A stretch of 64,000 nucleotides of DNA from Buxus sempervirens. Lineage: Eukaryota > Streptophyta > Magnoliopsida > Buxales > Buxaceae. This document shows, one piece after another, positions 1 to 64,000 of this stretch. Within the stretch, counting starts at the first letter, position 1, and each line of letters begins with the position of its first letter. The stretch is from positions 45,775,220 through 45,839,219 of the forward strand of contig OX387186.1 in assembly GCA_947561395.2 (NCBI GenBank), given 5' to 3'. A program made the translations under genes and the position numbers. A model generated the notes under the pieces. The model had not been told where the DNA came from. It was given only the letters and a program-made list of their open reading frames with translations, and did not search any database.

Positions 1-1335
1 CGTTGTTTGGAAAACCATTTTTTTCGTAGTTTGGAAAAAGAATGATTATCTGTGGAAAGTTGAAGATATTCAAGAGATGAAACAAAAGGATCGAGTCTAG
101 TATAAGTCAGCAACTTTCAATGCAAAAGTTTAGGATCACAGAGCATCAATCATTCATACACAATATGGAAGTCATGAGTTCAATAAAAATATCAGCAGTA
201 GAAAAAGGTTGGTAATGCATAATCAGCAATCCATTCCAGACGTTACAAAGAAATGTTGAACTATGTTATGGGTTATAGTACTTCAAGAATTAACAGAAGC
301 TTAGAATATGTATTTCATGATAAGATAAAGATAAATTAAATAAGTAAGATGAAGATAATATGCAAATGTTTTGAAACATAAAACTCATATCATCATACAT
401 TAAGATACTAATCAAGAGATAAATGACATTAAGGAAAAGAAAAGAAAAAGAAACAACTTTAGATAAAGATGAATTAAATATTCAAGATAGAGATAATATG
501 CCAACACCTTTTTGAAACAAATAAATATCACCATTTGCAATATAGGATAGATTTGATTGGAAATTTGGGTCATGAAGAAGATAACTTTTTTATTTATACA
601 TTGGAAAGGAAGTAACGTTTGGACATGGCGTTTGGAACACGATGTTCAACAATGAGATATTGAAATTTTTGAAAGGACATACCAGTTGGACTTGGATGAG
701 GAGAGGGGTGTTGGACAACCTTTTAGCAGTGGACGTGTGCCAAAGTAGTTTGAAAATAAGAGAAAATATGATTAAGGTGAGGGGCATTTTGGGAAAGGAA
801 AAATGGACAAACAATAAGGGTATTCGTGCTTCTTCACAGCAGTAACAATAATAGTAATAAAGATTTGGTTTTTCGTGTTGTTTTTCAAAATAATTCAAAT
901 TCAATCATCAATTCTAGGCATTAGAAAACTAGAGATATTTTATTAACATAATTGACAACAAATGTCATTTTAAAGTTGACGAAAACTCTCTTTAAAAAAT
1001 ACCCGACTTATAAACCTCTTTAAGTACTTATATAAACCATGATTACAAAAAGAGAGCATTTCACCTGGTGCTATTCAGTGGTGCCAACGTGAAACACACA
1101 CATGAATGTCCATGTTAGGAGCGGGCCCACACATCTAATCTCCATCCCATGAAACCACCGGATTTTGGATCAGAGGAAATGTTTTCTTAAAGTTGATGAG
1201 AACATTTGAATAATGTAATGATATTTGTTTTTAATTATTTGAAAAATATCATTAATAGTCAATTATGAAGAAATTTATGACTGAATCTGAATTATGTTTT
1301 AAAAGCACCGACTAAAACCAATTTTCTTTTTCTTT
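1..1335. other. Upstream intergenic DNA, no gene recognised
   Basis: No conserved protein is visible in any frame. A diverged direct repeat of about 55 bp occurs at roughly 322-377 and 460-516; both copies share an AGATAAAGAT word and a GATAATATGC word. A TATATAAACC stretch near 1,030-1,039 could be a TATA box for the downstream NAR1 homologue, but it is far from the likely leader exon. Short frames at 590-904 (-) and 642-845 (+) overlap on opposite strands and look like chance. Confidence 0.4.
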
Positions 1336-2182
1336 CGTTTTTTTTGGGAAAACTTGATAAGGGGAGACAAAACCGCCGACTACCACCGTTCTTTCTCCTC
1401 TCTTCGTTTTTGGGATAAAAGAAAACCAGAACCGTCTTCGACATTTGCTCCGCATGAAAGAGAGTGCCTCCTTAGCTTGGTAGACTCCGCTCTGTTGCCG
1501 TCTCAACTCTCACTTTCATCGTCCATCGCCCATTAAGGAAGAAGAAAAAATCAGAAAAGCGACAGGTACCGCCCTCTCTCTCTCTCTCTAATTTATTCTG
1601 ATTAGGCACTCGAAACAGGGGGATTTCGAATCTTTTTCTTCCATCCCAATTTCAATTAGCTTGTATGAATTCATATCCTTTCTTTCTAACCGACTCAGTT
1701 TTTTTTTCTATGGCCCCCTCCTTGCCCTATTAGATCTTCTAATAAGTAGTCTTTTACATCTTCTCAAAATTCTCTCTTTAAATCATATGCTCAGCCGTTG
1801 TAACTTTTTCTCTTTTATGATTTTATCTCACATAACATCTAACCACTTTTGAACATGTTTATTCTTTCTTTGATATCTTTTAGTCTTCTCACACATTTAT
1901 CTCGACATTTGTATTTCTTGAACGCCTTTCCCGTGTCTGAAACATCACGCCCCGTTCTTTTTTCACTTCACTTTTATGCCCTCATTTCATAAATTAATCC
2001 TTTTTTTCCCACTGGTCAAACTCTAACCCCCCTTCTCCGTTGTCATGAAATCGATCTTTATTCTTTATCTCTTATCTGTTAGTCTTCTCGCAAATTCATC
2101 TCAATATTTATATTTCAACAGTTCTGATTCTTATAAGGGGTATTCGTTTTTTTTTTAGAGAGAGAAAGATAGATAAGAAGCG
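1336..2182 (+). promoter_or_regulatory. Putative 5' leader with a leader intron of the NAR1 homologue
   Basis: The block to 1,565 is richer in G+C than its surroundings and ends GCGACAG before GTACCG, a good splice donor at 1,566. It is followed by pyrimidine-rich, intron-like sequence, including a (CT)n run at about 1,573-1,590. A run of T ending in AG at 2,157-2,158 is a good acceptor, 24 bases before the ATG at 2,183. This is the layout of a non-coding first exon and leader intron. The transcription start is not determined. Confidence 0.5.
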
Positions 2183-5100
2183 ATGTCAGAAAGGTTCTCG
2201 CCGACTCTGCGGATCGGTGATCTCAACGATTTCATCGCCCCGTCGCAAGCTTGCATTGTTTCTCTGAAGGGGCTCAAGGCCACACCAACGAAGCAGGAAA
2301 GACTAGAGGTATCAAATTTAGATTGAACGTATTTGAATTGAATCCAAATCCATCTTCTAGATAAGTAAATACTCTGTAAGAGCTTGATTTATGTTCGTAG
2401 GGTTAAAATTTCTGTAGAATTTGAAGTACTCTCTACTGGTATAATGAAAATCAGACTTCTTGGCATATATATATTAATACATAAAATATCCGAGAAATTT
2501 TGTTCTTTCTCGTTCATTATGCGGTAATAACACTTATCTTTGCATTAGCTTATGATCAACAAATCAGATTAATAACACGTTTCTTCTTTGTTTGAATTTC
2601 TTTAATTGTTTTGACCTGGTTGTTCAATTTTACAGAAACAAGAGAAGGTTGCGCCTCCAATCAAGCCATTGCAAACGGAACCAGTCAAGATTTCGTTAAA
2701 GGACTGCTTAGCATGTAGGTACTATATCTTCTCCTTTTCCTCCCGGGTTATCATGTTTCTGGCAGCATGCAAACTCATATCAACTAACTTTTGTCAATTG
2801 TGTCAACTACATATGCGGTTTAGTAATTCATGTGAACAGCCACTAGACCTATGCAATTTATATTGTGCTTAAATTTCAAGCTAATAAATATTTAAATTTA
2901 TGACTATCCTCCTGCAAGTATTAAAATAAAATTCTAGTGATTAGAAAACTCAAAGAAGCATAGTTGAATGTGAACCATGGTTGATGGAGATTATGAGAGA
3001 TAGCTGCCGCAAGTGAGACAAGTCAAGTAGAGCTTTATCTTCTTGATGCAGGAGATATTTAGAAACTAACAAATAAAGCTACAAATTGTTTTAGAAATTT
3101 TGTTTCTAGAAAGTTTTTTATTTCTTAAGTTTCCTATTTAATATTAGGAAAGACTTTTTATTTTCTATTTAAGAAGGTAGCTGTAATTTCTTATCTTGAT
3201 TATTTTCTATTTCAGTTTTAGTGAAGTTTCTATATTTTGTTTTAGTATTAAGAGAGTTGGAATATTTCTATTTCAATTTTAGAAAGTTTCTATTATTCCT
3301 TTATAGGAAATTTTGTAACCTCTACAAAAAAAGGGGAATAATTTCATAATGGATCATTGGAGAATTATACAGCGAATCAATTGTTCAAGGAGAGATTCTT
3401 TAGTCTAAGCTCAAGGTGAGAAGCCAAGAGCTTGGGGAGTGAGATGTCTTCCCTTGGTTTTTTTTTCCTTTTAAGTTTTCTGTTCTAAATTCCTGGGTAT
3501 CCTAGCTTGAGAATTCCATCCTATGTTCTTAAGCTACATCACTTCTTTTGCTCTGGCTTGTAAGCCGTGGATTAGTGGTATTAGGCTCTTTGGAATTCAA
3601 AAAAGATCAGGATTGTTTGTCAATTTTTTTGGGACAAAACTTGAAGCCCATTAATTAAATATCTCTGGAGTTTGTGAGTTTGGTAAATATAAAGTTCAAA
3701 AAGTAATAAAATCTAAAGCTATAATGGTCTATTTTGAAAACCTGAAGATTATTGTAGTTTCATGAACATTATAGTGTTAAAAAAAATATATTTTGATTAT
3801 AAATGTAGCTAAGGTTTACATGCGCCAAGTTCACCAAAGCTTGGTTCAAGAATATTAAGTAGATGAGCCTCCCAAAATCTCATGTTTGGGCCAGAAATCT
3901 AATTCTCAGTTTTGGTCATGGCTCGTGTATAATGATTTGATCTTAACTAGCTAGCTTGGCTTGTTGACAGTCCCCTGATTGATGCTCAAGGAATCTGAGC
4001 CATGTTATTCAAGTTCTTAATAGTATAACAAGGCAGCTAGGATTTTGAGTCACCATATTTGGAGACGGGGAATGATGCCACCTTAATCATCATAGTCTTT
4101 GGGATTCTCAAAGGTCCCCTCATGGACACTACATGCTACAATACATAATTCAAGAAATGTGCACCGATTGTTTCAGTAGGTCAAGTTCAATTGCATCTTT
4201 AAAGAGGCAAATCAAGCAGCTGATGTCCTTGCAAATTTTGCTCTTGATATGTGTGTGTGTCTGGGTTAACAACAAGCTTTTTTTTTTTTTTGGTTGTCGG
4301 TATCAAAAGATGACTATTTGTGGTGGTATACAGCCAGGAGTATTGACTATTTATAGCAATATATGCTAATGATCTCTGTTGGCAGTTAAAACTTTTGGGC
4401 TTCATTACCATAGGCAGTAGAATGGCATAAATTTTGTTTCTTAAATGTCATCCTTGAAGTCTCAATACCTGATGTCAGATCATATTTTTTATGCAAATTA
4501 ATTTTCTGATAACATTTTAATATTTCCTACAATGAGGGTCATTACCTTAATCAGTGGCATCTGTCTGTTGAAATCATCTTCAATTAAAGTGTTTTTATAT
4601 GTGCATTTTGATGCATTCCTCAGATTTAAGTAAAATTTTCTGTTATCTGCTGTGCAGTATTTTGACTCCTTGTGGGTTCTCTAATGCGGGGTCTTTAATT
4701 TCACCTTACTCTTCTGTTTATTTATTTTGCAAAATTCATGTCTACCTAAAGTTGTCCACAAATAACAGTAACAAGATGTCTTGCCACAATCTAACTTTTT
4801 TCAGCAGCAGGATATGTTTTCCCCATCCAACCTTTCAAAAATTATACAGTGTCAAATTATGAGTATTCAATCATTTTCACTTTTCACTGATACTATCTGG
4901 ATTCTTTTTAGTCTTATACTTTTCCCTTTTAAATCCACTTATGTACTAAAATTATCTTGGTCTACTTCCCTTGATCTTACCTTCTAATTGCACAATACTT
5001 AGGCACTCTGGAATATGTACATTCGTTACTTCATATTTCCTAGTCTTATTATAAGTTGACGTTAACATCCTTATCTCAATAATGTTTATTCTGTATATAT

Positions 5101-8100
5101 ATGTCGTTGTTGTGGTAGCTATTGTTGTTGCTTTTTTTTTTTTTGGGTTGCCCAACAATCTGATGCATGTAGTGTAGCAACCTACTAGATGTTTTGTAAA
5201 CATTTCCTTTTAATTTAAGTAGAATGCATTAATCGTATAAAATTTCAGAGTTGTCTCTCCACTTAAAGGCGTGCGGCCATATTTTATATCATTATCAATA
5301 TCCTCCTCTCTATAGATATTTTTTTCCAAGTTAATGAAATTAATTGCTTTTATAAATCTTTTGATTTTCAATTCTTAACATTGTTTCACCTTCGATATTA
5401 CTTAGCCTAATTCAACTTTTTCTTTTTGAAACCATTTGAATTTATCCATTTTATTAAAATTTACATAATAGCTATTTTCTTTGCGAACAAATCAGCCAAG
5501 AGTTGTGGTACATGGGGAGTCCTTTTTTCCTTCTTTTCCTACAGATGGTGTCTTTGCTTTTGCTTGGGATGGGGTGGCGGGTAGTATTTAAATATTGCAC
5601 AATTTTTTCACATTTTTGGTTCTGAGTTCTTTGGTGCATTGTCTTTGGTTACGACTTTATCTTTTCATCTCTTTAATTTTGTTCTTGGCTGTCTTTATTC
5701 TCTCCCTTAATTTTTTTCCTAGTAAATAGGAAAATAAAAACTGCCAAACTCCATAATTTGCCTGTCAAATTGAAATTCCATCAATTTGACATTTGGAATT
5801 TCCCACTATGGTTTTAGAAAGCTATTCGTTACAGAAAAAATTGCTGATACTTCTAGGTTTTGTAATTGCAAAAATATGCCTGCATAGTAACTTTTAGTTT
5901 GATCTTTTGAAAGGAATTGTCAAGATTTCTTAATTAACATGACAAGCTTGGGACAACTCTTCAACATAAAATTCAAATGCCAAAAAAAAAAATCCCTTTA
6001 TATTTATTTTTATATGTTGGGCTTCTATTTCTTTGGGACCTTTGTAGAGCTCCGTGTAGGGTGCATATAGATTCTGACATTATCTAGGGGGATGGATGCT
6101 TCCATAACTCTAGCTGATTTTTCTTATGGAGCGTGAGTATAAATGTCTTGTTCAAATTACACTAAGTTTATATAGCTATGAGTATGGTATTCTTAGTGTT
6201 GCATTGAGGGGGTTGCAAGGTGGTCAGGGATAGTATTTTGTATCTTTGCTTATAGCTTTTCCGTTTTACTACTCTTATTTTACCTTATACACACACGCGC
6301 GCGCTTACACTTCATTATCGATCAAATGAAAAAAGAGAATCATTTACATAAGAATTGAGTTATCGAACTATATTGTGTTAGATGAGGTTGTACTAAATCT
6401 GGATCAAAGAAACATGTTTTGAGGACTGATGCTTCCTATGTTGTTAAAAATTAAGTAGCTAATTAGTGAAAGTAGGAGTAAAGAAAATTACTAAGTGAAT
6501 TCAAGCATAGAACGGAGAAATGTGGAGATTTTTGCTATAGCCATTTGAATATTAAAATGTTCAAGTGACTAGTTGTTTCTTTAGAATATGAAGAGGCAAT
6601 TGCTGGCATTTGACACGTTGTTTTATGTCTTGACAACCTACTAAAAGATCACATGTTGGAGCAGATTTTTGGGCCATTATAGTTTTTGGTTATTAAGTTT
6701 TTCATTGTATATTTTTCAAAAATCTCCCTTACTTTAACAACTATTACTAAGTTAACCTGGAGATGTACTTAATCTTCCCCTTGCCTAGATCTTTTTGTTG
6801 TTTCTTGGATGATTAGTGATGAATTTTAATTCTTGGCACATTGAACATCTCCTGATTTAACATGATGCTGATGAATGTATATTTTTCAATAATTTCTCTT
6901 ACTATAACAACTATTACTAAATTAACCTAGAGATGACTTAATCTTCCCCTTGCCTAGATCTTTTTGTTGTTTCTTGGATGATTAGTAATGATTTTTAATT
7001 CTTGGCACATTGAACATTTCCTGATTTAAAATGATGCTGATGAATGTCTCTTCTTAGAAGCTTTTAATTATTCCTTTCTAGTCACTTTGTTCTCAGAATA
7101 TTTGCCCCTCTAAAGCGTTGTGATATTTTTTGATCGTGCAGTGGCTGCATAACATCTGCAGAGACAGTGATGCTTGAGAAGCAAAGCTTGGATGAGTTTC
7201 TCTCTAATATAAAATCAGGAAAGGCTGTTATCGTCTCCATCTCTCCCCAGTCTAGGGCATCCTTTGCTGCTTATTATAACATTTCGCCACCTCAGGTAAA
7301 TGAGAAAATAGACCATTGCATCTGATGTAATCTTTTCTCGTTTAAGTCCATATATTTCATCTCATGGAATAGTGAAGCTTAATTTTATATTTGAACTTTT
7401 TCTTGGGATGTCCCTCGTTGAATTTCCCATCAAAAAAAAGGAAGGAAAAAAGAAGAAGAAAACTTTGCTTCCTATTACTAGTTTTATAAAAAAGTATTGT
7501 AAATATTTGCCTCTGAAAATTCATGGAATGTAAAACACTTACCATGTGTATAATTTAGGTTTTCGGAAAACTCACAACATTTTTCAAGTCCTTGGGGGTA
7601 AAGGCTGTATTTGATACAAGCTGCAGTAGGGACTTATCACTAATTGAGTCATGCAATGAATTTATTACTCGGTTCAAGCAGTCTGATGAAGAAGGATGTA
7701 AATCTTCCGTTCCCATGCTGGCATCAGCATGTCCAGGTATGTTCATTTTATATTGCTTAAAATTTTTTTTTTTATCTCATTCCATTATGTGAAATATATT
7801 TAATCTGTTACTGGCTGAGATCATCTCTGTGCCGTATAGTTGGTAATAGATTTTGCATTGCTAACAATCCAATATTCTATTGGACTTTATTGTTTGCATT
7901 CTATTGCCATGTCATATGCATTAAGGTGGCTATAGGTTTGGTTGCCAAAAATAGGGCTTCATGGGTGGTTGTTGGTTTGGAGGTGTATTGTAATGTGCTA
8001 TCATTTAAGAACTCATAGACATTGGGGCTATGATGTTGACTTATAAATATGATCATCCATTTTTTTCTTTGGTTAATAATTTGTCTTGGAAGGTACTATC

Positions 8101-11100
8101 TTTTGTCATTTTAGGGATCTGTTCTCGCCTCTCACTAGTTATGGTGCAATTGGACAATAAGAAACCAATTCCTCATACATTTGTTAAGGAACTTAGTCCT
8201 GAGGAGCAACATTTTTTGATATAGATCATTGGTGTAGCATGTTCTGTATCATGGAGTGTTAAATAACATTATTCGAAGTATGACCATGCTTCAAAGTGGT
8301 TTTCTGCATATGGATAGGTTTTCAATGTTACTGTAAGCATTTTCTTACACAAGATATTACATTAGCGATCAGCAGATTAACCAGAGGATTCATTTTTTTG
8401 AATAAGGAAAATAATTTATAATTTCTATTGTCATAAGCAGACTTTTTCTTTAGTGATCCTAAATGCTATACGTTTAACATATTGGTGAATTTTGATTTTT
8501 TATATTTTCCCAGTTGATTAAATCCATATCTCATATTTGTCAACTGCATGACTACTGCCAGTTAACTTGTTTGCGAAATTATGAATGATTTTCAGAATTG
8601 CGGCACATGCCACTTTGAGATGATACTTGTTTAGATGCTATAAAATGATACCTTTTTAGATGGTGGCTGTCTGCTGTTGTGATTTGCATTTCAATTATAT
8701 TTCTTTGACTGCAGGTTGGATATGCTATGCTGAAAAAACACTTGGATCCTATATTCTGCCTTACATTTCCTCTGTAAAAAGCCCCCAGCAAGCAATTGGA
8801 GCTGCTATTAAGCATCGCATTTGCCAAAAAATGGGTCTTATGTAAGTTCTCTCTAGCCAATCCTAAATCTGTCCTAGGAGATAATTTGTGTGTATGAGAC
8901 ATCCACATGACTTGGACTGATTTATACTTCCTAAAGAATGTATTTATTGTGTGCTTGGTTTGGATTGTTGGTATGATCATTGTAACAGTCATATGTTATT
9001 TAGCTTAAACGAGATGATAGAAAAAAAGAATTTAATCCTCCATTTGTTCAAAAGGAGTAAGATTCCACTCTTCTATAGTTGCAATATTGTCCCTTTTTCA
9101 GCTTCCTTCAAAATGTCATTTATGACTTCACTATAGGCTATTAAAATTGGTGGAATGTGATTTGTCCATGGCCCGAGGATGACCCTTCACCCATGAATTA
9201 AATTAGCAAGCCTATCACTTTGTTGGTGTCCAGGAGTGATAATTATAATGAGAAAATTGATTGTGTACGTTGTGCGCACAATTTTGCATACAATAGGAAC
9301 ACCCATTACTAATGAAATCTTAGATTTCTTGTCTGGTGGTTATATTTGTTGTATCCTCCTTATTCCAGCTTCTACCAGCCACCAAGTTCTTGCTTCCTTT
9401 TTTTTTCTTTTCTTTTTGTGGTATGAGTTTCTATGAGAATCCGTTCAGTTAAATGGATGAAAAACAGTTTTAAGTGTTAATTATGTGAGTTTCTGAGTAT
9501 AGAAAGATAAAATGATGAAACCAATGTTCTTGTCTGCTTTACCAGGATTGTGTTTTATTTGGCCCTAATTCTTATGAAGACACACACACACACACACACA
9601 TATATTAGACAAAACCACAGAATATGCTTGAGAAATGAACATGACGAGCACACATATGGTAGAGTGGGCTCGGCGTGCGTGTGTGTATGCTTATATTTTT
9701 GTTTCTGTTCTTGGAAATAGGCTTCTCTAAACCTTCAAGTATCACATCTATATGCATTGGTTATCTGTTGGGTCTTGTGACTGCCTGTGTATAGGCTTTC
9801 TTTGCCCCTCTTCAGCTAATGACTTTAAAGTAGTTTTTCTTGATTTTATGTTTGAGTAACTTTATTGGTGTTATATTTGATAGGCCGGATAATGTCTACC
9901 ATGTGACTGTGATGCCTTGTTATGACAAGAAGCTCGAAGCTGCTAGGGATGATTTTGTATTTTCAGTGGATGCTAATGGAGATACTGTCGATGAGGCTGC
10001 AGGTCTAAGGATAACCGAGGTTGATTCCGTCTTGACATCGGGAGAAGTTTTGGAGTTGATACAGGTAAGGCAGTTTAGTTATTATTATATTAGAAGTCTC
10101 ATGCATGATAAATCAGTAATGTTGATAAGTTTCTTTCTCTTGCAGCTAAAATCTGTGGATTTCAAGACCTTGGATGAGTCTTCTCTAGATAAACTGTAAG
10201 AAATTTACTACTTGTTATGTGCTTATTATTCTTGTAGTTCCTTCTGGTAGATAAGCTCTTTAATATTCTTGTAGGCTGACAAATGTTGATGAGGAAGGAC
10301 ATCTATATGGGGTCCCGGGAGGCTCAGGTGGTTATGCAGAAACAATTTTCCGGCATGCTGCTAAAACATTATTTGGGACAGAGATCAAAGGCCCTCTTGA
10401 TTTTAAAATAATAAAGAATTCCGATTTCCGGGAAGTAAGCCTAGAAGTAAGCTTCTTCCTACTCTGTTGATGGAGTTTCTAACAAAGATAGGGACATTTC
10501 ACTCAGACCTTACGAACTGTCAATTGCATGTTGTTTTATGTATAGCATTAGTAGAGTGCAAGCCATGCATTCAGGAAGCCCACAACTTAAATGTCTTCTT
10601 TCTCACCTGATTGGTGATCTAAAATCATCTGGCCTGCTGCCTTTTGTTGATTAGACCATATTTTATGTGACAGCCACAAGATCAGTATGGATCATCTGTT
10701 TATAATCATCATATCAGATTACTGTTAGCCCTCTGGAATCTCTGTGGAAACCATCAAAGTTCAAGTCTTTCTACTAGGGCTAGAACATACCTTAGCTCAT
10801 AGGAAGATGAATTCTAACTTTCCATGTGAAAATGGTGCTGAACGATGTGGCTTGCACACCTCTTTTCGACATGTCCATTGAAGAAACTGATTGCCACTTG
10901 TTTCTTTATTTCTTTTCAGAATTTGTATGTTCTGCTTTTTTTTTCTTTTTTTTTAATATAGAAAAAAGAAAGGATACGGAAGGAGGAAAAGGAGAACCTG
11001 GAGTATATGGTGTCTCATTTTCTTAGTGGCTACATTGATCAATGTTGCAATGGCCACAGTGTTTAGTGCACTGTCTTAACACATACGATTTGACCCACCC

Positions 11101-11830
11101 CTTGGTGGATTGTGCATAAGTTTGCATGGTGGATAACTGGATATTACAATTTCAAGCAGCATAAACTAGAAGTATTTTATTATGTGCAAGTGGTATAATG
11201 GATGTTCATAATTTTGTACCTGGCAACTTATGCGAACTAATGCTCTTGCAGGTGGAGGGAAAAACTGTTTTGAAGTTCGCACTGTGTTATGGATTCAGGA
11301 ACTTGCAAAATATTGTGAGAAAAATCAAAATTGGAAAATGTGATTATCATTTTTTGGAGGTTATGGCATGCCCTTCAGGTAAAAAATTTGTTGTCTATTC
11401 ATTTGCTGAAATGAAATTTGGGAACCAATCAATTTCTCTTGCACTTAAAAATTTTATTGACGATTTGACTGTCAAATACTGTATCATTAGGTTGCTTGAA
11501 TGGAGGAGGCCAAATCAAGCCTGTGGCAGGGCAATCAGCTAAGGATTTAATTCAGTCATTAGAAAATGTTTATATGGAAAAGGTACGCCTTCTTCTGTAG
11601 ATTTTTATGTTGTTTGCAATCATCTGTAGTTTTGTTTTCTCGTGTTTTAAAAGCATCTGCATTCTGCATATATACAGGTTTTTGTAGCAGATCCTTTTAA
11701 GAATCCCATTGCTAAGAGCTTATATGAAGAATGGCTTGGCCAACCTGGCTCGGAGAGAGCCAAAAGGCATCTACACACGGAATACCACCCTGTGGTCAAA
11801 AGCATTGCTGCTCAACTCCACAACTGGTGA
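2183..11830 (+). CDS. NAR1: NAR1/GOLLUM-like Fe-only hydrogenase-like protein, 11 coding exons
   Basis: Exons: 2183-2308, 2636-2718, 7142-7295, 7559-7736, 8715-8841, 9884-10064, 10146-10195, 10275-10446, 11252-11378, 11491-11582, 11678-11830. All introns are GT-AG and all phases join, giving 1,443 nt and 480 aa, close to the usual plant length of about 475. It begins [20 protein letters not shown], typical of plant NAR1. Cys24, Cys66, Cys69 and Cys72 (CLACSGC) match the N-terminal [4Fe-4S] site. Cys179 (SACPGW), Cys235 (VMPCYDKK), Cys397 and Cys401 (ACPSGC) match the H-cluster-like site. The protein ends HNW; a C-terminal aromatic residue is a known recognition feature of CIA clients and factors. 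In the family, NAR1 bridges the early cytosolic iron-sulphur assembly steps and the targeting complex; the plant gene also affects growth and oxygen response. Donor and acceptor choices come from codon continuity and similarity recalled from the family. Intron 2 is unusually long. Confidence 0.95.
2960..3600 (+). mobile_element. Possible degenerate LTR remnant in intron 2
   Basis: The stretch has the texture of a Copia-type LTR leader. It shows repeated TTTCTATTT/TTTTAG words, a short A-rich stretch followed by GAATTATACAGCG, and a GAGATTCTTTAGTCTAAGC segment with AGCTTGGGGAG. No clean ends or target duplication could be fixed, so the bounds are approximate and the call is tentative. Confidence 0.25.
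6706..7044 (+). repeat. Tandem duplication of about 170 bp in NAR1 intron 2
   Basis: Two direct copies, 6,706-6,875 and 6,876-7,044, both start TGTATATTTTTCAA and both contain CTTCCCCTTGCCTAGATC and TTGTTGTTTCTTGGATGATT. They differ by scattered substitutions and one or two single-base indels. The array stops about 95 bases before the acceptor of exon 3. Confidence 0.9.
9581..9606 (+). repeat. (CA)n/(TA)n microsatellite in NAR1 intron 5
   Basis: Ten CA units are followed by TATATA. It lies inside the intron between exons 5 and 6. Confidence 0.9.
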
Positions 11831-12396
11831 GAACCCCTGTGCTTGAAAACCCTCCAATAACAGTTCAAGATGCTCATCGACCAGTTTCAGCTTTCAGCAT
11901 ACACAGATTATTGAATATGGCTCTTATTGCCTCTCTGAGCATAAATACCGTCCCTGATGCCTCTTCATTTGGAAGAGGTTTATCGAGGGGTCCAATTTTG
12001 GGAAGTTCGAAAGATTGTTCATTGCATGTATGATTTTCACCTTCATCTATGATGTATATATTTCTTGTTTGAACCCCTAAAAAAGAGGAACTGGGTGTGT
12101 GTGTATGAATGTATTTTTGTAGTTTTGTATTGTGGGTGTCCCTCAAGTATTCTTTGGTCCATCACCAGGCAGGTCCACAACATCATCATTGTTGAAGTGC
12201 ATGCGAAAAACCGTTTCTGAGGGCTTGAAATGTTGAATAATGTATAGTGAGAGGGGAGGGGTACTTGGTCTCTCAATTGGTTGAATTGATGGGTGCTATG
12301 CAATAATCTTAAAGCGCTCTTTAGCTGTCTGTTGTTTCAATGGGTTTACCTGGAAGAATGAGCAAAGAAATGGTACAGGTCGATGGGTCTTCTAAG
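11831..12396 (+). other. 3' flank of the NAR1 homologue
   Basis: No new gene starts here. The stretch probably holds the 3' UTR of the NAR1 homologue; no single poly(A) signal could be chosen with confidence. Overlapping short frames on both strands (11,874-12,303) have no recognisable product. Confidence 0.4.
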
Positions 12397-13006
12397 GCTG
12401 TGTTTGGTATTGCTTCTTATGTTTCAAAAAACAAGATAAGCAATTATACTGTTTTTGCTTTTATGAAGATCTTTTTATGAAGCAATACTGTTTGGTTTAT
12501 CTTTGTTTTGTTTAAAAAAAAAAAAGAAGGCAAAAATGCATATTTGGTAACATCAAAAAATAAAAATTGCTTTGTTATTATTATTATCATTATTATGGTA
12601 GGGGTGGGTGATGGTAGTAGATGGGTGGTGTTAATGGTGGTGCCAATAATGGGAATTGAGGTTGGATGGTGATGGTGGATGGAGGGGGTGGTGGTGATGA
12701 GTAAGTGATGGTTGGTAGTAGTTGTGATGGTGGGTGGTGTTAATGGCGGCATCCAAGGTGGGAAGTGAGGGTGGATTATGGTGATGGTTGGTGGTGTGGT
12801 AGTAGTGGTGGATGATGATAGCAATTGTGGTTTGGATTGTTTGTTAATATTAGAAGAAATAAGTAAAAGATGGAAAAAATGAAAAGCAGTTAGATTGCTT
12901 TTTTATTTTATCATGAGAAGCAATAGTAAACATTAACCAAACATGCTTATTATTTCAAAAAATTGATTTTGTTTAAATAAGTAAAAAAAAACAATGCCAA
13001 ACGCAG
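12397..13006. mobile_element. Non-autonomous TIR element (MITE-like), about 610 bp
   Basis: The left end GCTGTGTTTGGTATTGCTT is inverted at the right end, whose reverse complement is CTGCGTTTGGCATTGTTT. A direct TCTAAG flanks both ends (12,391-12,396 and 13,007-13,012), consistent with a target duplication of at least 6 bp. The interior is non-coding, with a GGTGG/GATGG minisatellite at about 12,597-12,830 that accounts for the low-complexity frame on the minus strand. A second, truncated copy of the right end occurs at 37,610-37,720. Confidence 0.7.
12597..12830 (+). repeat. GGTGGT/GATGGT minisatellite inside the 12.4-kb element
   Basis: A G-rich, imperfect array of GGTGG, GATGGT and TAGTAG words on the plus strand. 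Its complement reads as a His/Thr/Pro-rich frame, an artefact of the repeat. Confidence 0.8.
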
Positions 13007-13743
13007 TCTAAGAGAGAACAAAAGAATTGCAAAGTCACGTTTATTAATTTCAAATGCAACAAATCCAAGCTCAACCATTGAAGACTTCATCAATTCCCGT
13101 AGATCATCAATGGTCACAGGACTACAGGCCCCACACAACTCTCAAGATCTCATTCTCCTCAAGTCTCCACTTGTATATAAAGAATCTCCAGTTCTGCATA
13201 CAATTTCACCTTTCCTTTTCCTTGTCAAGCCCCCCTCCGGCCTTCACGAGCTTAAACTAGAGCTGTCCATCCATACCCAGATCATTAAGTTGGGTCATCG
13301 TGTGGCTACATGGACATTGAAGCTCCCAATTATTGTTGTTCTTGGATTTTTTATTTCCAATTGCAGTCACCATCCACCCATAAAAAAATTATGAGCAAAG
13401 TTCTTTCATGACACCTAAACTTTACCAAAAGTAAGTCTAGGGCCAAATTAGTTGAATAAGATGCATGATAAGGAAGATATCATCAGTTTTTACTTAAAAG
13501 CAGAGTCAAGTATCAAAATGTTTTTGTGCTAACTACAATATCAGGTTTTCATCCATGGATTCATGGTAAATTTGCCTTGATGAAGCCTTAGATGTTCTTA
13601 CCACAAAAACACAAGGTGAATTCATTAATATGCAGTAATTTTAAGCATACTAACTTATCAATTCCAAATATGAACGCATCAAAACATTAATCTTGCAATA
13701 TCTTAACTCAAAATGTTTTGTTTGACAAGGAATGAAATATTTT
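13007..13743. other. Intergenic stretch between the convergent NAR1 and GABA-T genes
   Basis: Overlapping plus-strand frames at 13,054-13,394 show no family resemblance. Part of the stretch must be the 3' UTR of the minus-strand gene ending at 13,744. Nothing else is supported. Confidence 0.4.
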
Positions 13744-16700
13744 CTAGGTTACTTGCGAGCAACCATCACCATTAAAAGTCAAGTTCTTTATTTGTGATTG
13801 TTGTTGTTGCAACAATTTTAGTTCCTTCACTCTCTCTTCTGTCAGCTTCAGTGCTTCACCCAAAATCCTCACCATCTGAGAAACATAACTTAGTCAAGCT
13901 TTAGCAAATAAAAAAAGTGAAAAGGCCATCCTCAAGCAAGCCTTGGATCTTATTTTGGTTAGTACCTAGTGGGTATTAAAATAAATGCATTTCATTTCTT
14001 TTCTCATCATCCAACAATAAAAAACAACTGAGGATGAAATTTATCTTACCTCATCAATTTCTTCCGGAGTGATTATTAAGGGAGGGGCCAAAACAATTTT
14101 ATCTTTAATAGCACGTACAATCAACCCGCGCATCATGCACTGTTCTTGAAAAAAATTGCCTATAGCTGCAATTCCATCACCAATGAGTACTATTAACATA
14201 AATAATATAGTCTTAATAACCAAAATGTATGAAAGGTTCATAAGAAATATATATTTTGGGATGGAAATTAAGCTAAGGTGCCCAAAAGTCTGGTTTTGAG
14301 GGGAAAAATTCCCTACAATTACATTACAGTTATAATGAATGTGGGTTATATTTGTTTTTTGCATAATCCTTATTTATATTGGTGTAATTGTAAAGCCTAA
14401 GTGCAGGATGTTCACAGAAATTCTCCCTTTTTCCTCCTTTAACTTCTAGACCATCTAGTAAATATTTTTTGTGTTATTATTAATTAAATGCTTCTGACCT
14501 ACAAGAATCAAACTTCTTCAGTAAGAGTCATTAAGAGTATAAAAGTGCAGATGGAACTCACCCCATTCTGGAGGGAATATATCATTTGGTGACTTATTAT
14601 CGGTTAATTCAAATGCAGCAAATAAACCCATTCCTCTTATCTGCATAACAAAAACACTTTTATGGTCTAAATTCTTTGTGATGATGTACAGTACAACTTG
14701 TGTGCAAATATAGTTTTGAACATCAAAAGCTTGAAGTACCTCCCCAATAATGGGACTGTTGGAGAAAGTTTTAAGGCCATCCAAAAGCCTTGGAGAAATT
14801 TTTTGGACTTGTTGATCAATTTTTCTTTCCCTGAGAGCCAAGAAGTATAGTTTAATTCCTCAATAGCAACTACTGACCACTCATTTAATGTTTAAGAGAA
14901 AAACAGCTTAGTAGAATACTTGTAAATCTTCACTGCTTCTAGTGCAACTGCACAAGCTACCGGATGAGCAGAAAAGGTAAATCCATGGGAAAACACACCT
15001 GATAATACAAGATTAGTAGAAATACTCAAAAATAATAAATTTTAAGTAAAGAAACAAATAATGTTTAAGGATCTTGAGTTAATTGAGAAGTACTTTATAC
15101 ATACCAAGTTTAGCAGCATAAGAGAATATCACATCTGCAATTTCAGGGCTTATCAGAACTGCAGCAATTGGCATGTATGCAGAAGCAAGACCCTACAAAC
15201 AGAAAAAATATATTTTTTCTTTTTAATAGTCTTTCTTGTAAATCCTCTTTTATGTCACTTGTTTATTTGTACCTTTGCCAGGGTAACAAGGTCTGGTTTG
15301 ATATTAAATTTGTCACACCCAAACATTGTTCCAAGCCTTCCAAAGCCACAAACTACCTGAAACAAGGCAAGATCAATGCTAAGGCAAGGAAATATAGTTA
15401 AAATTGGATACATTAAATTGAAATAAATAGACATATAAAATATGAATACCTCATCTGCTATCAATAAAATATCATATTTCTTCAAAACAGCTTGAACCTG
15501 CACCATATACAATATCAAAACAAGAGATTTAAACATGCCAAGTTTACATATTTTGTAGTCTCATCAGCAAGGAACTTAATTTTCTGGTGAAAAACTCAGC
15601 CTTCTTTTGATGACAATATCTAACCTTTTCAAAATAATTTTTTGGTGGGATGATTGCACCTCCAACACCTGTAACAGGTTCAACAATAAACGCAGCAACC
15701 TAACATGAAGATTCCTATTAGTTCAAAAACCCAAAACCCTCTTTAAGTTATATATGGGTTAAACTCATTGATAGAAGTTAATCATAAGAGGATCAGATAC
15801 TGTCTCCGGTCCCTCTTTGAGAATAAGATTCTCCAACTCCTCAACTAATCTATTTGTGAACTGCTCCTCTGTTTCACCTGATATGCACAGATATTGATAT
15901 GTTTGTAACTATGTATCTTATACTCAAACAAGCAGGCTCAAGTATTTACATGGATAAGATAAACACCTGGTAGATGGAAACGCCAGTAATGGACGTCCGC
16001 AGTTTCCAACACAAATGGAGCTGGTAGATCAAAACCTTCATGTAGGAGGGGAAAGCTGAAAGAGAATTGCCTTAGTAGTAAACCAATAATTCTATTAAGT
16101 GGTATCCAGTAGCCATTGGGAGGATAATGAAATATATCACTGTTAATATCATTCTAAACTGCCCATTTCATCATTCCTTGGATAGAACAAGTTATTAAAA
16201 AGAATATGTGGTCATTCATGTTGGTGCTTATTTTCCTTACCGTGTAAGGCTAGCTGATATCATAGTTGATCCATGGTACCTATCAAATGAAAACATAGAT
16301 AAATTTTAATTGGATACATGTTAGCTGAGAGAATAAACATAGAAACATGATATATTTTAGCTAAAAACAACATACGAGCCACTGCGAGATATAATTTTCT
16401 TCTTTTTCGGCCTTCCGAGTGCATTGTTATAATACCAAACCAACTTAACCTGCAAAATAATGGACAAAGACCCAGAGAAAGGGATTTGTTAAATAATATT
16501 TCAGCTTAATTTCATAATACAATATTGGTTTTATATGCATGGTTCTACTAAAGAGAATATTGTATATTTTAATATGTTCTATTAATCCCTTTTGGATAAA
16601 GCTGATATTCACTTTAATGAAATGCTCAAGTACTCATTAAATTTACTAGGCAATCTAGCTATTCAAAGAATTTTTTTCCTTCTACTTAATTACTATTTTT

Positions 16701-19213
16701 TGAATATGATCTATTCTCTTTGATTACTTTTTTTTTTGGCCTTCTCACTTACCATTTGTAATGGTGGTTCAAAAAATTGCATAAGAAATGGCTTTATGTT
16801 TCATCAAACAACATAACCTGAAGTCCAATAAATTTCCATTATTCAGTATGATTGAACCTTTTTTTAATCAAATTTCCCTTTTAGAAGTCAATTCCATGTT
16901 CAATATCAAGAGATGGACTTCTATCAAATATGCAATTCACAATCAACTGGTTGAAAGAATGAGGCAAACCTGAGTATCGTTAGCATCTGAACCACTACTC
17001 GAAAAGAAGACTTTTGCCATTTTTCTTGCTGTAAATAAATTAAGAAGCTCATTTGCAAGATCCTGTAAAAATAAAACAAAAAATTATACCAATTTATAGA
17101 AATATTTCTCATTAAAATTTAGAAAATAAGAATAATATTGGAGCAAACAAACAAAAAAGACTGAAAAATAAGGTCTAGTATGAGTGCAACAAATTTTCAA
17201 ATTTTAGTAACTTAACCATATACCTTTATTATATTGGTTACAAAGGAAGCTAAGCTATCTATCAAAATCACTTCACATCACAACACCATAAATTTACATT
17301 CAATAATGCAACCATGGGTTCTTCAATAAAAAAATCTGGTTGCACAAATTCATGAACAAAGAAGAAGATAATGAAAAAGAGAACGGAGAGCAGGAGAGGT
17401 GCGGGGATTGGAACACACACACACCCTCACAAAACAGTGTGGGTGAGGAGGGATGAGGCAAGGTGTCAATGACCAACCACAGAGGCCATCATTCTGGAAA
17501 CTCTCTCAAATGGGGACTCAATTCTACTCCTTGTGGGAAGGTACCAAGACACTTATTTTAAGTGGTATACTACAAACTACTTCATCTCCAAAAGTCCAAA
17601 AAAAATGATCATAATGCAAGACCAAACATGCTAGCAAAATGAACCCTTGGAATATATTGAGAACAAATTGAAAGAAAATTTTGACAGAGATTATAAATAC
17701 CAATGAGGGTCTATTAGCACAATTCCCAAATGAGTTGTAATAAGGCAAGGAATTCAGTTGAGAATTCGCAGCTGCAATGAGCCGAGGGTCATTTCCACCT
17801 GCAAAGTTTGGAATTTACTTCAGTTGCTGGAACTAAGATGCATATCACAATTTCCACTTGATGTGTTATTTTTCATCCTTGTAACCTAAAAATTTTAAAA
17901 ATTTATAATTTTTGGCTTATATTAGTTTCTTTGTTGACCTAAAGATCAAAAAATATGGAATGGTCTATAAACCATGGGATTATGGGTTAGTGTCTTTGAT
18001 ATATATATATTCAAAAAAAAAAAAAAACTGCTTTTATTCATGAACATAACTTACACCAAATTTCTATAGATGTCTATACAATCATTCATCCGTGGTAATC
18101 ATTAGTTTTATTAGCTTTACATGGCTCACAGAATGTTGAATTTTCTTTCTTTTTTTTAAGCTTTCCATATTTATTTATTCATGTAGAGCAAAAGAGAGAG
18201 TAATTTGATTTTAAATTACCAAGGCATACTGCTTACCTAATGCTGTGCAAAACATTCCAGCAACAGCATCAAGATACTTATTGCCATTACTGTCATACAC
18301 ATAACAACCCTGAAAATTGTTGATCAATGACAACTTGAATTATAATATTGAGGCATCATCAGACATAAATGAAAGGATCATAAATCAGTTCAAAAATAAA
18401 TATAAAGGTAAGATCAATAAAGCACAATTTCTTCTTCTCCTTATTTATGTATCACTACCTCACTCTTCTCAATAATCAAAGGCATCCCTTGAGCAGCAGC
18501 TTCTGGATATGTGAATGGTGCAAATATACCATGATCTTTAATCCTGAGAATTTTAGAAACATTAGTGACCAAGTTATATGCTAAGCTATTTTTTATTTCT
18601 TTATCCATATGCATGTATATGAGTTACTAAACTTACGAAACTCGAAAATAATAATTTTTTAGCTCAAAAAGGTCACTCATTAATATGTTGAACTACTTTA
18701 TAGCTATTGTAGAAGTTGATTATGACAAGATTATTTGGAAAAGTCAAAATGCAAAACAATTAGTTGAGTTAATAATTTGAACTGCCATTTTTTTTTGGTA
18801 ATCTTTTTAAGGGGGAATATTGCTAGCCAATAGAAGATTAAGACTAAGAGGAAAACATGCATGTATAACTTCTCCATGCAAAGAATCAACAAAATCATGT
18901 GCCAACAATAGTATAATTTAAAGAATTTTAATTCGGCACTTCATGTTAAAACAAAATAGCTGGTAAAATTAATGGCCTAATTAAACCATTTGGTCAAGTT
19001 GATAGTTGAAAATTTTCCAGTCCCTTAAGTGGGATATTTTCAATTCATGTTTCTTGACCCTTTCAAAAAAAGAAACTAATCCAATACAAATGTTAAGAGA
19101 AAGGAAGCTCAAATGTATAATATTGCATACCATTTTACATTCTTTAGCTTATTGATAGATCTTTCTGGTGTACTTGCAGAAGAATTGGAGTCCACATCAT
19201 ATGTTCCTACCAT
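13744..19213 (-). CDS. GABA-T: GABA-transaminase-like class III aminotransferase, presequence-less (gene 1)
   Basis: Eighteen coding exons in transcript order: 19213-19131, 18543-18459, 18309-18237, 17798-17701, 17062-16970, 16449-16376, 16279-16241, 16055-15967, 15877-15801, 15699-15625, 15497-15450, 15356-15273, 15192-15105, 14998-14920, 14830-14740, 14640-14562, 14159-14050, 13875-13744. All joins keep phase: 1,497 nt, 498 aa. Class III features: GSD at 137-139 (PLP phosphate), YHGS at 170-173, Glu244 in VEPV, Asp277 in IADE (pyridine N) and Lys306 in LAK (Schiff base). The C-terminus keeps [13 protein letters not shown], as in canonical plant enzymes. The family moves the amino group of GABA to pyruvate or glyoxylate, giving succinic semialdehyde, usually in mitochondria. 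Here translation should start in the exon that is second in the sister genes, and no targeting sequence precedes the core, so a cytosolic place is inferred, as for the Capsicum vanillin aminotransferase. The substrate is not known. Confidence 0.9.
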
Positions 19214-20624
19214 TTTTGCCTGCCAAAATGTGTTAAAAGCAAGAAACCAAACTTCAAAAGAAGATTAATGCGACATCAAACAGTACCACATTTATTACAC
19301 AAAAAATTGAGAACAAAATAAATATAAAATTGTCATATGAACACATCATATGTTCCTAGCTACCATTCATGTTTAATGGGTTGTCAAATGTAGAATTTAA
19401 AATATAAAAAAAAAAAAGTTGTTTTAAATACGTAACTACTCTTAATTAATTTCTTGCTTATTTTAGTAATATAAAAGTGAAAAAAAAATATGTTAAAACT
19501 GAAATAAGATTAAGCATTTTTTACGAGACAAAAATAATTTGAAATAATGGGTGAAGATTAGAGAAGAACTATGTGAAGAAAAAGTAAGAATAATAACACA
19601 ACCTAAAGAATAGAATTACAAAAAATAAAAATAAAAACAATGACTTATATTGATTTTGTTTTTTTAAAAATCTGAAATCGATATATTATCATCATAAAAA
19701 AGAGAATGAGAAAAAGGCAAAAAAAAAAATTATCTATAAGAAATATAAAATATTCTTATTACAAATAATAACTATGTGAAGAATGCAACCTTAAGAATAG
19801 AATTACAAAAAATAAAATAAGAGTAAAACACAATGACTTATATGATTTTATTTTATTTTTTAATAAAATGCAATCAATATACTATCATGATAAAAAGAGA
19901 ATGAGAAAAAAAATAACAAATCATCTATAAGAAATACAAAATTACTACAAAACCTAAAGATTGCAATGTAGCTCTTCTTAGTAATCAACTATATGCCTTC
20001 TTCTTTAATTTTTCAAAAGCTTATGAATTTCTTCAAACCATTTCTCCCATTTGTTCTTGTTTCTTAAAAAAAGGAAAAAACTCTTGAAATCCTTCTACAA
20101 TAAGGAGAATTTTAAATTGAAAACTGAGACTTAGTGGTTTAGCTAAAAAAATCATTATAGCCTAAAAGGTGGGTACTTTAAACCCCCCCAAAAAAAAGAA
20201 ATTTTTTGGAAATATTTTTCTTTATTAACTAGCAAGTAGCAACACAACACATTTGAGTTTAATTAGAACTTATTTTTATTTATTATAACTAATAACATGT
20301 GTTTAAGTGATTAAACACATGTTATGTGCAGATTGCCTTGTCAATTAGTAAATTGTAAATGATAAAGTGGAGATTAAAAAGGAAATAAAAAAGAATAAAC
20401 CAAGGTCCTTATCAATCAAAATCAGATAACCAAATAAATAAATGGGTTATGTGGCAAATGGGGGGAAACAAAGAAAAAATCAGACAATTAATGGTCAAAG
20501 GGTAAAGATTGAAACCTGGGGCTTAAACGCCAAGCACCCAAGCGTTCTTCAGTGGTCTTGGTCTTGGTCTTGGTCTTGTGGAAAACTTGTATAGAATACC
20601 ATCGCTATCTTTGATGTTTTTATA
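19214..20624 (-). promoter_or_regulatory. Leader exon, leader intron and TATA box of GABA-T gene 1
   Basis: On the minus strand a TATAAAAA box lies at 20,624-20,617. Downstream, a probable non-coding exon ends CCCCAG at 20,516, before GTTTCAATC. The next acceptor is GGCAG before 19,219, six bases before the ATG at 19,213. Within the leader an ATG at 20,602 is in frame with the main ORF but is stopped by TGA after 17 codons. It lies only about 22 bases from the TATA box, so it may not be transcribed. A four-unit CAAGAC hexamer repeat spans about 20,553-20,578. Confidence 0.6.
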
Positions 20625-21029
20625 GGGGACAAGACCAGGTTATAATAGTTATGGTGTACAAGAGTAATTTTATATATGAAATATTTTCAATACCATCTCG
20701 TCTCAGTTTCCAAGACATGCACGCAAACTGGCATGATCTCTAAAACCCAAAAAATGATATAACCCCACGAGATTCACGTGGTCACACAATCCCACGTGTG
20801 TGTTCTTTTTTTCCTTCGGAGGCCAGAGGTTTAAACTGGCATGCTACGGGCGTAGAAAACGTGGGCCCACTTAGAGAAACAGCCCAAGGTAGTTACAGCA
20901 TTTTTAAAATAGTGGGAGATTGTTTTGTTTGGAGAGGGTAATGTTTGGAAAAAGGAAAGGGAGGCCAGAATCTAAAGGGAATTTTCTCCTCTTCCCTTTA
21001 TTAATAGTATAGATGATGAGGTCTCTTAA

Positions 21030-22050
21030 GTTCCGTTTGTTTCAGTAAAAAGGAAAAATACTTTTCGGGTGATATTTTTCTAAGAATATATTTTCCCTCC
21101 TTTTTTTTTATCTACTGTTTGGTTATAAAATGGAAAATCATTTGGAATTTTTTTTTTCATTTTGCCAATAAATAAAAAAGAAAGATTATTAAATAAAACG
21201 GATGATTTGGCAAGTTTTTATTTTTGAATTTTTATTTTCAGAACTATTTTACAAACAATGGTTTCAATTGCAACCACTATGGTTTTAACTTCAAAGTTTT
21301 GAAAGTTAAAACCATGGTTTCTTAAACCATTTATCAAACGATGGTGGTTTGAAACCATGGTTTCAATTGAAACCACCGTAGTTTTAACTTCAAATTCCAA
21401 AAGTTGAAACCATTGTTACAGAAACCATGGTTCTATGGTTTCAGATTTGTCTCTGCCATCGCCTGAGCAGCCGTCAACACCACTAGAAAAATGGAAGACC
21501 GAGAAGAAGCACCCTCTCTCTCTTCCTCCCTCCCCCTCTCTCTCTCCTCCCCACTCTCTCTCTTTCTCTTCGCCCTCTGTCTCTGCCCTCTCTCTCTCTC
21601 TCTCGTTCTCTCCTGTGTCTCCCTCCCCCCCTCTCTCTCTCTCTCTCTCACTCATTCTCTCTCATCTTCGGCAACGATGGAAAGCTTCAGTAACTAACGA
21701 AGCAGATCTCAATCGCAACATGAGCATCAGATTTTTTTCAAATCTTGCATATTTTGATTCTTTGGATTTTCTGGTGAATTAACTTCAAATCGAGATTTCC
21801 GGCACTCTCCTGAATAACGAGGCAACGGAAGAGTTTTGAAGATGCAGGATCTCAGATCAAGTTTATTTTCCGAACGATCGGAAAATAACTTCCACCCAAA
21901 AAAAGCGGAAGTTATTTTCCGCTCATTTTCCATCGATTTGGAAATTATTTTTCATCAATTTGGATTTTCCATTAAAACAAACAAAAGAAAATCTCGATTG
22001 ATGGAAAATAATTTCCATCAATTTGTAAATTTCCCTTTATTTTTTTAGTT
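21030..22050. repeat. Palindromic-word repeat complex with a (CT)n tract
   Basis: Between about 21,255 and 21,445 the word GGTTTCAATTGAAACCA and its variants recur in direct and inverted form (for example GAAACCATGGTTTC). A CT-rich tract follows at about 21,515-21,665, then hairpin-forming GGAAAATAACTTCC words at 21,880-22,020. The outer parts carry CCGTTTGTTTCAGTAAAAAGG on the left and CATTAAAACAAACAAAAG on the right. These are roughly inverted, so the whole may be one non-autonomous element. The Ser- and Arg-rich frames across the CT tract are repeat artefacts. Confidence 0.55.
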
Positions 22051-22709
22051 TTGATAATGGCATAGCATCTATACCTATATTTATATTACTAATAAAGAGA
22101 AGAGGGAGGAATATTCCCTCTAGACTCTGGCTCTCCTTTTTTTTTCTTTCTAAACATTGTCTTTCTCAAACAAAACAATCTCATATACTACTACTGTTCA
22201 AATTTAAACACAATGTAACTACGTGTTTATAATGACATGATATCTATTAGAGCAGGCTATTTATCTAAGAGGGCCTCACAAATTTGACACGCATAGCATA
22301 TGCAATCCCTTTGTTATTAATAAAGAGAACTGGGGTCCCCCAGATTCTACCGCCTCTTTCTTTCCGAAGATTCTCTTTTACAAACAAAACAATCTCTAGC
22401 TATAATAACCCTGCAACACTCTTCTCACATTCAAATTTAAACCCGCTTTACCAATTTGTTATGTTATGTTAGCATAATCGAACTGCATGGGATTCGAATT
22501 CTTGCTGAAGTTTTTAAGTGGGTCCTACATGCAAGTGTAGTCCCTAATAAATTAATCAAAAAAAAAGTTATCACACTTTAGCAAGTCTATAAAAGATAGG
22601 GGCTTTCTTAATCCATAAGCACGAAAATTTGTCCACCTCAAAATTTTCAAGTGTATATCTATTGCAAAGTTGGTCTTCATATGAGGGATCATTGCAACAG
22701 TGGCCTTTT

Positions 22710-22729
22710 GGGGGGGGGGGGGGGGGGGG
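22710..22729 (+). repeat. 20-base G homopolymer
   Basis: An uninterrupted run of 20 G is followed by AGGGGAG. It could form a quadruplex on the plus strand. Assembly uncertainty in its exact length is likely. Confidence 0.9.
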
Positions 22730-23654
22730 AGGGGAGAAGAAATGTCTGCAATAAAGAGGGTAATAAAGAGGGTCTTAGTTTTATATAAGAGTATATATAG
22801 ATATACCAAGGACTAAATCATTGATTTTTTTTTTTTAAACATAAACGCTTGTTGAGATTGGTAAAAATGGGGATAACATTATCTGCTATTTTAGGTTACA
22901 TTGCTTCTACTCTTAAAGTGGAATACGATCACTTGTAGCATTTACATGATTAATGTTTTTCTAAGTAGGCCCCACGTAAAGCATTTATAAAAAGGGAGGA
23001 AAAAAAAACAATTGTGGGATTCTCCGAGTGGCATCAACTGATGATTTCAACCCCATAAAAATATAATTTTGTTACAATATGCCAAATATTATTTTTTATT
23101 TTTGGTAGAAAGCCTTAATCACCTACAGGTTGGGGACTTGCGTAAAGATGCCATATTATTTTGGTAGTTAGCTAAAATATTTAACAATTTGTTAAACCGT
23201 TTACATCTTGACGACATAGCTAAATCATAGTGTGACCTACACAAAAATAATTTTTTATAACATGCACATTAATGAATCCAAAATGTAAGTCAAGAAACCA
23301 CCTTTCAAAAGTTTTTTTTTTTTTTTTTGATAAGAAAACCACCTTTCAACATCATGTTCATTTCGTCAAGAAGTACGTTTATTTGGCGCAACTCTTGAGA
23401 GATGGCTCTGTTGACATCCTTTTCTAATTTTTCTGGTTTCTTGACTCGACATTTAAAGGAATATTGTTGTCTTGTCGACTAATATTGGTGTCCACTAAAA
23501 ACGCAGATCAAATATAGAATCTCTTTTTGAGGGAATGTTGTTGTTGGCGTTCACTAAAAGTCATTAACAACGCTGATTAAATATAATAAAATCTCTTTTT
23601 AAGGGAATATTGTTACGTTGCCTTGAACGGTGAACTAATACTGGCGTCCACTAA

Positions 23655-23865
23655 GTCACTGACGGACTGAAATCGTGACGAATTTCCTAAAATGCTCCCT
23701 GATGCAACCGTGAGTGTTTTGTCATGTGGGCCCCACTTAAAACATTTAAAATAATAAAAAATCATTGACTGTGAGATGCTACACATGGCAGCATCTCACG
23801 GTTGCAACAGGAACATTTCAGGGAAAAGCCACAGACGATTTCATTTCGTCACTAACAGAATATTG
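23655..23865. mobile_element. Foldback element of about 200 bp
   Basis: The left arm, with GAAATCGTGACGAATTTCC and GATGCAACCGTGAG, is inverted on the right as CTCACGGTTGCAACAGG and GACGATTTCATTTCG. A short centre carries GTGGGCCCCACTT. No coding capacity is seen. Exact ends and target duplication are unclear. Confidence 0.55.
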
Positions 23866-23892
23866 CTATGAAAGGTGAACTAACACTGCAAC

Positions 23893-24035
23893 ATCTGTGA
23901 GATGCAGCCATGTGTAGCATTCCACGGATGTTATGAAACTCACATTAAAAAAAATGTGAAATGTCAATTGAAGTGACATTTCACTTTTTTAATGTGAAAA
24001 ATGCAACATCCGTGGGATGCTACACATGGCGTAGG
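23893..24035. repeat. Nested palindrome
   Basis: The outer arms are TGTAGCATTCCACGGATGTT and AACATCCGTGGGATGCTACA. The inner arms are CACATT...AATGTG at 23,941-23,996, containing ATGTGAAATGTCA against TGACATTTCACTT around a short loop. The outer arms also resemble words of the foldback at 23.7 kb (GATGCTACACATGGC). Confidence 0.75.
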
Positions 24036-25221
24036 GTCTGCCACAAGATCATGGGAGTTTCCTGAAAGACAGTTTGTTGACGTGATATTTAAATTAGTAT
24101 AGAATCCCTTGTTATTTGTGTCCAAAGTCTACTAATTAGTCATAGACTCACAAACAAGGCAATTTTTTGAAAGATGTTTTCTTCACATGATATTTTAATT
24201 CTCCGTTTGTTTTGCTGTAAAATCTAATGCGAAAAATGTTTTCAAGGTAAAATGGGGTTTTCATGTGTTTGTTACAATATGGTGGAAAACGGTTTTCCTA
24301 AAAGATAGTTGTGAAACCCCGTTCTAAAATCCCTAGTACACCCTAATCATTGAGCTTGATGTGTAGGTGAAGTTGAATCAACTCAAGCCTAAAGCCAGTC
24401 AAAGTGGCTAAGTCTCGGGCTGTCAGCAGCCTGTGAAGGTGAGCATCTTCCATGTGGTTAAATGAGGTTCCCTAATGTGAGATAAAATATGCTAAGTGTT
24501 GGACTTGTGCAATGTAGGGAGGAGAAATGACACACTTGTAATAATTTTTGTCTTGAGAAAGTCACTTAAGTGAGAAAACACCAAAGGGAAAAGCCATTCA
24601 CGATCAACCCTTTAGCTCAAACCCTTTTTTCCCATTTTCTTATCTTCCTCTTCTCCAACTCATCTTCTCCCCATTTCTTCATCATCCTTCCCTATTTTCG
24701 TCCCCATTCTTATTCCAACTCATTGGTGGGTTGTTGGCAAGCAAAATGAAAGAAAGAACCCAAGAGAAGCTATTCTTGTTTGGGGTTTTTGGTGGAGATT
24801 TTCGGAGGAAACAACCAAAGAGCAAGCAAGGAGCTGTTCGTGGCTTGCAATAGAGGTTATACAACTTGCTTAGTTGATTGCAAGAGATAAGCAACACCAC
24901 CCTAACCTTTATTTCACGATTTCGGCCATTTTCGTATGTTTAGATGAATGTTAGGGTTGAGATGTGAAAACGAGTTCTATGGCCAATAGGAGAGTTTTCT
25001 TTGAGGGGTTTTGTAGGTAGTAAGTTTCTACACATGCTAGGAGAGATTTCGAGCCCAAAAACACCTAGAACAAGTCAGATTTGAGAAAAATCAAAATCCC
25101 CAAAAGTTCGGATTTCGCGAGTTGCTGAGAAAACCCAGCCACTCGAGCGGGCATCAGGCGATAGTTTTAGATAGCTTCAGGTAAAGTTTTAAGGAATGGC
25201 CGCCCGAGCGACTGTTCTAGC

Positions 25222-26846
25222 TAGGGTTGCAACTTGGTTCGGTTCGGTCCGGGTTGAAGCTAATCCAAGACCGAACCGAAATTATGTACATCAACCCAAA
25301 ACCGAACCGAACTGAATTTTAAACCGAACCGAAAATGATTTAAAAAACCGAAATCCAAACCGAACCGAACCAAACTCCATAAGGTCGGTTCAATTTGGTT
25401 AGGTATGGGTTGAACCGATTCGTACTTCTCCATTTCTGTACTTCTCTTTACTCAACTTCTTAAACCTTCTCCATTTCGAAAACCCTAAACCACCATTAAA
25501 AAAGATTGTCAAAATTTACATATCACAAACGCCTTGTTCAAGAGAGTTGACCACAATCAGCAATCACAACGGGCTTGGAAGTCCTCGCTGATGAAGAACC
25601 CACCTTCTCAATTGCCTTCACCACATCCAATCCTTTGACGACCTGGCCAAACACAACGTGCTTCCCGTCAAGCCAATCGGTCTTTGCAGTACAGATGAAG
25701 AACTGCGGTCCGTTCATTCCCAAACCCGCGTTCGCCAAGGAAAGGACACCCAGACCAGTGTGCTTCTTGATGAAGTTCTCATCAGCGAACTTGGATCCGT
25801 AGATCGACTCTCCACCGGTGCCGTTCCCCGCCGTGAAATCGCCTCCCTGACACATGAACCCAAGAATGACACGGTGGAAGCTTGAGCCCTTGTAGTGTAG
25901 GGGCTTGCCACTTTGACCGACTCCCTTCTCTTCGGTGCAGAGAGCTCGAAAGTTCTCAGCCGTGCGAGGAGTAACGCCGTTGAAGAGCTCCATCACTATC
26001 TTGCCGGCAGGAGCTCCGCCGACTGTCATATCGAAGAATACCCTAGGATTTGCCATCGCCGATCTGTTTTCCTCAATCTCTAGTGCAGAGAGCAGCAGAG
26101 ATTGAATGTAATAAAGCTTCAAAAACAACGTGAAGTAGAAATGAGAGAGGAAGACGAAGTAAGGAGAAGAGAAAGAAATGAAAGGGGAAGAAGAAACGAC
26201 AACTTATTGCGGATCATCGTGCTCTAGAGAAGATGATAGTGGGGCTCATCGAAAAGATGACACTGAGTTCAGCTTGCATTGGAAAAAATAGCGGAAAATA
26301 ACTTCCACCAAGTTTTGGCGGAAGCTATTTTGCTCCAATTTTTTTTCCTATGAAACAAACGAGAGAGGGAGAGAGCGAGACGAGAGTGAAGGAAGGAGGG
26401 AGAGACGAGAAGGAAGGAAGGAGGGAGAGAGGCGAGAGAGAGAGGGAAAGGAGATGTTACCTAAAGAAGACGAACAAAATGGGAATCGATGGTTGGCACT
26501 CAGCAGCAATGGGGGTAATGGGTTCTAGGGTTTGAAGATTGAATAAATGGTGAAGGAGATAGAATTAAGGGAGGGGTGGTTTGTAATTTTATTAAATTTG
26601 AAAGGTAAACTATAAACTGTAATATTATATATAATTCGGTTCAGTTCGGTTCGGTCTAAACAAATATCTTAATTCGGTTCGGTTCGGTTTAACCAATCAC
26701 CTAACCCAAAACCAAACCGATTTAATTCGGGTTAGGTTTCTTTGGACCAAAACCGAACCGAAGTTTTAAAAACCCGAACCGAACCGAACCGAAGTCGGTT
26801 TGGTTCGGGTTGGTTTCGGGTTTACCTAGCCCGAGTTGCAGCCCTA
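25222..26846. mobile_element. hAT-like element carrying a cyclophilin gene (Pack-type)
   Basis: The left end TAGGGTTGCAACTTGG and the right end CCCGAGTTGCAGCCCTA are inverted repeats. The flanks GTTCTAGC (25,214-25,221) and GTTCTAGT (26,847-26,854) are an 8-bp target duplication with one mismatch, as expected for hAT elements. Subterminal zones are packed with GGTTCGG/CCGAACC words on both sides (25,240-25,430 and 26,630-26,820). The interior holds a complete cyclophilin ORF and about 0.5 kb of its upstream sequence, and no transposase. It sits inside LTR1, so it moved after the LTR. Confidence 0.8.
25538..26056 (-). CDS. Cyclophilin-type peptidyl-prolyl isomerase, intronless, inside a hAT-like element
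   Basis: 172 aa starting [14 protein letters not shown] and ending VIADCGQLS, the normal length and ends of plant cytosolic cyclophilins. The frame stays open upstream, but the MANPRV start matches the family. It carries the plant-type extra loop ([14 protein letters not shown]) and the catalytic signatures SSFHRV (Arg), [14 protein letters not shown] and [10 protein letters not shown], so isomerase activity on Xaa-Pro bonds is plausible. Several normally invariant positions are changed: HRVILGF for [21 protein letters not shown] for the usual LSMANAGPGTNGSQ. That suggests relaxed or altered selection after capture. Many plant cyclophilin genes of this class are naturally intronless, so lack of introns alone does not prove a retrocopy. 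The upstream 26,060-26,560 is GA-rich and may be captured promoter or leader. Confidence 0.9.
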
Positions 26847-27584
26847 GTTCTAGTGCCCGGTTTTAACAGAAGAACCCGAGAGCTATTTCTTGGCCGCTTG
26901 AGACTGGCTCGAGCGACCCATTGAGCGAGCTTACCATAATTTCCATAATTTACACTTTTAGCCCAAATTAAACTACCATTTGATTTTATTCAAATCCAAC
27001 CTATGTACAAGTGAGAGTTAGGTGTCCAGGGGGTGTTCCAACTAGAAGTAACTAAAAATTCCAAATAACAAAGAATTTGGATACGTTTTTCAGGAGAAGG
27101 TCTTAGAAAGGTTTTCTGTCCTAGATTACTACAGGAATGGAATAACGTGATTCCACCACTCCAAACACCTTCTAAATAACCCTAAAAAGTATAAATCAAG
27201 AACCAAGACTGAAAAATACAAGTATCAAGAGAGTTGAGGCATAGGTTGCCCCAAGAGCCTTGAGATGTAGAAATTGTAAAGAACTTAACCTGTACCATTG
27301 ACCACAAACAAGAGTACACCACCTATGATCAAATGGGCTTCGGTCCAGTAATTGGCACATGATATGAGGGCATAGGCTCGTATGACATTTGTACCACCTC
27401 AAGGGCATTGGCCCATTATCTGAAACATAAGACAGGAAGGGCAGTGGCTTAGGAACATTGAGGATTATTGAGCAGAGGGCTTCGGCCCTACATACATGAC
27501 ATAAATTGCGTAGGAGGCAGTAGCCTAGAAATACACAATATATTTAGGGCATTGGCCCGTAGGTTTAGCATTCAAAATATGGGT

Positions 27585-28055
27585 AGTTCACCTCAATTTG
27601 AGGGTAGTGAACTGGTTCCATTACAAAGTGAATATTGGCAGATCGTGTATGCAGTTCACCTCAATTGAGGGTAGTGAATTAGTGTTCATTTCAATTTGGG
27701 GGTAGTGAACTAGCTTCTTCACAAAGCTTGGTATTGGTTGGTAATTATATGTAGTTCACCTCATATTGGGGGTAGTGAACTAGAGTTCACCTCAATTTGG
27801 GGGTAGTGAACTAGTTCCTTTATAAAAGTGATTATTGGTAAGTAAAATGTATAGTTCACCTCAATTGGGGGTAATGAACTAGTGTTCATCTCAATTTGGG
27901 GATAGTGAACTAGCTCATTCACGAGAGTGAGTAATGATAAGTAACATGTGCAGTTCACCTCAATTTGGGGATAGTGAACTAGCGCCTTCTCAGAAGCGAT
28001 TATTGGTAAGCAAAATGCATGGTTCAGTTCACCTCAATTTGGGGGTAGTGAACTG
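27585..28055 (+). repeat. Array of hairpin-forming AGTTCACC...GTGAACT units in LTR1
   Basis: Nine units of about 29 bp (AGTTCACCTCAATTTGGGGG then TAGTGAACT) have inverted ends AGTTCAC/GTGAACT. They start near 27585, 27652, 27683, 27751, 27785, 27852, 27884, 27950 and 28025, in pairs or singly, separated by short or about 35-45-bp spacers with GATTATTGGTAAG words. A degenerate tenth lies near 28,091. Just upstream, GGGCTTCGGTCC and GGGCATTGGCCC words recur at 27,338-27,560. Confidence 0.9.
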
Positions 28056-28874
28056 GTTCCTTCTCAATAACGATTATTGGTCAGTAGTGTGTGGTACACC
28101 TCATTTGAAGTAGTGAATCTTTGTTCACCCTGGCCTGGAGATAGAGGACTCGTATCCTCCACGCGAACTTCGAATCCGATACATTTACTATATAATGTCC
28201 ATTGATTGCAATTGATATGACTTGATGAACTGCACACTGAAGCACATGCATGCACTTGTTAAATGACACCATGTTGCAGTTGCTTCCGAAATATTTCAAC
28301 TACCCGCATGTCATGGTTTCATCGAGATATATTTGCATGAACTGTGTTTTACCGAATCATGCATATGTTGCTTACTGAGACATTCGTCTCATAGTTGCTT
28401 TCTATCTTATTTTTTAGATCCATCGACGTCCGGTGTGAAGGACCGGACTGGGGATAAAGGCAAGGAAAAGGCCATCGGGTACAGAGAAGAAGACTTCTAT
28501 AGGCCTTAGGCTTTTATTTGTAATGCATGTATAGTTTTGAATTGTAAACCCTTACATTGAGAGGAGTGATTAGTCACCCAATGTTTTGTAAACTAAACTC
28601 TCATGTTTTATTTCATATCAAAATATATATATGAACACTTTTGGATATGCACATGTATAAACTGTTGCACTAGCACTCGTTATGAAAAAAGGTTTTAAAA
28701 TCATTCGTGTTTTGTTGAGTAGAAAGGCCCACTTGCCACGGTCTGGAGCGGGTCGTGCTTTGGAGGGGCAGGCTTCGTTCTGGGGCGTGACAATAGCTAT
28801 TTTCCGAAAAATAACATACCTTTGGAAATCACGTATAACATTTTCAGAAAAATGGATCACGCTCAATATATAGC

Positions 28875-29333
28875 TAGGGTCAATTCGGTTTGGGTTGAGC
28901 TCAACCAACACTAAACTAAAAATATTTGCATTCAACCCAAATCGAACCAAACTGAATTGAAAACCGGACCAAAAACAAATAAAAACTGAAACCCAAATTG
29001 AACGGAGCCTAATTACATGAAATCAATTTAGTTCAGTTTGCTTCGGGTTAGACCAATACATACATGTTGTCAAACAAGGGTATTGTTCGTAATATCCTCA
29101 AAGTTTAAAGGTAAACGTTCAAATTTTAGATCGGTTCGATTCGGTTTGGTTTAGACAAATAATGAATTCGGTTCGGTTTCGATTCGATTTAATTGAGCAT
29201 CCAACCAAAAAACAAACATAGTTCGGTTTAGGGTTATTGAACCAAAACTAAACCGAACAACTAAAAACCAAACTGAACCGGTCGGTTTGGGTCGATTTGG
29301 GTTTGGTTTTAACTGGACTGAGTTGCACCCCTA
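28875..29333. mobile_element. hAT-like MITE, about 460 bp
   Basis: The left end TAGGGTCAATTCGG and the right end GAGTTGCACCCCTA are inverted. The flanks ATATATAG (28,866-28,873) and ATATCTAG (29,334-29,341) are near-identical 8-mers, so the ends may shift by a base. Like the 25.2-kb element, the interior is full of GGTTCGGTTT and AACCGAAC words on both sides. There is no ORF of note. Confidence 0.65.
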
Positions 29334-30659
29334 ATATCTAGCATAAGAAAATGAAAAACTCTCATTGTCAACTCTATTTTCCAATGCCCATCCAAACAGT
29401 CAAAAAACTTAGTGTGCGCACCTAAATTTGACCTAGATCGCACATGGGGTGCACGTGAGTTCGTGCGTGCCTCGGGACATTTTAGAGTCGCCACTGCTTG
29501 AGAGGTGCAGGCAGACACGGGGATTGCCTATCCGGGTCTAAGTCTGGTCTGCAGCTTATTAAAGATCTAGCTAAGTCTTCTGTTACGTCCGGGGAAGTCC
29601 GAAGACACCCCGTCTTGCCCCGTCGGTCTGACGGGTCCCTCGGGTCTCCCTGATTTTTGAGTCAAATTCACCATTCCTAAACCAGCATGCTTTCTTTTGG
29701 GTCTGGCGGGGACCTCTGGAGGTGTGGGCCCCTTTTATTCCATTTTTTATCTTTTTACTTAAGACATCTGGGTCGGATACAGGCCCCATTGGAAAGCCTG
29801 TAGGTTGCCAAGTTTGGGCTTGGGCTCAGTAGGGTTATTGGGTAACCCTATTTTGGTTTAGGTTATTTAAGCAATTATGTATCTTAATGGCTTAGTGGGC
29901 TTGGATTTGGCCCAATAGCATTTAAGCAAAGGCCTTGGGCCCGTTTGTTGAAAACAGGCTTGGTTTTGGGCCGGTTGATATGTGGGCCCAGGAGGTTCTG
30001 GTGGGCCCATTTAGGCCCACAGTCCACAATGGGCTTAGGATAGCCCAAGCAGTTGGAAGGGTCAAGCCAAGATGGTTCGGTCATGTAACGCCCCGGATCC
30101 GAGTCACATGAAAAACCCGTAACTCGTCTCCAGAGGTTATTATAAAACACAGGATCACAATATCAAAGTGAAGGAAAAACATGAGTACAACAATAGCTAT
30201 ATAACAGAGTGCGCTAAAATATTCCCAAACTAAAATAAAACTCACATGTCCAAGTAACTACCCGCAAGTATCGAGCTCTCCGAGAGTATCTGGAAACAAA
30301 ACGAAAGCAACGAGGTGAGATACGAATATCCCAGTGAGCAGCACATGCATGCACAAATACATTTATTTCAGTTCTAAAACATGCCACGGTTATAAACCAT
30401 ATACAATGATGATAACACACATATTCCGAAGAATCCGACTAAACTTCAATAATCCAATTCATATCAGAGCGGAAAACCATCAGGTAAATCAAGCAATAAC
30501 AATCCGTTTTCAATCCCGAAGCTATCGATAAAATAATGATTAACTGACAACAACATAGCAATTAACCATAATTTCGTATCTCAAGATATAATTCCAGATA
30601 TACCAATATCATATAACACAAAGTCTTCTCATAACCATGCCCACGCCTCCAAATGTATA

Positions 30660-31095
30660 TCCGGCCTACTCAGGGTTTTGGATATTGAAATGATTGCGTC
30701 ATCCAATGCAGGCCTACTCCCCGGGTTTCTGCATTGACAACCAGGCCTATTCAGGGTTTCTGGCTGCTCTACACCGGCGGGAGGTACAATACCCAATAAT
30801 TGGTAAACAATATTCCATGAGCCATAAATACCAACAAACCAGCGAATAAAACATATCACGTCAAACAAAATCAAATACCAACATTGGTCAATGTCATGAC
30901 TATTGTTTAGTTGATAAATTAAACATGCCAAGTAGACACTCCACACCTCCATGTACACAGTTCCGGCCTACTCAGGGTTTCGGAAACTCTGAAATGACGG
31001 CCTACTTAGGGTTTCGTCATCCAATGCAGGCCTACTCCCCGGGTTTCTGCATTGACAACCAGGCCTACTCAGGGTTTCTGGCTGCTCTACACCGG
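30660..31095 (+). repeat. GGCCTACTCAGGGTTT repeat cluster in LTR3
   Basis: The phrase GGCCTACTCAGGGTTT and close variants recur at about 30,663, 30,743, 30,965, 30,997 and 31,061, with related GGCCTACTCCCCGGGTTTC copies at 30,710 and 31,028. The block from TCATCCAATGCAGGCC to GCTCTACACCGG (about 30,697-30,777 and 31,017-31,095) is duplicated almost exactly. Confidence 0.85.
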
Positions 31096-32139
31096 TCGTG
31101 GCATCACACAAGGCCATGCAATTTCAACAACCAACAATAACATTACATTACTAAGCTTAGACTCTGGATCCAGGACAAGCTAAACCAGTAGTAAGTATAA
31201 AACTAGCAAATCAACCCAATGTATTTTCCATCATGTAAAACTGATATATATATAGATCAACATGTTCAAGTGCATACCATAGGTCACTTAGGACCAGCTT
31301 GCTCGCTCATGGAGTCCTCAAAGAAATTCTCAAATAATTTACCGGAACAGGATAAGATATGATTCTAAACCGACCACCGATATAAAACAATATTCAAGTA
31401 AATCATTCCTGAAGTGCACCGTGCATTCAAAGGTGAACTAGCATAATAGTGTAGATGTATTTCAGCAAAACAATATGGTTTCAAAACTGACTTTTCAGAA
31501 TAAAGCACATTATACAGAAATGATTTCAGCATCCAAACTTCGATTAAACATAATTCAGCAAAACATCTCCTAGATTCTCAATTTCGCTTTCATAATCCAA
31601 ATCAATCAAAACGAATGTTGTAAAGGCTTCAAAACACATTTGGATGAGTGGAATAGTCTTAGGATCTCCTATAAGGTCACCATACCAAAAAGCAATCAAT
31701 TCTGAGACAAAAAGTTTCGGACCTCTAAATATTCTAAGTCTAGTTAAAAACGTTGACTTTTGGTATATAATTTTTCTAGACAAATCTACAAGGAGTTTCG
31801 GGCTCAAATTTTGGTTGTAGTCTATTGAAGGGTAAACACATCTCCTAGAATTTTATGGGCTCCTGAATCACTCATCTGGGTATTAAAACCAAACCGGGAT
31901 TTTTGATAAAAACCGGGATTTAGGCATGAACTGGAAAGTTGACTTTTTATTGGCTAGGAATTAGACCTTGTAAGTATTTTTATTGGTTCCAAATAGGGGG
32001 TAAAACCTTATTTACATGTAAAGACTTAAGTAAATAGAGCAATAAATGCACAGGACATTTACTTAAATGTCTTTCATGTAATTAAGGGGCTACTTTCAAC
32101 AAATTCTACAATTCGGTAAGTATAATTGGGTATGCGCTC

Positions 32140-32400
32140 ACTTCCTGAAGTGAGCGCCAGGTGAGCACCAGTCAGCGGATAGGAAATAGGCTAAAATCGA
32201 CTATGCGCTCACTCGACGCTAAGTGAGCGCGAGCTGAGCGAGAGAAGGGCGCGAGAAGGGCACGGGATAGGCGCGAGAAAAGCGCGAGACATCTAAGTGG
32301 GCGCGAGCTGAGCGCCAAGTGGGCGCGAGCTCGGCGCCAGGTCAATATTTCTATGCGCCTACTTCCCGAAGTGGGCGCAAGTGGGCGCCAAGTGGGCGGA
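32140..32400 (+). repeat. GC-rich GTGAGCGC/GTGGGCGC word zone in LTR3
   Basis: Imperfect repeats of GTGAGCGC, GTGGGCGCGAGC, GAGCGCCAAG and GCGCGAGA fill about 260 bases inside otherwise AT-rich LTR sequence, with TATGCGC(T/C)(C/T)ACTTC openings at about 32,131 and 32,353. Confidence 0.8.
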
Positions 32401-33504
32401 TACCCACTGCGATTTTCGAGTCTCTGTTATTTCGAGATCTCCATGTCTGGCTGATTTTTTTCGGTCTGTAATTGTTCCAATACACTCCCAATGTTCCCAG
32501 AATACTTCCCAACCAGTTTTGGATTTAATCTAAACACCTTTAATTTCAAGTTGAATTTCAATCTCACGTTCGGACTCATGGTATTCCAGAAAAGCCAGAA
32601 ACTCACAATACAACCATGCAATTCAAAATACATCACGAATAAACTAAAACCTTAGTTGTAAATTAGTGCTACTCACCCTTATACGCTTATCCCAGAATAA
32701 AAGCTTATTCCACAACCGGCCGATCACGATTTCCGGATGCGCGTGAGGATGTGAAGGTAGCCGAACTATCCCCTGTTCGCGAGAGGAATAACCCACTCAA
32801 ATCTGTATCTCCGACTCCACTAATCCGGTCATAGCTCTCGCGGTTCTCTTCTCTTCCCAGTGAAACCCTAATCGCCACACCAGTAGCCGCAAAACACCAA
32901 ACCTCTTCAGTTACAAAAATACATACGAGCTTTCGAAAACCAAAAACCTAATTTCCCCTCCGGTGTTCAATTAACCCTCGGGATTCCTTATCTACCCCTC
33001 ATTCACTTGAGTTTACCCGGATTACTTATTTGCTAATTCCCTATTTACTACAATATTTTTTAGTTCGAAATTAATTACGTAATAATATTCCACCTCATTT
33101 TCTTTGCCAACTAATGACCACGATCTCCAGCAATAAATAAATTTTGATTAAACCTATCAATAAATCCTTGTGTTCATATTTTTGCATATATTTTATTTTA
33201 TCTACTATTTTATATTATTTATTTATTTTTTTCTACTCGAAACCTAATTTCCCCTTTAGTATAAATACCTTCCATACATATTGCCGCTCGACAACCTTTG
33301 AAAATCATTGATTCCGTGTACGCTCGTCCACCGAAATCCCTACGTATACCCGTATCTACTTAAGTTAATATGTACACATAATGAATTTTAATAAATAATA
33401 AATAAATAAAAGCTTAGCAAAAATCGGGGTTTTACAGGTCGGATTCGGGTCCAACTGGTTCCAAAAAATTGATTTTTTAAGTTATTTTAAAACTGCCCAT
33501 ATTT

Positions 33505-33605
33505 GCTATACGGGCTGGGCTAGCCTGTAAATATAATGCGGTTCAAGCCTGACCGTATAGTAAATACAGGCACGCCTGACCGTATAGTAAATACGGGCAC
33601 TTGCT
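33505..33605 (+). repeat. Direct repeat GCCTGACCGTATAGTAAATAC in LTR2
   Basis: Two near-identical copies of a unit of about 27 bp are preceded by a related CCATATTTGCTATACGGGC word. The motif mirrors the CCCGTATT...ACGGGC words near 34,500 at the other end of the same LTR. Confidence 0.8.
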
Positions 33606-34516
33606 TGATTTTACAGTTCTGGGCCGACTTCGGTCGGGATCAATTTGGTTGGCCTTCTGGGATGTCCGGCAGTTCTTGTTGGGATTTCCAGCTCCTCCAT
33701 TGCAAGGTATCTCCTCCATGTAGCTCCAAATGGACTTCTTTTAAGGTTTTTTATGATGGAAAGTTCCCATCTTCCACCTCTTGTTTAGATCAACCGTGAA
33801 TGTGCATGCCGATGAGCCTTAGAAAATAGGAAGGGGAGAATTAAGGATTACATCAGAATGTAAGCAGGACAGGACCCCTCCATAAAAGTGCCAAATAATG
33901 AAACTGTGATGAGTTATTTTGGGGTTAAAGGTAATTTTCTGCTCATACTTCATATGGGATCTCTCCTTCACCGTATGGAACTCAAGGCCATGCACAACAA
34001 GAGCAAACAAGTGAAATGGAAATAACGAAACAAACAGTAAATAAAGATAATTTAGAAACAAAGCCAAGTTTGAGATATGTTGAATATTACATTACCAGAA
34101 ATACACTTTTACTATTACCTTTCGACTTTGAAGAGTGATGGTTCTCCGAGTGATTTTGGCAGCGCTTCCGCGCTCCCGCTGATTTCCAAAAATGGGCTTG
34201 AAAAGGACCTCCTCTCTTTGAGTTGAAAGGGATTGAAGGTGAGGATGGAAGGTACAGTCTAGGGGTATTTTGGGAATATTTTTGGGCTGGTGGAGTTTTG
34301 TTAGAGCTTGGGCAGGAGTTGGACGTGGAAAAGGTAGAGAAATAGAGGGGGAAGGCTTAGGAGGACCAGCTTACACAAATGGGGGCTGGCCCCCTATTTA
34401 TAGGCAAAATTTTCGTGCCCGTAATTCAATTACGGGTGAAATTCCCACATTTTCAAATCTTGCCGAATCGGCCAGCTGTCGCCGTATGGGACGCGTGTCC
34501 GGCTTCTAGAAGGCTT

Positions 34517-34565
34517 GCCCGTATTTGAAGTACGGGCATGCCTCGCCCGCACTTCAAATACGGGC
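34517..34565. repeat. Perfect 15-bp inverted repeat in LTR2
   Basis: GCCCGTATTTGAAGT (34,517-34,531) and ACTTCAAATACGGGC (34,551-34,565) are exact reverse complements around a 19-base GC-rich loop, which itself contains an ACGGGC/GCCCGC pair. Confidence 0.95.
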
Positions 34566-35134
34566 GAGCACGTTTTTTAAATGCTAGATTTCAAACCTTT
34601 TATTAAATTTGGTTTATTTAAAAGATTTTATTCGATTTTCTTATTATTTTATTAAAAAATCTTGAGATTCTTCGTTATTACCATATTAAAATATTAAAAT
34701 ATCTTTTATTAAATGGTTTTTATTTATTTTATCAATTTATTTGTCTTTTTGCAGCTGTTTTTGCCACATGGGCAGTTTTCTTGAAACTTCAACTACCCAT
34801 AACTTCTTCGTCTGGTATCTGATTTCAGCAAACTTAGTATCGTTGGAATCACCTCGGAACCAACTATCCATCGGAATCAATTTGGGCAGCTGCATTGGGT
34901 TCAAACAAAAAGTCAACTTTTTGCTCCCCAAAAGTTTGACCGGCTCATAACTTCCTCATCCGGACTCTGATTCCAGCAAACTCAATTGCGTTATAATCGT
35001 GTCGAAAAGATCTTTTTAATGAGATGAAGTTTGATGGCCAATTCTCCTTATATTAAAAAGTCAATTTTTTGACCCCCTCAAGGTTTGACTTTTTGTTTTC
35101 TTTCTTTTAGGGGTGCAAAAATCAGGTGTCTACA

Positions 35135-36644
35135 CTTAGATTTTCCTAAAAATATTTTTCGAATAAATGTTTTCCAAAGAAAAATGTTTTACATCAAAAC
35201 AAATGTTTTAGTATCGAATCTCTCGGATCCAAGGTTCAATATACCCCACAAACCAACTCATCTTTATTTTATCACGCCTAAATTACCCAACGCTTTATAA
35301 TTTGCTATGTTTTCTGTTTCGCATGGGTTTTTTGTACCCCACTTAAAGTATAAGGAACTTTATTTCCGGTTTCAATTATAAAGTATAGTTCTAATTGGCT
35401 TGCATGGATCAATATGTTGTTTTGAAAACATAGTTCTCTTTCTCGGATTGATTGTCTAAAGTAATTTTTTCGTTCATTATATGGTTGTTCTTTTACATTA
35501 CAACAATAAATAACACTGAAAGTCGAATGTTCTTATTTATTTATTTCCCAATTTTATGTATGAAACTCTTGAATCTTTCTTTCATTTAATTTGTAGGATC
35601 ATGCTGATGTTAACAATTGTGGTAACATGAAGACGTTGAACTGACGCTATGTATAAAAATTGCTATGAGAAAGTTTCCATCTTTGAGCAGAAAAAAAAAA
35701 AAAAAAAAAAAGAGACCAAAACTTTTGAGGATCTTCAAACCCTTTTTTACATGTCATTTTAAATTATTCACCTCTTCGTACATGGCACGCATATTATTTC
35801 TCTTTTTTAATGATGGTTTTGAAAAGTACTTTTGCACATACAGAGACCAAAACTTATTGAGGAAATCATTTCTGAACAGGGTATGTTTTGTGCATTGCTT
35901 ATCAAAAAATTAAAAAAAATGTTTGGTCCATTTGCTTATGATAGTCTTGAAAATTACTTAAATAACTTCATGCCTTTCCTATAAGCATGTACTTTCTTAC
36001 ATCCATGACACAACAGATGAGATTCCCTTTTTTTTTTTAACTCACTTCTAGAATAAGTGATTTTCAGGAAATATATTGTTACTAGCATAAACCTATTTGC
36101 CCCACATTGCTAGTAAAACTAATATAACCTCTTCCCAATTATCCATCAAATTAATCTAAAGTGATTTTGATTGGCATGCATGATATTCTCATTATGCTTT
36201 TTTTTTCTATTTTTGGTAGATATAGTGGTAGAGGAATTTCTGCTGCTTCTAGAGCAATCTTTAATATTTTATTTAAAACAAATTTTTTTTATGCTTTCTC
36301 AAAAGAGTTTTTCATGGCAGCACAGGTTGCTTTGAGTGACAAATTAAAATTCGAGCTAAGGATGGACTACAATAAAATAATCCTTTGCTATAGCTTCCAT
36401 CGTTCTAGGCTTTTATGGAAAGATTGATTGACTAGTATATTCTGCTTTATTTTTTTTTAAAAAAAAATTTTTGTGTGCTAACATGTTTGTGTCAACAATG
36501 ACAAAGAAGCAAAAAAGATATATAAAACTTTGACTGACATATTATTATTTCTTTTTTTTTTGGTAGTGTCATATTATTATTTCTACTCACCTCATTTTAC
36601 ATCTACATAATTTTACTACCACGGTACAGTTTTTTCAACTATAA
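35135..36644. other. AT-rich intergenic DNA, no gene seen
   Basis: This continues the sequence that flanks the nested LTRs on the left; the TTTTCCAAAG/TTTTCC words match the 29.34-29.4 kb side. An A-homopolymer tract lies at about 35,690-35,711. The frames at 35,665-35,913 and 36,161-36,427 have no family features. Confidence 0.5.
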
Positions 36645-36921
36645 GGGAAAATTCATTTTTAGTGATACTTTTTAAAAAGTATTAAAATTCAGTTAACAAA
36701 GTTTTACAAGCCATTCTAAAAGGTACAAAATTTTTTTTATTGTCTCTGCATGTATGTGAGTGAGTGAGTGGTATAAGGGTATTTTTGAAAGAATTTGTCC
36801 ATAAGAAAATATTACTAAAAATTAATTATTTTCTAAAAAGTATATTGAAAATTAAAACTCAAAACTTTGCTAACTAAATTTTAATAATTTTCAAAAGTAT
36901 CACTAAAAGTTAATTTTCCCC
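36645..36921. mobile_element. MITE with about 75-bp terminal inverted repeats
   Basis: The left arm GGGAAAATTCATTTTTAGTG through CAAAGTTTT is inverted at the right (AAAACTTTG ... AATTTTCCCC). The flanks AACTATAA and AATTATAA form an imperfect 8-bp duplication. No ORF. Confidence 0.7.
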
Positions 36922-37048
36922 AATTATAACGTGCAAACTGTGCAATGGAGTCATTAGTTACCGTTTCTGAAAACTATGCATTTCAGATTAGTATAATGCA
37001 CATAAATCTTTTCTCGTAAGATTTAAGTTTTGGAAACAGTTTATTTTA

Positions 37049-37575
37049 GGGCCTTTTGCATTCATACCCCTACATTTTAAGAAATATTCATCTATATCCT
37101 TTTTTTCTAATATTTGTATTTATATCTCTCCATTTAGTATAATCATTGCAATTATACCCCTAATGTTAAAGATCATTACCTTTTATTGTTTGTTTTTACC
37201 AAATGACTAAAGTAACCTTCAATGAAAAAATAATATTTCGTATTTGCCCTACTTTATTATCTTATATTTTATTTATGTTATTATATTATTATGTTTATCC
37301 CATTTATACCTCAAGTCATTGATATTAACTTGTTAATTAATAATTATTCATTTAAACTTAGCCAAGCATATAATCATTTGGCTATTTAACATTTCATCTT
37401 ATAGAAAGTGATCATTTAATATAAAATATATATAAATAATTAAGGTTAATGGAATTTAACATTAGGAGTATAGTTGCAATGATTATGCTAAATTAAGGGA
37501 TGTAGGTAAAATTACTAAAACAGGAGGATATGAATACAAATTTATTATAATATAGGGGTATGATGCAAAAAGTCA
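37049..37575. mobile_element. Mutator-type MITE with 9-bp target duplication
   Basis: The terminal inverted repeats are GGGCCTTTTGCATTCATACC and, reversed from the right, TGACTTTTTGCATCATACCC. A second inverted pair lies inside (CATTGCAATTATACCCCTAA against TTAGGAGTATAGTTGCAATG). The perfect 9-bp direct repeat TTTATTTTA flanks it at 37,040-37,048 and 37,576-37,584. A 9-bp duplication is the Mutator hallmark. Non-coding, 527 bp. Confidence 0.8.
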
Positions 37576-37609
37576 TTTATTTTATCTTTTTATACTCAGA
37601 AAATAAACT

Positions 37610-37720
37610 ACTTTTGCTTCATTGTGATAAGCAAAAACAACTTTAACCAAACATGCTTATTGTTGCAAAAAGCTTGATTTTGCATCAAAAAGCAAGAGAA
37701 AGAAACGATACGAAACGCAG
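37610..37720. mobile_element. Truncated right end of the 12.4-kb MITE family
   Basis: It shares TTAACCAAACATGCTTATT and the terminal AAACGCAG with 12,925-13,006 of the element at 12.4 kb. The left half is missing. Confidence 0.65.
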
Positions 37721-40587
37721 CCTTAATTCAACTTTTAAGCTGAAACAAGGGAGGTGCCATGCAAGACACAACTTTCTATTTTAATACTTTTGAAAGTTTA
37801 AAAAACTTGAATTTCTTTCTTTTTGGAGAAAATAATGGGAAAGGCCTCCTTTTAGGGAGACTTTCTCTTGAGGCTTATAATTCAAACTTAGAAGTCTATA
37901 GCCCTCTTTTTTGTGAAAATTTATGAAAAAGGCCTCACATGAATAGCATGTGAGCACAAATTTCTAGATCATGCAAGCACAATCATATGGAATACATGTA
38001 CAATCATGCAAGGATACAACTATAATCATACAAGTATACAAGCATAATCATAGTAGGATACATGTATACAAGCATAATCATAGTAGGATACATGTATAAT
38101 TATATGGGGATATAAGCAATATCATAATAGGATACAAGCAAGTGGGGGATAAATTTGGATATTGTTGCTCATATGCTATTCTTGTGAGGGTTTTCCATAA
38201 TTTTTCCTTAAACGAAGTGAAGGGCTCCCTCCATTTCCAGAGAACCCTGTCTCTGTTTCGGGAACTCTGTTTTTGTAAATGTGCTAACTTGATCAGGTGA
38301 ACCGAAAGTCCTGTCGGAGCAATCCCGCCGAAGGAGCATCAATTCCGGCAAAATCTTTACGATTGAACAGTGTTACGAAGGTTAGAGGCAGAGATAGGAG
38401 GGGGAAGCTCTTTTAGCCAGGCGAAGCTGACGGCCTGAAAGGGGGGAGACCGTGCACACCGAAGCGGGTTCTCCGGCAAGCACAGTCATAGCTAGCGATG
38501 GATAACTGAGAAAACCAAGAGAGGAAGCAGCAGAGAGGACGGCGAGCTCGGTACAATTTGGTCCTTTATAATGTTGGGTTTTTACAGTTAAGTCTCTTTG
38601 GAGCTCATCTGGTTAAATTCAACCTTTTTTCTTCTTATAAATCTTGGGTTTAATCATCTTGTCGAAATAATCGAAATCATGGATCAGATTTGCTGATTGT
38701 TTACTACATCTGAAAACTAAACGCTGTTCTAATATTCCATGCTGGGTTTTATAAACATAAAAATGTTGTCTTTAGCATAAATGTTGGCATGTTAAATTGA
38801 ACACTCTCAGTCATATCATTAGGCTTATGTCCTAATCCACTGCCTATGTTTCTGATGTGTTATAATGAGCGGGCTTCTAATTTTCATTTTACCATTTTAA
38901 TTTTGATTAGTTTTTAGAGTAAATTGTAGATTTTACCTTTTGGATATGTGGTGGAAGGAAACTACCTTAGTTCGTCAAGACTTTTATGTTTTACCTTTCT
39001 TTTAGAGTTTGGTGTGGCAAACCTAAGTGTTAGGAATATAATTAAATATATAAAGTTCACCCTTATTATCAGCTTAAGCTTTTGGTAGGATTGGTGTTCT
39101 ATATGGTATCAGAGCTTGGTGTTCTATATGGTATCGAAGCCTTAGACTAATGCCGAGGTCCTGGGTTCAAACCTCCACTATACCTGTTGAAAAATATTCC
39201 ACATGTGGGGCCTCCTTAAAATGGGTTTGAGTCCGGCCTACATGTGAGGGTAAGTGTCAGGAATATAATTAAATATATAAAGTTTACCCCTATTATCAAC
39301 TTAAGCTTTTGGTAGGATTGGTATATAAAGTTCATCTCTATTATCAACTTAAGCTTTTGGTAGGACTGGTGTTCTATACTAAGTGACCATATTAAGCTAA
39401 GGTTAGAATTCCAAGTGGCCTTATTGACCAAATTACGTTTTATATAAATTCTGAAAGGTGGTTCATTCACCACATTAGTTGCTTTTAGGAATTCTATAAA
39501 GTGGTTCATTAATTGATAACCTAATTCATTTCACCTTGAGAAAACCCGACTCAGCCCAATGCCCTTCAACAGAGAGCACCATAAAAATCTAGCCGTCTCA
39601 CAATGAATCATACTATGATCCACCGGTCTCCAGTCTCTAAGACACAATACACACACATGGCAAGAGATAGTTTACTACTTCCTCCTCTTTTAGAAATTTT
39701 CTCGAGTGTTAGTGTTGTGGAATGCGGTTCAAAGGAAGGCCTTTACTTTTTTGTGAGGGCAGGGGAAATGTAGGGTTTACATGAAAATTCAAAGGAGGTG
39801 GAGGTAAATGAACCATGCTGTGAAACATTTTGCTGGAATTTATGCTAGAGCAAAGTACAAAATGGACAAAGGGGCTTTATAAAAACATAATAATCAATCC
39901 AACTTATAGAACCAACTTTAACCACGACTAGAGTGATTGAAGATGAGAAGGTCAAACAATGAGATGTAGCCATTGCTGAAAGTTGTAGTCTCGGAGTTAC
40001 ATGGTTGGTGAGCAGCAAGAAAAGTCCAGTGGTCAGGTAATTGATAAAGTTCAGATGTGGCCAGTGTTGAGGATACCAAGCTGTGAACCAGGTGGCCAAT
40101 GATCATCAGTACGTTTTCTCACTGGGGTCGCAAAGTACTCAAGATGGTTCGGTGTTAAAGAGGGTCAGAAGGAGTAACATTTTATTGAGTTTAGACAGTT
40201 TTTGTTTTAAGTTTGTGAGGTTGAAGAAGTGTCTTTCATCCTAGAGTCATCTTCCATTTTATAGATGAAAATCAGTTAGTTATTCCAATGACCCTCTCCT
40301 CTCTTTTGTCTAAATGTGTTGTCTTTTATTTTTAACTACCATCACTTTTCATGATGAAAAAACACGTTCAGTCTATGTGGCATCATCAGATTGCCTTTTT
40401 TTATTCCATAGACATGGCCCATTTTTCTTCCACATGTCTTTGCCTTGGTAGACGTTCCTGTTCTTCATTTTCGTTCTAAGGAAAGTTTGATTATCTGAAC
40501 CAAATTGTCAGGTGATGAAGCAATTTGCATATATCATTTACATGTGATCTAATCCCTTTTCAAGGATTTGATGCACAAATCTTTGTG
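37721..40587. other. Intergenic DNA left of the tandem duplication
   Basis: It contains short AATCATA(A/G)TAGGATAC tandem words at about 37,980-38,140, a GC-rich patch at 38,210-38,560 with no recognised protein on either strand, and a retroelement-like repeat at 39,020-39,385. The minus-strand frames near 39,216-40,106 have no family features. Confidence 0.5.
39020..39385 (+). repeat. Direct repeats with a TGGTATCAGAGC primer-site-like word
   Basis: AATATAATTAAATATATAAAG followed by TTATCA(G/A)CTTAAGCTTTTGG occurs at about 39,030 and 39,251, and the second half again near 39,330. Between them, TTCTATATGGTATCAGAGC is the usual plant primer-binding-site word for initiator-Met tRNA, and GTCCTGGGTTCAAACC resembles a polymerase III B box. 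This is probably a scrambled remnant of a retroelement. Confidence 0.45.
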
Positions 40588-40829
40588 TAAACGATTGACA
40601 AAACAATGAATTTCCTTGTTGGGTTACAAACTGATGCAATGCTTCCAAGCACAAACAGAAGGCAGCTTTGTTTCTTGAAGTCGGAATATCTATAAACTCC
40701 TTATTAGTAGGATTTAAGAGCAAAAGACAGTACTTAATAATATTTCTCAAAGCCAAACATTTGCTTGTAATCAACAATTTCTTTTACTCTGTCAACTCCC
40801 AACAGCATCGAAAATCAACTTCTGAGAAC

Positions 40830-43800
40830 TTACTGCTTTTTGTGCTGCAACTTGAGTTGCTTCATTCTTTCTTCTGTGGGCTTTAGTGCTTCTCCAAAGA
40901 TCCTTAGTAACTGAAAAATCATGATTGTAGAATTAGTTAACACCCAGTGTCAAAAGGTAGAGACAGCTTTGTTTGTCTCTCTTAAGGATAAGCTTATGAT
41001 ATTTTCCTCTTACCTCATCAATTTCTCCAGGAGTGATTGTTACTGCAGGGCAAAGGAGAATCATATGGCCAATAGTACGTGGAAACAATCCACGCTTCTT
41101 GCACTCCTTATCAAAAACTTCGGCTACCTCTGTGGAGCAATTGTTGAAACATATTATAAGAAGAAACACTAGTAACATCAACTCAGATATACATTTCATG
41201 TCATTAAACACATTGAAACTCCCGGCCACAAGTAGTGATCTTCTCTTTTGAGTAATGAAAAGCCAAATGAATACGAAACTTACCCCATTCAACAGGGAAA
41301 AGATCATTTGGTGACTTGTTATCCACGAATTCGACTGCAGCAAATAGACCAATTCCCCTTATCTGCATAATAAAATTGGATTTGAAATTCAAAATTTTTT
41401 TTTGAATTTTTGAAATCAAGTAACAATTGAAAGGTTAAGATTTGAAAGTACCTCGCCAATAATGGGGCTATCAAGGTGTTTTCTTAGCCCATTTAAAAAC
41501 CTTGGGGATATTTTGTCGACTGCCTCACCAATATTTCTTTCCCTAGAAACCAAAGAAACGGTTTTGTTTACCACCAATTTTATATTAAATTCTCAATGAA
41601 ATATGCTAGAGAGTAGCGTACTTGTAAATTTTCACTGCTTCTAAGGCAACTGCACAGGATACTGGGTGTCCAGAATTAGTAAATCCATGAGCAAATCCAC
41701 CTAATTGTCACAAGGTTAGTATTACTCCACGAAAAAGGAATTGTAAATCATCTTACATTGCTAATTCTGCAAGTATTTTAGATGTACCAAGTTTGTTGGC
41801 ATGAGACTCTATGACGTCAGTGATTTCGGGGTTTATAAGAACTGCTCCAATAGGTATGTATCCAGAAGAAAAACCCTGAAAATCCCAATTTGTAAATACA
41901 AACGTCAATCCACTTACCTTTTTTTTGTGAAGGGTCCATACTTCAATTTTGTTAAGACTGTACCTTTGCCAAAGCAACCATGTCTGGTTTCATTTTCATT
42001 TTATCACAACCAAACATTGCTCCAATCCTTCCAAAGCCACAAACAACCTGAAACAAATAATTATGGGAAAAAACAGGGACATTAATCCTATGCTAAAGAA
42101 AAATGTTTAATCATGACTTTTGGATACATTGAAACAACTTATTATATATACACTGAAGTACCTCATCCACAATCAATAGAATGTCGTATTTTTTCAACAC
42201 AGCTTGAATCTGAAAATATGCACAAATATATTAAGAATTCATAATTCATGTCCTTCTAATATGAACTGATGCATGTGGGCATGCAACTAAGCTTAAATTT
42301 TTTACGGAAGGTATAGAACAAATTGTATGATATTGAATTCTAACCTTTTCATAATATGTATTGGGAGGAATAATCACTCCTCCAGCAGCATGGACAGGCT
42401 CACAGATAAATGCAGAAATCTAACAGAAATACCCATATCAGATCAATGATAAAAGTACCCTTTTATTTGTAAAGCAATCTTGGATGGAAGCTAGTGTTTA
42501 ATTATTAACATAAGGAACTACCGTGTCTGGTCCCTCTCTAAGAATAAGATCCTCCAATTCCTTGGCTAATCTAGTTGCAAATTGCTCCTCTGTCTCACCT
42601 GTCACAGATATGCACATATTGATTTATCTATTGTCAAGAAAATCATTGAATAAAACGATAAACATGAAACAATGGCTAATATAGAAACCTGGTAGGTGGT
42701 TGCGCCAATAATGAGGACATTCGGTCTCTAATACAAATGGTCCTGGTAGATCAAAGCCTTCATGTAGTGGATAAAGGCTAGAAAAAAATTACAATGTTAA
42801 TAGATGAATAAAATTCATGAACAATTCTATCAAGTATGGTAGAGCATGAAGATTACTAGCAAAGGATACTCCCGATGATTATAGTTTAGACTCCTAGGCC
42901 AATTACATGTCATTCCACAACTTATGCTAATAAGAAGTATTACAATAACTTATATTTTTGTTGCTGCCTCCTTTATGGCATACCGTGTAAGACTCGCTGC
43001 TGCTATAGTTGATCCATGGTACCTGTCAGAAGGCAAAATTAAATAAAAGTTTAATTAGATAAACTCATCTAGAGAAGATGTAGAAACAAAAAAAAATTGT
43101 ATTCTTTGCTTGAAAACATACGAGTATTTCCGAGATATAATTCTCTTCTTATTTGGCCTTCCAAGTGCATTATTATAATACCAGGCTATCTTCACCTGCC
43201 AATAAATAAATATAAACCCACAAAAACGGAAGACGTTAATTAATTATTGAAGGTAATTTTCCTTTAGTACTGATTTTCATAAGCATGTTTTCTTTAACAT
43301 AAATAAGGTCTTTCTATTTTAATTATTTCTACCTATCTTATCTATGCTGATGTCAAGGTCTACTTAATTGTAACCTTGAATTTACAATGCAATGTACTTC
43401 TTGGAAAAGCTTAACTACATGTTAAATATCACAAGATTCTTGATTTCACTTTTCACATTTTTGTTGATCTTTCTAGTCATCCTTTCTCAAACACTTTCTT
43501 GAACTCCTCTTTATCAAAATCAAAATTTACAACATGATTGTCATCTCACTTAGATATCCAACTGACCATTGAAATATTTAACTGAGAAATGAGGTCTATT
43601 ATTTCTTGAAAAACAGAGCTTGAAGTCTTATAAACCCCATGCTTCATTGTGTTCTTATTAATTCTCCCTCCGTTAGCTTTCTAACCTTTGAACTCAATCT
43701 TGTGGCTATCATGAGTTATGATGTTATGTGCATCAATTATGTTCCTAAAAATGCTACTCTTTATAAACTTCTAAGACATGATGAACAAACCATGGTTTCA

Positions 43801-46800
43801 TTAGACTCTGAACCACCGTTTGTAAAGAAGACTTTTTTCATTTTCGTTGCTGTAAATGTTTCCAGAAGCTCCTTTGCAAGATCCTGCAAGGACAAAATAA
43901 TCACTCACTTATGAATGTTAAAAAAAAAACCTTCTTACAAGTTTGTAATTAACCACATGCAGAAGCAATCAACAAAAGATTGCTTAAACTAGTGCTCACT
44001 TCAAAGATGACGCTCAAAATTTAAATTTGTGCAACTAAAAGTGTCAAATGTTCAATTCAATGAGAGTTGTATACAAATTGCAAAATAATCTTGCATGATA
44101 TTAGTAGAATATTGTTGAAAATGCTAACATAATTCGATCATATAATTTAAGATGAACATATTGGAAGAAACAGAGTCACAAGTAATGAATATACCACAGG
44201 AGGTGGACTAATGCAATTCCAGAAAGCATGGTAAAATGGCAGGGTTTTTAATTGGTTGACTGCGGCTGCAACAAGTCGAGGTTCACTTCCACCTGCAAAA
44301 TTCAAAAGTTACATCAATGACTTAAATTAAAAATATCTATGACATAACTCACGCATTATATGTAACTTGACTAATAACAGGGATATTTTGATATTATTTG
44401 CTTAAGAATAATATCCAATTTCTTAGCTCTCTGTCATCCATTATGAGAGTTTATTGCTTGGGAATTTTCAAGAGAAAAATCTACATCTTTTCAGTTATAC
44501 AAATTTTTGTTGATGCTATTTTAGGATACTTTGAAAAGTGTGGTATGACTAGTCAAGTTTTATCTCCCAAAATATTGGAAAAAAGTATCGGTGCCAACAA
44601 AATGTGACTACTTTAGAATCAATCTGCTAAATATGTTTGGAATGATTCTTGTGACACAAAAGAGAAAAAAGGTAATAAAGATATCAGCAAAGCATCTCTC
44701 TAAAGATGTGGAAACTGATTTCTCACTTTTTTAGACAAAAACTTTTCTTGAGAGGCTACATTAGGTAATGAGTCTTTAGCCTTACAGGATTCTGTCATTT
44801 TTCTCTCCTCTCCCAACTTCTTTCTTGTAGCTCTCTTCCTCTTTCTCTTGATATATTGTAGAATAGAATATATGGATGAGTCAAAGATCCTTACAAACTA
44901 TTGTAGAAACAAAAACTCGTGAAGTGTAAGTGAGTTCACATAAATATTTGCTCAATTTTATACACCAATTAACTAGATGATCACTTGTTCTGTTCTTAGA
45001 TATTTTTGGTATTAGTTTCATTACTAAAAAAATAAATGATTTATTCAAAATTATTTTGAAGCCTCTTTCATCATATAAGCTGATATGAAGTTTGGCAATT
45101 TTATAGTGACCTTAAAGCAACAGAACCAAACAAAGGAAAACTATCAACAGTAAGAGGGGCTTGAGATAGTGGTAACTATTGCTGACCTAAGCTTGTGCAG
45201 AATACACCAGAAACACCATCAAGATACTTATTGCCCTCTCCATCAAAGACATAACAACCCTAAAATTTGTGTATCAAGAAATTTTCAAGATAGGATTAGT
45301 TTCCAAAAAAAATAAAAAAAGGAAATTAATTCAAAAAATCATTACAAATGTAAGCTCACAATGGCCTAGAATTTTCTTTCCTTCATGATATGGTTATGTC
45401 AATTTAAATGTCAAAAATGTTATACCTCAGTCCTGTCAATGAAAAGTGGGTCCTGTTCAGCAGTTTCTTTTGGATCTGTGAATGGCGCCAACAGCCCATG
45501 CCCCTTCAACCTAAGGAGAGCAAGCATCTCATTTCATGAGGAACATACTAAATTGAAGTGTTGTTTTTATTTATCATACTTGTTGAACTTAAAAGCTACA
45601 ATATTCAGCAGTAAAGAATAACGGTATAATAGATTTAAGGAAGACCCGTTAAGCTAGAATTTTTGTTCTAGTGTTCTCAAAAGAATTCAGTTTTGTTATC
45701 CAAAATAATTTCCCTTATTTTTTTTTTCCCATGTACTTTTCTTTCTTGCAGAAAATATATTTGTATTTTTGTTGTAAACTTGAAATGCCTGGACCAAAGT
45801 GAAACTGAATTTCACGCATCATTCTCTCTTTACTCTTTAAGCTGATATGGACCTCTTCCACATGACGTGGTGATAACCTTTTTATGGTTTAAATTACTCC
45901 TATATGTTCAAAAAGAAAATCGGCTTTTCATTTGTTGACATTCAGCTAATTAATTTTTTTCTGGGAGGGTTTTCACTAAACTTTTTTCTTATGGCACTTT
46001 ATACTTACATCTCTGAGTGCTCATTTTCTTAAGAGTTATGATAAATTTCATATGGAACACTTTCATCCATTTTTGTGTTCCTAGTGTAGAATCTGAGTTT
46101 TCTATGCTTCTGTCTTCTAGAAATTTCTTTATGTTTTCTGAGTTCTAACATTTTAATATCAATTATAATGACGGAATCTTTTTTTTTGGTTTAATCATTG
46201 AATTATCATTTTTAATTAGATTGCCAACTCTCTTAAACTTAATGATTCAATTTGAACTGAATTGATTCATGATTTTTTGTGGGATTCAATTTTCAAACTA
46301 AAGCAAAAGAGACTGAAGTACTAGTGAAAAGTGATGACAAAAAAATGGAGACCAGAATTTCATCTACACAAATGCAACACAATAATTGTGAAGAGATGAA
46401 ATACTGCATCATAAATGAGTAGAAGACATGTATTACTAAGAGAATGTCTGTACCCTTTTCCACGATTAATCTTGGGGGTAGTATCTTTCTGTTGTACTGT
46501 TGCTGTGGACATGCTCTGTGTAAGCATGGGAGCGCAAAGCAACTCCTCCTTGCAACTTCCATTTTTTGCAACTTGTTTCAAGTATGAACATGCCTGGAAA
46601 AGAACTAAACAAGTAAATATAGGTGTACTAATCAAAATTTCAAGCCAAGTATGAACAACCCCATGGAAACCAATAAATGGTTACTAAGAAAAACAATCCA
46701 ATGGGTAACATGGTAGCTTTGTTATTATATTATCAAATTCAAAGCCAACTTCTTGGAAAAATTTCACATTGGAATTCTTAAAATCATTTTTTCTAATGAA

Positions 46801-48032
46801 GAACTAAAAAAACAAATTAATTTGTGCAAGATTTGGCATTCATTCATTAATGAGAACCAGGGACAAGAGTAAGTTAATGGACCTTGAAACTTATTCTTAA
46901 TTGAGAAGGGGAGGAATCGAATTTTGGGAACTGATGTGAGAAAATCTCTCTCTCACAAATCAAGCTAGGTGGTTTTCCTATATTTTGAGAACTCATTCAT
47001 CAACAAGTATGATTTTAAACTAGTGAAATTTGGAATCTTTAAATGCATCCTTGTTTCTTGTATTGACAAATAGAGATGTCAATTTTCCGGGTCTGCTCAA
47101 AGCCCACTCAGCCCAGCCCAAATAAAAGCCTGAACTTTGGAGCCCATTAGTTTCAGGCTAGGTTGAAGAGAATTTTAAAGTAGAAAACTGCCAACAACTT
47201 TATACAATTATAGAAACAGAAACAAGAAACATTTGGAAGAACCTCAATTATGAGGGAGAATCTGAAAATAGATATAGGAGTGGTTAGCAGAGAAAATTTT
47301 CATTTTTAAGAAATTTAGTAAATTCAATTCCTATTGAAAGACTTCACTATTAGGAGCTAATAGAACAATACTTACAAAGTAAGAGTAAAAAAATATAGGC
47401 TCTACAAGAGTTATTAATACTGTAATAGAATGATATATTTGGGATTATTAAATGGTTTTTAATAGAGCGGGATTGAGAGAAAAGATTCGTGTCACTGATC
47501 ACACTTCGGTGGGAATTGGCTTATGATGATGATGAAATGATCTCTCAGTCCTCCCACACCTCTCTCTCTCCCTCTCTCTCACACACATACACATATCTCG
47601 GAGCCTGGAGCTAAAGAAAACTTGCTAGTGTGGTTTTCCATCCAAACCTTGGTTGCCCAAGGGTTCTTGATCTAAGCCTGTCAAAATGTCCCCTATCAGG
47701 TGGATGATCTACCAAGACAAACATCACCTGGGTCTTTTCTGTTTTTTTTTTCTTTAAAATACCTGCTTCAACCTCATGAGATTGCTTACTCTTACATTGA
47801 CAATGCATTATAAACCCCAAACACCCCACTAAAAAGAGTAGGAACTAATGAAGGCAACAAGATTCACATAAAGCAATCAACAAAAAAAAGTTATAAGTAA
47901 AAGAGACAAAACCCAGACAATCAAACAGAAGGATTGCGGAGAAATGCAACAAAATGAGATGAGAAAAGTCTGGGCCTTAGAGCTTGAAACCTGATTTTTG
48001 AGACTGGAACGTGAAAAAAGCTTCCCCAACAT
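40830..48032 (-). CDS. GABA-T: GABA-transaminase-like aminotransferase with presequence (gene 2, copy A)
   Basis: Nineteen exons in transcript order: 48032-47991, 46593-46454, 45510-45426, 45259-45187, 44292-44195, 43883-43791, 43195-43122, 43022-42984, 42777-42689, 42598-42522, 42419-42345, 42209-42162, 42047-41964, 41875-41788, 41700-41622, 41542-41452, 41362-41284, 41129-41014, 40910-40830. Phases all join: 1,551 nt, 516 aa, no internal stop. The start [14 protein letters not shown] is rich in Arg, Lys and Ser, as in mitochondrial presequences; chloroplast targeting is not excluded. Core residues: GGSESN for the PLP phosphate loop, YHGS, Glu277 in CEPV, Asp310 in IVDE and Lys339 in LAK. 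Departures from canonical plant GABA-T include [15 protein letters not shown] and a C-terminal [13 protein letters not shown] in place of the usual PPL form. A changed substrate range is possible but not shown. Exon sizes match gene 1 through the core. Confidence 0.92.
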
Positions 48033-48115
48033 CTTGTTTTGTGCTCTAAGCTGTTTTTAGAGTTCTGGTAGTTGCACTAGTCTTGCAGCACTGAGTGCTA
48101 TTATTTCTATCTATG

Positions 48116-48123
48116 CTTTTATA
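48116..48123 (-). promoter_or_regulatory. TATA box of GABA-T gene 2
   Basis: TATAAAAG reads on the minus strand 84 bases upstream of the ATG. The same word lies at the same spacing upstream of gene 3. Confidence 0.6.
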
Positions 48124-48721
48124 GAAGTTCATAGCAAATTATTAATACAGAGAAGTTCATTTTTTCTCATCTCCCACTGTACTTATACATTTTCAGATTA
48201 GCCTCTGTACTTAAAGGGCTTTTCAGTTGGAAGTGATATATATAGTTTCTTTTCAAATATCTCCCTTAATTTTTGAAATATTTAGGGTGAATCTGAAATG
48301 GAAAATATTTGAATTGATCAGCAGTTAAAAATTTTGGGTGTAAGTTATAGGCGCCTTTTTGGAATTTTATGTTTATTGTGGGAGTTCAGTGAAAAGTTGG
48401 AGACCACGAGACCTCCGTGGGCCGAGCGAGTCAATCCAACGTGCTTGCTGTCTAATCGATTAATATAAACAAACATAAAAGAGACAAAGAGAAGGATGCG
48501 AAGTGATTATGTAAGCTGGAGGCATAGGAAGAGCATTACCTGGTCAGTCAAAATCTTCTTTGGCAGAATGTAATTGGTCCAAATGGACAGGAACTTTGAA
48601 TTCTCGGACGAACAAACTGTTCTTGCGCGCACAGTCCACGATTTCGTATTAGGCGGGCGTACGTCACTATTACCAAGCTTTGAATTAGATTTTTAAAAGG
48701 CACTTTGACAGATTTTGGATT

Positions 48722-49149
48722 GGGTAAATTACACTTACCTCCCTTGAAGTATGCTATAATTACACTTACCTCCCTTGAGATTTCTGAAATAACACTTTCC
48801 CCCATTAAGATTTGTGTATGGGTCAAAATAACACTCTTTTATTGAAGTTTCCATTAAAACAGTCGTGATAGTAAAATAATTTAAACTAGACAAGATTACC
48901 TCTTCATAAAGATGAGAACAAAAATTTTAATGGCGTAAGGCATAACTATCATTTAACTTAAATGGGGGTAATCTTGTCCAATTCAAATTATTTTACTAAC
49001 TATCACTACTATTTTGACGGAAACTTCAATGAAAGAGTGTTATTTTGACTCATACACAAATCTCAAGGGGGGAAAGTGTTATTGCAGAAACCTCAAGAGA
49101 GGTAAGTGTAATTATAGCATACCTCAAGGGAGGTAAGTGTAATTTACCC
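48722..49149. mobile_element. Mutator-type MITE present only in copy A
   Basis: The ends GGGTAAATTACACTTACC and GGTAAGTGTAATTTACCC are exact inverted repeats, with a second nested pair, CTTACCTCCCTTGAG(A/G). TTTTGGATT flanks both sides (48,713-48,721 and 49,150-49,158), a perfect 9-bp duplication. Copy B has a single TTTTGGATT at 58,287-58,295 with matching flanks. 428 bp, non-coding. Confidence 0.93.
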
Positions 49150-50321
49150 TTTTGGATTCTATCCTGATATATAATCTAATTCTAGAATCTAGAAGTGGTG
49201 TTTGGATCACATTATAGAGTTGGATATTTATAATATAATTTTGAAATCTGACCTAAAATAAGAATCTGTCTCTAAGAACATAATAGCATTATGCTGATAT
49301 CATTTTTTGTGTGTAATTATTAACATAAAAATTAAAAAGTTGGTCACGGTAATCAAGGTTAATCAAATGAGATTCTACACTCTAATGGCATAATTAAATT
49401 CTAGAACCCAATGTATTCATATGGAATTTTGAATTTTAGAAACCAGATTTTGAAAATCCAAGATGATAATTTGAATCCAAAATCTAGAATGCCTATTAAA
49501 CGCTCTATAAGGCATAGGGGGAGTAGTTACAAACTGGTTCTGTTTTGAACAAAAATGTTGAGTTTAGACGGGTATAGTCCTGTATTATTGAAACCCTAAA
49601 CTACGCAGGGAATGGGCATTTTAGGAAAGAAGTGAATTGTTTTAGGCATGCTTCCCAAGGGGCCTTCTCGCATTAAGTATGGTATAAACTTCTCCAATCG
49701 AGCCCAAGCTTAGTTTAAACAGGGTCAAGCTCGTTGGGCATAGTGGGCCGGGCCTATAACTGACACCCCTTGGGATTGTATCTTTACGAAGAGAAAAGGC
49801 CATAATCAATTTGGAGGCAAAGCCAAAAGATTAGTTTAAGAGGGGCAAACAATAAATTCAACCACATTAACATGAATAATTACTTTTAGAAAAAAGAAAT
49901 TGGGAATATTATAGAAAAGGTGACCACTTTTGGCTGGTACATATAAAAATAGTCCATAAAAAAATTTTTTTCCAAAAAGGGGTCCATGTTCAAGAAAAAG
50001 AAAAAATGAACTATAAGATAACTGTACTGTAGTTACATGGGACACAAGCACAGCCTACTTGGGACACGAGTGCATTATGTGAATGATTAACAAAACAATG
50101 AATTTCCTTGTTGGGTTAAAAACTGATGCAATGCTTCCAAGCACAAACAGAAGGCAGCTTTGTTTCTTGAAGTCGGAATATCTATAAACTCCTTATTAGT
50201 AGGATTTAAGAGCAAAAGACAATACTTAATAATATTTCTCAAAGCCAAACATTTGCTTGTAATCAACAATTTCTTTTACTCTGTCAACACCCAACAGCAT
50301 CGAAAATCAACTTCTGAGAAG

Positions 50322-53300
50322 TTACTGCTTTTTGTGCTGCAACTTGAGTTGCTTCATTCTTTCTTCTGTGGGCTTTAGTGCTTCTCCGAAGATCCTTAGC
50401 AACTGAAAAATCATGATTGTAACATTAGTTAACACCCAGTGTCAAAAGGTAGAGACAGCTTTGTCTGTCTCTCTTAAGGATCAGCTTATGACATTTTCCT
50501 CTTACCTCATCAATTTCTCCAGGAGTGATTATTACTGCAGGGCAAAGGATAATCATATGGCCAATAGTACGTGGAAACAATCCACGCTTCTTGCACTCCG
50601 CATCAAAAAAGTCGGCTACCCCTGTGGATCCATTGTTGAAAAATATTATAAGAAGAAACACTAGTAACATCAAATCAGATATACATTTCATGTCATTAAA
50701 CACATTGAAACTCCCTGCCACAAGTAGTGATCTTCTCTTTTGAGTAATAAAAAGCCAAATGAATACGAAACTTACCCCATTCAACAGGGAAAAGATCATT
50801 TGGTGACTTGTTATCCACGAATTCGATACAAGCAAATAGACCAATTCCCCTTATCTGAATAATAAAATGGGATTTGAAATTCAAAAGTTTGTTTTTTTTT
50901 TTTTGAATTTTTGAAATCATGTAACAACTTGAAAGATTAAGATTTGAAAGTACCTCGCCAATAATGGGGCTATCAAGGTATTTTCTTAGCCCATTTAAGA
51001 ACCTTGGGGATATTTTCTCGACTGCCTCACCAATATTTCTTTCCCTAGAAACCAGAAAAAGGGTTTTGTTTACCCACCAATTTTATATTAAATTCTCAAT
51101 GAAATATGCTAGAGAGTAGCGTACTTGTAAATTTTCACTGCTTCTAGGGCAACTGCACAGGATACTGGGTGTCCAGAATTAGTAAATCCATGACCAAATC
51201 CACCTAATTGTCACAAGGTTAGTATTACTCCAAGAAAAAACAATTGTAAATCATCTTACATTACTAATTCTGCAAGTATTTTAGATGTACCAAGTTTGTT
51301 GGCGTGAGACTCTATGACGTCAGTGATTTCGGGGCTTATAAGAACTGCTCCAATAGGCATGTATCCAGAAGAAAAACCCTGAAAATCCCAATTTGTAAAT
51401 ACAAACGTCAATCCACTTACCTTTTTTTTTTTTAAGGGTCCATACTTCAATGTTGTTAAGACTGTACCTTTGCCAAAGCAACCATGTCTGGTTTCATTTT
51501 CATTTTATCACAACCAAACATTGCTCCAATCCTTCCAAAGCCACAAACAACCTGAAACAAATAATTATGGGAAAAAACAGGGACATTAATCCTATGCTAA
51601 AGAAAAATGTTTGATCATGACTTTTGGATACATTGAAACAAATTATTATATATACACTGAAGTACCTCATCCACAATCAATAGAATGTCGTATTTTTTCA
51701 ACACAGCTTGAATCTGAAAATATGCACAAATATATTAAGAATTCATAATTCATGTCCTTCTAATATGAACTGATGCATGTGGGCATGCAACTAAGCTTAA
51801 ATTTTTTACGGGAAGGTATAGAACAAATTGTATGATATTGAATTCTAACCTTTTCATAATATGTATTGGGAGGAATAATCACTCCTCCAGCAGCATGGAC
51901 AGGCTCACAGATAAATGCAGAAATCTAACAGAAATACCCATATCAGATCAATGATAAAAGTACCCTTTTATTTGTAAAGCAATCTTGGATGGAAGCTAGT
52001 GTTTAATTATTAACATAAGGAACTACCGTGTCTGGTCCCTCTCTAAGAATAAGATCCTCCAATTCCTTGGCTAATCTAGTTGCAAATTGCTCCTCTGTCT
52101 CACCTGTCACAGATATGCACATATGGATGAATCTTTTGTCAAGAAAATCATTGAACAAAACGATAAACATCAAACAATGGCTAATATAGAAACCTGGTAG
52201 ATGGTTGCGCCAATAATGAGGACATTCGGTCTCTAATACAAATGGTCCTGGTAGATCAAAGCCTTCATGTAGTGGATAAAGGCTAGAAAAAAATTACAAT
52301 GTTAATAAATGAATAAAATTCATGAACAATTCTATCAAGTATGGTAGAGCATGAAGATTACTAGCAAAGGATACTCCCGATGATTATAATTTAGACTCAT
52401 AGGCCAATTACATGTCATTCCACAACTTATGATAATAAGAAGTATTAAAATAACTTATATTTTTCTTGCTGCCTCCTTTATGGCATACCGTGTAAGACTC
52501 GCTGCTGCTATAGTTGATCCATGGTACCTGTCAGAAGGCAAAATTAAATAAAAGTTTAATTAGATAAACATTGTTCATCTAGAGAAGATGTAGAAAAAAA
52601 AATTTGTAGTGTTTGCTTGAAAACATACGAGTATTTCCGAGATATAATTCTCTTCTTATTTGGCCTTCCAAGTGCATTATTATAATACCAGGCTATCTTC
52701 ACCTGCCAATAAATAAATATAAACCCACAAAAACTGAAGACGTTAATTAATTATTGAAGGTAATTTTCCTTTAGTACTGATTTTCATAAGCATGTTTTCT
52801 TTAACATAAATAAGGTCTTTCTATTTTACTTATTTCTACCTATCTTATCTATGCTGATGTCAAGGTCTACTCAATTGTAACCTTGAATTTACAATGCAAT
52901 GTACTTCTTGGACAAGCTTAACTACATATTAAATATCACAAGATTCTTCATTTCACTTTTCACATGTTTGTTGATCTTTCTAGTCATCCTTTCTCAAACA
53001 CTTTCTTGAACTCCTCTTTATCAAAATCAAAATTTTCAACATGATTGTCATCTCACTTAGATATCCAACTGACCATTGAAATATTTAACTGAGAAACGAG
53101 GTCTATTATTTCTTGAAAAACAGAGCTTGAAGTCTTATAAACCCCATGCTTCATTGTGTTCTTATTAATTCTCCCTCCATTAGCTTTCTAACCTTTGAAC
53201 TCAATCTTGTGGCTATCATGAGTTATGATGTTATGTGCATCAATTATGCTCCTAAAAATGCTACTCTTTATAAAATTCTAAGGCATGATGAACAAACCAT

Positions 53301-56300
53301 GCTTTCATTTGACTCTGAGCCACCATTTGTAAAGAAGACTTTTTTCATTTTCGTTGCTGTAAATGTTTCCAGAAGCTCCTTTGCAAGATCCTGCAAGGAC
53401 AAAATGATCACTCACTCATGAATGTTAAAAAAAAAACCTTCTTACAAGTTTGTAATTAACCACATGCAGAAGCAATCAGCAAAAGATTGCTTAAACTAGT
53501 GCTCACTTCAAAGATGATGCTCAAAATGTAAATTTGTGCAACTAAAAGTGTCAAACGTTCAATTCAATGAGAGTTGTATATAAATTGCAAAATAATCTTG
53601 CATGATATTAGTAGAATATTGTTGAAAATGCTAACATAATTCGATCATATAATTTAATATGAACGTATTGGAAGTAACAGAGTCACAAGTAATGAATACC
53701 ACGGGAGGTGGACTAATGCAATTCCAGAAAGCATGGTAAAATGGCAGGGTTTTTAATTGGTTGACTGCAGCTGCAACAAGGCGAGGTTCACTTCCACCTG
53801 CAAAATTCAAAAGCTACATCAATGACTTAAATTAAAAATATCTATGGCATAACTCACGTATTATATGTAACTTGACTAATAACAGGGATATTTTGATGTT
53901 ATTTGCTTAAGAATAATATCCAATTTCTTAGCTCTCCTTCATCCATTATGAGAGTTTATAGGCTTAGAAATTTTCAAGAGAAAAACCTACATCTTTTCAG
54001 TTATACAAATTTTTGTTGATGCTATTTTAGGATACTTTGAAAAGTATGATATGATTAGTCAAGTTTTATCTCCCAAAATATTGGAAAAAAGTATCGGCAC
54101 CAACGAAATGTGACTACTACTTTAGAATCAATCTGCTACATATGTTTGGAATGATTCTTGTGACACAAAAAAGAAAAAAGGTAATAAAGATATCAGCAAA
54201 GCATCTCTCTAAAGATGTGGAAACTGATTTCTCACTTTTTTAGACAAAAATTTGCTTGCAAGAATCTCATCCTTTAGTTTCTTCCTTCTATAGATAAGCA
54301 GGTCGATTGGACACAAATATCTATCCTTCCATGACAAGCTCAATCTTTCACAGTTATAAATTTTTCTTGAGAGGCTACATTAGGGAATGAGTCTTTAGCC
54401 TTACAGGATTCTGTCCTTTTTCTCTTCTCTCCCAACTTCTTTCTTGTAGCTCTCTTTCTCTTTCTTTATATATATTGTAGAATAGAATATATGGATGAGT
54501 CAAAGATCCTTACAAAATATTGTAGAAACAAAAACTCATGAAATGTAAGTGTGTTCTCATAAATATTTGCTCAATTTTATACACAAATTAACTAGATGAT
54601 CACTTGTTCTGTTCTTAGATATCTTTGGTATTAGTTTCATTACTAAAAAAATAAATGATTTATTTCAAAATTATTTTCAAGCCTCTTTCATCATATAAAA
54701 GCTGATATGAAGTTTGGAAATTTTATGGTGACCTTAAAGCAACAGCACCAAACAAAGACATGGCTTGAGATAGTGGTAAATATTGCTGACCTAAGCTTGT
54801 GCAGAATACACTAGAAACACCATCAAGATACTTATTGCCGTCTCCATCAAAGACATAACAACCCTACAATTTGTGTATCAAGAAATTTTCAAGATAGGAT
54901 TAGTTTCCCAAAAAAATAGAAAGAAATGAAATTAATTCAAAAAAGCATTAAAAATGTAAGTTCACGGTGGCCTAGAATTTCTTTCCTTCATGATATGGTT
55001 ATGTCAATTTAAATGTCAAAAAGGTTATACCTCAGTCCTGTCAATGAGAAGTGGCTCCTGTTCAGCAGTTTCTTTTGGATCTGTGAATGGCGCCAACAGC
55101 CCATGCCCCTTCAACCTAAGGAGAGCAAGCATCTCATTTCATGAGGAACATACTAAATTGAAGTGTTGTTTTTATTTATCATAGTTGTTGAACTTAAAAG
55201 CTACAATATTCAGCAGTAAAGATCAATGGTATCATAGATTTAATGAAGAGCTGTTAAGCTAGAATTTTTGTTCTAGTGTTCTCAAAAGAATTCAGTTTTG
55301 ATATCCAGGATAATTTCCATTATTTTTTATACTTTTCTTGCTTATAGAAAATATATTTGTATTTTTGTTGTAAACTTGAAATACCTGGACCAAAGTGAAA
55401 CTGAAATTCGCGCATCATTCTCTCTTTACTCTTTAAGCTGATATGGATCTCTTCCACATGACTTGGTGATAGCCTTTTTATGGTTTAAATTACTCCTAGA
55501 TGTTCAAAAAGAAAATCAGCTTTTCATTTGTCGACATTCAGCTAATTAATTTTTTTCTGGGAGGGTTTTCACTAAACTTTTTTCTTATGGTACTTTAAAC
55601 TTACATCTCTGAGCGCTCATTTTCTTAAGAGTTATGATATATTTCATATTGAACACTTTCATCCATTTTTGTGTTCCTAGTGTAGAATCTGAGTTTTCTA
55701 TGCTCTGTCTTCTAGAAATTTCTTTATGTTTTCTTAGTTCCAACATTTTAATATCAATTATAATGACTGAATCTTTTTTTTGGTATAATCATTGAATTAT
55801 CATTTTTAATTAGATTGCCAACTCTCTTAAACTTAATGATTCAATTTGAACTGAATTGATTCATGATTTTTTGTGGGATTCAATTTTCAAACTAAAGCAA
55901 AAGAGACTTAAGTACTAGTGAAAAGTGATGACAAAAAAATGGAGACTAGAATTTCATCTACACAAATGCAACACAATAATTGGGAAGAGATGAAATACTG
56001 CATCATAAATAAGTAGAAGACATGTATTACTAAGAGAATGTCTGTACCCTTTTCTAATCCTGGGGGTTGTATCTTTCTGTTGTACTGTTGCTGTGGACAT
56101 GCCCTGTGCAAGCATGGGAGCGCAAAGCAACTCCTCCTTGCAACTTCCATTTTTTGCAACTTGTTTCAAGTATGAACATGCCTGGAAAAGAACTAAACAA
56201 GTAAATATATGTGCACTAATCAAAATGTCAAGCCAAGTATGAACAACCCCATGGAAACCAATAAATGGTTACTAAGAAAAACAATGCAATGGGTAACGTG

Positions 56301-57620
56301 GTAGCTGTGTTATTATATTATCAAATTCAAAGGCAACTTCTTGGAAAAATTTCACATTGGAATTCTGAAAATCATTTTTTCTAATAAAGAACTAAAAAAC
56401 AAATTAATTTGTGCAAGATTTGGCATTCATTCATTAATGAGAATCAAGGACAAGAGAAAGTTAATGGACCTTGAAACTTATTCTTAATTGAGAAGGGGAG
56501 GAATCAGATTCTGGGAATTGATGTGAGAAAATCTCTCTTTCAAAAATCAAGCTAGGTGGTTTTCCTATATTTTTGAGAACTCATTCATCAACAAGTACGA
56601 TTTTAAACTAGTGATATTAGGAATCTTTAAACTGCATCCTTGTTACTAGTATTGACAAATAGAGATGTCAATTTTCCAGGTATGCTAAAACCTGCTCGGC
56701 CCAGCCCAAATAGAAGCCTGAACTTTGGAGCCCATTAGGTTCAGGCTAGGTTGAAGAGAATTTTAAAGTAGAAACTGCCAACAACTTGATACAATTATAG
56801 TAACAGAAACAAGAAACATTTGGAAGAACCTCAATTATGAGAGAGAATCTGAAAATAGATATAGAAGTGGTTAGTAGAGAAACTTCTCATTTTTAAGAAC
56901 TTAAGTAAATTAAATTCCTATTGAAAGACTTCACTATTAGGAGCTAATAGAACAATACTTACAAAGTAAGTGTTAAAAAAATATAGGTTCTACAAGGGTT
57001 ATCAATACTGTAATAGAATGATATATTTGGGATTATTAAATGGTTTTTAATAGAGCGGGATTGAGAGAAAAGATTCGAGTCACTGATCACACTTTGGTGG
57101 GAATTGGCTTATGATGATGATGAAATGATCTCTCAGTCCTCCCACACCCCTCTCTCTCTCTCTCTCACACACACACACGCATCCCGGAGCCTGGAGCTAA
57201 AGAAAACTTGCTAGTGGGGTTTTCCATCCAAACCTTGGTTGCCCAAGGGTTCTTGATCTAAGCCTGTCAAAAGGTTCCCTATCAGGTGGATGATCTACTA
57301 AGACAAACATCACCTGGGTCTTTTCTGTTTTTTTTTTCTCTCTTTAAAATACCTGCTTCAACCTCATGAGATTGCTTACTGTTACATTGACAATGCATGA
57401 GAAATCCCAAACACCCCACTAAAAAGAGTAGGAACTAATGAAGGCAACAAGATTCACATAAAGCAATCAACAAAAACAGTATAAGTAAAAGAGATAAAAC
57501 CGAGAAAATCAAACAAAAGGATTGCAGAGAAATGCAACAAAATGAGATGAGAAAAGCCTGGGCCATAGAGCTTGAAACCTGATTTTTGAGACTGGAACGT
57601 GAAAAAAGCTTCCCCAACAT
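50322..57620 (-). CDS. GABA-T: GABA-transaminase-like aminotransferase with presequence (gene 3, copy B)
   Basis: Nineteen exons in transcript order: 57620-57579, 56181-56048, 55115-55031, 54863-54791, 53797-53700, 53390-53298, 52702-52629, 52527-52489, 52282-52194, 52103-52027, 51924-51850, 51713-51666, 51551-51468, 51378-51291, 51203-51125, 51044-50954, 50854-50776, 50621-50506, 50402-50322. This gives 1,545 nt, 514 aa, no internal stop. Exon 2 is 6 nt shorter than in gene 2 (in frame). Catalytic Lys337, Asp308 and Glu275 are kept, and all splice sites are intact. Differences from gene 2 include [10 protein letters not shown] for [22 protein letters not shown] for [18 protein letters not shown] for FAAVEF, SESNESM for SESNETM and GVSSVF for GVSGVF. 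At the first two of these gene 3 is nearer the family consensus. Like gene 2 it has the [14 protein letters not shown] presequence and the CPAV C-terminal variant. Confidence 0.92.
54250..54362. other. Insertion/deletion difference between copies, in intron 4 of gene 3
   Basis: About 110 bases starting near TTTGCTTGCAAGAATCTC are present in copy B and absent at the matching place near 44,738 in copy A, where ACAAAAAC runs straight into TTTTCTTGAG. Short AAA/TTT homology at the edges fits a deletion in A, but direction is not certain. Confidence 0.75.
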
Positions 57621-57703
57621 CTTGTTTTGTGCTCTAAGCTGTTTTTAGAGTTCTGGCAGTTGCACTAGTCTTGCAGTACTGAGTGCTATTATTTCTGTCT
57701 ATG

Positions 57704-57711
57704 CTTTTATA
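57704..57711 (-). promoter_or_regulatory. TATA box of GABA-T gene 3
   Basis: TATAAAAG on the minus strand, 84 bases upstream of the ATG, is conserved with gene 2. The surrounding promoter is nearly identical in the two copies. Confidence 0.6.
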
Positions 57712-59144
57712 GAAGTTCATAGCAAATTATTAATACAGAGAAGTTCATTTTTTCTCATCTCCCACTGTACTTATACATTTTCAGATTAGCCTCTGTACTT
57801 AAAGGGCTTTTCAGTTGGAAGTGATATATATAGTTTCTTTTCAAATATCTCCCTTAATTTTTGAAATATTTAGGGTGAATCTGAAATGGAAAATATTTGT
57901 ATTGATAAACAGTTAAAAATTTTGGGTGTAAGTTATAGGTGCCTTTTTGGAATTTTATGTTTATTGTGGGAGTTCAGTGAAAAGTTGGAGACCACGAGAC
58001 CTCCGTGGGCCGAGCGAGTCAATCCAACGTGCTTGCTGTCCATTCGATTAATATAAACAAACATAAAAGAGACAAAGAGAAGGATGCGAAGTGATTACGT
58101 AAGCTGGAGGCATAGGAAGAGCATTACCTGGTCAGTCAAAATCTTCTCTGGCAGAATGTAATTGGTCCAAATGGACAGGAACTTTGAATTCTTGCGCGCA
58201 CACAGTCCACGATTTCGTATTAGGCGGGCGTACGTCACTATCACACTGCCTTGAATGAGATTTTTAAAAGGCACTTGTTTGACAGATTTTGGATTCTATC
58301 CTGATATATAATCTAATTCTAGAATCTAGAAGTGGTGTTTGGATCACATTATAGAGTTGGATATTTATAATATAATTTTGAAATCTGACCTAAAATAAGA
58401 ATCCGTCTCTAAGAACATAATAGCATTAACATAAAAATTACAAAGCTGGTCACGGTAATCAAGGTCAATCAAATGAGATTCTAGACTCTAATGGCATAAT
58501 TAAATTCTAGAACCCAATGTATTCATATGGAATTTTGAATTTTAGAAACCAGATTTAGAAAATCCAAGACGATAATTTGAATCCAAAATCTAAAATGCCC
58601 ATTAAACGCTCTATAAGGTATTGGGGGAGCAGTTACAAACTGGTTCTATTTTGAACGAAAATGTTGAGTTTAGACGGGTATAACCCTATATTATTGAAAC
58701 CCTAAACTACGCAAGGAATGGGCATTTTAGGAAAGAAGTGAATTGTTTTAGGCATGCTTCCCAAGGGGCCTTCTCGGGTTAAGTATGGTATAAACTTCTC
58801 TAATTGAGCCCAAGCTTAGTTTAATGAGGGCCAAGCTCGTTGGGCATAGTGGGCTGGGCCTATAATTGACACCCCTAGGGACTGGATCTTTATGAAGAGA
58901 AAAGGCCATGATCAATTTGGGGGCAAAGCCAAAAATTAGTTTAGGACGGGCAAACAATAAATTAGAATAAATTCAACCACATTAACATGAATAATTACTT
59001 TTAGAAAAAAGAAATTGGGAATATTATAGAAAAGGTGACCAATTTTGGCTGGTACATATAAAAATAGTCCATAAAAAAAACTTCTTTCCAAAAAGGGGTC
59101 CATGCTCAAGAAAAAGGAAAAATGAACTATAAGATAATTGTACT

Positions 59145-59335
59145 GTAGTTACATGGGACACAAGCATAGCCTACTTGAGACACGAGCGTATTATACATGA
59201 GAAAAAAAAGGTATGATGCACTTGTATCCCATGTAGGAGGCACTAATATTCCATGTAGGATGCACTTATATCTCACGTGGGGAAGCTTGTATCCCATGTA
59301 CAATGTGTTCATGTCCCAAGTAGGCTATGCTCATA
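59145..59335. repeat. Inverted repeat spanning the right edge of copy B
   Basis: ACACAAGCATAGCCTACTTG (59,158 on) is inverted as CAAGTAGGCTATGCTCAT near 59,315-59,332. Between them, several TATCCCATGTAGGA/TATCTCACGTGG words repeat. The homology between copies A and B ends inside the left arm, so the duplication may have started in this foldback. Confidence 0.65.
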
Positions 59336-59749
59336 CCCACTAAAGTGATATTACTTTTAATTTTTTTTTTTCAAAAATGGCCTTGCAAATCAATTATTTT
59401 TTTAAAAAGTGACTTTTTTCATAACTTGGAGGGGGGATAATTTCTTTAAGTTTTGGGTAGTTTAATTAATATCTAAAAGGTAATAATAAAATTCATTCTA
59501 GAGAAACAAAATTTGAGTGGGGGCAATTGCCCCCTATGCCCCCTTGATCCGCCCATGATCAATCTCTCAATGGCAAGATCTTCACGAGGGCCAGTGATAC
59601 TTTTATACGCTATTGCGACAAGGAATAACGCCGAGAAGGATAATCTCACTTCTGTTAATGCATGAAAGATGAGTTTGATCAAGTGATGATTAGTTAGATC
59701 CAAAATCCCCCATCCCAAAAGCTCAGCATACAAAACTGGGAACCGCATG
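59195..59749. other. Single-copy flank between the duplication and LTR4
   Basis: It holds the right arm of the foldback and a GGGGGCAATTGCCCCC palindrome near 59,519-59,534, followed by CCCCTTGATCCGCCCATGATC, a phrase often seen at plant transposon edges. No gene is supported. Confidence 0.45.
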
Positions 59750-61559
59750 TGTGAGACATGGAAAATCAATTTAATGACTTCCTAAATCATTACACGGGAT
59801 TGGTAAAAACAAAGAGTCGCCACCATTCTGTTTAGATGTGAATGGACACCAAAATTTCAAATAAGCACAAAAGGCAAATTTAAGGTAAAAATAACCCTAT
59901 TAAAAAAACAAAACAAAAACAACCAGAGATGGGTAAGGGGATTAGGTTATGAATAGGGGAAGGTGTTAGGCACCCCTATTCATCCACACAAGATAGTTGC
60001 CAGGTATTGTTCATGTTTTTCAAAGGAAAAAAGCTTGCTAATCAAAACAAAATTAAAAGAATATATGGTTTTTTCCCATGTGAATGATCCAATTAATTTT
60101 GGATCCTTCTTATGAAACAAGAGCCATTTATTTGGGCTTCATGATTGACTGAAATCAAGATAAAGAAAACAAATCTAAAGTGAAAACTTAAAAAATCTGG
60201 CTTCAAGTTAAATTCTGGAAATCTAGAAAAAAATATTATTTTTATAAAATATTGCAGAATTGAACTTGAACAGTCCAGGACATAGATATAGCCCATAGTT
60301 CACATTAGATTAAGAGATTAAAACCAAAAATACCCACGTTGATGAAGAACATCAAAATGGGAGAACTTAGACCGTAGGGTCTTCTTTTAAAAATGAAAAA
60401 GGACTCAAAAACCACTTCATGAAACCCTAGAAATTACTTTCAGGCTTCTGAATCCAAATCTATCATATAGATCATGATAGATCCAGGATCTTAGCCTAAT
60501 ATCACAAAAAATCAAGAAAACAGTGCTGTAGGTGCAAAGATGCGAAAATTCCAAATTTTAGAAAAAAGTGGGGATCTCATGCTATAAACATCATGAACTC
60601 ATAGGATTAATCCAGATTCAAAATAAAACCATTAAAACATTCACATGATAGTAAAAGCAACCACATCTCACAGATTAGAGCACATGGGGTCTACCTTACG
60701 GATCCACCTGTTCTCTTTTCCCCTAGCTCTCTCTTCACGTTTTACGGCTAAAGAGGATTCTTGAGGTACTTAGAGACAAGTTTGGAGATACAGACACCAA
60801 AAGAGGCCTTATTCTACAGAAAATAAGAACAACAGATTATGGGGTACTATTCTAGGGATCCACCTGTTCCCCTTTCCCCTAGCTCTCTCTTCACCTTTTA
60901 CGGCTAAAGAGTATTCTTAAGGTACTTGGAGGCAAGTTTGGGAATACAATTATAAGCTAGGCCTTATTCTACAGCAATGGAGAAGATCAGATTATTTCTA
61001 GAATTGAAGACAGAAAATAAAAGGGAAGAAGGACTTACCTAGATTGAGCAAGCAGAGCAGCAGGGATTCCCTTTTTCACTTGGAGCACTTCAGACTTCAA
61101 ATTAATAGCCACTTGCTTGAGGAAAGGCCCTCTATTTATAGGCAAACCCAGGGGCATGGTTGGTCCAAAGGGATATACCAAGATCTTCCAGATTAAATTG
61201 AAAACAGGAATAATGCCAATCCATTGCCAACTAGGATAAATAAGATAATTCGAATAGGTAAATAAGAGAACTCGCATATCCCAGAGAGATATTTGGATGC
61301 AGATAAGGCTCAGAAATCGAGCAAAGATAAAATTTGCACAAAACCCCCGTGCCCGTATATACATTGCGGGCGCGTGATGCCCGTAGAGTTAATAATGGCA
61401 TCGCATGCTCGTAAATGTATTGCGGGCGCGACCAGCCCATAGAGTTAATACGGGCATTACATGTTTGATTAAATTTTATACTTTTTTGACTTGTTTCAAA
61501 TCCCAATTACATATTTTCCATTATTTTCTCATTTTGTAGTGCAATTTGGGGTGTCTACA
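59750..61559 (-). mobile_element. Solo LTR 4, 1,810 bp
   Basis: A perfect GCATG duplication flanks it (59,745-59,749 and 61,560-61,564). On the minus strand it starts TGTAGACACCCC and ends CCATGTCTCACA. Its last part carries GGGTGCCTAACACCTTCCC and GGTGGCGACTCT, phrases common in plant Ty3-type LTRs. CCTATAAATAGAGG near 61,137 (minus) is a plausible TATA box. An 80-base block with CTGTTC(T/C)CTTTTCCCCTAG is duplicated at about 60,700-60,780 and 60,855-60,935, and GCCCGTA/GCGGGCGCG words repeat at 61,345-61,460. There is no internal coding region. Confidence 0.8.
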
Positions 61560-61564
61560 GCATG

Positions 61565-61999
61565 TGGTCTAGGAGCAAGAGCGTGAGGCGTCTAGGGGTG
61601 AGAGCTTGTGGCGGTGGAGTGGTGTGTCTCCTTGGTTGATTCGCGCAGCATGTCAGAGTGATTGGTTGGGGTCCGTATCTCTCTTCCTTCTTTTCTCATT
61701 TCTAAGGTGTCTCAGGTAAGGGTTGCGACCTTAGCTCAGTGTGCTGGTGTTTGGGCTCTATGTGCCCTCTCTCTCTTAGAATCGGCCACTATCTTCCTTT
61801 GGTTTTGATCTTCTGCTCTTCCCCCTTTGCCCTTAGTCCTCACCTTCTTCGTCCATTCTTCGAGCATGGGATAGTTTTACCTGGATTTTCCAAGTTCGGA
61901 TTCATGGTGGATATAGTTGTTTGAGTTCCTTTTGAGAATATGAACTAAAAATTTCTATTCCTTGAGCTATATTATTTGGGGTTTTCATCGGTTCTAGCA
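61565..61999 (+). other. Probable leader of the LINE remnant
   Basis: Moderately GC-rich sequence with no convincing frame precedes the LINE ORF1-like region in the same orientation. It may be the LINE 5' UTR, interrupted on its left by LTR4. Confidence 0.35.
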
Positions 62000-64000
62000 A
62001 TGGAGGACATCACTCAGCATTTTTAGCAGGTGGTCCTCCCTACAAGACCAGATCGTGTTATTGCTCTATCAGAAGATGAGAAATCTAGAATCTCGGCTCG
62101 TTGGAAGTTTGTTGTAGTCTAAGGGGTTTCATTGAGCAAGTGTGGAGGGGCATGAAACCAACAAAGGTGTTTCCTATTTCATGGCAAAGAGTTCTGATTG
62201 CATTTGCCTCTGAATCCGATATGGAACAAGTTTTGGAGGATCGCCCCTGGTTTATCAATGGCATGTTGACCCTCATTGAGTGCCTAGAAAACCCATCGAA
62301 TGCAGAAAATCTTATTTTTTCTTCCATGATTCTGTGGACGCAGTTTCATTCCTTGCCAAGGGAATTGTTTGATACCCAATTTATCTCTCGTATAGGGAAC
62401 AAATTTGTTAATACTCTGCAAGTGGAAATTCCCCAATCTCAAGCATTCCTTGTATCAAGTGGTGGCTATCGCTCACTATTAGGGCTGGCAACGGGTCGAA
62501 TATGGTTCGGATCTGTCATGATCTGAATCCGAAAATAAAAATCCGATATCTGAATTTGATCTGAAATCCGACGAATCTTTTATATGTGAATCCGAATTTG
62601 AAACCGAATTTATATACTGTATCCGAATTCGAAATTCGACCGAATAAATAACCGAAATCCGAATTAGATCCGATTTGAACTTAAAACTCAAAAGTCAAGT
62701 TTAACTATTAAAGCAAATTTTAATTATCAAAACTAATGAGCCATATAAATATTAAAGCAAGATATGAGTAAGGATAGTTCAACCATGGTTTATACAAAGT
62801 TTACCAATGGTTTAATGAAAAGTATATGTTGATTTCGGTTCGGATCCTATTCGGATCGGATATGGATAGATTCGAATTCGGATCCGAATTCGGTTGGATC
62901 CGGAATCCGATATCCGTATTCGAATCACGGATCTATATTTTCGGATCGGATTCGGGATTTTCTGATCGGATTCAGGTCGGATTCGGATATATATCTGACC
63001 CATTGCCAGCCCTACTCACTACTCCTATTCGGGTTTTTGTTGAGGACTCATAGGGTCAGAAAATTTGGGTAACATTTGCTCATGAGGGCATTAATGATTT
63101 CTGCTTCTATTGTGGGTTTTTGGGGCACAACCTCAATGAGTGCCCTCAGTTTTCCCCTGGGGATTCTCTCAGTATGCCTCTCCCGGAGCAAAAACCCAAA
63201 TATTCTGTTCAAAACATAGTTCAACCTCGACGAAGGCGGCAATTGGTTTCCAACAAAGGTAGATCGGAGAAGACGGCAAGGGATCAAACTTCAGGTCTTG
63301 CAGAGTCATCCCTTAATTCAAGTGGGCTGATTAGTTTTGTAGATCAATCTAGGTAGAATGTCTCTGGTGGGCCAAGTGTTAGGCCCAATAATATAGACTA
63401 GATTTCTTTGGTTGGGCTAGCTGAGGCTAAATTAATTGGGGCCCCTGGTTTGGTATCCTCTTCTACTTCTGATTCTCTTTTTTTGGAATCTAGTCCAAGC
63501 CCTATAAGACTACCGTTTGTCTTCTCAGCTAAACTTCCTTCTAAGCCCAAGTTAGATAAAGGCTCTTTTAATTTGTTGTTGTCTGAGTTTTTTCCAAAAG
63601 AGTTGCATAAATCTGATTCCACTAGTCATATTAAACTCTAGGCATCTCCTCATCTTTGATTGTTGGAGTCTAATGAAGTTGCTACCTCAGTGATGGGAAC
63701 AGAATGTAGGCGTTGACCTAGAAAGAATTCAGTGGTCCGATCAATTGCTATCTGAGAGTGTCCCCTAGATAATAGCAAGCTCAAGGAATATGCCAAGAAC
63801 TCTAAGAAGCACAAAATTGATCCTTCTGCTTCTTTGGGCTCTTTCTCTTCTGCTTCACCTGATTTTGAAAGGAATCAGTAACTTCCATGAAGGTTCTTTT
63901 TTGCAATTTTCATGGCCTGGGGTAGACCAAGACACAACAACACTTAAAATCTCAAATTTTGCAACATTCTCCAAATATTATTTTATTATGTGAAACTTTT
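62000..64000 (+). pseudogene. Broken LINE (L1-type) ORF1 with DUF4283 and CCHC knuckle, cut by the window edge
   Basis: The ATG at 62,000 opens a frame that hits TAG after eight codons. A frameshift near 62,115 moves to the frame running to the nested MITE, whose translation (LRGFIEQVWRGMKP ... WQRVLIAFASESDMEQVLED ... FISRIGNKFVNTLQVE) has the DUF4283 pattern of plant L1-type ORF1. After the MITE (62,480-63,014) the frame meets TAG near 63,050, then gives WVTFAHEGINDFCFYCGFLG and HNLNECP, a CX2CX4HX4C zinc knuckle. The Ser/Pro-rich tail continues with further stops. ORF2 (endonuclease/reverse transcriptase) would lie beyond 64,000. It is clearly not functional here. Confidence 0.75.
62480..63014. 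mobile_element. hAT-like MITE inside the LINE ORF1
   Basis: The ends TAGGGCTGGCAACGGGTC and GACCCATTGCCAGCCCTA are inverted with few mismatches. The flanks CTCACTAT (62,472-62,479) and CTCACTAC (63,015-63,022) form an 8-bp duplication. Subterminal zones are full of ATCCGAATTCG and CGGATCCGAA words, the usual look of plant hAT MITEs. Removing it and one duplication restores continuity of the LINE sequence. Confidence 0.88.

What the first reader, a model, noticed from the sequence alone, without database searches (positions are those of the whole stretch)
25214..26854. hAT-like element carrying a full-length cyclophilin (Pack-hAT)
Inverted ends TAGGGTTGCAAC/GAGTTGCAGCCCTA and an 8-bp duplication enclose a complete 172-aa cyclophilin ORF and about 0.5 kb of its upstream DNA, with no transposase. 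Pack-MULEs are well known, but hAT elements carrying an intact host gene are reported far less often. The ORF has no stop yet carries unusual substitutions at normally fixed sites (VIPGF to VILGF, AGPGTNGS to AGLGMNGP).
Basis: partly seen in the sequence, partly recalled or inferred. Interest (0 to 1): 0.8.

Follow-up and report, generated by a model that had tools for sequence, protein, structure and literature searches.

The report
Jumping gene carrying a copied cyclophilin
A hAT-type jumping element in a plant genome has copied a whole cyclophilin gene body behind its own promoter-like end and spread it to at least three places; the copy here can still be read but is decaying, and the element belongs to a large family in which many members carry different cargo, some of it pieces of other host genes.

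Summary
A 1,625-bp hAT element (25222-26846; target duplication GTTCTAGC/GTTCTAGT) sits in a high-copy, probably LTR, repeat: 39 of 40 scored matches to the joined flanks are uninterrupted. It holds an open 172-aa cyclophilin ORF (25538-26056, minus strand). The parent is at C12:40635820 (94%). Two more cyclophilin-bearing copies exist, one frameshifted, one truncated and fused to another fragment. The odd substitutions are post-capture changes (9 nonsynonymous, 10 synonymous): neutrality is not rejected (P 0.08), host-level constraint is (P 0.017). The family has 206 promoter-side ends (reversed control 0). Of 20 sampled, 16 were paired; 14 of those hold at least 280 bp not seen in the other 22 sequences compared. 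Some cargo is clearly host-derived (SPT5, Ca-ATPase, EXORDIUM, RAMP4); most is unidentified. One Ca-ATPase insert exactly lacks a parental GT-AG intron. Pack-hATs are known, so this is a new member; the cargo-rich family is the interesting part.

The parts
25214..25221 (.). left target-site duplication GTTCTAGC
   Evidence: single copy at the junction in 4 of 4 empty sites read
25222..25475 (-). distal (3') end of the hAT element: TIR TAGGGTTGCAAC plus subterminal GGTTCGG repeats and a short internal stretch shared with the C1 copy to 25469
25476..26080 (-). segment copied from the cyclophilin gene at C12:40635820 (94.4% over 605 nt): 24 bp 5'UTR, whole CDS, about 60 bp 3'UTR
25538..26056 (-). 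open cyclophilin ORF, 172 aa (PF00160)
26081..26085 (-). junction of the cyclophilin copy and the locus X piece, short CTYTG similarity
   Evidence: read by eye
26086..26353 (-). captured piece of a second locus ('locus X', C12:36857235-36857471, 81%); also in the C1 element, where it continues over 605 bp of the same locus
26200..26351 (-). 152 bp missing from the C6 and C3 copies, present in the window and C1 copies
26356..26846 (-). proximal (promoter-side) end of the hAT: TIR, subterminal repeats, TATA-like site, putative leader with splice-donor-like TAG|GTAACATC, pyrimidine tract; 90.7% identical to the transposase-bearing relative at C12:10067658
   Evidence: promoter and leader are inferred
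26847..26854 (.). right target-site duplication GTTCTAGT (one C>T change)
24311..28792 (.). probable solo LTR (TG...CA, flanks ATAGT/ATAGC) that received the element; about 2.85 kb without it
   Evidence: boundaries read by eye
28875..29333 (-). related short non-autonomous hAT (MITE) with the same kind of ends

Best explanation
A non-autonomous hAT element (Pack-hAT) built by successive captures. Shown: (1) its promoter-side 491 bp and its distal end are those of a 6-kb transposase-bearing relative. (2) Between them lies a piece of locus X and then a copy of the cyclophilin gene body, read in the same direction as the element's putative leader. (3) A sister element has locus X but no cyclophilin, so X most likely came first. 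(4) The X+cyclophilin element is at three loci at least; in one it lost half the gene and gained another fragment, in another it frameshifted. (5) The window copy jumped into a repetitive LTR-like sequence and made an 8-bp duplication. Inferred: captures arose by template switching during repair or replication of the element's interior, helped by short pyrimidine-rich similarities; transposase came in trans from relatives; the cyclophilin ORF has drifted under little or no constraint since capture and stays open by chance.
For: TIR/TSD and empty sites. Parent gene with junctions in 5'UTR and 3'UTR. Nested structure from C1, C6, C3 copies. Relative with zf-BED 8.8e-9 and hAT RNase-H 7.5e-21, TIRs and 7/8 TSD. 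Single capture: the three copies share R19K, R48Q and the T>C at CDS position 93 against the parent. Drift: window branch N 9, S 10, neutral simulation mean N 12.25, P(N<=9) 0.08; under the N share of one host paralogue pair P(N>=9) 0.017; substitutions break the ORF in 46% of simulated neutral histories, indels not modelled.
Against: P 0.08 does not rule out weak constraint on the window copy, and its N share (9 of 19) is lower than that of C6 (12 of 15). The constraint yardstick is a single paralogue pair. No expression data. The template-switch mechanism rests on structure and a few bases of similarity at the junctions only.
Confidence: 0.9

Rival explanations
1. Two separate hAT MITEs flank a native or retroposed cyclophilin gene.
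For: The window does hold a separate related MITE about 2 kb away at 28875-29333.
Against: The same ends with the same insides occur at C6 and C3 with their own target duplications; the flanks join cleanly in empty copies.
Confidence: 0.02
2. The captured cyclophilin is still a working, selected gene (extra or neofunctional isomerase expressed from the hAT promoter end).
For: ORF open; putative leader and ORF in one direction; window branch N share below the neutral mean (P 0.08).
Against: Changes at residues invariant in 139 of 139 listed homologues (G42E, T114M, S117P) and in 137 or 138 of 139 (D27G, P65L, M107L, G157A); sister copies frameshifted or truncated; host-level constraint rejected, P 0.017.
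Confidence: 0.07
3. The cyclophilin came in through RNA (spliced transcript or processed pseudogene), not genomic DNA.
For: Captured piece starts inside the 5'UTR and ends in the 3'UTR, no parental promoter; in the same family the Ca-ATPase cargo of L042 lacks a parental 98-bp GT-AG intron exactly.
Against: The parental CDS has no intron, so nothing distinguishes RNA from DNA here; no poly(A) at the junction; the locus X piece in the C1 element runs along 605 bp of genomic DNA.
Confidence: 0.2

Closest known systems
Pack-TYPE transposons incl. Pack-hAT (Gisby & Catoni 2022, PMC8903248; passages read)
   Same: hAT TIRs, 8-bp TSD, non-autonomous, host gene sequence inside, stepwise acquisitions
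   Different: Those passages treat maize and rice; here a whole CDS is held, the sampled inserts sit between two shared end blocks, and the species is an unnamed plant, probably a dicot
Ds2/Ds-l4 gene captures in maize (Du et al. 2011, PMC3260210; passages read, incl. part of the abstract)
   Same: hAT elements with gene fragments from other chromosomes; filler DNA of other origin also frequent
   Different: There gene capture was called rare in hAT: 2 Ds2 and 9 Ds-l4 among 903 elements. Here 14 of 16 complete sampled elements carry 280 bp or more not seen in the other sequences compared, though only part of it is shown to be genic
Fungal hAT carrying histone H3 (Dhillon et al. 2019, PMC6710886; abstract read)
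   Same: Host housekeeping gene captured and amplified by a hAT, copies decay
   Different: Hundreds of copies inactivated by RIP in fungi; here three cyclophilin copies found and ordinary decay
Animal Pack-TIRs incl. Pack-hAT-N8_XT (PMC8277862; passages read)
   Same: Multi-copy capture elements explained there by template switching followed by transposition
   Different: Animal; mostly short pieces (median 224 bp in the passage)

Membership tests
hAT superfamily | 8-bp target-site duplication | tested here: met
   Window 7 of 8 with empty sites; of 20 sampled relatives 10 exact, 4 with 7 of 8, 1 with 6 of 8, 1 with 7 matches only at a one-base shift, 4 with no partner end found; runner-up candidate ends scored at most 5 of 8
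hAT superfamily | short TIR of the YAGGG type with subterminal repeats | tested here: met
   the motif itself is recalled
hAT superfamily | hAT transposase (BED finger, RNase-H fold, dimerisation domain) in full-length relatives | tested here: inconclusive
   Relative L035 1059-7097 has zf-BED and hAT RNase-H in broken frames; a dimerisation domain was not matched in the four ORFs scanned
Pack-TYPE / Pack-hAT | no transposase in the element | tested here: met
   (no match to the relative's interior between 1500 and 5000)
Pack-TYPE / Pack-hAT | host gene sequence inside with a parent elsewhere | tested here: met
Pack-TYPE / Pack-hAT | moves as a unit (several copies with own TSDs) | tested here: met
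   C3 (7 of 8); C6 with 7-bp ATATCTA on both sides, read by eye
functional cyclophilin | residues under constraint | tested here: not met
   Host-level constraint rejected, invariant residues changed
functional cyclophilin | isomerase activity | not testable with these tools
   Catalytic residues look kept by eye against a recalled list; activity needs an assay

The most novel reading that the evidence does not exclude
The family is a natural gene trap: a hAT whose promoter, non-coding first exon and splice donor form a fixed module, with cargo swapped in at hot spots just behind it (in the first exon or early in the first intron of the transposase gene), so that captured gene starts can be expressed, and whose cargo enters in part through spliced RNA rather than DNA. 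The cyclophilin element would be one product of that cassette exchange.
Probability: 0.2. Interest if true: 0.75.

Novelty: new member of a known kind. Interest (0 to 1): 0.5.

Why it matters
A 2011 maize survey called gene capture by hAT elements rare (PMC3260210). Here is a clean case with parent, a precursor-like sister, empty sites and sister copies, inside a family where different inserts seem to be the rule. It gives a system for asking how cut-and-paste elements acquire sequence (DNA gap repair or spliced RNA) and whether a fixed promoter/donor module lets them express what they catch. The cyclophilin copy itself is most likely a decaying passenger.

Tried and rejected
Native gene between two MITEs: rejected. 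Internal-deletion derivatives of the transposase-bearing element: not supported for the sampled elements, since none of the 22 compared matched it between positions 1500 and 5000. Functional constraint as explanation of the open ORF: not supported (one search was a first version with a worse ancestor, window N 12, S 9, P 0.16, and is superseded). Species identification: tried with the parental protein; among the 120 rows listed the best full-length matches are 92% to several dicots, so not identified. 'PPR-like' for the second fragment in the C3 copy is my reading by eye; Pfam gave no match. 'SPT5' rests on the DNA match of the cargo to the gene at L062 and on Spt5_N in that gene; Pfam gave no match for the cargo itself. 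Sense-orientation bias of cargo: 6 of 7 identified pieces sense (cyclophilin, Ca-ATPase, EXORDIUM, RAMP4, LysM, SPT5), bHLH antisense; too few to claim. Of 98 cargo ORFs from 13 inserts four gave convincing Pfam matches, in 3 of the 13 inserts, so most cargo is of unproven origin; two weaker matches (GPR15L 0.0053, DUF900 0.0089) were dismissed. 'Unique' inserts were judged by same-strand blastn among 23 sequences only; two of them, L058 and L042, do have further copies in the genome. Distal breakpoints printed mix hits from both ends of an element and are not used. Parents of the L056 and L044 cargo could not be searched (tool busy). A paper search for DNA-transposon capture of spliced cDNA gave three listings, none read; one search gave none; some searches gave listings of which only the papers cited were opened. 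I make no claim that RNA-derived capture is unpublished.

Full report
WHAT IS THERE. The window lies in a 676.5-Mb genome, contig C8. At 25222-26846 is a 1,625-bp element with ends TAGGGTTGCAAC and GTTGCAGCCCTA, GGTTCGG-type subterminal repeats (21 matches with up to 2 mismatches in the window, 0.21 expected) and flanking 8-mers GTTCTAGC/GTTCTAGT. The exact 12-base TIR occurs 270 times in the genome, the reversed control 18 times. The element contains the ORF 25538-26056 on the minus strand, 172 aa, cyclophilin (PF00160 2.8e-44), one unrelated 61-aa frame, and no transposase.

INSERTION SITE. I joined the flanks with one copy of the 8-mer and searched the genome. Of 1,422 candidates 40 were scored; 39 run across the junction at 83-86%, the other is the window's own left flank. 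In the four I read around the junction, GTTCTAGC stands once with continuous flanks. So the duplication is real and the right copy bears a C>T change. The host sequence looks like a solo LTR, 24311-28792 (TG...CA, ATAGT/ATAGC on the sides); that label is inference from ends and copy number.

PARENT AND CAPTURED PIECE. The ORF has six matches in the genome (6 of 6 candidates scored): the window, C12:40635820 (94%), C6:45603556 (93%), C4:2812002 (78%), C3:41387949 (first 247 nt, 94%) and C22:23603735 (69%). C12 is an open gene with a TATA-like stretch upstream, by eye, and without hAT ends in the 1.5 kb fetched on each side. It matches the element from 26080 to 25476: 24 bp of 5'UTR, the CDS and about 60 bp of 3'UTR. 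No parental promoter and no poly(A) was taken.

WHAT LIES UPSTREAM. 26356-26846 is the element's own promoter-side end, shared by many relatives and 90.7% identical to the start of a 6,039-bp element, L035 1059-7097 (C12:10067658). That element has TIRs, AGTACTAT/AGTACTAC duplications, a BED finger (8.8e-9) and a hAT RNase-H domain (7.5e-21) in broken frames. 26086-26353 matches a second locus, C12:36857235-36857471 (81%); a sister element on C1 (L010/L041, TSD TTGGGCAC on both sides) matches 605 bp of that locus at 86.5% and has no cyclophilin. So the order most likely is hAT, then locus X, then cyclophilin. Whether locus X is a gene was not shown; the captured part has a GTAAGC donor-like site. 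The junction X/cyclophilin shows a short CTYTG similarity.

SISTER COPIES. The C6 copy holds the whole CDS but lacks one base at CDS position 297. The C3 copy holds the first 247 nt followed by another coding-like stretch (PPR-like by eye). Both lack the 152 bp 26200-26351 that the window and C1 copies have. The three copies share R19K, R48Q and one silent change against the parent, so one capture most likely gave all three.

FATE OF THE ORF. On the branch to the window copy there are 9 nonsynonymous and 10 synonymous changes. Neutral simulation with the same mutation classes gives a mean of 12.25 nonsynonymous, P(N<=9) 0.08 (0.10 among histories that stay open); with the nonsynonymous share seen between the parent and its C4 paralogue (24.2 of 105) P(N>=9) is 0.017; substitutions break the ORF in 46% of simulated histories, indels not modelled. 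The C6 copy has 12 and 3. In the 139 listed homologues the parental residue is invariant at 42, 114 and 117 and kept in 137 or 138 at 27, 65, 107 and 157. An open ORF is not evidence of function here, and weak constraint is not excluded.

THE FAMILY. A 29-base promoter-side pattern with up to one mismatch has 206 sites and none for the reversed control; 72 exact ones are listed. 16 of 20 have a partner end, 1.3 to 2.6 kb away: 10 with 8 of 8 TSD, 4 with 7 of 8, one with 6 of 8, one only at a one-base shift; 4 had none within the 6 kb fetched; runner-up candidates reached at most 5 of 8. In a same-strand comparison of 23 sequences (these 16, the window, C6, the transposase-bearing element and four), 14 of the 16 hold at least 280 bp found in no other of the set; in L053 part of this is a repeat inserted near its end; L050 and L054 share theirs; L042 and L057 share part. 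The L042 and L058 inserts do recur elsewhere in the genome. None of the 22 matches the transposase-bearing element between 1500 and 5000. Left similarity to it ends at 463-495 in 16 of 22 (near the end of a pyrimidine tract; two of these 16, L040 and L049, have a further short match to 556-563), at 318-327 in 5 and at 205 in 1; alignment ends are approximate and several of the 22 share one capture, so these are not 22 independent events. The distal block shared by at least five sequences is 155-234 bp long. In the transposase-bearing element a donor-like CAG|GTAACATC follows position 380 and ATAG|ATG stands at the BED ORF (1725), so the first exon looks non-coding and the slot lies in exon 1 or early intron 1; splicing is inferred.

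CARGO. Pfam on 98 cargo ORFs from 13 inserts gave EXORDIUM (Phi_1 2.6e-54) and RAMP4 (1.5e-5) in L056, Ca-ATPase N-terminus (2.5e-5) in L042, bHLH-MYC_N (2e-8, antisense) in L044; LysM (4.8e-6) in L025. The L058 insert has 43 bp upstream of the ATG and the start of the coding region of an SPT5 gene, C12:26841004 (94% over 270 nt), plus a piece like C12:35383162 (88%). The other inserts had no convincing match. The L042 insert is found at five more places, one of them partial; its likely parent, C1:4285742-4286157 (96% over 253 nt), has a 98-bp GT-AG intron that is exactly absent from the insert, and similarity upstream begins within five bases of an acceptor-like AG. So that cargo most likely passed through spliced RNA, directly or by way of a processed pseudogene. 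The insert upstream of about position 1190 matched other copies and, weakly (72%), two further places, so the source of its first part is unknown.

LITERATURE. Pack-hATs in maize and rice (PMC8903248, passages); 2 Ds2 and 9 Ds-l4 of 903 maize elements with gene fragments, called rare (PMC3260210, passages); fungal hAT with histone H3 (PMC6710886, abstract); animal Pack-TIRs incl. a frog Pack-hAT (PMC8277862, passages); a 2026 review (PMC13317346, passages). The kind is known. What may be new is the density of different cargo behind one promoter-side module and the spliced cargo; my paper searches were few and limited to the open library.

Noticed in passing
40583-50078 and 50075-59194: About 9.5-kb tandem duplication, 91-96% identical in three blocks, with a 65% relative at 14555-16484: perhaps tandem retroelements or a gene duplication.
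   Followed up: no
48722-48872 and 48999-49149: 151-bp inverted repeat, 92% complementary, 126 bp apart.
   Followed up: no
28875-29333: Short related hAT MITE just outside the probable LTR; one extra C between the left duplication (ATATATAG; right ATATCTAG) and its TAGGG end.
   Followed up: partly
27585-28068: Nine imperfect copies of a 43-nt AGTTCACCTCAATTTG... repeat inside the probable LTR.
   Followed up: no
L042 (element positions 1190-1720) against L067 393-1001: Ca-ATPase cargo of a related hAT lacks a 98-bp GT-AG intron of its likely parent exactly.
   Followed up: partly
L053 (element positions 38-429): The C3 cyclophilin element has about 390 bp of GC-rich repeat-like DNA inserted 37 bp from its promoter-side end.
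   Followed up: no
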